Part shown: positions 1-64,000 of the stretch, piece by piece
Numbering within the stretch: the first letter of the stretch is position 1
Layout of the letters: each line of letters starts with the position of its first letter
Origin: Macrobrachium rosenbergii
Lineage: Eukaryota; Arthropoda; Malacostraca; Decapoda; Palaemonidae
Direction of reading: 5' to 3'
Assembly: GCF_040412425.1 (NCBI RefSeq)
Contig: NC_089781.1
Span: 49,937,227 to 50,001,226, forward strand
Length of the DNA: 64,000 bases
Notes under the pieces: generated by a model
Database searches by the model: none
Seen by the model: only the letters and a program-made list of their open reading frames with translations
What the model was told of the DNA's origin: nothing
Program-made: the position numbers and the translations under genes

Positions 1-2492
1 GTTTGACACATAACAGAAAATCTGCTAGTTGTTTGTACGTCTTTGTGATGAGAGAGTGACGAACAGATAGATACTGTCGAGTCCTCAAACGCCATACGAT
101 CATTGGGGTTTAGCGTGGGTAATTCAAATGAGTGCCATACATCGAAGACCCTTATTGGTCCTTTTCAATTATAAGAGACCAATCAGCTGAGGTCTATGAC
201 CTAAGCAAGTTCAGTTTGAAAAGTTAAGATCAGTAGGGGTTCAGCGGTCGTTGGGCTAGGAAGCGCCTCAGAGTACCTTCCAACTATAATTGCATAATTA
301 AGTAGTGTAATATTAGCAACAGGGCCCTGTGTAACTATTAAGGAAAATACACATGTTAATTGTTTCTTACACATTTTATCTGCACTGGTAGAACCTATAG
401 ATGACCGAAAATCAGGTCAAGCTAACACTTTTTGAAATTACTTGAAATTAGATTTTTTTAAATGATTTTCAAATTTTGGATGTAGCACCCAAAATCTCGA
501 CATCTGGGTGCAGAAAATCATACTCTGATCAACTGACTCTAAAGAAATAAAAAAGTAGAGTCTGCAAAGATATATTGGAGGGGGGAGCAATTGGTCCATG
601 CTCCACATAGCAGATGGCTGTTTAGTACCCAAGAACAAACCCCCTCCTAAGCAGTAAAGATAATTTTTCTTGTGGTATATATTTGCTTTCATTTTGGACT
701 TAATATAACATTATGTATATATGAAATAGCATCTAAAAAACCTGCTCTTTATGGATATTCCAATTCTAACACTATCTCTTCACTGAAAGAAAGGAGAGCA
801 AACTATAATAATATAAATTTCTCTTGAGAGTCAAAACTTTATATTCAAACCTAAACAACGTATTGAGTCCTATTTTTTTCGATGAAATAAACCATTTCAT
901 TCGATTCAGCATACTTTAAAACCCACAGTCCCTTGCCATTCTCATATATTGTTTTTTTTCTTTTCTGTGCGTGACGAAAAACTATTTTTTTTTTATCCAA
1001 TTTTTGTCCTGAATATTTTTCAATTTTTGGCTGTAGCAGCCAAAATCACCAAAATCCAAAGTGCAGGCAACCAGAATCTGAATCTATGGACTCTAAAGTA
1101 TAGAAACAATGTGGTCTGCAAAAATCCCTGGGGGTTTCGGCTGCTGGCCCATGGTCTAATTGGGGAGATAAACAGTGTTGGTGGAATGGAAGAAAAGGTC
1201 TAAAGGGAGAAGTAGTAGAAAGAGTATGGGTACGTTTGCTAGGTTGTTTGGAGAGAGTATGCATGATGGGTTGTTTGATTTTGAGGGATTTGAGTGGGAT
1301 GTGGAAGGAGTGAACTTGGTGGGTACAAGGAATGTGGATGATGATATGCAAGAGTTGGGTGGATTGGAAGCAACACAGGGTTGTGAGAAAGACGGTACAT
1401 ACAGTGTGTGTGTGTGTGTGTGTGTTTCTTTGGGTTGAAAGAGTAAGTGTAGGAGTGACTGTGAGTGAGAAAGAGTAAGCAGTACTAGAGTGTGTGAGTG
1501 GGGGAGTTTTGGGTAGCTTGAGTCGGAGCACAGCAGAAATAAATGAGAGTATGGAAGAGATGATAAAAGCCATGTCAGGTGTTAGTGAGGTTGGAGCAGA
1601 CATAAGCCTCCAGAGTGTGAGTGAGGGTGGTGTGAATGGTTCAGAACCGAGGCTGGGTGAATCTAATGCAGTTGGAGTAGAAGTGAGTGAAGAAGAGGTG
1701 GTGAATGTGATGCCATGGGCCAGAAATCAAGGTCCAGTTCCGGAGTATGAATAGTGTTTAGTTTCTTTTGTTCGTTTCATTTGATGATTTTATGTTTTTT
1801 TTTCCATTGTGCTCGTACTGTATGTATGTTTTTGTTCATGAATGTGTGATGTGTCTGGTTGTTCATGTTTGTTTTTTCTTTTATTGTTGCAGCTGAGTGA
1901 TTGGTGGTTACACTTTCCTTCACCTGTAATCGCATTCTTCGTTTTTATAACAAATGTAACGGTGAAAGTTGGAAGTTTTCTTCGGATTCTGGATATTTCC
2001 TGTCGTGTTCCATGTAACGAGTGAACTGGTTTTGGCTATCGATTCTCAAGTGTTTGAATGCTTAAGCTTGCCTTATAAGGCAAGTTCCATCATTTGGCCA
2101 TCCATCAAACAATCTTAGATAGGTGCTGGTTGTCTCTACAAAGTGAATGACATTGTTGATATACTCTATTCCTCCACTGGTTTCGAAGAGCATTGAGCCT
2201 GACTGAGAAGTTTATGTATCAACTTCCAGTTGTCATCTAGATAAGCTGTGGCACAGGATTAGACTGAAATCATAAGTCTGGCAGTGTGTGTTTAGAAATC
2301 TAAATACAATGAAAACTAGTAGAGACAACTGATCAGTTGGGATCTGTGTTGGTTGCGTGATGAAATTTGAATACAAGGAAAATGATTGAAGACAGTATTT
2401 AACTGCTCTACACTGGGACCTTCTCATCCTTTGGCAAGACTTGAGGAAACAACTTTGTACCAGTTGTTGGGTCACTATTTAATTTGGTAAAC
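1..2492. other. Unassigned AT-rich sequence upstream of the DIRS element
   Basis: No gene is recognised here. The only longer open frames are low-complexity: plus-strand frames around 1175-1438 and 1494-1754 (the latter 86 codons, Ser/Glu/Val-rich, ending near a Gly-Pro-Val-Pro motif before its stop) and an antisense frame driven by the GT repeat. The Gly-Pro-Val-Pro ending is loosely reminiscent of gypsy polyprotein C-termini, but no catalytic motif is present, so no function is assigned. A short perfect palindrome (cttgccttataaggcaag) lies near 2069-2086. Confidence 0.4.
1404..1425. repeat. (GT)n microsatellite
   Basis: About eleven perfect GT units. It accounts for the repetitive Val-Cys or Thr-His peptides predicted in overlapping frames. 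Confidence 0.95.
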
Positions 2493-2681
2493 ATGACATT
2501 TTTATAATAAAATAAGATTTTATATCATACTTACCTGTTGTTTACATATAGCTGTAATTCTCGATCTCGACAGAAAATTCAAAACTGGCGGTCCCGCTAA
2601 TATATGGTCAGGTGATACGACTACCCCGCCCTCTACCGGGGTGCCTGGATCCATTTCCATCAACAACTAATCATATTTTCT
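2493..2681. repeat. DIRS left inverted terminal repeat
   Basis: Positions 2531-2681 are the near-perfect reverse complement of 8683-8834 (about 151 bp, covering the ctaccccgccctctaccggg segment). The outermost ~38 bp (2493-2530) differ from the other end, and these unique outer tips are what the internal complementary region copies. Confidence 0.95.
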
Positions 2682-2723
2682 ATGTCCCCTTGTCCCTTGC
2701 GGGGAGGCGGGTGGGAATGTTTT

Positions 2724-2818
2724 ATATGTAAACAACAGGTAAGTATGATATAAAATCTTATTTTATTATAAAAATGTCATTTTTATACATGAACTTACCT
2801 GTTGTTTACATATAGCTG
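2724..2818. repeat. DIRS internal complementary region (ICR)
   Basis: 2724-2780 is the exact reverse complement of the left tip 2493-2549 (57 of 57 bases). It is followed without a gap by 2781-2818, the exact reverse complement of the right tip 8810-8847 (38 of 38). This end-to-end complement of both termini is diagnostic of DIRS elements and is thought to align the two cDNA ends during circle formation. It lies just inside the 3' ITR in element orientation. Confidence 0.95.
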
Positions 2819-3221
2819 ATTGCCACATTGAGGCGGTGGGCATGGACAGCTGTAAGTGTTAAATGGAAAAAACCTGAGATCATCAGGCTAAGAAAAAAAC
2901 GTCTTAACTTTGGATCCTTACCTGCTAAGGAAGCTGTTTTCTCGGTTACTGCCTCTGTAACCTGCTATCCTTAGTGCAACTGCGGGGGCCTAGTAGCTCA
3001 GACGCAGGTTGCTATATGGAGAAAGGTCTGTTGGCCCAGCCGTCTTGACACAATCAACCAAAGCATATAATGCCCCTGCTCAGGCGTAGTACTCAAAGCA
3101 TCCACCATCATATCACCCAACCATAAAAACTCACACCAACCTATTAAAATTAGACCTACTAGGCCATCTAACCTCTTAGGCTCTAGTAGTCGACCAAAAA
3201 AAACTTCTGCACCCAAGGAAA

Positions 3222-4437
3222 CTAAGGAGAGGATCTAGAGCCTCTGGTTTCCTTGCCCATCACCGTGTCAGACGCAATAAAGGGGCCCAACGTACTGCAG
3301 TCTTCATATGTGGTTTGGATCTGTCTCAGATAATGCGAGGCAAAAACAGACGAACATCTCCAATAAGTTGAACTTAGAATGTCCTTTAAAGCCATGTTCT
3401 TCTTGAAGGCTAAAGAAGTTGCAATAGCCCTAATTTCATGAGGCCTCACTTTAACTAAGGGGAAATCCACATCCCTTAATTCCTTGTGTGCCTCCTGAAT
3501 CAGTTCTTTCAAAAGGAAAGCAATCCCATTTTTAGATAGAGGTTCTTGGGGTTCTTAGTTGAGCACCATAAAAATCATGAGTTCCTCTTACACTTCTGGT
3601 CCTGTCCAGATAGAATTTCAATGCTCTGACCGGACAGAGAAGTCTCTCCATTTCTCTTCCACTCAAGGAGGATAGGCTAGGAATGGGAAATTCCCTTGGC
3701 CATGGATTACTAGGGTTTTCGTTCTTAGCTAGGAAACCCAAGGTGAAGGAAACTACAGCCTTATCCGCACAAAAACCAACTCTTTTGTCCAGAGCATGAA
3801 TCTCACTTACTCTCTTTGCCGAGGCCAGTGCCAAGAGAAAGAGAGTTTTCTTAGTTAGATTCCTAACGAGCAGGGAACTCAAAGGCTCAAAAGATTTGGA
3901 GGTAAGCCACTTTAGCACCATATCCAAATTCCAATGCGGTACACGAAGAGATTTGCCTTTAGTGGTAGCAAAGGATTTAAGGAGTTCTGCAATATCTTTG
4001 TCCGAGGAAAGGTCTATACCTCTATTCCTGAAAACTGCCGCCAGCATACTCCTATACCCCTTAATCGTGCTGACAGCCAATTTCTTCTCCTTGTGCAGAA
4101 ACAAAAGAAAATCCGCCACCTGGCTTAGAGTCGTAGAAGTGGAAGACACTCCAGACTCGGAGCACCACTCCCTGAAGCACTTCCACTTCGCTTGATAGAC
4201 CTTTGTAGACGAGGGCCTGGTTGATCTAGCCATTGCCTGCGCCACTCTTCTAGAGAAGCCTCTCCTCCTGTAGAGTCGCTCGAGAGTCTGAACCCTGTCA
4301 GATTTAGATCTGACGGGTTCCTGTGGAACTTTCTGCTGTGCAACTGGCACAGAAGGTCTGGTCTGAATGGCAACCTCCTTGGCCAATCCACTACTTTCTC
4401 CAGTAGCTCTGGAAACCATGATCTTCCTGGCCACCAT
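3222..4437 (-). pseudogene. Tyrosine recombinase (DIRS integrase), frameshifted
   Basis: Encodes the site-specific recombinase that would join the circular DIRS cDNA to chromosomal DNA. The first 301-codon segment (4437-3532) has the basic N-terminal core-binding region with Arg-rich helices (QTLERLYRRRGFSRRVAQAM) and then the first catalytic Arg in the ASAKRVSEIHALD block. The catalytic C-terminus continues in another frame at 3512-3222, with the H-x-x-R box (RPHEIRAIAT), a downstream Trp and the nucleophile Tyr in FASHYLR. The R-H-R-Y set is therefore readable but split by a frameshift between about 3513 and 3532. It is the last gene before the ICR and 3' ITR. Confidence 0.9.
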
Positions 4438-4450
4438 GGAGCTATAAGGA

Positions 4451-6123
4451 TCATTGACACACCTTTGTGTGCTCGAAACTTTTCAGGACTTCTCCCAGCA
4501 TCCTGAAGGGAGGGAATGCATAAAGGAAGAGACCCGACCAGTCCAGGAGCATGGCATCCACCGCTAATGCTTCTGGGTCTGGAACAGGAGAGCAAAAGAG
4601 AGGTAGTCTGCGGTTTTCCCTCGTTGCGAACAGGTCTAGCATGGGAGTTCCCCAAACCTTCCACAGGCCTTGGCAGACTTTCTGGTGGAGGGTCCATTCC
4701 GTCGGAATGACCTGGAGTGACCTGCTGAGGATATCCGCTCTTACGTTGAGAGCTCCCGGGATGAAGCGAGTTACTAGCTCTATGTTCTTGGTTGCCGCCC
4801 ACAAAAGCAGGTCTTTTTGCGATCTCGAACAGAGAGAAGGAGTGAGTGCCTCCTTGTTTATTCACGTACGCCAGAGCTGTGGAGTTGTCCGAGTGCACTA
4901 CTATCTTTTTGTTTTCCACCAGAAGCACGAAATGTTCCAAGGCTAGATGTATTGCCTTCAACTCTTTCGCATTTATGTGCCAGTCCCGTTGGGATGAAGA
5001 CCAATTGCCTGACACTTGAAGATCCCCCAATGTTGCTCCCCAACCCTCGTCTGAAGCGTCGGAGAACATCAGGTCTGGGTTCCTCTGTCTCAGTGACAAA
5101 CCTCGATCTAGTTTGCTCCTGTCGTTCCACCATGACAGATCTTGCTTTACTTGAGTGGATAGAGGAAAAACAAACGAATCCATGTCTTTCTTCCTGTTCC
5201 AGATCTGCTGTAGGAAGAACTGAAGAGGTCTCATGTGTAGCCTCCCCAGACTGACGAACATCTCTAGCGATGAGAGGGTGCCTAAAAGGCTCATCCATTC
5301 CTTGGCAGAACAAGTCTTGGCTGCCATCAGGTATCTCACTTTCAGCAGGCATTTCTCGATCCTTTGAGACGTCGGAAAAACCTGAAAAGAACTGAGTTCA
5401 TCCGAACTCCCAAATAAGTCAAGTCTTGAGATGGAGAGAGTTGTGACTTTGGAAGATTTACTATGAGTCCCAATTCGTCGGTAAGAGAAAGGGTCCTTTG
5501 TAGGTCCTTCATGCATTGGCCTTTTGACGGGAGACCGGATTAGCCAGTCGTCGAGGTAAAGGGAAATGTGAATTCCCTCTAAGTGAAGCCATTTCGCAAC
5601 TGGAGCCATCGTCCTTGTGAAAACTTGTGGGGCTGTTGATAGGCCAAGCAAAGAGCCCTGAATTGAAAAGCCCTGCCTCTGAACACAAACCGTAGGAATT
5701 TCCTTGATCTCGGATGGATAGGTACATGAAAGTATGCGTCCTGGAGATCGAGGGACACCATCCAGTCTCCTTCCTTCAGGGAATTGATAACCGACTGTGT
5801 GGTTTCCATCTTGAATGGTGTTTGAAGCACAAATTTGTTCAGGGCGCTTACGTGAGAACTGGTCTCCATCCTCCTGACGATTTTGGAACCAGAAACAGAC
5901 GGTTGTAGAACCCTGGAGATGAAGGTGCGAGGACTGCTTCTATGGCTCCCTTTTGAAGGAGGGAAGTAACTTCCTCCTCCAACACCACAAGTTTCTCTGA
6001 GTCCCTGGATGATACGTTGAAGTCTACTGGCGAAGACTTTAAAGGAGGACTCTCTGAGAAGGGAATGGTGTAGCCTTCTCTCAGAACGTTGATCACCCAG
6101 GGTTCTGCTCCTTGGCCTCCCAA
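4451..6123 (-). pseudogene. DIRS reverse transcriptase / RNase H, frameshifted
   Basis: RT motifs run in order across three frames: the N-terminal block with FYNRLFLVPKSSGGWRP (6123-5848), the first catalytic Asp block MVSLDLQDAYFHVPI (5869-5579), and the YLDDW catalytic box at about 5558-5547. RNase H follows with DLMFSDASDEGWGA, the NAKEL glutamate and VHSDNSTALAY. After another frame change near 4815 comes the RNase H C-terminal Asp (VRADILSRS) and the DIRS-typical LDLFATRENRRLP / LYAFPPF tail (4804-4451). At least three frameshifts separate these pieces, so no full enzyme can be made. The YLDDW box and the missing integrase support DIRS rather than gypsy. Confidence 0.9.
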
Positions 6124-6273
6124 ACTTGCCAGAACGACTTTAGTCTGGCTCCGACCGTTGCATGAAGGACCTTGAACTCATCGGTTGGTACCCCTAGCTT
6201 TCTGGGGATGAGAAGAGAATTTTCCTCTTCCCCTAGCACGAAAAAAGGGCCGAGAAAGAGTACCCGAGAAGGC

Positions 6274-8491
6274 CTAGAGGATACAGGGAAAGAAGGCTTG
6301 GGTACTACTGGAGAAGTCGAAAACCTGGGTCTTTTCAAGAATGAGCCAGTAGGTCTTGAGTAGACTTCCGTGAGAGAGCCTCGAAATTTCCCTAACTAAC
6401 GTGGCGGGAAAAAGGGATTCCTTAAGCAAAGGAGCAAAAAAAGAGCAGATTTCTGGTTCCTGGAGACTCCTCTCGCGACAAACGAAATCCAATGTGCTCT
6501 CTTCTTCAAAATGCCGGTAGCAGTCACTGAGGCAATTTCTGACGTTCCGTCCGTGATGGCCTTGTCCAGGCAGGCCAAAATAGCATCAAGATCTGTAGCA
6601 GTCTTGGGGGAAGATCACAGACTTTCACTATCCTGCTCAAGGCTCCTATAGACCAGTCAATAAAAGAAAAGATCTCCAAGATCCTATAGGAACTCTTCAC
6701 CAGATGGTCAATTTCCGAAGACGAAGCCGACTTTGGACGAAGAAAAAGCTGAGCGACGGGCAGAATCCACAAGGCTGGAGAAATCCCTTGAGAGGAGGCA
6801 GAGTCTCCCAAGGAAAAGACTTCCCCAGTCTCATACCACGAACGAGACTTAAAAGACAGTTGAGAGGGGGAAAACAGAAAGATGTTTTACCCTGAGATCT
6901 TTTCTTGCTCAACCATCCTTCTTGCCTTCGGAGAGCTCTTTTCACGAAAACAGACAGGACCAGCTTCAGAAATCTAGAGGAAGGAGGTTTAAAATCCTTG
7001 GCAAACTGCGTGAGTCGGAGATGAAGGGGAAGCTGGAGCAAAGTCTTCTTGAAAATGTTCTTCAAAAGTTGTAAGAGATGCTTAAAGTTGGGCGTAGGAG
7101 CAGACGGAACATCATCTACTTCGAAACATCGGAAACTGGGGAGAGAATCTCTGAAGCAGTTGGAGCACCGCGGATAGAAACGTCTCCGGGAGCCAAACTT
7201 GCGTTATCCTCTTGAGTATCGCGAACGTCACCGAGGCGCCAAGAGCCCGACCAGCGTCAAGCGTATCCGAAACATGAGCTTGAGAGGAGTCAGGAGCCTT
7301 AGAAGATCCGAGAGCCAAAGAGGCGCCAAAAACCACGGTAGGCGCTAGAAGCGCAAACATTGTGCGCCTTGGAAACGTGTTTTGGAGAGCGCAAGCGCCA
7401 AAGTAGCGTCGTGAGTGCGGCCAGTGCGGGGCGGAAGTGGCGCCAGGAGCGCGATCGGCGAAGCGGAGCCAGGCGGAGCCAGGCGAAGCGGCGCCAGGTG
7501 CGTGAGCGGGAGCAGAGACCGGAGCCTCAGTTGCAGAAGGAACCTGAAGTGTTGGAGCTTTAAAACCTTCGAAAAGTCTCAAAATCTTGTCCAATTTGTC
7601 CTGTTGCGAAGGGGGCCAGGAACCGGAGGCATAAAAGCCGACTTGGGATCCAATGGGAAGGAAGCCGCTACTTGCATGCTAACAGGAGGATCCGGCGCCG
7701 CTACGATCCGTAGAACGTACATCCGGACTGCCTGAAGAAGAAGAGATCTCTGGGCTATCCCAAAAGCTACAAGACGGAAGAGGAGAACGTGCCGAAAAGT
7801 TTCTTGATAGGAACTTGACTTGGAGAGGAAGCTCTGCGTCTCTTCAGCGACCTACTAGACTCTGACTGCTTCCAACTCCTCCTCGACGAAACAGAAGCAC
7901 AAGAAGACACTTCCGCATCGCTTTTACTATAGCGAGCTGCAACAGCCTGGGACGCAACAGGACTGTTAGAGGAGCAACTGCTCGTGAGCAGACCCCACTC
8001 GCCTCCCTTCGGCTTTCGGCATGTCTTCTCCTGAGCCCTGGGAGCCGGACAGAGGCCTCGACCTAGGAGAGCGAGGGGACGAACAGTCACCTCCTCCACA
8101 ACACTATCACTGCAACACTTCGATGTCTGACATCGCACTCACATCCTGGCCAATCTTCTCTATCGCAGAGAAAAAGAGCCGAAATCTTACCATCAAATTC
8201 TGCCCAAGGTCTGACACGGTAGTGGGTTGGAAACAACAGGATCCGGGGCAGGAATAGGAACAGGAGGGGTAACAGGAACAGAACAAGAGGCAATACTACT
8301 CCTACTCTGGGAGGAACTTCTGGCGAAGCCTTACGTGCCCTATCTTTACTTAATTTTGTCTGATATTTAGCCAACTTTTGCCAATCAAGCACAGACAAAG
8401 ACGAACATTCATCACATCTATCCAGATTCGTGCACAATTTCCCTCTACAGTTAGAGGAAGAAGAGTGAGGGTCTATGTTAGACTGAGACAT
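6274..8491 (-). pseudogene. DIRS gag-like region, decayed
   Basis: The likely start is the ATG at 8491, giving a Ser-rich N-terminus followed by a small cysteine cluster (LCTNLDRCDECSSL) that resembles the N-terminal Cys box of animal DIRS gag proteins. The rest is spread over several frames: a Pro/Ala-rich stretch (7594-7112) and a basic segment (7065-6697) with the KKRSQGKTSFCFPP block seen before the RT in DIRS elements. Gag proteins package the element RNA. The assignment rests on position and the N-terminal cysteine box; frames are broken throughout. Confidence 0.65.
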
Positions 8492-8682
8492 TCAAGTTTT
8501 ACAACCCCCCCCGCAATATCTAATTTGAGATCCTGAATCAGACATAACTAGAAAAAATCTCAACCAAAGCCAAAAACAAGCCAGAACCGTCAACAAAAGT
8601 GGGTACTTCACCAAAGAAGAAACGAAAAAGCACCGATGAATTTCCTGAAGAGGAGCAGACGACTAGTCGCCGGCCCCGACAG

Positions 8683-8847
8683 AGAAAATATGATTAGTTG
8701 TTGATGGAAATGGATCCAGGCACCCCGGTAGAGGGCGGGGTAGTCGTATCACCTGACCATATATTAGCGGGACCGCCAGTTTTGAATTTTCTGTCGAGAT
8801 CGAGAATTACAGCTATATGTAAACAACAGGTAAGTTCATGTATAAAA
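8683..8847. repeat. DIRS right inverted terminal repeat
   Basis: Reverse complement of 2531-2681 over 8683-8834, followed by a unique 13-bp tip ending gtataaaa at 8847. The tip position is set by the match to the internal complementary region. Confidence 0.95.
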
Positions 8848-8995
8848 TTTAACATTACGGATAGCAAATTAGATTAGGGTTCTGTTTGATGGTCTTTTGG
8901 TAAACTGTAATATTAAGGTTAATAAATTAGGTTCTCATTCTGTTTGATGGTCTTTGGACAACTGCAGTATTGATAAACTCTAAAACTGTTCCCTG

Positions 8996-9830
8996 TCACC
9001 CAGCTCCAAAAGTGTGAAAGAAAAAAGCCCCTGCACTGTCACCAACAACGCCTCTAGGTGGGTGTTCACCCCAATCCTCACTGGATGAATCAGAAAATAG
9101 AAGCATCTCAGGAGGAAGAGTGCCAGGTGGCACCCTGATGTGAGGTTTGTGTCGTCTAACCACCAACTTAGATCTCTCCTTACTTCCTCTAATAGAGGAA
9201 TTGGAAAGAGAGGGGGGCCATCTTGCTGGAGACAAGAACTTCAACCTAGTGTACATTGAAGGGAACAGAAGTCAAGCTGTTCATAAAGGACCAACTGCTC
9301 CAAGGACGGCAGGTGACCCAGAACGATCTGCCACTGCCAAACAGGTTTTTCTGATGAGATAGAAACTTCTGCAATACCTCCCTGAACTTGCTGATGCAAG
9401 AGAAAACCTCCCACTGCACTGTGAACATGTGGAGGGAAGTCGAGAGTCCAAAACATAGTGCCTTGAACTGAAAGAATGTCCCCCAAGGGGAAGACAGAGA
9501 TAATTCTGAGAGGACTGATGGATGGACATTTGAAAATATGCAACCTTAAGGTCTACCAGTAGCATGAAGCAGCCCTCTCTGATGGAATCCAACAATGAGT
9601 GAACAGTTTCCATCTTGAACCAGATCTGACAAAGAAAGCAACACTTCAGGGCACATCACTGATGAGACAAGGGGAGATACCAAGTAAGTGGGGGCAGTCT
9701 GGGAGCCAGTGGAGACTGTTACTATCGAAGTCGTAATGGTCAAGGTAAAAGCAGTGACAGGTGATGCCTTACCAGCCTTCAGATGGTCAAGGAGGGAAGA
9801 AACACTGGGCACACCAGAGATGCCCAGCAA
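8996..9830 (-). pseudogene. Second decayed DIRS-like RT/RNase H fragment
   Basis: The minus strand from 9613 carries an RT block (METVHSLLDSIREG then LLVDLKVAYFQMSIHQSS) corresponding to the Asp-containing LDLQDAYFHVPIH motif of the intact neighbour. 9256-8996 carries an RNase H block (LLFSDSSSEDWGEH) corresponding to LMFSDASDEGWGA. The YLDD region between them is not found, so an internal deletion is likely. It lies only 150 bp from the DIRS copy at 2493-8847 but is much more diverged, so it is a separate and older insertion. No terminal repeats were identified. Confidence 0.65.
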
Positions 9831-10528
9831 GGGTCACAACTGCCTGAGCTGCTCGTCCTCTGCACACCCAGAAGGAAAGTCAGGTTAGGGTGAGACTCTT
9901 CCTTTCGTCCTGAGAGAGAGCATCCTCCTGAGGAAAACTCCCTCACAATGAAAAGAGGCCTCACTTGAGATACCGGACTGGGTGTCCTACCCTCCTCAGA
10001 GGCTCTCTACTGAACATTTATTGGGGCCAGCTAGAGGGAAACTGCTCCCTTAGTGTGGGTGGAGGGGGGAGTTTAGCAAGTGGAAGAAAAGGGCCAAAGA
10101 GGCCCTTTGGTGTCAATGGCAGAATACTACAATTTGATGACACCTGGGAAACCTCTATTCTTCTTTCCAGCAAACCTCACCCACTGTTTGGACAGCCAGA
10201 CATGGCACTCTGAACGCAGAGTATTCTAGTTACTATACACTCATACCTTCTGCAAGTGGCGCAGAGGTGTGACAGTCCACTTCTACGGAGGAGAGAAACC
10301 TATTGCAAGGCCTGCCCTTTCCTGGTGAGCCTGAAAATCTGAGGTTTCCTCACAGAGGTAAAAGGCTGAAATGATTGAGGATTTGACTCACTGTCTTGTC
10401 CTTCTTTATATGCAAAGCAAAGGAAGCATTGACTAAAGGGTTTGGATCATAATTCTTTATTTGGTAATTCTATATATTAGCTCCACGCCTGTTTTTACCT
10501 TTTCAACTGGTATTTTCTACACTTTTAG
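9831..10528. other. Unassigned spacer
   Basis: Short open frames on both strands without recognisable motifs. It may contain gag remnants of the decayed DIRS copy, but nothing supports that directly. Confidence 0.3.
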
Positions 10529-10779
10529 GGGTTCTGATACTGGCGGTGCATCTGTTTGTTGCCTGCCAAATGGAATGTCCCTTCGCCGTGTTTAGTACTG
10601 GCCCAGGGGGGTTGGGTACCCATACGTTAACAAGTTATTGCACTTGCCGGACGGGATATGAACCATTCAAAACAGACGTACCCGTGCTGTCTTGTGAAGA
10701 TCGCGTATGGAAACCCCTTGTTGGATGGACTTCTGAGGTTAATTACAGGTTAATTACACTCGAGCGCCAAAAATTAAAG
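10529..10779 (+). CDS. Candidate host exon, sushi/CCP-like cysteine-rich segment
   Basis: An open segment follows a good 3' splice acceptor (pyrimidine-rich tract ending cacttttag at 10528). It reads a hydrophobic start and then a Cys-rich block containing YCTCRTGYEPF, VPVLSCEDRVWKP and VGW. The spacing of Cys, Gly-Tyr, Cys and Trp resembles a complement control (sushi) module of about 60 residues. Two donors are possible: gag|gttaat at 10739/10740 and aaag|gtaaat at 10779/10780. No neighbouring exon was recognised on either side, so the gene cannot be named. A spurious open frame is possible, but the Cys/Trp pattern with matching splice signals makes this the best host-gene candidate in the window. 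Confidence 0.33.
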
Positions 10780-11320
10780 GTAAATTCATAATAAGCAACC
10801 AAAAAACTGTAGAAAAAGTCAAGTTATAGTGCCGTCGCCGCCGTGGAGCTACTATATAGTTCTACCCTTTTTTTTGACAAAACTCAACAACCCTACAAAA
10901 AACGAAGTAATACTCAGAAAGCATAATGAGAGAGTAAAGGGTATGTCGGGCAGAGTCAATACAGAAATCCAAAGACAACGGTGGCCAGAAACAAGCTGGA
11001 GTGCATAGCAACACGGGGCTGGGGATTTCCCTACTTGTTGATGGTCAAGAACTTCACCTGAAAGTTAAATGCCTGTTTCAGCCTGTGTTCGTAAGAAAAA
11101 TCCTTATGCAAAGAATGAAGGGTTGTAGGCTACTTGTGTACAGTAGGAAAAAAAAAAGGAGATCAAGAGTAAGGATCTAACTTTAAGGTGAAACTGAGAG
11201 AACACCCCTGTTGGACTAAGAGGTCACCCAGGTCAGGGCATGTCACCCTAAGTTACATTAGGTACGTAAAATCTGCTTAGGTCAGGACCTGGCATTGTAG
11301 CAAACGCAATGCCTATTTAG
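10780..11320. other. Unassigned spacer (possible intron)
   Basis: No convincing ORF, RNA gene or repeat boundary was seen between the exon candidate and the foldback repeat. Confidence 0.3.
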
Positions 11321-11933
11321 GTAATTCTAAGCCGGCTGTCCGCGGTGAGCTAGACTATGGCAACTGACGTTTTCCTATGTTATTTTATTTGCTTTGCAAG
11401 AATTTAAAGTAATATTTTTTAAGCTGGCATTCTGCGGCAAGCCCCCCACCCCTCCATAGCTAATACGGCAAAATTGTAACCAGTAAACACCCCTAAAAAT
11501 ACCAACATAACGTACCCTGGAGGTGTTTACTGGTTACAATTTTGCTGTATGGAGGTAGCCACTTGGGGAATGCCAGCTTAAAACCTATCGTTTAGGTAAT
11601 TCAATTCGTGCAGTCTTCAAAGGTCAATCACAGTTTATGCAAGAATGCCAGCTACAGTCTAGCTAACCGCGGACAGCCGGCTTAGAATTACCGTTTACTG
11701 GTTACAATTTTGCTGTATTAGCCATGGGGGGGGGGCGGCTTGCTGCAGAATGCCAGCTTAGACCTACCCTGCATTAGGTAATTCAAGTTGTGCAGTCTTC
11801 AAAGGTCAATTACAGTTTAGTTACAACCGGGTGGCAAAATATTACTTCAAATTCTTGTAAAGCAAGTAAAATAACATAGAAAAATGTCATTTGCCACAGT
11901 CTAGCTCATCGCAGACAGCCGGCTTAGAATTTA
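11321..11933. repeat. Nested foldback (MITE-like) repeat complex
   Basis: Several inverted pairs share one centre. 11321-11419 pairs with 11836-11933 (arms share aagccggctgtc and a ttattttatttgcttt segment). 11420-11488 pairs with 11693-11760 (arms share aagctggcattctgc and aattgtaaccagtaaac). A further inverted copy of the second arm lies at 11523-11555, and a partial copy of the outer tip at 11667-11692. Imperfect direct repeats (aggtaattcaa...gtgcagtcttcaaaggtcaa) at about 11592-11636 and 11775-11815 show internal duplication. No ORF is present. This fits a nonautonomous foldback element inserted into a relative of itself. Confidence 0.8.
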
Positions 11934-13443
11934 CCCCCATTTAGGTACGAGGAATCCGTCCCAGTCGACGACTGGTGGGAATTAGGCCGCGTGACAAAAG
12001 TAAGGTTTGACCGTATTTTACTTGAAACCATTGTTGAAAAATGTTTTCACTGCATCTTGAATGTTTTTGACATTTGTTTTGTTGGCACAAAATGTATTTA
12101 TAAAGACAGTGGACCCCACCCGCACCACCCTTGTTTCCTGCACTAGGCCTATGGGGGACCACAGAGGGAAAGCTGGGGTTGCGGCCGGGGGAACACTTCA
12201 CGAGTGACAGGCATCGCAAGAGCTCTTTCCAAGCACCAAAGGCAGTAGCCTACCGTATAGCCTGGGCTCGGCTCGGTGGCCTCGCGTTTACAAAATTGCC
12301 GAACGTTACGCACTTTGGGTACCTAGGCTACTGTAGGTAAGCACCTGGCACCCTACATTAGGTTACGATAGGTGTGGCTCCTTACCCCAGCCACAGGCTA
12401 CGAAAAGGGCATTTCCGAGCACTGGCTAGGCCTAGCCTACGTCGGCAAAGGTGACTTCCTAACAAGGTAGGCAGCCTGCCTGACTGCGCCCCCTACCCTA
12501 CATCCACCTTCTGCGCTGACGACTGGCATGAGGACCCACAGGCACAGGCAGAGGCAGAGGCAGAGGCACGCTGTCATGATTCCCAAGGTTTGCTGCACTT
12601 CAAGACCAAGTTGTCACCACTTAGTGGCAGCGAGCTCCCCTTCCCTTCGCCTACCTGCCACTCGACATTTGGATCACTTGGTCAAATTTGACGTCATGTA
12701 AAGTCTCCAATCAACCGTTTGAAACATAACACTACATAAATAACAGTAAACCTTGATCAATGCCATCTCATGTAAAATAGGCTATCGTTCTAACTTACAG
12801 TAAGAAGTGAAATCGCGAAGGTCCTCTCACGTCATTCCTCGCAGGGTGTCGTTGTCGTCGAACATCCTCCACCTCACACCCAAGTCTCTGACTACAGTAC
12901 TGACAGTCACTCACTCACACAACAATCGCTGGCCGCCGCCGCCGCCGCCGCCACTCACACGCACCTTGTCTGGTCACCCTCACTACCTAATAATCACGTT
13001 AGTTGAATTTAGTTCTTAGTTCAGACAACTAATTAATTCTACATTACTTTTCTACACCGTCGGTTTCCATAGGATTTTTTTGTCTCGCTGGTTAGTCGTT
13101 ATTTCTGTCACTTTTACTTATTGTGTAGCTGCAGGTCTGGTCATCCCTGAACTTATCCCCAGAAGGGAAAACATTTCAACCCTCGATGTTTATCATAGTT
13201 ATCAGTACTTATTGACCCATAATGTGCACAGTCAGTCGATGTTTTCCAAAATGTATTTTTTTTTTTTTGCCTGGGAGTGAACCATCCAATTACTACTAGT
13301 TTTGCCTGTGGGGACTTGGTTGCACCTCACTCAATGAAGAAAGGCCCGTTGCTTACACAGTAGGCTACTAACCAGCGTTCCCATTAGAATACAACATCCA
13401 TTGCTTGATTAATACGTACCCAAGAGATTTTTGTTAGGAGATT
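11934..13443. other. Unassigned region with short (GCC)n run
   Basis: No confident coding or RNA feature. It contains a GGCAGA tandem stretch near 12546-12568 and a (GCC)7 run at 12932-12952. The local rise in GC could be a host promoter or 5' UTR, but no start codon context or exon supports that. Confidence 0.3.
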
Positions 13444-13843
13444 TTAACCCTAGATAGGAAATCCCGTGCCAAATGGCACAGCTACCCTGAACTTTTGTAT
13501 TTCCCATTTTTTTCCAACAATTTATACTTCTTTGGCTCAATTGGTGCTTTGGTGGGCATTTCAACAGAAGTTCTTCATACTGTAAGGTGTAACGTGCTGC
13601 TCCTCTTCATCCACTCTTGGTGAGTACTCATGTATCCAAATGGCAGCATTTCCTAATATGATAGTATATGGTGAAAAAATATTTTTTTCAGAAAAGGCCA
13701 TTACCACATGTAAATAACATAATGACTATGTTTTGAGAGTGTAATAGCCTTATTAGATCTTGTACATAGTGAAACATGACTTACATTATTCCATATATAG
13801 TATTATTGATTTATTATTATTATTTTTTTTTTAGTGTGATAAA

Positions 13844-14238
13844 ATGCCCAGGAAACGTAAGAGAACACTGTCCAGGTTCGACTTAGATGCCTTGGTGAAC
13901 ACCTCAGCTTTTGATAGGGTCTTGTACACTACCCATGATGAAGGAACGGACAGTGACATTTCTCATTATGGGATTACTGAGTCTCCCCACCACTCCCCTA
14001 GGGCTGGCCCTAGTAGCAGGTAATTGTATTTGTTTCATATTGCATTCACACATTGAAAATATACTAGAAACAAAGTTACTTGAAAGAAAAAAAAAAGTTT
14101 TATTGCATATATTCACCAGAATATATCGTCATAGCTGAAAACTCGTTTTGCTGCTGAAGTGTATATAATAATATGTCCGTTTTTATTTATTCCAGGACCG
14201 ATGTTTTCTGTGGTTTCGAGGATGAACAAGGCGCCTAG
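13844..14238 (+). CDS. Small spliced ORF of the piggyBac-like element (transposase N-terminus remnant)
   Basis: An exon preceded by a strong acceptor (oligo-T ending ttttag at 13833) starts with ATG at 13844 and encodes MPRKRKRTLSRFDLDAL followed by an acidic, Ser/Asp-rich stretch, as in piggyBac transposase N-termini. It reaches a donor at 14019/14020 (agcag|gtaatt). An acceptor at 14195 (tattccag) leads into 14196-14238, which continues in frame for 14 residues to TAG. The spliced product would be 72 residues with no DDE catalytic domain. Reading through the donor instead gives a stop immediately. The splice pattern is inferred from consensus only. It might act as a DNA-binding fragment or be a passive remnant. 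Confidence 0.5.
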
Positions 14239-14448
14239 GGATTCTTTATAGTTCCTAGTTCATATATTCAAAAGCATTTTGCTGAATGACGTGTCTTTTT
14301 ATCATTACAGTACCTCAATTGATAAGATCTTTTTATATAAAAGTTTTTCTAATAAGTCAAAAGTATATTCTGTTAAGTTTAATTGTCATAATTGAGGGTG
14401 ATATTTGTTCAAGAATACTCTTTTTTTACTTTTGTATAGTTTTGGTAA

Positions 14449-14454
14449 AATAAA
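14449..14454 (+). promoter_or_regulatory. Candidate AATAAA polyadenylation signal of the piggyBac-like element
   Basis: AATAAA lies 210 bp downstream of the small ORF stop and inside the right end of the element, in the correct orientation. Confidence 0.4.
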
Positions 14455-14833
14455 GCATGTTTGAATATTTTTTTTAAATTTTTTCCTACAATGATTCCAT
14501 ATGGATACAGGATTTCCTATAGCGTTACGCGTAGGTACGATTTCCTATCTAGGGTTAAAGTTGACAAGATTATGTTCTGGTTTGTTTTAATTTTTTGTGC
14601 TGGTGAATTAATGTACTGACCTACCACTATCATCATCCGACTTATTTTTGTAGGCCATCTTTCGGGGACCCGTTGATCCAGCGTGCGGGTCCATCTACTT
14701 TTGTTACCGTTTACAGATTTTTGGAGAACTAGTTTGTGAACACGCAAGTTTTAAGTTTATTTTAATGTCTGCACATTTTTGCAACTTTGTGGCAGCTTGC
14801 TCAACGATATGAGTACATTGCATTCAAAGGTTC

Positions 14834-15306
14834 TGTGAGGACAAGAAAGGTCAACTGGGTATTAAATTATTTCTTATGTTGTTGTTTTAGATTTAGCTGG
14901 CCTTGTGCCAGCACGGGCTCTTGCTTCTAGAGCAGCCCGTAACTATATGTTGATGATGAGTCTGTGAGATGGGTAGGTTAATGAAAACTTTATTATGATA
15001 CATGAAAGTGATTTTGGTGGGGGATTATTTCTTACCTGAGTGCAGGTATGCATGGCAGAGTGCGGACGGAAACGTGGTGCCCGACCTCCGATCGCCGTGA
15101 CCCGCACTCTGAGCAATTTGTTTGTTGACACAAACAAATGGCAATTATGAGAGACATAATAAATGTACAATGATGAAATACATATCGGCGGAAAGGCCAA
15201 AAAATTCTACACATGAATGTATTTTACATGAGAGTCTTGACATATTAAGAAATGGAATGCATGGCGTGATTGATGCAAAAACAAAGAGACGTCTGACGTC
15301 TTTACA
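14834..15306 (-). repeat. CsR-1 3' LTR (with SINE-like insertion)
   Basis: Homologous to 19657-19972 except for about 158 extra bases after 14876. It begins and ends with the TG/CA-type dinucleotides and is preceded (in element orientation) by a polypurine tract, seen as a run of C at 15311-15321. Confidence 0.92.
14877..15023. mobile_element. Short SINE-like insertion inside the CsR-1 LTR
   Basis: The segment is absent from the other LTR and is bounded by an 11-bp direct repeat, attatttctta (14866-14876 and 15024-15034). That is the expected target duplication of LINE-driven integration. It contains two small hairpins (ctggccttgtgccag and gggctcttgcttctagagcagccc) and no ORF. A tRNA-like A/B box was not clearly recognised, so the class is inferred from size and target duplication. 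Confidence 0.65.
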
Positions 15307-15371
15307 AGTACTCCCCCCCCCCCAAGACAACAATTACAAAAGTAATGATTGGAAGACTCCTAAAAAAAAAA

Positions 15372-18300
15372 TCAATCACGGAATCGCTTTGGGAGCAGGA
15401 ACCGGCCCCAAGTTCTTGATACCTGCAGACGTGGGGCGGCTTCGAGTGCTGAATCGCCCGGCGGCTTAGCCAAGCGGATGACTTCCTTAGTGCGGCCCTT
15501 GGGACGTTCTCGACCCCGTTTCGGGATGGCAAAGGGATCATCTGTGGCCACGTTTTGTGGAGGAATTCTGGGGCGCCTGCCGGTTTCCTCCCGAGTTTCG
15601 CTGTCTAACAGGAAAGCTGGTTTCAGCTGGTCGACAGAAACCCAGTCTTCAAGCCCTGGACATTGATGAGATAGGCCTTGGATGATCTGCTGACAATACG
15701 GTATGGGCCCCTGTACGGTCTGGTCAAGGGTGGGCAGTGGGTGCAGGCATCCAGGCCCCCAGGGCTGTAGACGTGGGTCCTGTCCGTGAAAGTCTTTCGG
15801 CGGGGCGCAAACTTCTGAGCCACTTCCCTCAGCCTTGGATGGGAGGTATATGCATCGTCCAGCGCCATGGGGAAGGACTCCCCCGGAACAGCTAGTGTTT
15901 TGCCGTAGACTTTCTCTGTGGGAGATATGTCGCCGTCTGCCCTCGGTGCGGTGCGGAGACCCAGCAGGACCCAGGGGAGCTGGGCCTTCCAATTGTCGTC
16001 AATCCAGCGTGCCATCAGAGTTGCCTTCAACGAACGGTGGGCCTTCTCCACCATGCCGTTGGCTGTGGGGTTATATGCAGTCGTACTGTGGAGAGTTGTT
16101 CCCATCAGGCATGCCAGGGAGACCCAGAGCTCTGACAAGAATGCCGGGCCCTTGTCCATAGTTATGCTGTCAGGGACACCGAAACGGCTGATCCAACTCG
16201 ACAGGAGGGCTTCTGCACAGGCGCTCGTTGATGCTTCCGTCATCAGGGTTGCTTCCGGCCACCGTGTGGAACAGTCTATGACCGTCAGGAGGTATCTGGC
16301 GCCCCCTGATTGCGGCAGAGGACCTACGACTTCTATATGGATGTGACTGAAGCGCCGACGTGGTTGAGGGAAGTCTCGGATGCCTGATTCCATTTGCTGG
16401 GTGACTTTACTTGTTTGGCACGGTGTGCAGTTCTTCCCCCACTGCCAAACATCCTTCCTGATACCGTGCCACATGAACTTCTCTGTCATCAGGCACACCG
16501 TTGTTCGGCTTGATGGATGGGACAGGCCGTGGATGGCATCGAATGTCTGCTTTCTTCTGGATGCGGGGATCAGGGGGCGCGGGTGGCCTGTGCTGGTGTC
16601 GCAGAGAAGTGTTGAACTGGATCCTCCTATTGGCATGTCTTCCCAATTCAGTGTGGTGAGTGCTGTGCAGTAGGCTGCTGTTTCTGGGTCTGCGGCCTGC
16701 TCCTTCGCCAGGTCCTCATAGTCTATGTCGAGGTGGACAGAATTTATTTCAACCCTTGATAGGGCGTCGGCTACTGGGTTCTTCCTGGTGCAGCCAACCT
16801 CGGAGATAGCAGCCAAGTGCCGCTGCTGCCTCACAGACCATGCGTCTCCCACCTTCGTGAACGCATGTACTAAAGGCTTGTGGTCTGTGAGGATGGTAAA
16901 AGGGGTGCCGTCCAAGAGGTACTTGAAGTGCCGCACGGCTTGGTAGATTGCCAGGAGCTCCCTGTTGATTGTGCTGTAGCGGGTCTCTGGCGGGGTTAAA
17001 CTTGCGACTGAAGAAGGCCAGCAGGTGCGGGGAGCCATCTAACACCTGCTCCAGCACCGCCCCATCAAGCGATGTTGCTGGCGTCGGTGGTAAGTCTCAG
17101 GGAGGCGGTGGGGTCGTGATGTGTTAATGCGGTGGCTTTGGCAAGGGCTGCCTTTGTCTGCTTGAATGCCTGTTGTTGCAGAGCTGCCCATGCCACTGTT
17201 TTCAGCTTCCCCTTCAGGACTGCGGTCAGGGGATACATGATGCGGGCGACGTCTGGTATGAAGCAGCAGTAGTAGTTGACCACACTGAGAAACTCCTGTA
17301 GGGACTTGATGGTTTTTGTCATTGGGAACTTCTTTACTGCGTCCACCTTGGAGGCCATGGGGCAGACACCTACCGGGGAGATCTCATGGCACAGGAAGTC
17401 TACCTTTTCTGCTCCTAAGGTACACTTGTCGAACCTGACAACCAAACCATTCTCCTGCAGGCATTTCAGCACAGCATGGACGTGGTGCAGGTGTTTCTCC
17501 GGGGACCTGGAGAAGATCAGGATGTCATCTACGTAGCAAACGCAGAAAGGTAGGTCCCCCAAGATGGTGTCCATAAGGCGTTGGAATGTGGCCCAGGCGT
17601 TCCTGAGGCCGAAGGTGGAGTAGGAGAAGGTATACGTTCCGAACGTCGTCAGGGTGCACTGGTACCTGAAAATAAGACTTGAATAAATCCATTTTTGTAA
17701 ATACTTTGGCCGTGTGCAGGGCGCCTGTTAGGTCCTGCATGTTCGGCAAGGGATAGTGGTCCGGTGTCGTTACTAGGTTCAGCCAACGATAGTCCCCACA
17801 GGGCCTCCAGGAGCAGTCTGGTTTCTTTACCATGTGGAGGGAGGGGAGACGCCCACGGGCTTGATGCCTTCCTGCAGATGCCCATCTGTTCCATCTTGGT
17901 GAAGACCCATTTAGCATCTTGGAGTTTTTTGGGTGGCAAGCATCAGAATTTGGCATGTGTTGGCAGGCCTGTCGTGGTGATATGGTGATGGATCCTGTGT
18001 TTGGCCTGGGCTGCCGGCAACTGACACAGCTCTGGCTTGAAGACGTTTGGGAACTCATGGAGGAGGGTGCTGTACTTGTTCAAAGAGATGGAGCAGACAG
18101 CGGGCATCCCCGCCCCGGTGGAGAGTGGTCGGGAGCAGCAGGTTCCGGTATCCAGCAGCCGTTTTCGGCCGACATCTACCAGAAGTCTGTTGTGTGCGAG
18201 GAAATCAGCGGCCAGGAGAGGGAACTTGACGTCCGCGATGACGAAGGGTCAATCATATTTACTGCCCAGGATGGATATACTGTGGGTTACAGTTCCGTAG

Positions 18301-18490
18301 CAGCAGATGGGGCTTCCATTTGTGGCCACCAGTGCGGTTGCGGCGCTCGATGCGCTGTTGCGGTCCTCTCTCGATGGCAGAGACACTGACTGCATCGCCC
18401 CGGTGTCTACCAGCATCTGTCATTTCGATATGGCATCGTGGATGAAGAATCCTACTTGTCGGGAGTCTTTAAGGTTTGCAGCCACTGCTG
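15372..18490 (-). pseudogene. CsR-1 pol (protease, RT, RNase H, integrase), broken
   Basis: Protease is recognisable by LVDTGA near 18400, with nearby stops. RT has the CYVDDILIF box in the 17574-17065 segment. RNase H and integrase lie in the 471-codon segment 17038-15623: ILTDHKPL, VADALSR, the HHCC zinc site (HGLSHPSSRTT ... CTPCQ) and a DDE core in which the first Asp is Glu (HIEVVGPLP) while TMDKGPAF and VEKAHRSLK keep the other acidic residues. The C-terminus (DWVSVDQLKPAF) is displaced into another frame near 15640. The D-to-E change and several frameshifts mean no active enzyme. Confidence 0.9.
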
Positions 18491-19298
18491 TTACTTGTGG
18501 CTGCTTTTCTCATTTTTATTTGTGAAAGAACAAGGGGCTCTGCAATTTCTGGCAGCGCTTCTGAACCTCCGATGGAAGTAACACCAGGCTGGATTTATCC
18601 ATGTCCTCTGCTGCTGTGGCGGTGCCTTCTTCCTATACACCGTGTTCGTGTCCTCTGCCTCGTCTTCTTCTGTTACCAGGCTACAGGCTGCGGGTGTTGC
18701 TGCCTGTTTGGAGGCCTTGGTGGCCTCATGGAGTTTGTGTGCGACGTTCACCAATTCGTCCATTGAAAGGGCTTCCGCATCCGTGATTTGCCCCCCCTCA
18801 CCTCTTATGGAAGGTGCCGCAGGAATATTTCTCGTGACAAGCTGATCTCCTTCCTCCAACCGTCTGCATCAACCCCTGGCAGCATCAGGAGACCTCGGAG
18901 TTCATCCCAGGTGTCCCTGGGTGATGCGTCCCCCATGGGCGGGTCATCAGGTCGAGGGAGCATTAGGCTTTCTCTGGGACGGGCATGGAGTATGTTTCGA
19001 TGAGCTTGTCTTGCAGGTCTCTGTGCTTGACTTTGCTAAGCTGTGAGTCCAACCATGGGGTGATTTTGTTGAAGACCTCCTCCGGTAGCGTTGTCATGGT
19101 TACATCTGCCTTGGTCTCCTTGTCTGTAATTTTTGCCACCTGGAAATGGACATCTGCCTGCAGAAACCAGGATGTGGTGTTTTGTCGTGAGAACAGAGGG
19201 AGTTTTATCACCTGGCTTATTGCTGCCTTTGAAGGTGAGAGAGGGATGCAGAGGATCTGTGCGTCCTTGGAATGACTTTCTACCTCAGTGTCTGACAT
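18491..19298 (-). pseudogene. CsR-1 gag, broken
   Basis: Starts at ATG 19298 with MSDTEVESHSKD and the conserved capsid-type block FSRQNTTSWFLQADVHF. After a break near 18963 it continues at 18859-18491, ending with the CHCC motif CYFHRRFRSAARNCRAPC. The protease frame downstream is displaced by -1 relative to this gag frame, the same relationship as in CsR-3. Confidence 0.85.
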
Positions 19299-19640
19299 TC
19301 TTCCTCACACCAAAACGCAAAGTACACGTCATATTTAGTCCGTTAATGGTGTTTGGGGCTCGTCAGAAGTCAAAACTGTATGCCGTGTGGTTCCATTAAT
19401 GACTTCTGAGTACAGTCGACATGAATCGTAAATGGTGGGGCAAACCGTTTGAGCACACCAGAACGTACCTGAAGGGGTATGCTGTAATTAGTCTATTAGT
19501 GGCGTGGCTGTTCTCCGAGGAAGGAGCTTTCAGAGGCCTAGACTTTTGTCACTGTGTGGTTCCGTTAAAGGCTCTCTAAAGGTAAAGCTGCCATAGTGAG
19601 TCCATTAATGGCGAAGCCAAAACTGCTGTGTTTACCGTCA

Positions 19641-19654
19641 CCCCAAGGTCACCA
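19641..19654 (-). promoter_or_regulatory. CsR-1 primer binding site
   Basis: Two bases inside the 5' LTR the minus strand reads TGGTGACCTTGGGG. The first eight bases match the complement of the tRNA-Trp 3' end; the rest differ from the TGGTGACCCCGACG expected for that primer. Confidence 0.65.
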
Positions 19655-19656
19655 GT

Positions 19657-19972
19657 TGTGAGGACAAGAAAGGTCAACTGGGTATTAAATTATTTATTAC
19701 CTGAGTGCAGGTATACATGGCAGAGTGCAGATGGAAACGTGGTGCCCGACCTCCAATCGCTGTGACCCGCACTCTGAGCAATTATTGTTTGTTGACACAC
19801 AAACAAATGGCAATTTTGAGAGACATAATAAATATACAATGATGAAATACGTATTGGCGGAAAGGCCGGAAAATTCTACACATGAATATTTACATGAGAG
19901 TCTTGACATATTAAGAAATGGAATGCATGACGTGATTGATGCGAAAACAAAGAGACGTCTGACATCTTTACA
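19657..19972 (-). repeat. CsR-1 5' LTR
   Basis: 316 bp, matching 14834-15306 apart from the insertion there. On the minus strand it starts TGTAAAGATG and ends CTCACA. Confidence 0.93.
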
Positions 19973-20115
19973 GTTCTTTATCCAATGTATATTTTGCCTT
20001 TTGATTCCATAAATGTATATTTGTCCACGCTCCTACACATATTCATCCCTTCAGTGGTATATTTTTTGCAGTAATTGTTTTATATGTTTTGGTTTTCATT
20101 CTTGGGTGCAATGTA

Positions 20116-20468
20116 TGTGAGAGAGGTGCGAAATAATGAGCAGGAAGACAAGAACTGCTGGTTTATTGATGAAGCGACCCACTTATAAAGCTGCGTGCGG
20201 ACATCTGCGTATAATGCAGAGACCGCGGGTACAAAAATTTACAGGTGACCTGAGGTCAAACTAGAAAACATAATGATTAACAATGACTGGTTAGACATAA
20301 AAATATTCTGTTACAGATACATGCTGCAAGGTCAAATGAACAGATAATAAATATACAATTCAAAATAATGATAATAATATTGTGTCCGTCCGACCCTAGG
20401 TCGCACGTGAAGGCACTGCAGAAAACGGGATGTTCATTACAGAGAACACGTTGAGTGGGGACTTTACA
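20116..20468 (-). repeat. CsR-2 3' LTR
   Basis: Shares tgagagaggtgcgaaataat and the gtgtccgtccgaccctaggt segment with 29272-29601, and ends gactttaca. The adjacent C-rich run (20471-20479) is the complement of a polypurine tract. Confidence 0.92.
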
Positions 20469-20542
20469 ATACTCCCCCCGCAAGGCGTAACGTCTGATCA
20501 AAGCAGGTATCTGCTGGGGTGGCAGAGGGGGGCCTCGCTTTC

Positions 20543-22991
20543 TCAATGCCAGCTGGAGGGGGTGGTCGTCTTCTTCGGCACCCTTTGGAGTGGTGTGTTG
20601 GGGTGCCCTCCTGTCTGGTCCCAGGGTTTTCCAGGGGTGCCCACGACGTTTTCCTGTGGATGGGGCGGGCTGGGGGTTGCTATCTCCAGCGGGGGCTTTG
20701 GGAATTGCCCCTGACGTCTTCCTCTAGAAATGCGGGCTTGAGGCAGTCTTCGTTCCTGTGGACGGCTACCCAGAATGCTTCTGTTCCTCTCAAGCACGTG
20801 GAAAGGCCCCCTGTAGGGCCTGGTTAAGGGTGGCCGTGCGGCGTCGTCCCTGATGAAGACGTGGGTGGCAGAGGACAGACCGGGAGGCATGAAGGGGGAC
20901 GTCCTGTCGGTGTATGCCTGTTGGCAGGGGGTGAACTTCCCAACCATGTTGTGGAGCCTCTGCGTTGTTAAGTCATCCCTGTCCTCTGCGATGAGTTCCC
21001 CTGGGACTTCCAGGGTCTCCCCGCAGACTTTTTCTGCTGTGGATGGGTCGCCGTTGGCTCTGGGGGCAGTCCTTAACCCGAGGAGGAACCAGGGCAACTG
21101 GTACTCCCAACTCTCAGAGGTGCAACGAGCCATGAGGGACACCTTCAGGGACCTGTGGAACCTCTCCACCATTCCATTGGCTACGGGGTTGTAGGCGGTG
21201 GTGCTGTGGTGAGTGGTCCCCAGCAGGCGTTCCAGGGCAGTCCACAGCTCAGAGAGGAAAGCAGGACCCGTCTGTAGTTTTATGGTCCGGGACACTGAAC
21301 CGGCTGATCCAGCTGGAGAGGAGGGCTTCTGCGCACGCACCGGAGGTGGCTTCTTCCATGGGCATAGCTTCGGGCCACCTGGTGGAGCGGCCGACGATTG
21401 TTAGAAGGTATCTTGCCCCTCCTGATTGGGGAAGAGGACCCACTACATCAACATGGATGTGCCCGAAATGACTCCTCAGCTGGGAAAAATCGCCCACCCC
21501 AGACTCGGTGTGCCGCCCTACTTTGCTGGCCTGACACTGCATACACTGTCTTGCCCAGGCCGTCGCGTCCTTCTGTATGCTGTGCCAGACAAACTTCTCT
21601 GTCAGTAGCCTGGCCGTCGTCCTTCTGGAGGGGTGGGACAGTCCGTGGATGATGTCGAAGACCAGCCGACGACAGGAGGCGGGCACCAGTGGGTGGGGGC
21701 AGCCAGTGCTCACGTCGCTCAGCAGTGTTGACCCTCCAGGGCCGAGGGGAACGTCCTTCCACTTCAGTGATGTGACGGCGGTGCGATAAGCTGGGGTCTC
21801 TGGGTCGGCGGCTTGTTCGCGGGCGAGGTCCTTGTAGTCAATCCCGAGCTGCACCACGTCGATTTCAATCTTCGAGAGGGCGTTGGCTACTGGGTTCTTC
21901 TTGCCGGGGAGGTACTTGATGGTGCAGGTGAACTCCGCGATGGCCACGAGGTGCCACTGCTGCCTGGAGGACCATGTGTCCCCCAGCTTCATGAAGGCAT
22001 GGACCACCGGCTGGTGAAGGGCATACCCTCCAGGAGGAATTTGAAGTGGCGTACCGCCTGGTACACTGCGAAGAGTTCCCTCTCGAAGGTGCTGTAGCGG
22101 GACTCAGTGGGGCTGAGTTTCCTGCTGAAGAAGGTGATGGGCTGAGGGGTTCTGTTGATGACTTGTTTCAGGACAGCCTCACAGGCAACGTTGCTGGCAT
22201 CCGTCTTCAGCTGGAGGGGAGCACTGGGGTCCTGGTGGGCCAAAGCTGTTGCCTTGGCGAGGGCAGCCTTCGTCAGGGAGAAGGCCTTCTGCTGATCGGG
22301 GCCCCACTCTCAGGTCTTTGGACGACCCTTGAGGACCTCTGTCAAGGGGGCCATGGTGTGCGCAATCCCTGGGATGAATCTCCTGTAGTAGTTGACCATT
22401 CCGAGGAATTCTTGTACGCCCCTGATGGAGGTAGAGGTGGGGAACCTGACGACGGCCTCGACCTTCGATGACACTGGGCGGAAGCCCCCTGGGGATATCT
22501 TGTGGCCTAGGAATTCCACCTTCTCGATGCTGAAGGTGCACTTGTTGGACCTGATGACGAGGCCACTCTCCTGCAGGCGCTGCAGGACCTTCTGGATGTG
22601 CCGTAGGTGTTCTTTGTGGGATCTGGAAAAAGTTAGGATATCATCAATGTATCAGATGCAGAAGTCCAGGTCCCCCAGGATGCTGTCCAACAGCCTCTGG
22701 AAGGTCGTGGCCGCATTCCTCAGGCCAAAGGTGGAGAAGGCGAAGACGTAGGACCCAAAAGGCGTGACGATGGCGGTTTTGGGGATGTCTTCTGGAGCTA
22801 CTGGTACCTGAAAATATGATTTTAAGAGATCTAATTTTGAGAATATTTTGGCCCCATGGAAGGAGGCCGTTAGGTCCTGCATGTTTGGTAGAGGGTAGTG
22901 GTCGGGTTCTGTAGCGAGGTTGAGCCGCCTGTAGTCGCTGCAGGATCTCCAGGTGCTGTCTGCTTTCTGCACCACGTGAAGTAGGGAGGCC
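20543..22991 (-). pseudogene. CsR-2 pol, 3' part (RT to integrase), broken
   Basis: Continues the RT gene left of the CsR-3 insertion. RRLNLATEPDHYPLPNMQDL and the Asp block FSKLDLLKSYFQ are followed by a TGA just before the YIDD box, then by connection and RNase H blocks (LKTDASNVAC, NPVANALSK, with Asp of the usual ADALS replaced). The integrase HHCC site (HGLSHPSRRTT, CMQCQ) and HIDV-type first Asp (HIHVDVVGPL) lie in 22007-21249, and the remaining core (TGPAFLSEL, MVERFHRSLK) in 21340-20543 after a frameshift that removes the second catalytic Asp context. Confidence 0.9.
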
Positions 22992-23412
22992 TGCAAGGTG
23001 TCAAAGAAACAAGCAGGTAAAAGTTACTGCTACTTTATTACAGATCCAGGCAGTTTATATAGCGGCCGACTGGCGCCGACCCGTGAAAGACAATGGAATT
23101 GACTGTGACCTGAGGTCGAAACAATAAACAATAATATGGAACGAGTACAAATTACATTACAAAACATACAGAACTTCAATATGGATACAGTCTTGATGCC
23201 TGTGAATGAAGAAACATATGATACACAATGTGTGACATTTGTATAAATACGTATAAAGTAAAAATGGTTAAAAATGTGTGACCTGGCACGTTTTAGGCGT
23301 GAATAATTGAGTTTGAAGAAAATGCGAAGTCACCAAAGAAAACATGCTCAGCGGAGACTTAGTTAATGGCGCCGCTGAAACACTACGCTGGCGTCGATGT
23401 GGTGACTTTACA
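22992..23412 (-). repeat. CsR-3 3' LTR
   Basis: 421 bp, plus-strand start tgcaaggtgtcaaag and end gactttaca, homologous along its length to 27768-28182. The pol reading frame runs through the polypurine tract and stops inside this LTR at 23383. Confidence 0.94.
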
Positions 23413-26400
23413 AATACTCCCCCCCCAAGGCGAGGGATGCGTCTGACTAATCCCTGTATCTGCTGGGACGCTGAAGGGTGCCGCGGCTCCTTGAAGATAA
23501 CGGAGGGGTCTCCCGCCTGTGAGGCTGCTGGTTGGGCGGTCCCTTCCTGGGGCGGCCGCGCCTGCGGGGGTGAGGGCGTGCTGGAGTGTGGTTGCTGGTT
23601 GGGCGGTCCCTTCCTGGGGCGGCCGCGCCTGCGGGGGTGAGGGCGTGCTGGAGTGCGGTTGGGCGGAAGGGGTGCTGCATCGCTGTCGGGACTCTGACAG
23701 AAAGGCAGGCTTTAAGCAGTCTATTGAAACCCAGTCGTCCTTCCCAGGGAGTGCCAGCCGGAACGCCTTGCTGTTCCGTTCCAGCACGCGGAAGGGTCCC
23801 CTGTAGGGCTTGGTTAGTGGTGGATGGACGGCGTCAACTCTGACGAAGACGTGGGTGGCAGATGTCAGCCGTGGCGGCATGAAGGTGGTTGATTTGTCGA
23901 TGTATGAGCGCCTGCAAGGGGCGAACTTGCCGGCTACGTCGCGGAGCCTCTGCAGTGATGGGGAGTGGCGTTCATCCGTCACGAGCTCTCCCGGCACCAC
24001 GAGGGGTTCCCCATAGGTTTGTTTGGCCACAGACGGGCTGCCGTCGGCTCTGGAGGCGGTTCTCAACCCGAGGAGGACCCACGGCAGCTGATGTTTCCAG
24101 TCCTCGGTGGTGCAGCAGGCCATGAGGGATGACTTTAGGGACCTGTGGAATCGTTCGACCAGGCCGTTGGCCGCTGGGTTGTATGCCATGGTGGTGTGAT
24201 GTGTGGTTCCCAGCAGTTGAGCCAGGGCGGACCACAACTCGGAGAGGAAGGCGGGGCCCCTGTCGGTTGTGATGTGATCCGGGACGCCGAAGCGGCTAAC
24301 CCAACTGGAGAGCAGGGCCTCGGCGCACGTGCTGGCGGTGGCTTCTTGCATGGGTGTGGCTTCGGGCCACCTCGTCGAACGGTCTACCACCGTCAGGAGG
24401 TATCTGGATCCGCCTGATGGGGGAAGGGGCCCGACGACGTCGATGTGGATGTGGCTGAAGCGGCGCTCTGGCTGTGGGAACTCGCCTACCCCCGACTGCG
24501 TGTGACGACCCACCTTATTGGTCTGGCACTGCAGGCACTGTTTTGCCCAGGACGTGGCGTCCTTTTGCACCCCGTGCCAGATGAACTTTTTTGAAAGCAG
24601 CTTGGCCGTGGTCCTGCCGGAGGGGTGTGAGAGGCCGTGAATTATGTCGAATATCTGGCGGCGGAGTGAGGCTGGAACCAAAGGGCGGGGCTGACCTGTG
24701 CTGATGTCGCAGAGCAGGCTTGGGCCTTCGGGGGCGAGGGTCACGTCCCGCCACTTGAGGGACGTGATAGCGGTGCGGTATGCTGGGGTTTCTGGGTCAG
24801 CGCCCTGTTGTCTGGCGAGGTCCTGGTAATCCACACCAAGCTGCACCGCGTTCAACTCGACTCTGGAGAGGGCGTCTGCTACGGGATTCTTCTTGCCGGG
24901 GAGGTACCTGACGGAACAGGTAAATTCGGCTATGGCTGAGAGGTGGCGCTGCTGTCTGGAAGACCATGCGTCCCCCTGCTTCGTGAAGGCGTGAAACAGT
25001 GGCTGATGGTCTGTAAAGATTGTGAAGGGCGTCCCCTCCAGGAGGAACTTGAAGTGCCAAACTGTGCGGTACATCGCGCAGAGTTCCCTGTCGAAGGTGC
25101 TGTAGCGGGTCTCTGCGGGATTGAACTTCTTGCTGAAGAAGGCGATGGGCTGGGGGGTGCCGTTGATGATTTGCTCCAGAACAGCACCGCAGGCGACTTT
25201 ACTGGCATCTGTCGTCAGCTGGAGGGGGGCCTTGGGATCCTGGTGTGCCAAGGGGGTTGCCTTGGCGAGGGCAGCCTTCGTCAGGGAAAAGGCCTGCCGC
25301 TGGCTGGGTCCCCAAGACAGCGACTTCGGTTGGCCTTTCAGGACTTCCGTCAGGGGGGCCGTGGTGTGCGCGACCCTGGGGATGAACTGCCTGTAGAAGT
25401 TTACCATCCCAAGGAACTCCTGGACGGCCTTGACGGAGGTGGGGGTCGGGAACCTGGCTACGGCTGCTACTTTCGATGTAAGAGGGCGGACGCCTGTCGG
25501 AGACACCTCGTGACCCAGGAATTCTGCTTTCTGGACGCCGAAGGTGCACTTGTCAAAGCGGACGACGAGGCCGTTCTCTTGGAGGCGCTGCAGGACTGCC
25601 CTGATGTGTCTCTGGTGTTCGCTGTGAGACCTGGAAAATATGAGAATGTCGTCGACGTAGCAGACGCAGAACTTTAGGTCCCCCAGGATGCTGTCCATGA
25701 GCCGCTGGAAGGTGGCCCCGGCGTTCCTCAGCCCGAAAGTGGAGAAGGCGAACACACAGGACCCGAAGGGCGTGATGATGGCTGTCTTTGGTATGTCCTC
25801 TGGTGCAACAGGTACCTGGAAATAAGATTTAAGAAGGTCCAATTTAGTGAATACTTTGGCCCCGTGAAAGGAGGCCGTGAGGTCCTGCATGTTGGGTAGA
25901 GGGTAGTGGTCGGGCTCTGTTGCAATGTTGAGCCGCCTGTAGTCGCCGCTGGGTCTCCAGGAGCCGTCCGGTTTCTGCACCATGTGGAGGGGGGAGGCCC
26001 ATGGACTGGAGGCTTTCCTGCAGATTCCCATCCGCTCCATCTCCGCGAACACTTTTTTCGCCTCCTGAAGGCGCTGAGGGGGAAGCCTTCAGAACTTCGC
26101 ATGTGTCGGGGGCCCTTTAGTCGTTATATGGTGGTATATGCCGTGCTTGGCTGGGGCCCCGGGGACTTGGCGAAGCTCGGGCTTGAATACCTCAGGGAAC
26201 TCCAACAGTAGGTGTGCATACTGGTGGGGGGCGACGGCGCTGATGGTGGGTCTGGGTCCCGCTGTTATCGGGAGAGACCGGCAGGAGTCGGTATCGAGGA
26301 GGCGCTTGCGCCTCACGTTGACTAGCAGGCCGAAGTGCGCCAGAAAATCGGCTCCCAGGAGTGGGGTTCCTACGTCCGCGACGATGAAGTCCCAGGAGTA

Positions 26401-26757
26401 ACTCTGGCCAAGGATGGAGATCGACAGGGGCCTGGTGCCGTAGGAGAGGATGGGGGTTCCGTTGGCGGCCGTCAGGAAGGCAGCCGGGTCTGGTGTCTGG
26501 TTGCGGTCCTCTCTGGATGCCGGGACGATCGATTTAAAGGCCCCTGTGTCGACTAGCATCATCCTGCCGGAGACGGTGTCGCAGACGTAAAAACCTACTG
26601 TTTTTGAGCCCCTGGGTTCTTCGGCTGCCATGGTGGCCTGTCCTGCTGGCCGCCAACACCCCCGTTTTTTGAATGGGCGAACGAGCAGGGCGGCAGGCAG
26701 TTCTGGGTGTCCTTTCCGAACCACTTGTGGTAGCGACAGAAGCCCGGGGACCTCCAT
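23383..26757 (-). pseudogene. CsR-3 protease-RT-RNase H-integrase, one in-frame stop
   Basis: Protease (26757-26089) carries MMLVDTGAFKSIVPAS and LLGADFLAHFG. A TGA at about 26089, where sister copies have Arg or Gln, separates it from an 889-codon frame (26052-23383). In the latter, RT Asp72 and YVDD 132-135, RNase H Asp282, Glu323, Asp348 and Asp393, integrase His472, His476, Cys506, Cys509, and Asp538, Asp597, Glu633 are all present; 35 residues lie between the last two, the D,D35E spacing. The C-terminal tail is Pro/Ser/Thr-rich and includes a near-duplicated Pro-Ala-Gly segment. The frame is -1 relative to gag. Function: reverse transcription and integration of the element. Confidence 0.95.
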
Positions 26758-27532
26758 CTGCTGTGGTTCGGTGAACGTCTGTTGGCGATGGCGTTGACGG
26801 GCTGCTCTACGTCCTCTTCAGGCTGGACAGAGCTGAGCGGCTGTGTGGCCGGTTTTAGCCGCTGTGAAGCCTTGACGGAGTCTGTGAGATGTTGCGCCGT
26901 CTCTATGAGGTCCTCGATAGGCATGGTGTAGGGGTGAGCGATCTGGTTGCGTACCTCCGGGAGGAGTTGGCGAAGGTAGATTTCCCGTGCGAAGCTTATC
27001 TCCTGCCGCTTCTTTGTGCCACCCAAGTCTGGTAGTGACAGGAGATCCACGACCATGCTCCAAGCTTCTCTTGAATTGAGGTCGTGGCGTGGGTTTATGG
27101 CAAGGTCGACAGCACGGGCGGCCCGCTCGGCGATGGGCAGGAAGCAAGCTTCGAGGAGGAACTTTTTTGTGGTGCTGTATGTGAGGGTGTGTGTTTCGGG
27201 TACTCGCGAGATGAGTTTTCTGTACACGTCCTCCGAAAGGGCGTTGAGCACTGTGTCGGCCTGTAGGATTTCATCCATCAGGTCCGCAATTCTGAAGTGG
27301 CTCTCCACCCTGCGCAGCCACATCGATGGGTTCCCCTGCATAAACGGCGGCAGTTTTACGGTGAGGGCAGCCCGCGATTGTGTTGCCCGACCGTCGTGTG
27401 TTCGGGCGCTGGTGTGGAGTTGCAGGAGGGCCTCGGCGCGGGGCGGGCGCTGGGTGTGATGGGAGGTAGGTAAACCTCCGAGTCCGCGAGGTCCGCGTTT
27501 AACTGCGTGAAGGAGGGGATACCCGTGTCCAT
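26595..27532 (-). pseudogene. CsR-3 gag, one frameshift
   Basis: The likely initiator is ATG 27532 (MDTGIPSF), by analogy to the CsR-2 start; the main frame (27341-26595, 248 codons from its first Met) is in a different register, so one frameshift lies around 27370-27460. The capsid-like part includes NPSMWLRRVESHFRI and EIYLRQLLPEVRNQIAHPY. The C-terminus has the CHCC zinc motif FCRYHKWFGKDTQNCLPPC, characteristic of CsRn1-clade gag. It overlaps the protease frame by about 160 bp, with a slippery heptamer inside the overlap. Confidence 0.88.
26664..26670 (-). promoter_or_regulatory. Putative -1 ribosomal frameshift site A AAA AAC
   Basis: The minus strand reads TCA AAA AAC in gag frame, a canonical X XXY YYZ heptamer, placed inside the gag/pol overlap just after the zinc motif. 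Slipping back by one continues into the protease frame as Ser-Lys-Lys-Arg-Gly. CsR-4 has one extra A at the homologous site and its two frames are fused. Confidence 0.7.
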
Positions 27533-27755
27533 GCTCGCTCCTTTGATCCCTTACTGGAGTGGGGTACTCGCATCAGTACGCACTTTCGTGCGCCGTGTGG
27601 TTCCGCTAGTGACACTGGTGGGGTACGCCGACGAGAGTCAGCACGCTCAAAAGCTGGTTACAGCGCCGTGTTTAGGCTGCTAAGAGCGATTTGGAGAAAT
27701 CCTGGAGTCAAGACTAAGTCGCCATGTCGGTCCGTTAATGGCTCCGGGATACTCC

Positions 27756-27766
27756 GGGGGTCACCA
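27756..27766 (-). promoter_or_regulatory. CsR-3 primer binding site (tRNA-Trp type)
   Basis: The minus strand reads TGGTGACCCCC one base inside the 5' LTR; ten bases match the tRNA-Trp complement TGGTGACCCCG. Confidence 0.75.
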
Positions 27767-27767
27767 C

Positions 27768-28182
27768 TGTAAGGTGTCAAAGAAACGAGCAGGTAAAAGT
27801 TACTGCTACTTTATTACAGATCCAGGCAGTTTATATAGCGGCTGACCCGCGAAAGACAATGGAATTGACTGTGACCTGAGGTCGAAACAATAAACAATAA
27901 TATGCAGTGAACGAGTACAAATTACAATACAAAACATACAGAACTTCAATATGGATACAGTCTTGATGCCTGTGAATGAAGAAACATATGATACACAATG
28001 TGTGACATTTGTATAAATACGTATAAAGTAAATATGGTTAAAAATGCGTGACCTGGCACGTTTTAGGTGTGACTAATTGAGTTTGAAGAAAATGGGAAGT
28101 CACCAAAGAAAACATGCTCAGCGGAGACTTAGTTAATGGCGCCGCTGAAACACTACGCTGGCGTCGATGTGGTGACTTTACA
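27768..28182 (-). repeat. CsR-3 5' LTR
   Basis: 415 bp, plus-strand start tgtaaggtgtcaaag and end gactttaca, paired with 22992-23412. Confidence 0.94.
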
Positions 28183-28186
28183 GGCC

Positions 28187-29039
28187 CACGGGCTGGGAGC
28201 CTTCTTGCATATGCCTTCTTGGCCTCCTGAAGGCGCTGTGGGGGAAGCCTCTGGAACTTCGCGTGTGTCGGGGGGCCATTTGTCTTGATGTGATGATACA
28301 TTCCGTGTTTGGCGGGGGCCCTGGACACCTGATGAAGCTCGGGTTTGAAAACTTTCGGGAATTCCTTCAGGAGGGAGCCATACTGGTGGGGCGCAACGGA
28401 ATAAATTGTGGGCTCCCTGGGGCCCGGCGACAAGGGCAGGGACTGGCAGGACTCGGTGTCCAGCAAGCCCTTGCGGCCGACATTGACTGCCAGTCCGAAG
28501 TGGGCAAGGAAGTCCGCACCCAGGAGCAGGGTCCTAACGTCTGCGACAATGAATTTCCACCTGTACCTCCGGCCAAGGATGGAGAACAACAGGAGCCTGG
28601 TGCCATGCCATAGGAGAGGTCGAGGGTGCTGGCAGCTCTCTCAGAGACTGGCAGGGAGCAGGTCTCGGCGAGAGTGGTTTTTAACTCCTGGGAGGTGGCG
28701 GGGGCTCGACGTTGTCATTAAGCATGGGGCGATCTTCTTGTATATTTCCTCCAGGAGGGTGTTGATGACGATGTCCGCCTTCAACACCTCGTCGGTCAGG
28801 CCTACCACCCTGAATTGCCCCTTGACTCTGTAGAGCCAGGATGCTGCGTTCTGATGGGTGAATGGCAGCAGCCTTATGCTGAGAGCCACCCTTGGTTAGT
28901 CCATCAGGGTGGTCATCACGCGGGGAGCAGGCACCGGCGTGGAGGAGTGCGTGGGAGGGGGTTGAGCAAGGGAGACATCTGCCCCCGAGAAGTTCATGGT
29001 AATTTGTATGTGGTTGGGGATGTCTGTATCCATGCTCAT
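28187..29039 (-). pseudogene. CsR-2 gag/protease/RT, 5' part, deleted
   Basis: ATG at 29039 starts MSMDTDIPNH; an in-frame TAA follows in the N-terminal region before LLPFTHQNAASWLYRVKGQF. Most of gag, including the zinc motif and the catalytic start of protease, is missing. At about 28640-28589 the sequence jumps to the protease C-terminal half (LLLGADFLAHFG) and then to the RT N-terminal region, stopping at the CsR-3 insertion. Confidence 0.85.
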
Positions 29040-29259
29040 TCCGTGCTCTCACTTGGAGTGTGAGGGAACACTCGTGTCAATACACGCTTGGGAGCGTGCC
29101 ATGTGGGTCTGCTAATGACGCCGGTGATTTGCTGATGAGGGTCAGTAACCCCCGAGTGCTTTGTTAGAGCGCTGTAGTTAGTCCATTAGGGGCGTGGGTT
29201 GTTCATTGGGCCAAGACTAAGTCACAGTTTGGGTCCGTTAATGGCTCCGGGAACCACCC

Positions 29260-29270
29260 CGGGGTCACCA
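29260..29270 (-). promoter_or_regulatory. CsR-2 primer binding site (tRNA-Trp type)
   Basis: The minus strand reads TGGTGACCCCG one base inside the 5' LTR, an 11-base match to the complement of the tRNA-Trp 3' end. Confidence 0.75.
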
Positions 29271-29271
29271 C

Positions 29272-29601
29272 CATGAGAGAGGTGCGAAATAATGAGCAGA
29301 AAGACAAGTACTGCTGGTTTATTGATGAAGCGACCTGCTTATAAAGCGGTGTACGGTCAAACTATTTCTCTACAGAAAACAGAACAGGTACATACAGAAA
29401 ACATAATGATTAACAATGACTGGTTAGACAGAAAAATACTCCTTTACATATACATACTGCAAGGTCAAATGAACAGATAATAAATATATAATTCATAATA
29501 ATGATAATAATATTGTGTCCGTCCGACCCTATGTCGCACGTGAAGGCATCGCAGAAAACGGGATGTTCATTACAGAGAACACGTTGAGCGGGGACTTTAC
29601 A
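29272..29601 (-). repeat. CsR-2 5' LTR
   Basis: Paired with 20116-20468. The terminal dinucleotide at 29272 is CA instead of TG and the copy is about 23 bp shorter. Confidence 0.9.
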
Positions 29602-30479
29602 TGTACGTCAAAACACTTTTTATATAAAATTCTTGGTATAATAGGAAGTCATTAAGAATGAGAGTGATCCTGCAAGTGAAACACAAGCTGGAGTTGCGAG
29701 TGAGACTGGAATGGCCCAGGAACTTAACAGTTTTGACTGGTCATGATGAAGGAAAACTATGAAAAGGTAGTTGACCGGGCATACAGATAGCCGACTAGGC
29801 AAGCAGATGAAGAGCTAATGAGGGATAGTTGACCAGTCATGTCGATGAGGGTTAATGTTGGGTAGACCGAACCAGCGTTCTCGGTAGCCACTGGTAGACC
29901 CAGTCAGTGTTGCCACGCCACTAAGAGCTTTTTCCCTAGGCGAAAGGTGAATTTCCTCTACGCAGCAAATGCAATAATAGGATAAATGAAAATGAAGTAT
30001 TGCATATTAGGTTCAGTTCATATTGAAAATAAACTTTCCAAATTTTAAGTGCAGAAAAATGAACTCAATTAAAGAAATACGTACGAAAATTTAATGTATT
30101 TATAGCAAATTAAAATAAATGGAAAATTATTTTATTACATAAACATTGATTCAAAACTAAGATTTAAGAATTACTCATAGAATTTTGTTTACTTTGAAGC
30201 GAAAAAACAGATGTTACAAGAAAAAATATATGTGTATATTGGGTTTATAATAAATGTAAATAGATTTTAGATTGTCTTATTGCAAAAATCATAGATGTAA
30301 CAACAGAAGTGCCTTTAATCAACGAGAAAGGAATAAGGGAATCTACTCAAATAGCCAATGAAAATACATTTCTAAGTCAAACGTTATTGCATTTATAGGA
30401 GACATACAGTAAATAAATGCCAAATTACTCTACTACAAAAAAACCATTGATGTAATAAAATAAAAAATCCTTTAATCAC
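29602..30479. other. AT-rich sequence, probably 3' flank of the hAT relic
   Basis: No ORF of note. It includes an 11-bp sequence GAACCAGCGTT at 29869-29879 that recurs in inverted orientation at 43384-43394. A CAGTGTTGCC sequence at 29905 looks like a hAT terminus but was not confirmed. Confidence 0.35.
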
Positions 30480-31601
30480 TGAGAATTTCATCAGCTTCAT
30501 TGTCTGTGTATCTTTCAAGGTATCTTGGCCTTGCACTCTTATACTGTATATTATAGCGCTTATGATAGAAGAATTTGTCTCAAAATGTGAGAGTAATGCC
30601 TCGCTCGCTTTCTTTTTTTTTTTTTGCTATTGTTGAAAGTCTGTTTCTTAGTTTGTTTTTATAATTATTAGTAGGTTTCGAAAATGTTCTTTCAATCTAT
30701 GCCGTGTTTTAAGCAAAGCAGTAAGCTTTAACATAAACGTTGCCATTTCATCATATAGAGGCACCTTCTTCAGCCCCTTCAAAAACTCAAGAATTCACCC
30801 CTTTTCATGTCTTCGTCACCTTAGATTAATTTCCATTGTCTGTCTACAGTTTGCAAGTGTACTTCAAGGAGAAGTCGGGGTAGTTTCCGAAACAAAATAG
30901 CTGCTGAAATTAGAGCAGCGTGGTTTCTTAAAATGACCTCATGATCTACGTCATAGAATAAAATTATTCTTTTCAGAATCTCGGGACAAGCAATCTTGTA
31001 CTAATTTCTGTAACGTGTTAGAAAACTTTCCTTTTCATGAGGCTTTACTTTTACCAAGGTTTCACTGGCAAGCATGCCAGGATAGACTTTATCCAATTGT
31101 ATCCAGTTTGATTCGTTTCCAAACATCAGTATATCGAAGTTAATAAATTCCATTTTCAGAAAATTTGAACTAAACAGCCTAAGGACTCAACCTCTGGTAG
31201 CAGCATATGTAATTTTAAGCTGTTAGACTGAAACATTCCATTCAGGTTAACCAAATCACCCAAAACAAAACTCATAAATTCAATTGTTGCCTTGACATAT
31301 GGAGACTGAATAGCATGTAATATTCTCTCTGCTCGTATGGACTTATTTCATAAGTTTCCCCTGTAAAGTATAATTCCAATGCTGGCCGTTGTACAAGAAT
31401 TATTACGTTTACCGCATTGTGCTATTGATAATCACCTTGTGTGACTGACATGGTTTCAGCAATTTACGAGGCTCACAATCTACAAAGTGCTGGCATTCGT
31501 CATAATTTTTTTGCCGATTAGGTGAAAGCTAAAATAGTTATACATATCATGTATTAGCTACTCTGCTGTCTTAGAATATGCCTCACAAGCATGTCCAGCA
31601 A
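30480..31601 (-). pseudogene. hAT-family transposase relic, C-terminal part
   Basis: The minus strand, with several frame changes, gives the block order of hAT-type transposases: YDECQHFVDCEPRKLLKPCQ, then ALELYFTGETYE, RAERILHAIQSPYVKATIEF, FVLGDLVNLNGMFQSNSLK, LHMLLPEVE, and near the end NKLRNRLSTIA and an acidic tail. These match the middle and C-terminal dimerisation region. The N-terminal continuation is found at 43395-43716 on the other strand, separated by the Mag-5 insertion and an inversion. The enzyme would have cut and pasted hAT elements; this copy is dead. Confidence 0.6.
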
Positions 31602-31606
31602 CTATA

Positions 31607-31769
31607 TGTAGGATGGTTGATTGTGTGTGATGTATGTTGTCAGGAGGAGAGCGGAATTGGCGCCAATGTTTCCCGCGCGTCTGCACCTTACTTGCAGTCA
31701 TGCCTCTGTACTGATTGGACGTGTAATAAAGCACTGGAGTGTCCCACTGGTTTCCTTCTGCCTCTAACA
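31607..31769 (+). repeat. Mag-5 5' LTR
   Basis: 163 bp, TGTAGGATGG ... CTCTAACA, with an AATAAA at about 31726. It differs at only two positions from the reverse complement of 43717-43879. Confidence 0.95.
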
Positions 31770-31787
31770 TGGCGCAGTGAGTAGGAT
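31770..31787 (+). promoter_or_regulatory. Mag-5 primer binding site
   Basis: TGGCGCAGTGAGTAGGAT immediately follows the LTR. The TGG start fits a tRNA CCA end; the tRNA species was not assigned. Confidence 0.65.
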
Positions 31788-31804
31788 GTTGTAAAAGGAT
31801 AAGG

Positions 31805-32878
31805 ATGTCTACACCAGGGAGACCGTCTTTCACGACAAGGAGGGCACGACGATCCTCCAGGGGTGCCCACAGTACTCCCGTTGGAGTGGCGCCAAGATCA
31901 CCAGCTCTTCAGCATGTGGTTGCCGAAGGGCGAGATGCGTTGCAAGCCCTTAATGACCGCTTGGCTACAATGGCGAGTGGCTTGTGTCTACAGAGCAGTC
32001 CCAGGGCCCCAGCCCCACCACTACCAGAGAAGTGTGCTTTGGAAATGTCGTCGACCTCCTTCAGGACTTGGAAACGGTCCATGACACAGTGGCTTAGGCT
32101 ATATAAGCTTCAACCAACGGATGCAGTTCAACACATTAGGCTTCACTGCACCCCAGAGTTGCAACGTACACTGGATGCCAGGTATAGTGATGCACAGTGG
32201 GCTAATTTGTCTCCAGAAGGGGCTTTGGATGCTATAGGGGCCATGGTTCTGCGTGCTTCAAACCAGGCCGTGCATTGGGCTGAGTTTTTTGTGTATATGC
32301 AAGGACGTGAGGAGTCAATTAGTGAATATTTTGCAAAGTGCTCTCAAAAAGCCATGGATTGTGGCTTCCAGTGTCCTAGCTGTCATAGCGATTTGTCCGA
32401 ATATATGCTTATTAGGAAGCTTATGGTAGGTCTAAGGGATGAGATATTGAAAAGAGACCTCTATAGGTCATGTGATTCCATTTGTAGTGTAGATGCCTTA
32501 AGGGCAGTGTGTGCGACATATGAGGCAGCCCGCAAAGATGCTTCCATGCCCCAGCATGACACATGGCATCAAGAGCCACGTGCGGCCGATGTGGAGACAG
32601 ACCCCAGCCCCCCTGAGTGTGCAGCGGTGAAGAGTGGTGAGAGGTCCTCAGTTTCCATCAATGCTCGTATGTGTGGGAACTGTGGAGTGCAGCATGAGCC
32701 AAGGAAGGTCTTGTGCCCGGCAAGAAATAGTGTTTGTCATGGCTGTCAAAAAATTGGCCACTTGAAACGGTTCTGTAGGAGCAAGAAGAAGATGGTGAGT
32801 GATGCCCCTGCTTCGTCAGTAACACTGGGAGCGGTCACCGCTGGGTACAACCCAGTGTGCAGCCTACTATACAAGTGA
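31805..32878 (+). CDS. Mag-5 gag polyprotein, intact
   Basis: A complete 357-residue ORF from ATG 31805, 35 bp after the LTR. The N-terminus is basic and Ser/Arg-rich. A capsid-like helical region covers about residues 80-240 (FRTWKRSMTQWLRLY, GREESISEYFAKCSQKA). Two zinc knuckles lie near the C-terminus: an irregular one (CGNCGVQHEPRKVLC) and a canonical CCHC, CHGCQKIGHLKRFC, followed by a basic SKKK tail. Gag assembles the particle and binds the element RNA. The protease frame overlaps its end in the -1 register. It is the only undamaged retroelement ORF in the window besides CsR-3 pol. Confidence 0.93.
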   Translation: MSTPGRPSFTTRRARRSSRGAHSTPVGVAPRSPALQHVVAEGRDALQALNDRLATMASGLCLQSSPRAPAPPLPEKCALEMSSTSFRTWKRSMTQWLRLYKLQPTDAVQHIRLHCTPELQRTLDARYSDAQWANLSPEGALDAIGAMVLRASNQAVHWAEFFVYMQGREESISEYFAKCSQKAMDCGFQCPSCHSDLSEYMLIRKLMVGLRDEILKRDLYRSCDSICSVDALRAVCATYEAARKDASMPQHDTWHQEPRAADVETDPSPPECAAVKSGERSSVSINARMCGNCGVQHEPRKVLCPARNSVCHGCQKIGHLKRFCRSKKKMVSDAPASSVTLGAVTAGYNPVCSLLYK

Positions 32879-35243
32879 TAGTGTCCTCATCAGTGCATGG
32901 GCCTAGGCCTAAGGGTCACAAGCCTGTACGGGCTGTGGTAGACACAGGGGCCCAAGTGTGTGTTGCAGGCCCCACTTTGCTATCGACCCTCATTGAAAGA
33001 CCTGCCCTTTCACAAAACCACAGGGGCCTACATGATGTTGCCAATGTTCGATTGGAGTGTATGGGGACTGCCCCTCTTCGCATTCAGTACGGTGCCAGGA
33101 CAACCGTCCAAGAAGTGTATTTTATCAAGTCTGCAAGGTCTTGCTTCCTTTCATTGGCTGCTTGTAAGGACCTTGGCCTCGTGCCCCAGTCCTTTCCCCA
33201 CCACCTACCAGTGTCAGCGAGCCTCGCACTGGAGCATGAGGTCCCCATACCCATTGGGCCATCCCTGCCCAAGCCCTCATCCATGCCCTTTCCACCAGTG
33301 GAGGAGAACGTCCCAAAGTTGGAGCAGTGGCTCTTGCGCCATTTTTCATCATCAACTTTCAATACAGAGAGGGAGCCCCTCCCAGTCATGGAGGGCAAGC
33401 CGCACCATATTCACCTACTGCCGGGTGCAACCCCCTATGCATGCCACACCCCAGCATCAGTGCCAGCCAAAGCATTGGGAGTCAGAAGTGAAGAAGCAGT
33501 TGGACCAGGACATCAAGAAGGGCATCATTGAGGAGGTACCCACTGGTGAAGCAACAGAATGGTGTGCGAGGATGGTCATTGTTGCCAAGAAGTCAGGTCA
33601 GCCCCGCCGCACTGTGGACTTTCAACGCCTTAATGCCTCCTGCAGGAGAGAGACGCATCACACCCCTGCTCCTTTCGACATGATCTCTGGGGTGCCTTTA
33701 CATTCCTTCAAGACAGTGGCAGATGCGCATTGGGGCTTCCACCAGGTGGAGTTAGATGAAGAGAGCCGCAGACTCACAACCTTTATCACACCCTGGGGGC
33801 ATTACCGGTACAGAAGAACACCCATGGGACACTGTTCAGCTTCAGATGCCTACACCAAGAGGTTTGATGACGCCATCAAGGACATCCCCCAAAAACACAA
33901 ATGTGTGGACGATACTCTTCTGTATGACAACAGCGTTGAGGAGGCCTTCTGGCACACCTATAATTTCTTGGACACGTGTGCTAAAAAAGGGCATAACCCT
34001 CAAGCCAGAGAAATTCAGTTTCTGCCAAGAGAAGTGAACTTCGTCGATTCCAGCTGGGATGGGATTCCTACAGGCCCACAGAGGAGAGTCTAGCTGCCAT
34101 ACGGAGATTCCCTATGCCAGACAACCCCTCTGTCACTGACATCAGGTCATGGTATGGCTTTGTCAACCAGTTGGCACCCTTCCTCGCCACTGCCCCGCTG
34201 ATGGAACCCTTTAGAGACCTCCTGAAGAAGTCTACAAGCAAGAATGTGTACTGGGATAGCAACCTACAAGAGAGATTCCGCCAAGCACAGGAGGCCATAT
34301 GCAAGCTGGCCAAGGATGGGCTGGTATACTATGACAAATCCCGACCTACAGCGTCCCTAACAGATTGGAGCAGGGATGGGATTGGGTTTGTCATCCTGCA
34401 GCAGTACTGTGCTTGTGCCTCGGCTGATGCCCCATTTTGCTGCAAGGGTGGGTGGCGTATTGCCTTATGTGGGAGCCGCCATTTGTCGCAGGCTGAAGCT
34501 GGGTATGCTGCTGTTGAGGGAGAAGCCTTAGCTGTCACATGGTTTCTCAAGAAGGCCAGGCTACTCCTGTTGGGCTGCCCCAACTTACTGATCGTGACTG
34601 ATCACCGCCTGCTGGTCAAGCTCCTGGGTGATAGAGAGCTGAAGGATATACTAAACCCAAGACTCTTCCGTCTCAAGGAGAAGACCCTACAATACAGGTT
34701 CCAAGTAAGATACTTGCCAGGAAAGAGGAATTGCGCTGCTGACTTCTTATCACGCTTCCCTGCTCTCCATTAAGCAACCAGATGACAAGGATTCTGAACT
34801 TGAAGAGGATATGACTGCTGCCCTTGTCGCTGCTTCGCCACCGCCTCTTGAGCAAGAATGCCTCATACTGGATGAGGAGAGGGTCAAAGAAGCAGCCTCT
34901 AAAGACCCTGTGTACCAGCTGCTGGCAGCTAAAGTTGCAGTAAATGACTGGCGCCCTCAGAAGGCACAGGAGGTGGCCTGCCTACGTCAGTTTTACTCAG
35001 TTAGGGACAGGTTATCTATGGTAGAAGACCTGATAGTCTACACTTACGAACAAGGATGCCCACGTCTGCTCATCCCAGAGGAACTTCGCCGTCAAGTCAT
35101 TACAGGCCTTCATGCAGGACATCAGGGGGTAGACTCCATGCTCCGCAGGGCTAGACAATCGGTTTACTGGCCAGGGATGGAAGGCGACCTGCAGAGCCAC
35201 AGGGATGGATGTGCCTCTTGTGATACGCCACATGCTTGGCAAC
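32857..35243 (+). pseudogene. Mag-5 pol: protease, RT, RNase H, integrase N-terminus; broken
   Basis: Protease with AVVDTGAQVCVAG (32857-33531 frame). A frameshift near 33460 leads to RT with WCARMVIVAKKSGQPRRTVDF and the CVDDTLLYD box near 33900. A second shift near 34100 leads to RNase H (LTDWSRDGIGF, VTDHRLL, CAADFLSRF), and a third near 34770 leads to the integrase zinc domain (HAGHQGVDSML ... CASC). The gene stops after CDTPHA at 35243, where unrelated TIR-element sequence begins. The catalytic integrase core is on the opposite strand at 44190-45123. Confidence 0.9.
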
Positions 35244-35793
35244 CCAACAGCGTGCACAGTAGTGTATTTTGGCTCCTCCTTTGGTGGGGATGCACAGTAG
35301 TGTATTTTGGCTCCCTTTTTTTCCTTTTTGTTATTGTTCGCACAATAATAAAAAGAATAAAAGTTCTTCTTGTAACTGTTCTCTAATAATGCTACTGTAA
35401 ATGCTTTTTGTACATTTTCAAGGTTATTACAAAAAGGTATTTTCATGACACATGACGCTGCTGTTGCATCTGTCAGCACAGGGTGTAACTAAGTTGGGCA
35501 TAAATTGTCATGCCTTCACAGACATCACCATCCTGTAAAAACCGTTAAATGTGGGTGTGGCCTGAATCATCGTGTATGACTATGCACGTTCGTAATCTCA
35601 TCTCAGTGTGGGCACTGCTCCCATAAATGTTCATTACGTATGATGTCGTGGTGTCAGAATTAGCTGATTTTTCTTATTTTCTGAGGCCCAAGACCCGCAA
35701 CTGATGCTGATCTGTCGCCAACCTCGTCATAATGAGCAAATTACGATGGTCGCAGTCTTGAATCGCCAATGTGTGATGCCACCATAAGCCTTA
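35240..35793. mobile_element. TIR-element fragment (family X), left-truncated
   Basis: Matches the right-hand part of the full-length copy at 40902-41743: it shares cttggcaaccc, agtgtattttggctccc, and the right terminal repeat (atgagcaaattacgatgg, cttgaatcgccaatgtg) ending gatgccacca. It begins exactly where Mag-5 integrase is interrupted, so its left boundary is the inversion breakpoint rather than a transposon end. Confidence 0.75.
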
Positions 35794-36863
<1,070 letters not shown>

Positions 36864-37492
36864 GTGTAAGGACTGGGGTATGAGTGACATACTGGCTGGG
36901 TGTTTACTGGTTTATTGGTTGTTCCTTACTGAGATAAATGTACAGAATCTTCGATGTTATTGACGCGTGCGAGCGGTAATGTAGCGTCTATACACAGACA
37001 GGTAAAACAGAGATAAAAGGTTCAGACATCTCTGTTTGTCGGCAGACAAACAGATGGCGATATCAAGAGACATGATTAACATACAGTGATGAAACATACA
37101 TCAATGGAAAGGCCAGGAAATTCTACATATGGCCAATTGCTTGAGATTCAAGACAGATTAATGGATACAATGCAGTAGCATAATATATGAAATGGAGAGA
37201 CATTTGGCATCTTCACAAACAGAAACACACATACAGTTTGATACAGAAGATTCGTTGGAACATTATGAGTACATGATTAGAATGCTTGCATGGCAATGCA
37301 AGTAGTGGTGATTGTACATACATTAAGACAACAATGCTTAGGAGAAACAGACGGAAATATTGTATGGTTGAAATCGCGTTCCTGTAGAGAAAGAAAACGA
37401 GACGCTTGCTTTGTCCTGTCCACTTTGATGATGACGATTGATGAACACACGAACACACACGTGTTTGGAAGAGGCAGCATCAGGCTCTTACA
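36864..37492 (-). repeat. CsR-4 3' LTR
   Basis: 629 bp, plus-strand start tgtaaggactggggt and end ggctcttaca; closely matches 40110-40740. Confidence 0.95.
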
Positions 37493-37542
37493 AGTACACT
37501 TGTAAGAGCCCGACGCTGCCTCTTCCAAACACGTGTGTGTTC
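37451..37542. repeat. Snap-back inverted LTR terminus in CsR-4
   Basis: The last ~42 bp of the 3' LTR (37451-37492) face an inverted copy at 37501-37542 across an 8-nt spacer. The inverted copy matches the 5' LTR terminus exactly (gcgtcggg), while the adjacent 3' LTR differs at two sites (gcatcagg). The inverted copy is joined directly to RNase H coding sequence. Confidence 0.92.
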
Positions 37543-39643
37543 ATGAGGATTGTGAAGGGTGTCCCTTCCAGGAGGAACTTGAAGTGCTGGACTGCACGGT
37601 ACATCGCGCAGAGTTCCCTGTCGAAGGTGCTGTAGCGGGTCTCTGCGGGGTTGAACTTCTTGCTGAAGAAGGCGATGGGCTGGGGGCTGCCGTTGATGAC
37701 CTGCTCCAGGACAGCACCACAGGTGACGTTGCTGGCGTCCATTGTCAGCTGGAGGGGGGGCTCTGGGGTCGTGGTGTGCCAAGGCAGTTGCCTCGGCGAG
37801 GGCGGCCTTCGTCAGGGTCCCCACGACAGGGACTTCGGTTGACCTTTGAGCACTTCCGTTAGGGGGACCGTGGTGTGCGTGATCCCGGGGATGAACTGCC
37901 TGTAGAAATTCACCATTCCGAGGAACTCCTGGACGGCCTTGACGGAGGTGGGGGTGGGGAACCTGGTGACGGCTGAGACCTTGGATGTGAGTGGGCGGAC
38001 GCCTGCCGGGGATATCTCATTTCCCAGGAAGTCAGCTTTCTGGACGCCGAAGGTGCATTTGTCGAAACGCACGATGAGGCCGTTCTCCTGGAGGCACTGC
38101 AGTACTGCCCGGATGTGTTTTTGGTGTTCGTTGAGAGACCTGGAAAATATGAGGATGTCATCAACGTAGCAGACGCAGAACTTCAGGTCCCCGAGGATGC
38201 TGTCCATGAGCTGCTGGAAGGTCGCCCCGGCGTTCCTCAATCCGAAGGTGGAGAAGGCGAACACGTAGGACCCGAACAGTGTGATGATGGCGGTCTTTGG
38301 TTTATTCTCTGGTGTGACAGGTACCTGAAAATATGATTTTAGAAGGTCTAATATAGTGAATATTTTGGCTCCGTGAAAGGAGGCCGTGAGGTCCTGCATG
38401 TTCGGCAAGGGGTAGTGGTCAGGCTCCGTTGCGATGTTGAGACGCCTGTAGTCACCGCAGGGTCTCCAGGAGCCATCCTGTTTCTGCACCATGCGGAGGG
38501 GGGAGGCCCACGGACTGGAGGCCTTTTTGCAGATTCCCATTCGCTCCATCTCTGCGAATGCGTTTTTGGCCTCCTGAAGGCGGCATGGGGGAAGCCTCCG
38601 GAACTTCGCATGTGTAGGGGGCCCCTTAGTCGTTATGTGATGGTAGATGCCATGTTTGGCTGGGGCCCCGGGGACTTGGCAGAGCTCGGGCTTGAATACT
38701 TCAGGAAACTCCGTCAGCAGCTGTGCATACTGGTGGGGGGCAACGGAGCAGATGGTGGGTGCCTTGGGTCCCGTTGCTAACGGGAGGGACCAGCTGGAGT
38801 CGGTGTCGAGGAGGCGTTTACGCCCGACGTCGACTGCCAGCCCGAAGTGTGCGAGGAAGTCAGCACCCAGGAGCAAGGTCCCTACGTCCGCGACGATGAA
38901 GTCCCAGGAATAACTCCGGCCAAGGATGGAGATCGACAGGGGCGTGGTGCCATAGGAGAGGATGGGGGATCCGTTGGCGGCCGTCAGGGAGGCGGTCGGA
39001 CCCAGTTCCTGCTTCCAGTCCTCCTTGGATGCTGGTAAGATCGATCTAAAGGCCCCTGTGTCGACCAGCATCATCCTGCCGGAGACGGTGTCGAGGACGT
39101 AGAAGCCTATTGATTCTGGGCCCCTGGGTTTTTCGGTTGCCATGGCGGTCTGTCCTGTTGGCCGCCGCCATCCCCGTTTTTTTGAACGGGCAAATGAGCA
39201 GGGCGGCAGGCAGTTCTGGGTGTCTTTGCCAAACCGCTTGTGGTAGTGGCACAGGCCCGGGGAACCCCACTTGTTGTAGGGTGGTGGTTGCCTCCTGGCG
39301 ACAACGTTGACACCCTTCTCCGTGTCTTCTTCCTGCTGGACGGAGGCGATCGATTTTGTGGGCGCTGTTAGCCGCTGTGTAGCTTTCACGCAGTCCATTA
39401 GGTGCTGCGCCGTTTGGATGAGGACGTCAGGGGCATGGTGTAGGGGTGAGGAATCTGGGTGCAGACCTCCGGGAGGAGCTGGCGAAGGTAGATCTCCCAC
39501 GACAGGCTTATTTCCTGCTGTTTTTTGCTGCCGTCGAAATCTGGGAGTGAGAGGAGGTCCTCGATCATGCTCCATGCATCTACCGCGTTGAGATCATGCC
39601 GCAGGTTGACGGCGAGGTCGATCGCCGAGCGGTCCCCCAACAA
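37543..39643 (-). pseudogene. CsR-4 fused gag-protease-RT with truncated RNase H
   Basis: The 587-codon frame 39575-37812 contains, in order, the CHCC motif (CHYHKRFGKDTQNCLPPC), protease LVDTGAFRSILPAS and LLLGADFLAHFG, and RT with YVDDILIFSRS. Gag and pol share one frame because the slippery site has seven A instead of six. Upstream gag (39643-39398) is in another register. A small deletion near 37812 precedes RNase H (TCGAVLEQVING, TRYSTFDRELCAMYRAV), which ends at TPFTIL; integrase is absent. The catalytic Asp block reads FTILDLLKSYFQ. The gag N-terminus toward 40032 is unlike the sister copies. Confidence 0.9.
39177..39183 (-). other. A7 run that fuses gag and pol in CsR-4
   Basis: Seven A on the minus strand occupy the position of the AAAAAAC slippery site of CsR-3 (six A). 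The extra base removes the need for a -1 shift, giving Ser-Lys-Lys-Arg-Gly in one frame. Confidence 0.8.
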
Positions 39644-40100
39644 GCGAGGATCGATGCGGAAATTGTCTTGCTGACAATTGTAGTTGGCTTGAAGGGCTTG
39701 GGCTAGGGGCAGGTAGGAGGCTGAAGGGCGGCACCGGCCAGCAGGAGCTCGAGGAGGACAGGAGCGGGTTGAAGGGTGACATCGGATGATCCTTCGGTGG
39801 CCGGCTCGAGGGCTGAAGGATGACGGCGGCTGATCCTTGGTAGCCAGCTCGAGAGGGGTGGCAGCAGGCTGAAGGATGACTTGGCTGGTCCTTCGTTGGT
39901 CAGCTCGTCCAGTATGAGTGCGGGGGAGGCCTCAGGTTTCCTGGAGGAGGCGTCCAGGGCTCCGGTGGTGGGGTGGGTCATCTCGGAGGGTCGGACATCT
40001 ACTGAAAACTCAGGAACGGCGGGAAGCAGCAAGGCGGCGAAGGGTCTGTTGGCGCATGGGTCGTCATCTTGGGTCAGCCGGGTCCTTCGGGTTACTCCGT

Positions 40101-40108
40101 GGTCACCA
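40101..40108 (-). promoter_or_regulatory. CsR-4 primer binding site
   Basis: The minus strand reads TGGTGACC one base inside the 5' LTR, followed by ACGGAG, which departs from the tRNA-Trp complement. Confidence 0.65.
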
Positions 40109-40109
40109 G

Positions 40110-40740
40110 TGTAAGGACTGGGGTATGAGTGACATACTGGCTGGGTGTTTACTGGTTTATTGGTTGTTCCTTACTGAGATAAATGTACAGAATCTTCGAT
40201 GTTATTGACGCGTGCGAGCGGTAATGTAGCGTCTATACACAGACAGGTAAAACAGAGATAAAAGGTTCAGACATCTGTGTTTGTCGGCAGACAAACAGAT
40301 GGCGATATCAAGAGACATGATTAACATACAGTGATGAAACATACATCAATGGAAAGGCCAGGAAATTCTACATATGGCCAATTGCTTGAGATTCAAGACA
40401 GATTAATGGATACAATGCAGTAGCATAATATATGTGAAATGGAGAGACATTTGGCATCTTCACAAACAGAAACACACATACAGTTTGATACAGAAGATTC
40501 GTTGGAACATTATGAGTACATGATTAGAATGCTTGCATGGCAATGCAAGTAGTGGTGATTGTACATACATTAAGACAACAATGCTTAGGGAGAAACAGAC
40601 GGAAATATTGTATGGTTGAAATCGCGTTCCTGTAGAGAAAGAAAACGAGACGCTTGCTTTGTCCTGTCCACTTTGATGATGACGATTGATGAACACACGA
40701 ACACACACGTGTTTGGAAGAGGCAGCGTCGGGCTCTTACA
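40110..40740 (-). repeat. CsR-4 5' LTR
   Basis: 631 bp, paired with 36864-37492; ends gcgtcgggctcttaca on the plus strand. Confidence 0.95.
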
Positions 40741-41825
40741 CTGGACTCTATAACAAGTTCTAGGAGTAACTGAAATTAATAAGGCTAAGACACTCATTGC
40801 TCTGAGAGATCAAAGTACACTGACACCCAAAAGCACTTTTTACTAGAGCAAATCAGCCTGAGAAAAAGCAACATCAAGTACATTCCACCAAAGAAGAGTT
40901 TAGCTGGTGTCACACTTCGGCGATTCAAGACTGCAACCATTGTAATTTGCTCACTACGACACAGTTATGCCCTAGGTACGCCCAAATCGGCATGATTCAT
41001 AACTGTGCAACATCCACCAGGCGTCTGGCAAGGCTGCACAACATCCACCAAGCCACGATGACTGTCAAAAGTCGCCATGTAATGCCGCATGGCACAACTG
41101 TGTCATATCATCATGACTGATGAGACGGCGTCGGCATTTGATTACGTCAGATGTAATTAGCAATGTCAACATGTGCCATCCAGTACGACTTATGCCATGT
41201 ACTTGGCAACCCCTCAGCATGCACAGCAGGGATGCGCAGTAGTGTATTTTGGCTCCCTTTTTTCCTTTTTGTTATTGTTCACACAATAATAAAGAGAAAA
41301 AAGGTTCTTCTTGTAACTGCTCTCTAATAATGCTGCTGTTAATGCTTTTTGTACATTTTCAAGGTTATTACAAAAAGGCATTTTCATGACACATGACGCT
41401 GCTGATGCACCTGTCGGCACGGGACGTAACTAAGTCGGGCATAAATCATCATGAATCGTCATGCCTTCACGGACGTTGCTGTCCTGTAAAAACCGTTAAA
41501 TGTGAGCGTGGCCTGAATCATCAGCGACTGTTGTGTATGACTTCACACGTTCGTAATCTCATCTCAACGTGGGCACTGCTGTCATAAATGTTCATCACAT
41601 ATGATGTCATGGTGTCAGAATCAGCTGATTTTTTCTTTTTTGAGGCCTGAGGCTCGCGACTGATGCCGATCAGTCGCCAACCGCGTCGTAATGAGCAAAT
41701 TACTAGGGTCACGGTCTTGAATCACCAATGAGTGACACCGGCATTTGGCTGATCTTCTTACAAAGGTCATCTGCGCAGAGAGGATCCAAGAACTAATCAC
41801 CAATTTGGGAATATGTCTGCTGTAA
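40741..41825 (+). pseudogene. copia-like RNase H C-terminus, interrupted by a TIR element
   Basis: 40741-40901 reads, across frames, NKAKTLIALRDQSTLTPKS and SLRKSNIKYIPPKKSL. After the TIR element, 41744-41825 continues with ADLLTKVICAERIQELITN and a stop. This order (KYIP..., ADLLTK, then a short tail and stop) is the end of Ty1/copia RNase H. The Ser-Leu/Ala-Asp join is restored when the insertion (40902-41743) and one TTT copy are ignored. CsR-4 interrupts the relic on its left. The rest of the copia pol was not found. Confidence 0.55.
40902..41743. mobile_element. Family X TIR element, full-length nonautonomous copy
   Basis: 842 bp with imperfect terminal inverted repeats of about 55-60 bp: AGCTGGTGTCAC...CGATTCAAGACTG at the left and its complement (cagtcttgaatc-type, ...GTGACACCGGCA) at the right. 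The flanks share TTT (40899-40901, 41744-41746), a candidate 3-bp duplication consistent with, but not proof of, a PIF/Harbinger-like origin. There is no transposase ORF. A second, truncated copy is at 35240-35793. Confidence 0.75.
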
Positions 41826-42556
41826 AAGTGCCATTGATTCAGACAATACCTCACTTGGAATTTACACCAAATAATGATTTTATTATTGTCAAATTTGCAA
41901 GTTCATAATTGTCAATTATTTTGCAATGTAAATTTGTAGTTTACTCATTCTTTTACTAATACACATTGTTTGCATATTATACCCATCATTTTTTACTAGT
42001 TTTAAGTGCAGTGTGAGGGTGTCAAATTGCACCTCTCTTTCCTTGTGTTTCTCCCTTTCAGATTTACATTAATCACGTCATGTATATTATATTACCTGTC
42101 TTTATTTCAGATTCTTTGTGTACCTCATCTTATGCATCATTGTACGGCTTTTCTGCCGATATGTATATCTACCTTTTATATGTCATGTAACAAATGTTGT
42201 ACGTATTTTTATGCTTGCTAAAAAGCACAAATCCTGTATGGACGCCGCAGGGGTTCTCGGGTCGCTTGCTATCTTTCAGTCCGCTTTTTGTCTTATAAAC
42301 ACTTGTCGAGAATAATAAAGAATCAGTCTTTCACCTCTGACTTTTCCTTGAAGCCTCATAGCAGCTATACTGTCTATGTCATTGTATTCTCTTTATCATC
42401 TTGTTTTTGTGTACTTACATGTCATTTCGTGTATATAAATATTTGAATTTACTTAACTAGAATATTTTCTTTGTTGTAAACTGTCCATATTTGATGTTTA
42501 AGCAAATAATTTTATTACAGCGTTGTATCATCTTTATCGTGTTATTTTTGTGCGTT
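41826..42556 (+). other. Probable 3' LTR and flank of the copia relic
   Basis: A purine-rich gtgtgaggg precedes tgtcaaattgcacc at about 42020, a plausible polypurine tract and LTR start. An AATAAA with flanking T-rich sequence lies near 42315-42320. The 5' partner is not in the window, so the LTR call rests on position only. Confidence 0.35.
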
Positions 42557-43203
42557 TGTAAGGGACCACATGGCGGTCCTACGGGCACACGTGCGTGTGA
42601 GTCAGCCACGGACAGAACAAGGCAAAGCATCCTGCTTTCTCTCTCTCCCTCCCGTACGTCAGCGGCAATCGCTCAAAGGAATGCAACTTCTACCATACAA
42701 TATTCCTGTCTGTTTCTCTCTGACCATTGTTGTCTCGATTCATGTACAATCACCACTACTTGCATTGCCATGCAAGCATTCTGATCATGTACTCATAATG
42801 TTCCACCGAATCTTCTGTATCAAACTGTATGTATGTTTCTGTTTGTGAAGACGCCAAACGTCTCGCCATTTCACATACAGTATATTATGCTACTGCATTG
42901 TATTCATTAATCTGTCTCGAATCTCATGCAAATGTTCATATGTGGAATTTCCTGGCCTTTTCATTGACATATGTTTTATCATTGTACGTTTATTATGTCT
43001 CTCACAATCGCCATCTGTTTGTCTGTCGACAAGCACAGATGCCCAAAACATAATCTCTGTTTTGCCTTGTCTGTGTGTAGAAACTACTTTGCGGCTCGCA
43101 CCAGCCAATAACAACTTCGAAGATTCTGTACATTCATTCAGTGAGGAACCACTAATAAACTAGACAACACCCAGCCAGTATGTCACTCAACACCTTCCTT
43201 ACA
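42557..43203 (+). repeat. Solo LTR of the CsR-4 family
   Basis: 647 bp, reverse-complementary to the CsR-4 LTRs over most of its length (shares caatattcctgtctgtttct-type and cctggccttttcattgac-type segments), starting TGTAAGGGAC and ending CTTCCTTACA. No internal region is attached. A matching target duplication was not found. It is more diverged from the two CsR-4 LTRs than they are from each other. Confidence 0.85.
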
Positions 43204-43394
43204 TGTTTACACGTCATTTAATGTACTTTAATGTTTGTATGTACTCGATTGGAACATTTTGTTTGTAAAGGCAAAATATTTTTTTTTTCTTTCTTACTCA
43301 AGTTATAACAAAACTGTTCATCAAGGAGAGGTATTAAAACATTAGCCAAAACATATGTGTAAATCTACCACCAGGCATCAGCAAACGCTGGTTC
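43204..43394. other. Short spacer next to the hAT relic
   Basis: AT-rich, no ORF. Ends with aacgctggttc at 43384-43394, the inverted counterpart of 29869-29879. Confidence 0.3.
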
Positions 43395-43716
43395 TGTTGT
43401 GGCATACCAGAATGTAAACAACCACCCCGCCCGAGTTGGCGACAAACTGTAGTGAGTTGGAAAATAAAATGCATAAAGGTAAGACATGTGTTTTTGTTAC
43501 CCCTACTCACGAAGCAACGTAAGGTAGAAAGAATGTAGAAGTCGAATTAACGAGAGAATACCACACTAATATGTAACTGATTTAAGAAATTTAAAATTAA
43601 ACAAATTATAAAAGAGACAAAACTGAGAATCTAATGTTTTAATGGTAGGCTAAAGTTAAAGGACGTTGTGTCTGATTTATTTGTGATGAAATGTTTTTGT
43701 CATACATTTCATATAG
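43395..43716 (+). pseudogene. hAT-family transposase relic, N-terminal side
   Basis: Only the last ~60 bases are clearly coding (SDLFVMKCFCHTFHI), corresponding to the Cys-His-Ser-Phe-His block that precedes HACEAYSKTAE in hAT-like transposases. That next block starts at the other side of Mag-5, at 31601 on the minus strand. The two parts join in frame across the CTATA target site, so this is the same hAT copy as 30480-31601. It is on the plus strand now because the intervening block is inverted. Confidence 0.6.
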
Positions 43717-43879
43717 TGTTAGAGGCAGAAGGAAACCAGTGGGACACTCCAGTGCTTTATTACACGTCCAATCAGTACAGAGGCGTGACTGCAAGTAAGG
43801 TGCAGACGCGCGGGAAACATTGGCGCCAATTCTGCTCTCCTCCTGACAACATACATCACACACAATCAACCATCCTACA
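43717..43879 (-). repeat. Mag-5 3' LTR
   Basis: 163 bp; reverse complement differs at two positions from 31607-31769. The adjoining TATAG (43712-43716) is the complement of the CTATA beside the 5' LTR. Confidence 0.95.
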
Positions 43880-44189
43880 TCCCCCCCCTAAGATTATGGC
43901 ATGGCAGAATGGCAAAATATTAAATGAAAATAATAAGTAAACATGTATTAAATGCATATATATAGACAAAGAAAGCTGTAAAAGGAAGATCCCATAGGAC
44001 AAAAGCAATGGTTAACACTGAGTGTCACAACATACAAGGACATGCATGGCAACAATATATAGTACATGCATAAAATATGTTTGCACAACAGAATTTCTAT
44101 CCAGTTCAACTTACTGAAAACAAAAGATAAAATGAGCTTAAGGGACAACAAAATGTAACTGTACAAGGTGACACAAGCACAAGCATGGG

Positions 44190-45123
44190 TTAACGCTCGA
44201 TATCACCCATGACATACTCGCCCATCCATGAGGGTTGCACTGTGCGCCTTTTTGGACGAGGTGGAGCAGGTTCCAGGCTTGGGGGAATGGCTGAGGACGT
44301 TGGGGGTTGCCGTTTTAGCACTTTCAGGTGCTTCCTGTTTCTAAGTGACACCCGACCGCTTCCATCCAGCCTAATAAGATACTGTCGGTGGCCCTTAGAC
44401 TCCACTACCAACCCAGATCGGTCCCAGGTTTTGGTTACAGGATCCTGCACTCTTACCCTGCAGCCTACAACCAGGGGTAGAAGCTCCCTGGTACCAGTAT
44501 ATGGTGGGGTCTCCTCTTGGGACTCTGCCATTCGTAGCTCCCTCCGCTGAATTATCTCATCCCAGTGTCTCTCCACCTTGTAATGCTGTCTGGGTGTTGG
44601 CACTCCATCTCTGAGCTGCCTGCCGATAGCGAGCTGTGCTGGGGACTTGTCAAACCCCTTAGGGGTGTATTGAGATACTGAAGAATTGCCAGGGATGCCT
44701 TGTTGCAATCGAGGCTGCCTCCTTTGCCTATGTTAGACCTGATGATCCTCTTGGCAGTCTTGACTGCTGCTTCGGCCCTTCCATTAGACTGGGGGTAATG
44801 GGCTGACGACAGGCGTACCGTAACCCCCCATTTTCTGAAGAATGATGTGGTCTCTTCACTAATGAGGTTTGTGCCCCCATATGTCGAGATTAGCTCTGGT
44901 GCTCCCCATCTTGTGAAGTATGTCCTCAAGACTGATATAATTCTTGATGACGTTGTGCCATGTGGGAAGTGTGCCACTTCCAGCCACCCGGTGAGCCTGT
45001 CTGCATAGGCCATGTACATATGGCCCTCCAACTGTAGCATGTCCACCACTGTCGACTGGAATGGGTATTCTGGGGGTGGTGTGAGTACTAATGGTTCAGC
45101 AGGTTGTGATGGAGCATGTACAT
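44190..45123 (-). pseudogene. Mag-5 integrase core and C-terminus
   Basis: The minus strand reads PAEPLVLTPPPEYPFQ, then the DDE core with VVDMLQLEG as first Asp, a second site altered to ISTYGGTNL (Asp replaced by Tyr) and AHYPQSNGRAEAAVKTAK with Glu. A frame change near 44700 leads to the C-terminal region (CRVRVQDPVTKTWDRSGLV, RNRKHLKVL) and an Arg-rich tail ending at 44190. Loss of the second Asp and the frameshift leave it inactive. Confidence 0.88.
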
Positions 45124-46860
45124 CACAATAAATTTTCCTGGGATATATCTGAATTCTGGGGCAAATTCTAGCACACTAATGAACCACCTACTGAACTTCA
45201 CGTTATTTGTAAAAGTTCTCGTCTTAAACAAATCACAAATTGGTTTGTGATCAGTAAGTACATTGACTTTATGTCCTAAGATTATGTGTCTAAATTTCTT
45301 TAGACCCCAGTATAATGCTAAACATTCTCTTTCTATTGTACTATAATTTCTCTCTGCAGCATTCAAAACTCTACTGGCATAATATACTGCTCTCATTCTT
45401 GTTTTGTCCTTTTGTAATAATACAGCCCCTAGCCCGGTACTTGAGGCCTCACAGGCTAAGTAAAAGTCTTTGGAGAAATCTGGGTAGAAGAGTACAGGAT
45501 TCCTTGTCATTTTACTCTTTAGTGTTTGGAAGGCTGTCTCTTGTTCTTTGTTTCACTCATATTTGACATCTTTCTTTGTTAATTCTGTTAATGGTTTGGC
45601 TATTGTAGCAAAGCCTTTAATGAAAGGTCTATAGTAGCCCACCATTCCTAGGAATCGTCTCAATGCTTTCAAATTTGTAGGAGCTGGATATTCAACTATT
45701 GCCTTTATCTTGCCGGCTTCACTGATTACATGTCCTAAGTATTCCAAAGATTTCATTAAGAATTGACATTTCTTTAATTTGATTTTTAATCCTGCTCTTC
45801 TTAATCTTTCTAGGAATATTTCTAAAGTTTTGAGGTGACTTTCTAAATCTTTGCTAAAAATGATAACATCATCTCAGTAAACTGCAACATTTTCTATATC
45901 CCCTAATATTTGAAGCATTAATCTAACAAACGTTAAAGGAGTCGAAGTGAGTCCAAATGGCATGACTTCAAATTGCAAGTGTTCCTTATGTGTGCTGAAG
46001 GCTGTGTATGGTTTCGACTCTTCGTCTAAAGGTACTTGCCAGTATCCACTAAGTAAATCTAAAGATGAAAATATCCTTGCACCTCCTAATTGAGCTAACA
46101 TATCTTGAATCACTGGCATTGGCATTCTATCGGGGATGGTGTTGGAATTTAACTTTCTATAATCTATCACAAGTCTCCAATTTCCATCTTTCTTTGGAAC
46201 AAGTAGTAATGGAGAATTATATGGAGATTTAGAAGGAATGACTGCCCCATCTTTCTTCATTTCTTCTATCAAATTATCAGCTATGGGTCTTTGGCTTATT
46301 GGTAATCTGTAATTAGGAATAAAGAATGGTTTCGTTCCATCATCTAATACAATTTTATGTCTTAGGACATTTGTTCTACCTAATTTATCTCCTTCTATAG
46401 CTATTACATCTCTGTATTTTTCTAATACTTGAATTAATCTATCTTTCTTTTCTGGAAAATTTGCTTTACTCACTTCTTTTCTTAATTCAGATGTTTGACC
46501 AGTTACAGAGAAAAATGCTTTTTCTTTTAATGTTAGTAATGGATTGTTAATAGGTATTCCTTTGCAAAAGACAATGCCTGCATATAGTATTAGTTTGTTA
46601 TCTGAGTAGTTTTGGACATAAACTTCACAAGTATCACCCTTTATGTGGACTAAAGAATTATCCATCCTGACAAATTCTGGTAACTCTTCATTTAGTAAAA
46701 GACCGTCTTTAACTTCTATCTTTTCTTTTCCCCTTAAATGTATTTTTGTTAAACACTTTGGAAGCAAAATTACCTGTCTGTTTAGTATAAATTGTACTTT
46801 ATTATCATCAGCAGTGTTTACACAACATACTTCTTCATTTTTTATCTCTGCAAAGTAACA
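45124..46860 (-). pseudogene. Gyp-6 RT / RNase H
   Basis: 46767-45874 carries LVPKKDGNWRLVIDYRKLN, FSSLDLLSGYWQVPL and LQFEVMPFGLTSTPLTF. The catalytic box is Tyr-stop-Asp-Asp: a TGA at 45874-45876 replaces the Leu of YLDD. 45756-45553 holds the connection domain (SLEYLGHVISEAGK, LRRFLGMVGYYRPF). RNase H (LACEASSTGLGAVLLQ, first Asp replaced by Glu; TIERECLALYWGLKKF; VLTDHKPICDLF) runs to 45130. Confidence 0.9.
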
Positions 46861-46876
46861 ATGTTTTGCATCTATA

Positions 46877-47290
46877 CTACACCTGTGAGGGAAAGAATCT
46901 GTCTTCTAGAACTATAAAACTTTCAACAGTTTTATGTGACGAAAGGTCTATTTCTAAGTTCACATTTCCTAAACTTTTAATCTGTTTACCCGCTACTCCT
47001 TTTATTATTTTGCTTTGACCTTGAATTAGTGTTTCTTTAACGCCTAAGTAATTTGTTAATGTATGTTTATCAATTATGCCTACAGTACTACCTGAACCCA
47101 TAAGGACAGTACATAATTTATTCTGTATTGGAACTTTAATGATAGGTAAATCCTTTCTGATTATTTCTTCTTCATCCATGGAAAATACAACTTCTTTACT
47201 CTGCAATATGGATAGTGCGGATGAACCTTCACTTCTCCTTTTTGCTAATTCTTCTACTCTTAATTTATCTTCTTGAAGGGACTTTCTTGT
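46877..47290 (-). pseudogene. Gyp-6 aspartic protease with mutated active site
   Basis: The active-site triad reads LMGSGSTVGII, with Gly in place of the catalytic Asp that Gyp-7 retains (LMDSGSTVNII). The remaining fold elements (IKGVAGKQIKSLGNVNLEIDL, SFIVLEDRFF) are present. It would be inactive even without the surrounding stops. Confidence 0.85.
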
Positions 47291-47402
47291 TGTATTCTGT
47301 GTAGGTATAAATTGTCATTGACTAGAAGACTTATATGTTGAGCGGTTACTGCTTAATTCACTATTTCTTTATTTCCTTCTTGTGTTCTAAACCAGCAGTT
47401 CT

Positions 47403-47484
47403 TAGAAAACCTAGAATCTGCATTGTAGAAAGTAGGACATTTATGTCCTACTTTCTACAACCCGTGCAGATTCTAGGTTTTCTA
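47403..47484. repeat. Palindromic insertion in the Gyp-6 gag zinc region
   Basis: Left arm 47403-47440 and right arm 47443-47484 are inverted copies (tagaaaacctagaatctg / cagattctaggttttcta; tagaaagtaggacat / atgtcctactttcta) with a 2-nt spacer and a small 4-nt difference inside. Gyp-7 has a single copy here (59398-59450). The inverted copy introduces a stop after CTGCRK in the second zinc knuckle. Confidence 0.9.
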
Positions 47485-48494
47485 CACTCGTTTGTAAAAT
47501 GATTTGTATACCCACAGTTTTCACAGGCTGTCTTTGGTCTCGCCCCTTGAGCGGAATAGTTCACTTGGGTTGAATTATTTGTGTTTGAGTTTTGACCATA
47601 TCTATAAGGTTTGTGAGGTCCACTCTTTGTTAGATTGTTTCTTCCTTTCTGATCTGGATTCCATTTTCTTTTAGTATTTTGGGCATATTTCCCTTGGAAG
47701 GTATTTGGTCTATTTCCTACTTGTCTGGAATTATCATAGAACTTATTCATTTTAAAAGTAGGGTTATTATTTCTGACTTTCCTTTCATTTTGTGGTTCTG
47801 TTGTTCCCACAAATTCCTTGGATAGATTTATCTCTTTCCTTTGGATTTCTTCTCTCATTGTCTTCAATGTTTGAAGGCTTGTTTTCTTGGGATCAAGTTT
47901 TATTTTTCTGAAAGCCTTCTTTTCCTCTTCTCCAAGGGCATTATATATTGTTCCAAATGACAAGTAATTTAAAACATGTCTTAGCTCAGCTAAGTTATGG
48001 GCACTTTCCCCAAACTGAGTCTTATCTCCTATAGTAATGCCTGTCTTCATTAAGTCTTCTGTTATTTTCTCTATTGCATTCTCCACGCTTGCATACAAAT
48101 TAGCAACTGTTTTATATTGTGGGTTAAGAAATCTAGTTATGTTATATAAACTGTCAGTCTTATTTACTGGTTCCCAGAGTGATAAACAAATTTCTTTAAA
48201 TTCTACATAGTTATTAAGTTTGCTAAAACTTGTGGAATTCAAAGTTTTATGTGCGTCTCCATGTTCTGAGCTGACTAGCAACAAGGCTTCATTTATTTTA
48301 GCTCTTTCATCTGTTATTCCCCCTGAAATTATACGACTATCTGCATCTGCTAGCCAATGATTTACAGTATTTCCTTGCACTACAGCGGAGTGGGAATTTA
48401 TTCTGGAAATTCGGCTTCATCTAATTGTCGATGGTCTTAAATTATATTGTGAATGTCTAATAGTGTTCAGTAGTTCATCAAACACTCTTTGCAT
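47448..48494 (-). pseudogene. Gyp-6 gag
   Basis: Begins at ATG 48494 (MQRVFDELLNT), has an early stop before the main frame (48380-47448, 310 codons). The capsid-like region matches Gyp-7 (VNHWLADADS, LNSTSFSKLNNY, LYNITRFLN). The nucleocapsid has CENCGYTNHFTNEC and the start of a second knuckle, cut by the palindrome. Compared with Gyp-7 it lacks about 73 residues of Asn-rich sequence after VQGN. Confidence 0.88.
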
Positions 48495-49485
48495 GGCCAC
48501 ACACAAAAAAAATATTCAATCAGAGTACATCAGTTATAAAAAAAAGTTTGTTATATTGTACCAAAATTAAAAGAATTTGTCAAATTGTCACAGCAAAAAC
48601 AATTAAAATCTCTACTGAGTTCAAGTGCACAAGTAAAACCTTCTTCAGTACACAAAAGAAATTCTTATATGAAACTGGGCATCATATCATCAAAAATTCA
48701 TCACAATGAGTACACAATTTTATATATAACTCCTCAAACAATCATCACCAACCGAGTGAGAAAAAAATACTAATTCCCTATCTAAATTATTTACTAAATA
48801 ATTAATTATCATAGAGAGAGTAATACTGGTATTTATGCAAAAGGAATTTTATTCACTAGAGAGAGTTTTCTTAATTTTTCAATCTTATGGAAAGATGTAA
48901 AAAAAAATATATCTTCACTTATTCACATATTAAGAGAGAGGGCGAACAGTATATTCATTTCTTGCTGACTTACTGTGGTTGTTATGATGACACCGCTAAG
49001 TTGTTGTAATTTCGTTGAGTTTTTCGCCGCCTTATCCTCGTAAAAATTTCTCTACATCTGCGTTGTTTTTCGCCGTGTTTCCGCCTTCGGAATCTTGTTG
49101 AAAATTCTCTGCGTTGTTTTTCAATCACTTCGATGAAACTTCGCAAACACTGGGCTTATTATGGTTGTCGGAGTCTTGTTCAATTTGTTGACGGTAACAG
49201 TTCTAAATGTGTTTTTGCTTCTTCGGGACGCACTAATACTGTTTTTATTCACACTGGATCTCGACTTTCTCTTGTAAGATTCTATTTCTTCATATAACGT
49301 TTGGTTGCTGCCAAAAAAATCTAAGTTCGTTTTGTAGAATTTCGTTTCACTGTAACTTAAATAATTGCACTGATAATTTCATTAATGTTTATTTGTTTTG
49401 TCTCACCTTCTGGATCCATTTAAGCTTCCACCATTTGTAAAGCCTTTTCTTCTCTGTTGTATGTTTTTAGTCTTTCACTTCTTAC
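48495..49485 (-). other. Gyp-6 leader / 5' untranslated region
   Basis: Noncoding and diverged, but it shares segments with the Gyp-7 leader (ggatccagaagg near 49410; aacagtatt...gaagaagcaaaa near 49225; gtgcaatta.ttaag near 49360). No primer site was recognised with confidence. Confidence 0.5.
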
Positions 49486-49540
49486 CTTGATTTCTTCTAT
49501 GCGTGTCCACAGCACCTCGCTTTCTGCAACTGGTATATTT
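49486..49540 (-). other. Candidate leader exon with splice donor in Gyp-6
   Basis: On the minus strand a good acceptor (atttatcttcag) precedes a 55-nt open segment (VAESEVLWTRIEEIK) ending at a strong donor aag|gtaagaag (49485-49481). The homologous Gyp-7 position (57211-57213 with the exon end at 50641-50726) keeps cag|gtaagaag. A conserved donor near the 5' end would suit a spliced subgenomic env mRNA, as in errantiviruses. No transcript evidence is available. Confidence 0.4.
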
Positions 49541-50316
49541 CTGAAGATAAATTATTTTTAGTATTGATATCTCTCAGGAAGGCATATAGAGACGAGATCG
49601 GTAATTTCTTCACTTTAATAAGTACTTAGTATTATAAAGATCAGCACAAAATTAACAGGTTACAGTGGTATAAACAAAATCACTCTGGAATAATTAACTT
49701 GACTCAGTCTATATGGGGAACACAAAAGCAAGGGGAGACATACTCTCTCTTGATGGACACAGTTCTAATCTGCTCTCCCCTGTTGATCCCCTGACTGTTG
49801 AATCCCTGGAATTTTTGTTATCTGCAATCTCCACCTCTTTTTGGTCCTATTGGAAGGAATTATCTGCAAGGCCTCCCCTTTCAGCAGTTGACTGGGAAGG
49901 ACGGTAGTGGGTGTGATTCAATTCTCTCCTTAGTGGATTTGATTGGAGATGGTCTTAGGAGGGGGTGTGAAAGACACCTCCTTAGCATGTTTGATTGGAG
50001 GGTGTTGAAGTACATCACTTTGTCCAGCCCCCAATTTCCTGGAATTTCCAAGAAAACGCCTCCTGTTGAAGGCGGGGTTATAGAGCTGGCTGCTGTCAGC
50101 TTTTTGGCTGTGCTGACTCATGATTTGGTTAACTTAATCGTGAGGCCACTACTTCCCACTTTTATGATCGTTTTTATGGCTTTAACGCGATATACTTGTT
50201 CACTGTTTTTTTGAGTTCATGCAAAGTCCTGCCTCGGTCAGCGTATTTGAATCCACGATAATAACAACAGCTTTTAGGCGTTCTCACTGTTCTCTCTGCC
50301 TCTCTTTTTATTCTTA

Positions 50317-50382
<66 letters not shown>

Positions 50383-50400
50383 CTACCTAATTTCCCTAGC
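49541..50400. repeat. Head-to-head 5' ends (probable LTRs) of Gyp-6 and Gyp-7
   Basis: The minus strand of about 49560-49885 matches the plus strand of 50405-50640 (shared blocks include gggaggcctt, cagataa, ttccaat, agataacaa, agagtgatttt). The two related elements therefore converge here in opposite orientations. The remaining U3-like sequence at 49890-50310 has no clear partner. Confidence 0.6.
50319..50379. repeat. (TC)n microsatellite
   Basis: About 30 TC units immediately upstream of the Gyp-7 5' homology. It produces the Ser-Leu repeat peptide in overlapping frames. Confidence 0.97.
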
Positions 50401-50726
50401 TTCTCTACAGGGAGGCCTTACAGATAAAATCTTCCAATGGGGCACTGAAAGGGAGGAGTTGGGAGATAACAAGAAAAACGAGGGGTTCCAGAGAAGCCAG
50501 AAGCCAGAAGAAGAGCATTCGAGTTAGAGTCCACCCTTAAGAGAAGACACAGCTTCTCCTTGCTTTCGTGGTCCCAAACAGACTTAACTGAACTGTCTAG
50601 CAAGAGTGATTTTAAGATATAATTTCCTTAATATAATTCCCTTCGAAATGACAGACTCAGTAGCGTGGCCGACGATGGAAGAGACGCTGTGGACGACTGT
50701 TTCGGCAACTTAGAAGAAATATGCAG

Positions 50727-50889
50727 TGTAGAGTTTTAGATAAAAAAAGCTAATCCTTTGTTAATTCTGATTCTATTCCCTGCTGTGAACGTCTTTTGTT
50801 TTTGAGTTCTCGGTTCCGGGGTTGTTGTTGTAACGGATTCACAATAAACCTTGTATCCGGCCCTGTATTTAATTATGCTCATCCTAACA
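50727..50889 (+). repeat. Mag-8 5' LTR
   Basis: 163 bp, TGTAGAGTTTTAG ... CATCCTAACA. Lacks about 40 bp (the gcggccggtgtgctggtcct part) present in the 3' LTR. Confidence 0.88.
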
Positions 50890-50893
50890 AATG

Positions 50894-51039
50894 GTTACAA
50901 CAACTTGCCGCCAAGGACCAGCACACCGGCCGCATGACAACACAACCCCGGAACCGAGAACTCAAAACAAAAGACGTTCACAGCAGGAATAGAATCAGAA
51001 TTAACAAAGGATTACCTTTTTTTATCTAAAACTCTACAT
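50894..51039 (-). repeat. Mag-9 3' LTR, truncated
   Basis: Matches the first ~135-146 bp of the Mag-8 LTR in reverse orientation and stops in the ttgttgtaac region. Confidence 0.85.
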
Positions 51040-51170
51040 CCCTTATCCCTAGAAAAGCAATAATATTCCAGTTTAAAACATCAGACAATTAAATAATCAA
51101 TACTTCTTCCAAAATATGTTACAAATATGAAAACAAAACAACATGATAAATACAGCATATTTGTATATAT

Positions 51171-52440
51171 TTATAAATCAAGTCGATCTGGAGGTTTACT
51201 TATTCGACTGGATCGCCTTAACATTGGCGGTTGTACTGAACATTCACTATCATTATTTACAGTTACTTCTGTGGGTTCTTCAGCCCCACTATTATCACAT
51301 GGTACATTAGTGTCTGAAATGAAAGCACTAGAATCACTCAAATTTACAGATGACTTAGAATTATTGGATAACACTTCTTTATTGGATTGGTTAAAATCAC
51401 CCATATATCTATGCATAATCTGATCTGCATGTCTTGTCCAAATAATATTACCAAAACTCTGTACTTCCACCTTATAATTTCTCAACCCAAGTACTTCCAC
51501 AATCTTTCCTTCCACCCATGGTGAACCTTTCCCAAAATTACGAACAAACACAGCATCATTGACTTTATACAATTTACCTTCCTCCTGGAAAATTTCATCC
51601 CTCATTTTCCTTAAAGATTTGTCTTTCAGTTTAACTGATTCAACACTACCTTTGAAATTCCTACCGAACATTATTTCTGCTGGGGCCTTACCCGTGGAAG
51701 AATTCACAGTCCTCCTATAGTTATACAAAAATCTACAAATTCTGGTCTGAATATCTCCCTTCTTAATTTTCCCAGGCCCTCTTTGAATGTTCTCACCGCC
51801 CTTTCAGCCAGACCATTGGAGGATGGATGATAAGGAGCTGGTGTTACATGCTTAATACTATTTTTAAACAAGAACTCCTCCATCTCTTGAGAAACAAAAT
51901 TTGGAGCATTATCTGATACAATGATATCAGGTATACCAAAATTACAGAATGTCTTCCTCAAATGACCAATGGTAACAGCTGACGTAGTGGAACTAGAAAA
52001 ATGAATATCCAAAAATTTAGGCTACTATGAGAATCTACAATTATCAAAAAATATTTACCATCCATCGGTCCTGCATAATCTATGTGCAGTCGAGACCATG
52101 ATTTACCAACAAAAGGCCAAGACAATGTAGGAGCTCGAGGATTTGTAAAATTCGTAAAACAAATGCTACAATTCTTTGTGACTTCTCCTATGTCCTGGTC
52201 TATCTTTGGCCACCATACCCAATTCCTTGCCTCAGCTTTCATAGCATTTATACCATTATGCCCACAATGCAAATGGTTCAAAACCTTACATCTTAACTCA
52301 ACAGGAATCAAAACCCTATTTCTATACAATATTACACCATTATGGAGAGATAAATCATCTTTTACAGAGGCATATTCCAGAAGTGACATATTATGTTCCC
52401 TTGACCATCCCAGCTTCAAACAATTACCTTTTAAATGAAT
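51171..52440 (-). pseudogene. Mag-9 integrase
   Basis: Zinc domain (HCGHNGINAMKAEARNWVWWP ... NCSIC), a DDE core with HIDYAGPMDG, VSDNAPNFVS and NGLAERAVRTFKEGL, and the C-terminal region (VNDAVFVRNFGKG, RRSSRISKPPDRLDL) spread over three frames. The last 130 residues are essentially identical to those of Mag-8, and here the zinc-site Cys pair that is broken in Mag-8 is preserved. Confidence 0.88.
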
Positions 52441-52462
52441 CTTAGCCAAAACACCAGCAATA

Positions 52463-52667
52463 GGACGAGCATAATTAAATACAGGGCCGGATTCAAGGTT
52501 TATTGTGAATCCGTTACAACAACTTGCCGCCAAGGACCAGCACACCGGCCACATCACAACAACCCCGGAACGAAAACTCAAAAACAAAAGGACGTTCACA
52601 GCAGGGAATAGAATCAGAATTAACAAAGGATTACCTTTTTTTTTTTTTTTTATCTAAAACTCTACAA
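52463..52667 (-). repeat. Mag-9 5' LTR
   Basis: About 205 bp, start TGTAGAG at 52667 (minus strand), with an expanded T/A run of 17 near 52636-52651. The final bases (caaca) are missing where it joins the 54179-like sequence. Confidence 0.88.
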
Positions 52668-52960
52668 GAATCCATGCAGAGGAGCATAGGGTCTACAAGA
52701 ACTTCATGTGGATGTAAGGATTTTTCAGGATTTTTGATGAGTTCAGCATAGCCTGCTGGCTCTGAGGACACTTCCGTAAGGCCAGTTGATTGACGGCGAT
52801 GGTGCGGAGGTTAGGCAGAGTTCGCCTATGCTAGGGGTGAGGATTTTCAACTCCCCAAGCTGTACTAGTTGATGCTTCGATTTATTGTGCTTTTACACTA
52901 CCTTACCTGGCATATAGGCTGCTACCTACAGTTTTGCTTCATCTTGCAGTTTTGTTCACG
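52668..52960 (+). other. Mag-8 leader
   Basis: Noncoding sequence between the Mag-9 end and the gag start. No primer site is recognisable, probably because the LTR-proximal part was replaced by Mag-9. Confidence 0.4.
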
Positions 52961-55900
52961 ATGGCGACGACTACTCAGATTAAGATTGATCCTTTTAATT
53001 CTTCTCAGATAACCCTGGATCTTTGGCTTAGTTTATTAGAAGCTAATTTTAGTAATCTTGGAATTGAGGAAGATAACAAAAAGAAAAATGTTTTGCTAGT
53101 GTCGATTGGAACTGATGTTTTTAGTGTACTGGGTAATTTGTGTGCTCCTGATTTACCATAGAAAGACCTTGTAGCTGTATTGAAATCACATTACATTGTG
53201 AAACCTTCTTATCATCGTAGCCTAATAGCTTTTCAACAAAGAAAAAAAGGAGGGATGAGACAGTGAATAGTTTGTATGCTGACCTCAAGGCTTTAGCAAA
53301 AGATTGCAATTTTGGTAATCATTTCGATTCAAGAGTCAGAGATCAGTTGTTTATGGCAGTGGACAATGAAGTATATTTTCCCAATTTAGTTGCTTTGAAT
53401 ATTGATCTCCAAGCTATGACCTCTAGTGCAGTTTTAGAAAGAATTTTGAACATGGAAAAAGCCTTTGTGGGTGAGAGGAACGAATCACAGCCACAGGTTA
53501 GTTCAGTGAGAAAAGAAAAGTCATCTTGTAAGCATTGTGGTTTTTCTCATGAGAGTATAGACTGTTGGTTTAAAGATCTGACTTGTAACATTTGTAAAAG
53601 GAAAGGTCATCTAAAAAGGGTGTGTAGAGAGGCAAACAAAGATTTGTCTCTTCATAGGCCTAGTAGTGTTAAACCTAGGTATAAGGCTTCCAGTAGTAGG
53701 GCTGAAGGTAAGAAGGCTGTAAAAACTATTGATGATTATGAAGACAACAGTGATGATAGATTGTTAATGGTTAAAGGAAAGATTTTTGCTCTTAATTCTG
53801 ATGAATTTTATTTCAGTATTAATCAGAATTTAGTTCCATTTGAGATTGACAGTGGCGCTGCTGTGTCTACTATAACCAAAGAGTGGGTACATAGGTTAAA
53901 ACTAAATATGGAACAATGCAATAAAAAAGCTAAGAGGTTATGATAATATGAAAATTGATGTCTTGGGCAAAGTGTTAGCTCCTGTACTTTATAATAGCAC
54001 AAAGGTTTCTCAGGTATTTTATGTTGTTGATTCTTGTAATACAAATTTGTGTGGTAAAGATTTAATGCAGCAAGTAGGTATTTATCTGGCTGGAATAGAT
54101 GAAGGTACTAGAGTAATAAAGGTTGCTAATGTGAGTGCAGAAAGCTGCTAGATAATTACTTGGTAGATTCAAGTAAACCTATTGCTGGTGTTTTGGCTAA
54201 GAGTCATTTAAAAGGTAATGCTACCCCAAAGTTTATGAAAGCACGCACAGTTCCTTTTTATTACAAGAAAATGATTGAAGATGCCTTAGATAAGCTAGTA
54301 GCGGATGAAATGATGGAACCCATATCACATAGTGAATGGGCAGTTCCTATTGTACCTGTATTGAAAGAAAATAAGGTTGAAATGAGGATTTGTGGAGATT
54401 TTAAAATTTTAAATAAACAAATTCATTGTGACAGGTACCCGTTACCAAAGATAGAGCAATTGTTATCTGTTGTTGGTAAGGAAAGTTTTTTCCAAAATTG
54501 ATTTAAAGAATGCTTATCTTCAAATACCTGTTGATGAGAAAAGTCAAAGAGTACTTAGTAATTAATACTCATAAAGGATTGTTTAAATATAAGCGTTTAC
54601 CTTTTGGCTTGTCCTCATCTCCTGGTATTTTCCAAAGGTTTATTTCTCAACTGTTGGCAAATGTGGAGGGTGTAGCTGCTTATTTAGATGATATTATTGT
54701 AAGTGGTGCTGCAAAAAGGAGCATGATCACCGATTAAGAAAGGTTTTGGAACTTTTGCAAGCACATAATGTACAAATAAATAAGACTAAGACTGTTTTGG
54801 AGGCTGAATCTATTGAATATTTAGGATACCACATCTCAGGTGAAGGAGTCAAGCCATCTTCAAAGGGACTGAAAGCTATTTTAGATTGCCCATGTCCTAC
54901 TTCTGTTGAAGAAGTTCAATCTTTTTAGGTATGATTACTTACTATTGCATGGTTGTAAAGACTTTTTCTTCTAAGCTAGCTCCCTTGTATGATTTGTTGA
55001 AGAAAAATGTAAAATTTAGATGGACTTCAGTACAGCAGAAGGCGTTTGAAGGCATTAAAAGAGATTTTTTTCCTAGTCCAAAGTGCTGACTAGTTTTGAT
55101 GGGATAGTCCTTTAATCATTGAAGTGGATCCGTCTCCTGTAGGTGTGGGGTGTGTTTTGTTGCAAAAGGTTGGTGACCAAGAAAAAAACAATTTATTTTG
55201 CAAGTAAAAAACTATCTAAAGCAGAAAGGAACTACTCTCAGTTAGATAAAGAAGGATTAGCTCTTATTTTTGCTGTGAAACGTTTTAGATATTTTTGCTT
55301 GGCAGGAATTTTGTTGCTAGAACTGATCATAAACCATTACTGGGACTTTTTGGAAGAGGGAAACAGATTCCATGTAATGCTAATTCTAGAATACAAAGAT
55401 GGACTTTGTTGTTATCTCAGTATGATTATGAATTAGTTCACAAACCTGGGAAGGAAAATGTAATTACTGATGCCTTAAGCAGATTGCCACTTGATGATGA
55501 TTTTCATTCTGGTTCACCAGCTGAGTATGTTAAATTGGTTGAATTACTTGATTTTGATGACATCTCTTTTCAGGCAGTTAAACATTTCACCAATAAGGAT
55601 GCTGTATTGTCTCAGTTGAAAAATCGTTTGAAGCTGGGATGGTCAAAGGAACATAATATGTCACTTGGAATATGCCTCTGTAAAAGATGATTTATCTCTC
55701 CATAATGATGTAATATTGTATAGAAATAGGGTTTTGATTCCTGTTGAGTTAAGATGTAAGGTTTTGAACCATTTGCATTGTGGGCATAATGGTATAAATG
55801 CTATGAAAGCTGAGGCAAGGAATTGGGTATGGTGGCCAAAGATAGACCAGGACATAGGAGAAGTCACAAAAGAATTGTAGCATTTGTTTTACGAATTTTA

Positions 55901-56871
55901 CAAATCCTCGAGCTCCTACATTGTCTTGGCCTTTTGTTGGTAAATCATGGTCTCGACTGCACATAGATTATGCAGGACCGATGGATGGTAAATATTTTTG
56001 ATAATTGTAGATTCTCATAGCCTAAATTTTTGGATATTCATTTTTCTAGTTCCACTACGTCAGCTGTTACCATTGGTCATTTGAGGAAGACATTCTGTAA
56101 TTTTGGTATACCTGATATCATTGTATCAGATAATGCTCCAAATTTTGTTTCTCAAGAGATGGAGGAGTTCTTGTGTAAAAATAGTATTAAGCATGTAACA
56201 CCAGCTCCTTATCATCCATCCTCCAATGGTCTGGCTGAAAGGGCGGTGAGAACATTCAAGGAGGGCCTGGGAAAATTTAAGAAGGGAGATATTCAGACCA
56301 GAATTTGTAGATTTTTGTATAACTATAGGAGGACTGTGAATTCTTCCACGGGTAAGGCCCCAGCAGAAATAATGTTCAGTAGGAATTTCAAAGGTAGTGT
56401 TGAATCAGTTAAACTGAAAGACAAATCTTTAAGGAAAATGAGGATGAAATTTTCCAGGAGGAAGGTAAATTGTATAAAGTCAATGATGCTGTGTTTGTTC
56501 GTAATTTTGGGAAAGGTTCACCATGGGTGGAAGGAAAGATTGTGGAAGTACTTGGGTTGAGAAATTATAAGGTGGAAGTACAGAGTTTTGGTAATATTAT
56601 TTGGACAAGACATGCAGATCAGATTATGCATAGATATATGGGTGACTTTAACCAATCCAATAAAGAAGTGTTATCCAATAATTCTAAGTCATCTGTAAAT
56701 TTGAGTGATTCTAGTGCTTTCATTTCAGACACTAATGTACCATGTGATAATAGTGGGGCTGAAGAACCCACAGAAGTAACTGTAAATAATGATAGTGAAT
56801 GTTCAGTACAACCGCCAATGTTAAGGCGATCCAGTAGAATAAGTAAACCTCCAGATCGACTTGATTTATAA
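52961..56871 (+). pseudogene. Mag-8 gag-pol, multiply broken
   Basis: Gag starts at ATG 52961 (MATTTQIKIDPF), with a stop at 53159. The next segment (53263-53943) holds two zinc knuckles (CKHCGFSHESIDC, CNICKRKGHLKRVC) and then protease FEIDSGAAVSTI, so gag and protease share a frame. RT: ISHSEWAVPIVPVLKEN, FGLSSSPGIFQRF and AYLDDIIVSG (54160-54737). Connection: SIEYLGYHISGEG. RNase H: YFASKKLSKAERNYSQ, ARTDHKPLLG, ITDALSRLP. Integrase: zinc His pair with the Cys pair lost to a stop near 55878, VSDNAPNFV, NGLAERAVRTF, and a C-terminus to 56871. At least nine frame changes. The clade (mag/K02A2.6-like) is an inference from motif style. Confidence 0.88.
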
Positions 56872-57002
56872 ATATATACAAATATGCTGTATTTATCATG
56901 TTGTTTTGTTTTCATATTTGTAACATATTTTGGAAGAAGTATTGATTATTTATTGTCTGATGTTTTAAACTGGAATATTATTGCTTTTCTAGGGATAAGG
57001 GA

Positions 57003-57207
57003 TGTAGAGTTTTAGATAAAAAAAAAAGGTAATCCTTTGTTAATTCTGATTCTATTCCCTGATGTGAACGTCTTTTGTTTTTGAGTTCTCAGTTCCGGGG
57101 TTGTGTTGTCATGCGGCCGGTGTGCTGGTCCTTGGCGGCAAGTTGTTGTAACGGATTCACAATAAACCTTGTATCTGGCCCTGTATTTAATTATGCTCGT
57201 CCCAACA
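57003..57207 (+). repeat. Mag-8 3' LTR
   Basis: 205 bp, preceded by the purine tract agggataaggga, ending cgtcccaaca; followed by the TGCAG duplication. Confidence 0.92.
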
Positions 57208-58175
57208 TGCAGGTAAGAAGGGAAAATAATATGTCGGGCACGACATAAAATGATGGTAGCTAAATTGGATCCAGAAGGCGAGACGAAACAAACAGACATT
57301 AACAGAAATATCAGTGCAATTACTTAAGCTACAGTGAAACGAAAATCTACCAAACGAACTTAGATTTTACGACGGCAAGCAAAACTAACATGAAGAAATA
57401 AAATCCTGCAATAGAGCATCAAACAGAAGTGAACATAAACAGTATTGGTGACCCACGAAGAAGCAAAACACAGAACGATTAACAACAACAAAGTGAGATA
57501 AAACATTGACAGTAACAACTGGCAGCGAGTGTGTTTAATAAACTATCACTACGAGTGTAACAGAAACAATGCAGAGTGTGTTTCAACGAAGCTCTGAAGG
57601 CGGCAACAACAAAAAAAAACAACTTGACGACTTCGCAATAACAACAACCTGTAAGTTATCGAGAAAATGAGATTTACTGTTCTCTCTCTTTAAATGTGCG
57701 AAGAAGTGAAGAATTTTTAAAGTTATAATAGAGTGAAGATTATTTAACATCTCTTTATCAAATTGAAAATTAAGGAAACTCACTCTAGTGAATTAAATTT
57801 TTTCAAGTGTAATTACCATTATTACTCTCTCTATGATAATTATTTGTTTAGTAAATAATTTAGATAGGGAAATACTTATTTTTTTTCACTCGGTGATAAA
57901 TATTTTGAGTAAATATATGCAATTTTGTGTACTCATTGTGATGAATTTTTTTTTTATGATATGATGCCCAGTTTTGCATAAGATTGTATGTGTATTTGAA
58001 TGATTACTTTTAAGGATTTAGTTTACTTGTGCACTTGAACTCAATTTAAGAATTTAATTTTTTTACTGTTATATTTTGATGGTTTCTTTTATTTTATGGT
58101 ACTGTGTGCATAGTATAAAACTTTTTATATAAATACACAAATGATGTACTCAATTTGAATAATTTTTTTTTTAAA
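57208..58175 (+). other. Gyp-7 leader
   Basis: Begins with the duplicated TGCAG and the conserved donor gtaagaag, then AT-rich noncoding sequence with partial similarity to the Gyp-6 leader (ggatccagaagg, cgaacttagatttt). A TGGTGACCC string at about 57449 could be mistaken for a primer site but lies inside the leader rather than at an LTR border. Confidence 0.45.
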
Positions 58176-59534
58176 ATGCAAAGAGTTTTTGATGAATTAC
58201 TGAACACAGTTAGCCATTCACCATACAATTTAAGATTGTCGACACTCAGACGTAGCCGAATTCCAAGACTAATTTCCCACTCAACTTCAGTGCAAGGTAA
58301 TACTAACAATAATAACACAACTAACCAGAACCAAAATAGTGTTAATAATTCCAATAATCCTAACAGTAATAATAATAGTAACAATACCAATAATACTCGC
58401 ATCTTCCAATTTCGCAATATGAATCAAGCAGCTGTAATAACAACAGCCACATGCTTCTGTGGGCAGGTGGATGATTTAAATCCTGACAAAAGTCGACTCA
58501 AATCTTATACAGTAAATCACTGGCTCGCAGATGCAGATAGTCACTTAACTTCAGGGGGAATAACTGATGAAAGAACTAAAATAAATGAAGCCTTGCTTCT
58601 CATAAATTCAGAACATGGTGACGCCCACAAAACTCTGAATTCCACAAGTTTTAGCAAACTTAATAACTATGCGGAATTCAAAGAAATTTGTTTATCACTC
58701 TGTGAATCAGTAAATAAGATTGACAGTTTATATAACATAACTAGATTCCTTAACTCACAATATAAAACAATAGCTAATCTGTATGCAAGTGTTGAGAATG
58801 CAATAGATAAAATAACAGAAGACTTAAAGAAAACAGGCATTACTATAGGAGATAAGACACAGTTTGGTGATAATGTCAATAATTTAGTTGATCTAAGACA
58901 TGTTTGAATTACTTGTCATTTGGAACAATATATAATGCCCTTGCAGAAGAGGAAAAGAAGGCTTTCAGAAAAATAAAAATTGATCCAAAGAAAGACAGCC
59001 TTCAAACATTGAAAACGATGAGAGAAGAAATACAAAAGAAAGAGATAAATCTCTCCAAGGAATTTGTAGGAACAACAGAAGCACAAAATGAAAGGAAAGG
59101 CAGAAATAATAATCCTACTTTTAAAATTAATAGCAAGTTCAATGATAATTCCAGACAAGTAGGGAATAGACCAACTACCTTTCAAGGAAAATATGCCCAA
59201 AATACTCAAGAAAATGGAATCCAAACCAGAAAGGAAGACAGAATCAAACAAAGTGTGGTCCTCCCAAACCTTATAGATATGGTCAACACTCAAACACAAA
59301 TAATTCAACTCAAGTGAACTATTCCGCTCAAGGAGCGAGACCAAAGACAGCCTGTGAAAACTGCGGGTATACCAATCATTCTACAAACGAGTGCAGAAGG
59401 CCTAGAATTTGCACGATTTGCAAGAAAGTAGGACATTTAACCAGGAATTGCTGGTTCGGAAACCAAGAAGGAAATACAGAAGTAGTTGAATTAAGCAGCA
59501 ATCGCTCAACATCAAATAAGTCTTCAAGTCAATG
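58176..59534 (+). pseudogene. Gyp-7 gag
   Basis: ATG 58176 begins MQRVFDELLNTVSHS. A strongly Asn-rich stretch (AAT/AAC codons, about 58303-58405) follows VQGN, then the capsid-like region shared with Gyp-6 (VNHWLADADS, FSKLNNYAEFKEI). Frame changes near 58905 and 59300 precede the nucleocapsid with two CCHC knuckles, CENCGYTNHSTNEC and CTICKKVGHLTRNC. Gag would form the particle; this copy is not translatable as one protein. Confidence 0.9.
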
Positions 59535-60302
59535 ACAAATTATCCCTACACATAAGATAGCAAGAAAGTCCCTTCAAGAAGATAATCTAAAAACAGAAGA
59601 ATTAGCAAAAAGGGGAATGAAGGTTCATCCGCATTTTCCTATTTGCAGAGTAAAGAAGTAGTACTTTCCGTGGACGAAGAAGAAATAACCAGAAAGGATT
59701 TACCTATCATTAAAGTTCCCATAAATAAAAAGATGTGTACTGTGCTTATGGATTCAGGTAGTACTGTAAACATAATTGATAAACACACATTAACCAAATA
59801 ATTAGGCGTTAAAGAAACATTAATTCAGGGTCAAAGCAGAATAATAAAAGGAGTAAACAGATTATAAGTTTAGGAAATGTGAACTTAGAAATAGACATTT
59901 CGTCACATAAATCTGTTGAAAGTTTTATAGTTCTAGAAGACAGATTTTTCCCGCACAAGTATTGTTCTCATTTAATCTACTGAAGAGATGTGGAATCATC
60001 CTGGATTGCAGAGAAGGAAGAATTAGCCTGACACAGGATAATCAAAGGAGCGTATGCTTTGTGCTTGAAGAAGAAAAGTTTCACCTAAATCTGATCAATT
60101 TGTCTGAGACGACTTCGACAAGCGAGAAAGACATACGAGTACAAAAAATAAATTACCATCAAGAGAGCAATCAAGATAAAATGGAAAAGGATAGAAAAGA
60201 GGAATTCCCACAATTACAGAATAGTAAACCAAGATGTGCACATCAAGAAATTATACACTCCAAAGAAAGAAATGGCCTAGATATAAATAATGGTGATCAA
60301 TG
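59535..60302 (+). pseudogene. Gyp-7 aspartic protease region
   Basis: The active-site motif LMDSGSTVNIIDK lies at about 59746-59784 and keeps the catalytic Asp mutated in Gyp-6. A TAA soon after (near 59800) and a frame change break the domain. The rest (NVNLEIDISSHK, SFIVLEDRFF) is recognisable, followed by a charged linker. Confidence 0.85.
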
Positions 60303-60303
60303 A

Positions 60304-63300
60304 GATTCTGAATATGACGAAAAACAAGGCGCCTATACTGATAAATATACAGAGATAAATACCGATAGCTATAGCGATGTAGTAATAAGTTGTGATAATG
60401 AAGGAAAATTAGTAAATGAAGTATTGTTATTAAACAAAATAAATAAAGTAGATATAAATAATGTAATAGCAGTAACTGAAGAAGCTAGTGAATATGCAGA
60501 ACCTTGTTACTTTGCAGATATAGAAGATGAAGAAGTATGTTGCATAAGCACTGCTGAAGTTAATAAAAAACAGTTCATACTTAATAGACAAGTAATTTTG
60601 CATCCAAAGTGTTTAACAAAAATACATTTAAGGGGAAAAGAAGAAATAGAAGTTAAAGACATTCTGTTATTAAATGAAGAATTGCCAGAATTTGTCAGAA
60701 TGGATAATTCCTTAGTCGACATGAAGGGTAATAACTTGCGAAGTTTATGTCCAAAACTACTCAGATAACAAACTAACACTATATGCAGGCATTGTCTTTT
60801 GCAAATGAATACCCATAAACAATCCTTTACTAACACTAGAAGAAAAAGCATTTTTTTCTGTAACTGGTCAAAGGTCTGAATTAAGCAAAGAGATGAATAA
60901 AACAGATTTCCCAGAAAACAAGAATAAACTAATTCAGGTATTAGAAAAATACAGAGATGTAATAGCTATAGAAGGAGATAAATTAGGTAGAACAAATGTC
61001 CTACAACATAGAATTTTGTTAGATGATGGAGCAAATACATTCTTTATTCCTAATTACAGATTACCCATAAGCCAAAGACCCATAGTTGATAATTTGATAG
61101 AAGAAATGAAGAAAGATGGGGTAGTCATTCCTTCCAAATTTCCATATAATTCGCCATTGCTACTTGTTCCAAAGAAAGATGGAAATTGGAGACTTGTGAT
61201 AGATTATAGAAAGTTAAATTCCAACACCATCCCCGATAGAATGCCAATGCCAGTAATTCAAGATATGTTAGCTCAATTAGGAGGTGCAAGGATATTTTCA
61301 TCTTTAGATTTACTTAGTGGATACTGGCAAGTACCTTTAGACGAAGAGTCGAAACCATACACAGCCTTCAGCACACATAAGAAACACTTGCAATTTGAAG
61401 TCATGCCATTTGGACTCACTTCGACTCCTTTAACTTTTGTTAGATTAATGATGCAAATTCTAGGAGACCTGGAAAATGTTGCAGTTTACCTAGATGACGT
61501 TATCATTTTTAGTAAAGATTTAGAAAGTCACCTCAAAACTTTAGAAATAGTCCTAGAAAGATTAAGAATAGAAGGACTAAAAATCAAATTAAAGAAATGT
61601 CAATTCTTTATGAAATCCTTGGAATACTTAGGTCATGTAATTAGTGAAGATGGTCTGCGAATGCAAGCAGGCAAGATAAAGGCAATAGTTGAATATCCAG
61701 CTCCTACAAATTTGAAAGCATTGAGACGATTCCTAGAAATGGTAGGCTACTATAGACCTTTCATTAAGGGTTTTGCTACAACAGCCAAACCATTAACAGA
61801 ATTAACAAAGAAGGATGTCAAATATGAATGGAATAAAGAGCAAGAGACAGCCTTCCAAACGCTAAAGAGTCAAATGACCAGGAATCCTGTATTAGTCTAC
61901 CCAGATTTCTCCAAAGACTTCTACTTAGCCTGTGACGCCTCAAGTACCGGGCTAGGAGCTGTATTACTACAAAAGGACAAACCTAGAATGAGGGCAGTAT
62001 ATTATGCCAGTAGAGTCTTAAATGCAGCAGAGAGAAATTATAGCACAATAGAAAGGGATTGTTTAGCATTATACTGGGGATTAAAGAAATTTAGGCACAT
62101 ACTTCGAGGGCATAAAGTCAATGCACTTACCGATCACAAACCCATTAGTGATTTGTTTTAGAAGAGAACTTTTACAAATAACATGAAGTTCAATAGATGG
62201 TTCATTAGTGTGTTAGAATTTGCTCCAGAATTCAGATATATTCCAGGAAAATTTAATACACTAGCAGATGCATTATCCAGATCCCAAGAAGAAACAGAGA
62301 AATGTATTACCACTAATAGGCCTACCTTTTGTTTTAGCTGTCAAGTAGTAGACTTACACTTAGAAAGAGTACAGACACAACAAGGAAATGATACAGAAAT
62401 CAGACAGATAATAGGACAGTTAATGACAGATGAATCTTTAAAACCTGATTTTGTTTTAATCAATGGATTATTGTATAAAAGTCCAACAGAGAAGAATGGT
62501 TATTCTCGTCTATACATCCCAAAAACACTAATCAGAGAAGTTTTAGAACTAACCCACTCATACAAGTTAGCAGGACATCCAGGAATTAAAAAGACATGTA
62601 GAATCATAACCAGAAATTATTTTTGGCCACATTATAGTGAAGATGCCAAGAACTTTGTACAAAATTGTGTGGTTTGTAATAGAAATAAGGGTAACATAAA
62701 TCCAAAGGCTCCACTTGAAAAATATCCATCGGAATTAAATCCGTTCCAGGTTGTGTCAATGGACTTTTTAGGTCCATTTCCTACCACTGTTAGAGGCAAT
62801 AAACAAATACTAGTCTTTCTAGACTATCTAACCAGATATGTAGAGATTGTACCAGTAAGAAATAGAGATACAATTACAGTAGCAGAAGCTCTTATCTCTA
62901 GAATTATCACGAGACATTCATGTCCACAGTTCTTCTTTCTGATAATGCAGTTGACTTTACTAGTGAGTTTTTAAGAAGACCATATGAATTTTACGAGATG
63001 AATAAATGTCAAATAGCAGCATATAAACCAAGTTCAAATGGAGCAGTAGAAAGAACAAATCCTAAAATAAAGGATATCCTGAAAACTTTAGTTAAACCTA
63101 ATACAGAAGACTGGGATTTAGCTTTGGAAGACGTGCAGTTTACTATAAACAGTACTGTAAATGAGACAATAGGAGAATCACCACACTACTTATTGTATGG
63201 GTATCAAAAGAGACTACCTAATGCCTTACTAGATGATGCAACTCCACCCCGACATACTTATAATTATGATGACTATATTGCATGGAAAACTAGACGTACT

Positions 63301-63669
63301 TATGAAACGATCAAACAAATGAGGACTAGACTTAATGAATATCATAAAATCCACGCAAAGTACTATGACAAAAATACGACTAAACCAGACATTATAGTAG
63401 ATGCTCAGGTATATGTTCAAAATCGTATTCCAGAAGGTCCTGATGTAAAGGTTTCTCCTAAATTTCATGGTCCTTATAGAGTATTAGAAGTGTTAAAATT
63501 AAATAAGCTTAGAATTATTAATTAGAATGATCTAAAGGAAAGGGTAGTTCATTGGAATCATGTGAAGGTAATAAAAGCAGACGCTTGGTCCACTAAAAAG
63601 TTAAAAGAAGTATTGAAGGAAAATATGGAAGAACATATAAACAAAAGATATGAGTTAAGAAAAAGATAA
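60304..63669 (+). pseudogene. Gyp-7 RT, RNase H and integrase
   Basis: A linker segment 60424-60768 precedes RT/RNase H (60893-62161) with LVIDYRKLN, FSSLDLLSGYWQVPL, YLDDVIIFS, LACDASSTGLGAVLL and LTDHKPISDLF. After an in-frame TAG at 62159 the same frame continues with FRYIPGKFNTLADALSRS and the integrase zinc site (HSYKLAGHPG ... CVVC) and first Asp (VVSMDFLGPF). The core finishes in another frame (LLSDNAVDF, GAVERTNPK), has an in-frame TAG at 63523 and ends at 63669 after a HWNHVKV motif typical of gypsy pol C-termini. All RT, RNase H and integrase acidic residues are present, and the lesions are few. Confidence 0.92.
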
Positions 63670-63731
63670 GTTTATGTAAAGTGTTGAATTGAAATATATG
63701 TAAAAAGTGTTTGTAGAAATTGAAATACATC

Positions 63732-64000
63732 ATGTATAGAGAATATCTGATAAGGCTTGTTCTTACAGATACAAACATGTGGCTCATCTCAATAATAGTA
63801 ATACTTCATTTCATGTCATCCGAAGTTGTCATCCGAAAGGGTGCACTACTAGAGAAAAAGGGATCTGTGAAATTAATAAAGGATTTAGGAATTGTAAGTA
63901 TACATGTGTCTTAAGTGCTTATTCATGAAATGACTTTGAAAGATGTTCAAAAAGAACTCAAATCCATAATACAGAAGAGTGATAATAACAGTGCCTTACC
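63732..64000 (+). pseudogene. Env-like third ORF of Gyp-7, start only
   Basis: 62 bp after pol, ATG 63732 opens a frame with a short lead and a hydrophobic, signal-peptide-like segment (MWLISIIVILHFMSSE), then a basic segment and GSVKLIKDLGIVSIHVS before a TAA at about 63912; the same frame stays open to the window edge with a Lys/Glu/Gln-rich stretch. Position and signal-type start suit an envelope-like glycoprotein of errantivirus-type elements, and the conserved leader splice donor agrees. Only the first ~90 codons are visible and no transmembrane anchor or cleavage site can be checked, so the call is tentative. Confidence 0.45.

Follow-up and report, generated by a model that had tools for sequence, protein, structure and literature searches.

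Inversions that arise by staggered breaks followed by end joining have been described in Drosophila (PMC3355041, PMC5080602). In the D. mojavensis and D. subobscura inversions treated in the relevant parts of those papers, sequence from an original breakpoint is found duplicated, and inverted, at the ends of the flipped segment, and PMC5080602 includes, in the same parts, cases in which the duplication affected just one of the original breakpoints. The rearrangement analyzed here, from the prawn Macrobrachium rosenbergii, likewise duplicates sequence at the ends of a flipped segment and, like the latter fly cases, does so for only one original breakpoint. It differs in scale: the fly duplications, as given in the same parts of those papers, are of kilobase or gene-fragment size and the inversions chromosomal, whereas the prawn duplication measures 7 bp and the 9.9-kb segment lies inside repeats.

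The window (the whole stretch of DNA that was analyzed, 64,000 bases, zero N) consists largely of repeats, among which retrotransposon fragments are abundant. Such a repeat-on-repeat region is to be expected, since repeats make up 57.54% and Gypsy-like LTR elements 5.89% of the published M. rosenbergii assembly by the figures quoted from PMC11373640. The segment at issue is as follows.

35225..45128, unstranded: putative inverted segment, ~9.9 kb, from the combined evidence of the junctions, the LTRs, the hAT-like reading and the relatives

Very probably, this is a two-break inversion of ~9.9 kb in which one break was staggered and filled in, the other was accompanied by sequence loss, and the ends were joined without repeat-mediated recombination. 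It is an ordinary kind of genome rearrangement and a clear example of it. There is no indication of a function; what remains is the fossil of a rearrangement amid repeat-rich prawn DNA.

A split retrotransposon and its hAT-like target

A Ty3/Gypsy-type LTR retrotransposon occurs in the window as two parts on opposite strands.

31602..31606, plus strand: target-site duplication CTATA, left copy, directly outside the 5' LTR
31607-35224, plus strand: 5' part of the split retrotransposon (LTR, RT, RNase H, integrase zinc-binding)
31607..31769, plus strand: 5' LTR, 161/163 bases identical to 43717-43879
31770..35224, plus strand: 5' internal part with RT, RNase H and integrase zinc-binding domain; several frame changes among its open frames
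43712..43716, minus strand: target-site duplication, right copy (CTATA on the minus strand), directly outside the 3' LTR
43717-45128, minus strand: 3' part of the split retrotransposon (integrase core region, LTR)
43717..43879, minus strand: 3' LTR, 161/163 bases identical to 31607-31769, in inverted orientation
43880..45128, minus strand: 3' internal part with the integrase core region and a polypurine-like G-run before the LTR

As in other LTR retrotransposons, the LTRs start with TG and end with CA (TGTAGG...CTAACA), and a short target duplication, CTATA in the orientation of the element, lies on both sides; this word accounted for 0.079% of 200,000 5-mers drawn at random from the window. 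The left half contains RT_RNaseH and Integrase_H2C2 domains (Pfam), and RVT_1 just missed its cutoff there (E 1.7e-6, 28.3 bits against 29.6); an upstream open frame within 31770..35224, to which no Pfam family was assigned, is presumably gag. In the right half, rve fell under its cutoff (E 0.0022, 18.6 bits against 32.6), and we assign this half to the integrase core despite that score because prawn copies match it, with 97/99 residues identical to M. rosenbergii P0025. The left integrase piece is identical to M. rosenbergii P0122 at 145/150 residues, and these two matches fit M. rosenbergii or a near relative as the host. Across the two halves the domains follow the order RT, RNase H, integrase (RVT_1 and rve both being sub-cutoff). 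Among the matches listed, many of the named relatives of the integrase pieces come from freshwater prawns and other decapods; a scan of viral contigs with the integrase piece gave no match. Decapod Ty3/Gypsy elements, several of them annotated as “K02A2.6-like” (Macrobrachium, Homarus, Eriocheir, Scylla), share RNase H and the zinc domain and core of the integrase with the copy in the window; unlike them, this copy is split, with several changes of open frame.

The sequence into which this element was inserted resembles a hAT transposase gene and is likewise found in two places.

30714..31606, minus strand: hAT-like transposase pseudogene, the part that stayed put (downstream part of the gene), located by tblastn with P0156-P0160; stops and a frame change
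43653..43716, plus strand: hAT pseudogene, the part carried within the flipped segment, located by tblastn with P0157-P0159 (whole-window scores of 45.4-46.6 bits)

When the flanks are joined without the retrotransposon, an open stretch runs over the join, and this flank-only reading (CFCHTFHIVAGHACEA) aligns without gaps to P0157 (CFCHTFHLVAGHACEA). Used as a 315-residue query, it identified five related hAT-like proteins (P0156-P0160, M. rosenbergii being the source of one), whose alignments cover 51-67% of its length at 34-52% identity; next to these, the copy in the window is a degraded pseudogene, and no tblastn match in the window was found for the remaining 5' part of the gene beyond ~43653. 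Three of the five proteins (P0157, P0158 and P0159) cover the join. Each matches 43653-43716 on the plus strand (81-86% over 21 residues), with the whole-window match extending 2 bases into the LTR, and each continues, beginning with the last residue of that match, in the minus-strand piece that starts at 31606; this one-residue overlap is exactly what a 5-bp target duplication predicts. The recognizable hAT piece within the flipped segment is short (~64 bp), and its 45.4-46.6 bits compare with a best score of 30.0 bits in 200 windows shuffled in blocks of 2 bases. P0156 and P0160 match the downstream part only. It is through P0160 (aligned to 31296-30714, minus strand), and not through a scan of the window copy, that a hAT dimerization domain is recognized (Dimer_Tnp_hAT, 22.2 bits against a cutoff of 21.4); a Pfam scan of P0157-P0159 returned no family.

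An earlier note on this DNA had described LTRs differing at only 2 of 163 bases, CTATA outside both of them, and a hAT frame that becomes continuous once one side is flipped, and each of these observations was reproduced here, the last by the alignment of P0157-P0159 across both flanks. Because the hAT reading is continuous across both flanks, the two LTR ends are best read as those of one insertion, with the sequence past the 3' LTR reversed. Two separate insertions of one family, oppositely oriented and both truncated, would be in keeping with the presence in the window of other truncated copies (E2 and X1, below), but they would have had to produce an identical target duplication, flanks that yield one continuous hAT reading, and truncations that fall at the same codons and overlap by 7 bp. 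Given the hAT continuity and the target duplication, we reject this explanation, whose probability is next to nil.

The two junctions

At its left end the flipped segment begins with a repeat, X1, and beyond its right end lies a second retrotransposon, E2; one further copy of each was available in the window for comparison.

35218..35224, plus strand: TTGTGAT, left copy, 7 bp common to both junctions
35225..35795, plus strand: repeat X1, first sequence inside the flipped segment, without the 5' part present in X2
~40903-41753: repeat X2, with inverted repeats close to both ends (80% over 64 bases)
45122..45128, minus strand: TTGTGAT, right copy, 7 bp common to both junctions
45129..48416, minus strand: second retrotransposon, E2, truncated where its RNase H region ends
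~57638-62255, plus strand: second E2 copy, continuing past the point at which E2 is cut and followable only to the end of the window

The breakpoints lie at 35224/35225 and 45128/45129. Seven relatives, chosen from 154 retrotransposon proteins (among the matches listed), were aligned to both halves of the split element, and five of them, all Macrobrachium copies (P0122, P0024, P0025, P0033 and P0002), span the break. In each of the five, the end of the left piece lies one residue past the start of the right piece; this two-residue overlap means that the CD codons, at the DNA level TTGTGAT, occur at both junctions. As for the other two relatives, P0123 (M. rosenbergii) is frame-shifted just before the break and reads through it in another frame (PLVMYMLHH), which is consistent with a single TTGTGAT at that place, and P0129 matches the left piece at 86/145 residues with no matching stretch beyond the break. 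The motifs of both sides were found in one frame in 57/154 retrotransposon proteins by a looser check and in 12/121 by a stricter pattern (both among the matches listed). Together, the identity of the LTRs, the matching CTATA, the continuity of the hAT reading and the five relatives that span the break support a single retrotransposon insertion that, as far as sequence comparison can tell, was split, its distal half being flipped together with its flank.

At the aligned positions, X2 and the second E2 copy (one comparison copy each) have no TTGTGAT. For this reason the 7 bp would most simply be a duplication of the retrotransposon's own sequence, and the idea that they belong to X or E2 was rejected. 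What the junctions display is a once-single sequence of 7 bp duplicated in inverted orientation at both of them, as expected of a staggered break. A weak similarity of the last bases of the left half to X2 upstream of its match (ATGTGCC) was judged likely to be due to chance.

The claim of the earlier note that the two halves break at the same integrase codons holds as to place; the halves do not merely abut, however, since TTGTGAT is present in both. An inversion following insertion into hAT was likewise proposed there, at about 35240-45123, and is supported here; it is its breakpoints that required revision: the left half ends at 35224 rather than 35243, since X1 occupies 35225 onward, and the right half starts at 45128 rather than 45123, E2 ending at 45129. 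That note missed the 7 bp at both junctions as well as the truncation of both far-breakpoint sequences and, with it, a deletion that accompanied or preceded the event.

Explanations of the junctions other than a break-and-join event need to be weighed here. An assembly error, in which a wrong-orientation join in a repeat-rich genome was made for an animal without the inversion, would fit a region that is mostly repeats and agrees with the occurrence of five junction words in 0/160 proteins (among the matches listed, and in translated open frames only). Mis-joins are expected in long identical repeats, whereas both junctions here are base-exact inside elements and have only 7 bp in common; moreover, the window is free of N, and a 7-bp duplication is not readily created by a mis-join. 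We consider an assembly error rather unlikely. Transposase- and integrase-type enzymes leave short duplications at both junctions, as seen here, and TTGTGAT could then be the target duplication of a transposase-driven (alternative) transposition or of a self-integration of the retrotransposon. Yet, judged by one comparison copy each, the stretches of X1 and E2 next to TTGTGAT seem to come from inside these elements and do not resemble transposon or LTR ends, so that this origin is disfavored as very unlikely. It is also quite unlikely that the 7 bp are the footprint of a fixed-stagger enzyme, for instance a transposase or integrase working on aberrant substrates; if they were, small inversions would be a recurrent by-product of mobile elements in prawn genomes and not a matter of random breakage.

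Truncation at the far breakpoint and a probable order of events

Since X1 and E2 are both truncated where they would once have met, the two-break inversion would either have included a deletion at that site or have been preceded by one, with the break falling at the existing join; loss during the inversion is preferred, as it needs fewer coincidences. Neither the missing 5' part of X1 nor the missing 3' part of E2 matched any other DNA in the window, except for X's own inverted repeats. At the protein level, the part of E2 beyond the break showed 24-31% identity to other Gypsy-type integrase regions in the window, and these matches are taken as other families.

The absence of a 5' part from X1 and of a 3' part from E2, together with a hAT 5' part beyond ~43653 that was not found in the window, could also point to a more intricate history for this inversion, one that was originally larger or involved at least three breaks, with another deletion, earlier or later, placing X1 and E2 at the junctions. 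The same facts follow in fewer steps from one event in which sequence was lost at a single breakpoint. We regard the more complex history as possible but not favored, and the likelihood granted to it overlaps with that of the best explanation, of which it is a variant.

X looks like a non-coding DNA transposon, because X2 has inverted repeats near its ends. Within X1, two partial repeats 38 bases apart (35249-35328) begin 25 bases from the left junction, and X2 is without ~25 bases at the corresponding place.

The favored two-break inversion would have proceeded as follows: (i) the Ty3/Gypsy-type retrotransposon entered a hAT-like transposase gene or pseudogene, generating the 5-bp target duplication that is still visible; (ii) at some later time, two breaks occurred ~9.9 kb apart, one in the integrase region of the retrotransposon, whose ends may have been staggered by ~7 bases and filled in, and the other between E2 and X1, with sequence lost from both, perhaps at that very time; and (iii) end joining over 0-1 bp of matching sequence presumably put the intervening piece back in the reverse orientation. 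The inversion could in principle also stem from recombination between inverted copies of a repeat, as many inverted repeat pairs exist in the window. The outer flanks (20001-35224 and 45129-60000), however, had no blastn homology to each other at E 0.01, and the longest repeat seen in common between the junctions was 7 bp. From this lack of homology between the outer flanks, and from junction sequences that are internal to X1 and E2, we find neither repeat-mediated recombination, which we disfavor as highly improbable, nor a transposase-driven inversion to be supported. The two-break inversion thus read puts a base-exact order of events on record, namely, a retrotransposon moving into a hAT copy and then an inversion that duplicated 7 bp at one break and lost sequence at the other, and the insertion provides internal markers of the original order. 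Nested cases of this type could allow small inversions in repeat-rich crustacean genomes to be counted from a single assembly.

The region at 45129-62255 is roughly mirror-symmetric: E2 and another repeat each lie on either side, oppositely oriented. Its E2-related segments (45129-49436 and 57248-62255, in opposite orientation) are about 73-91% alike depending on the segment, and within it lies an inverted pair of ~1.5 kb (50894-52425 and 55622-57152) that is 98.4% identical. Inverted repeats are prone to breakage, and the mirror symmetry may for that reason have raised the likelihood of the second break.

Other elements in the window

The flipped segment also carries a separate Gypsy-type element.

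36865..40740, minus strand: separate Gypsy-type element inside the flipped segment, spanning both LTRs (98.6% identical) and bordered by CTGG at either end; its ends and CTGG were identified by eye

That this element has kept both LTRs and its bordering CTGG speaks for the two-break reading. Its internal part is only ~2.6 kb, and a related LTR lies at 42677-43203 in the orientation opposite to that of the element's own. The open frame of E2 at 47454-48416 was hit by the coronavirus S1 family of Pfam (E 0.00043, 19.6 bits, cutoff 25), almost certainly by chance. Several related Gypsy-type elements, ~67-75% alike by blastn, occupy 15000-28700 on the minus strand; one is 83% like the element at 37548-39635, and one contains a 901-residue stop-to-stop frame at 23386-26088.
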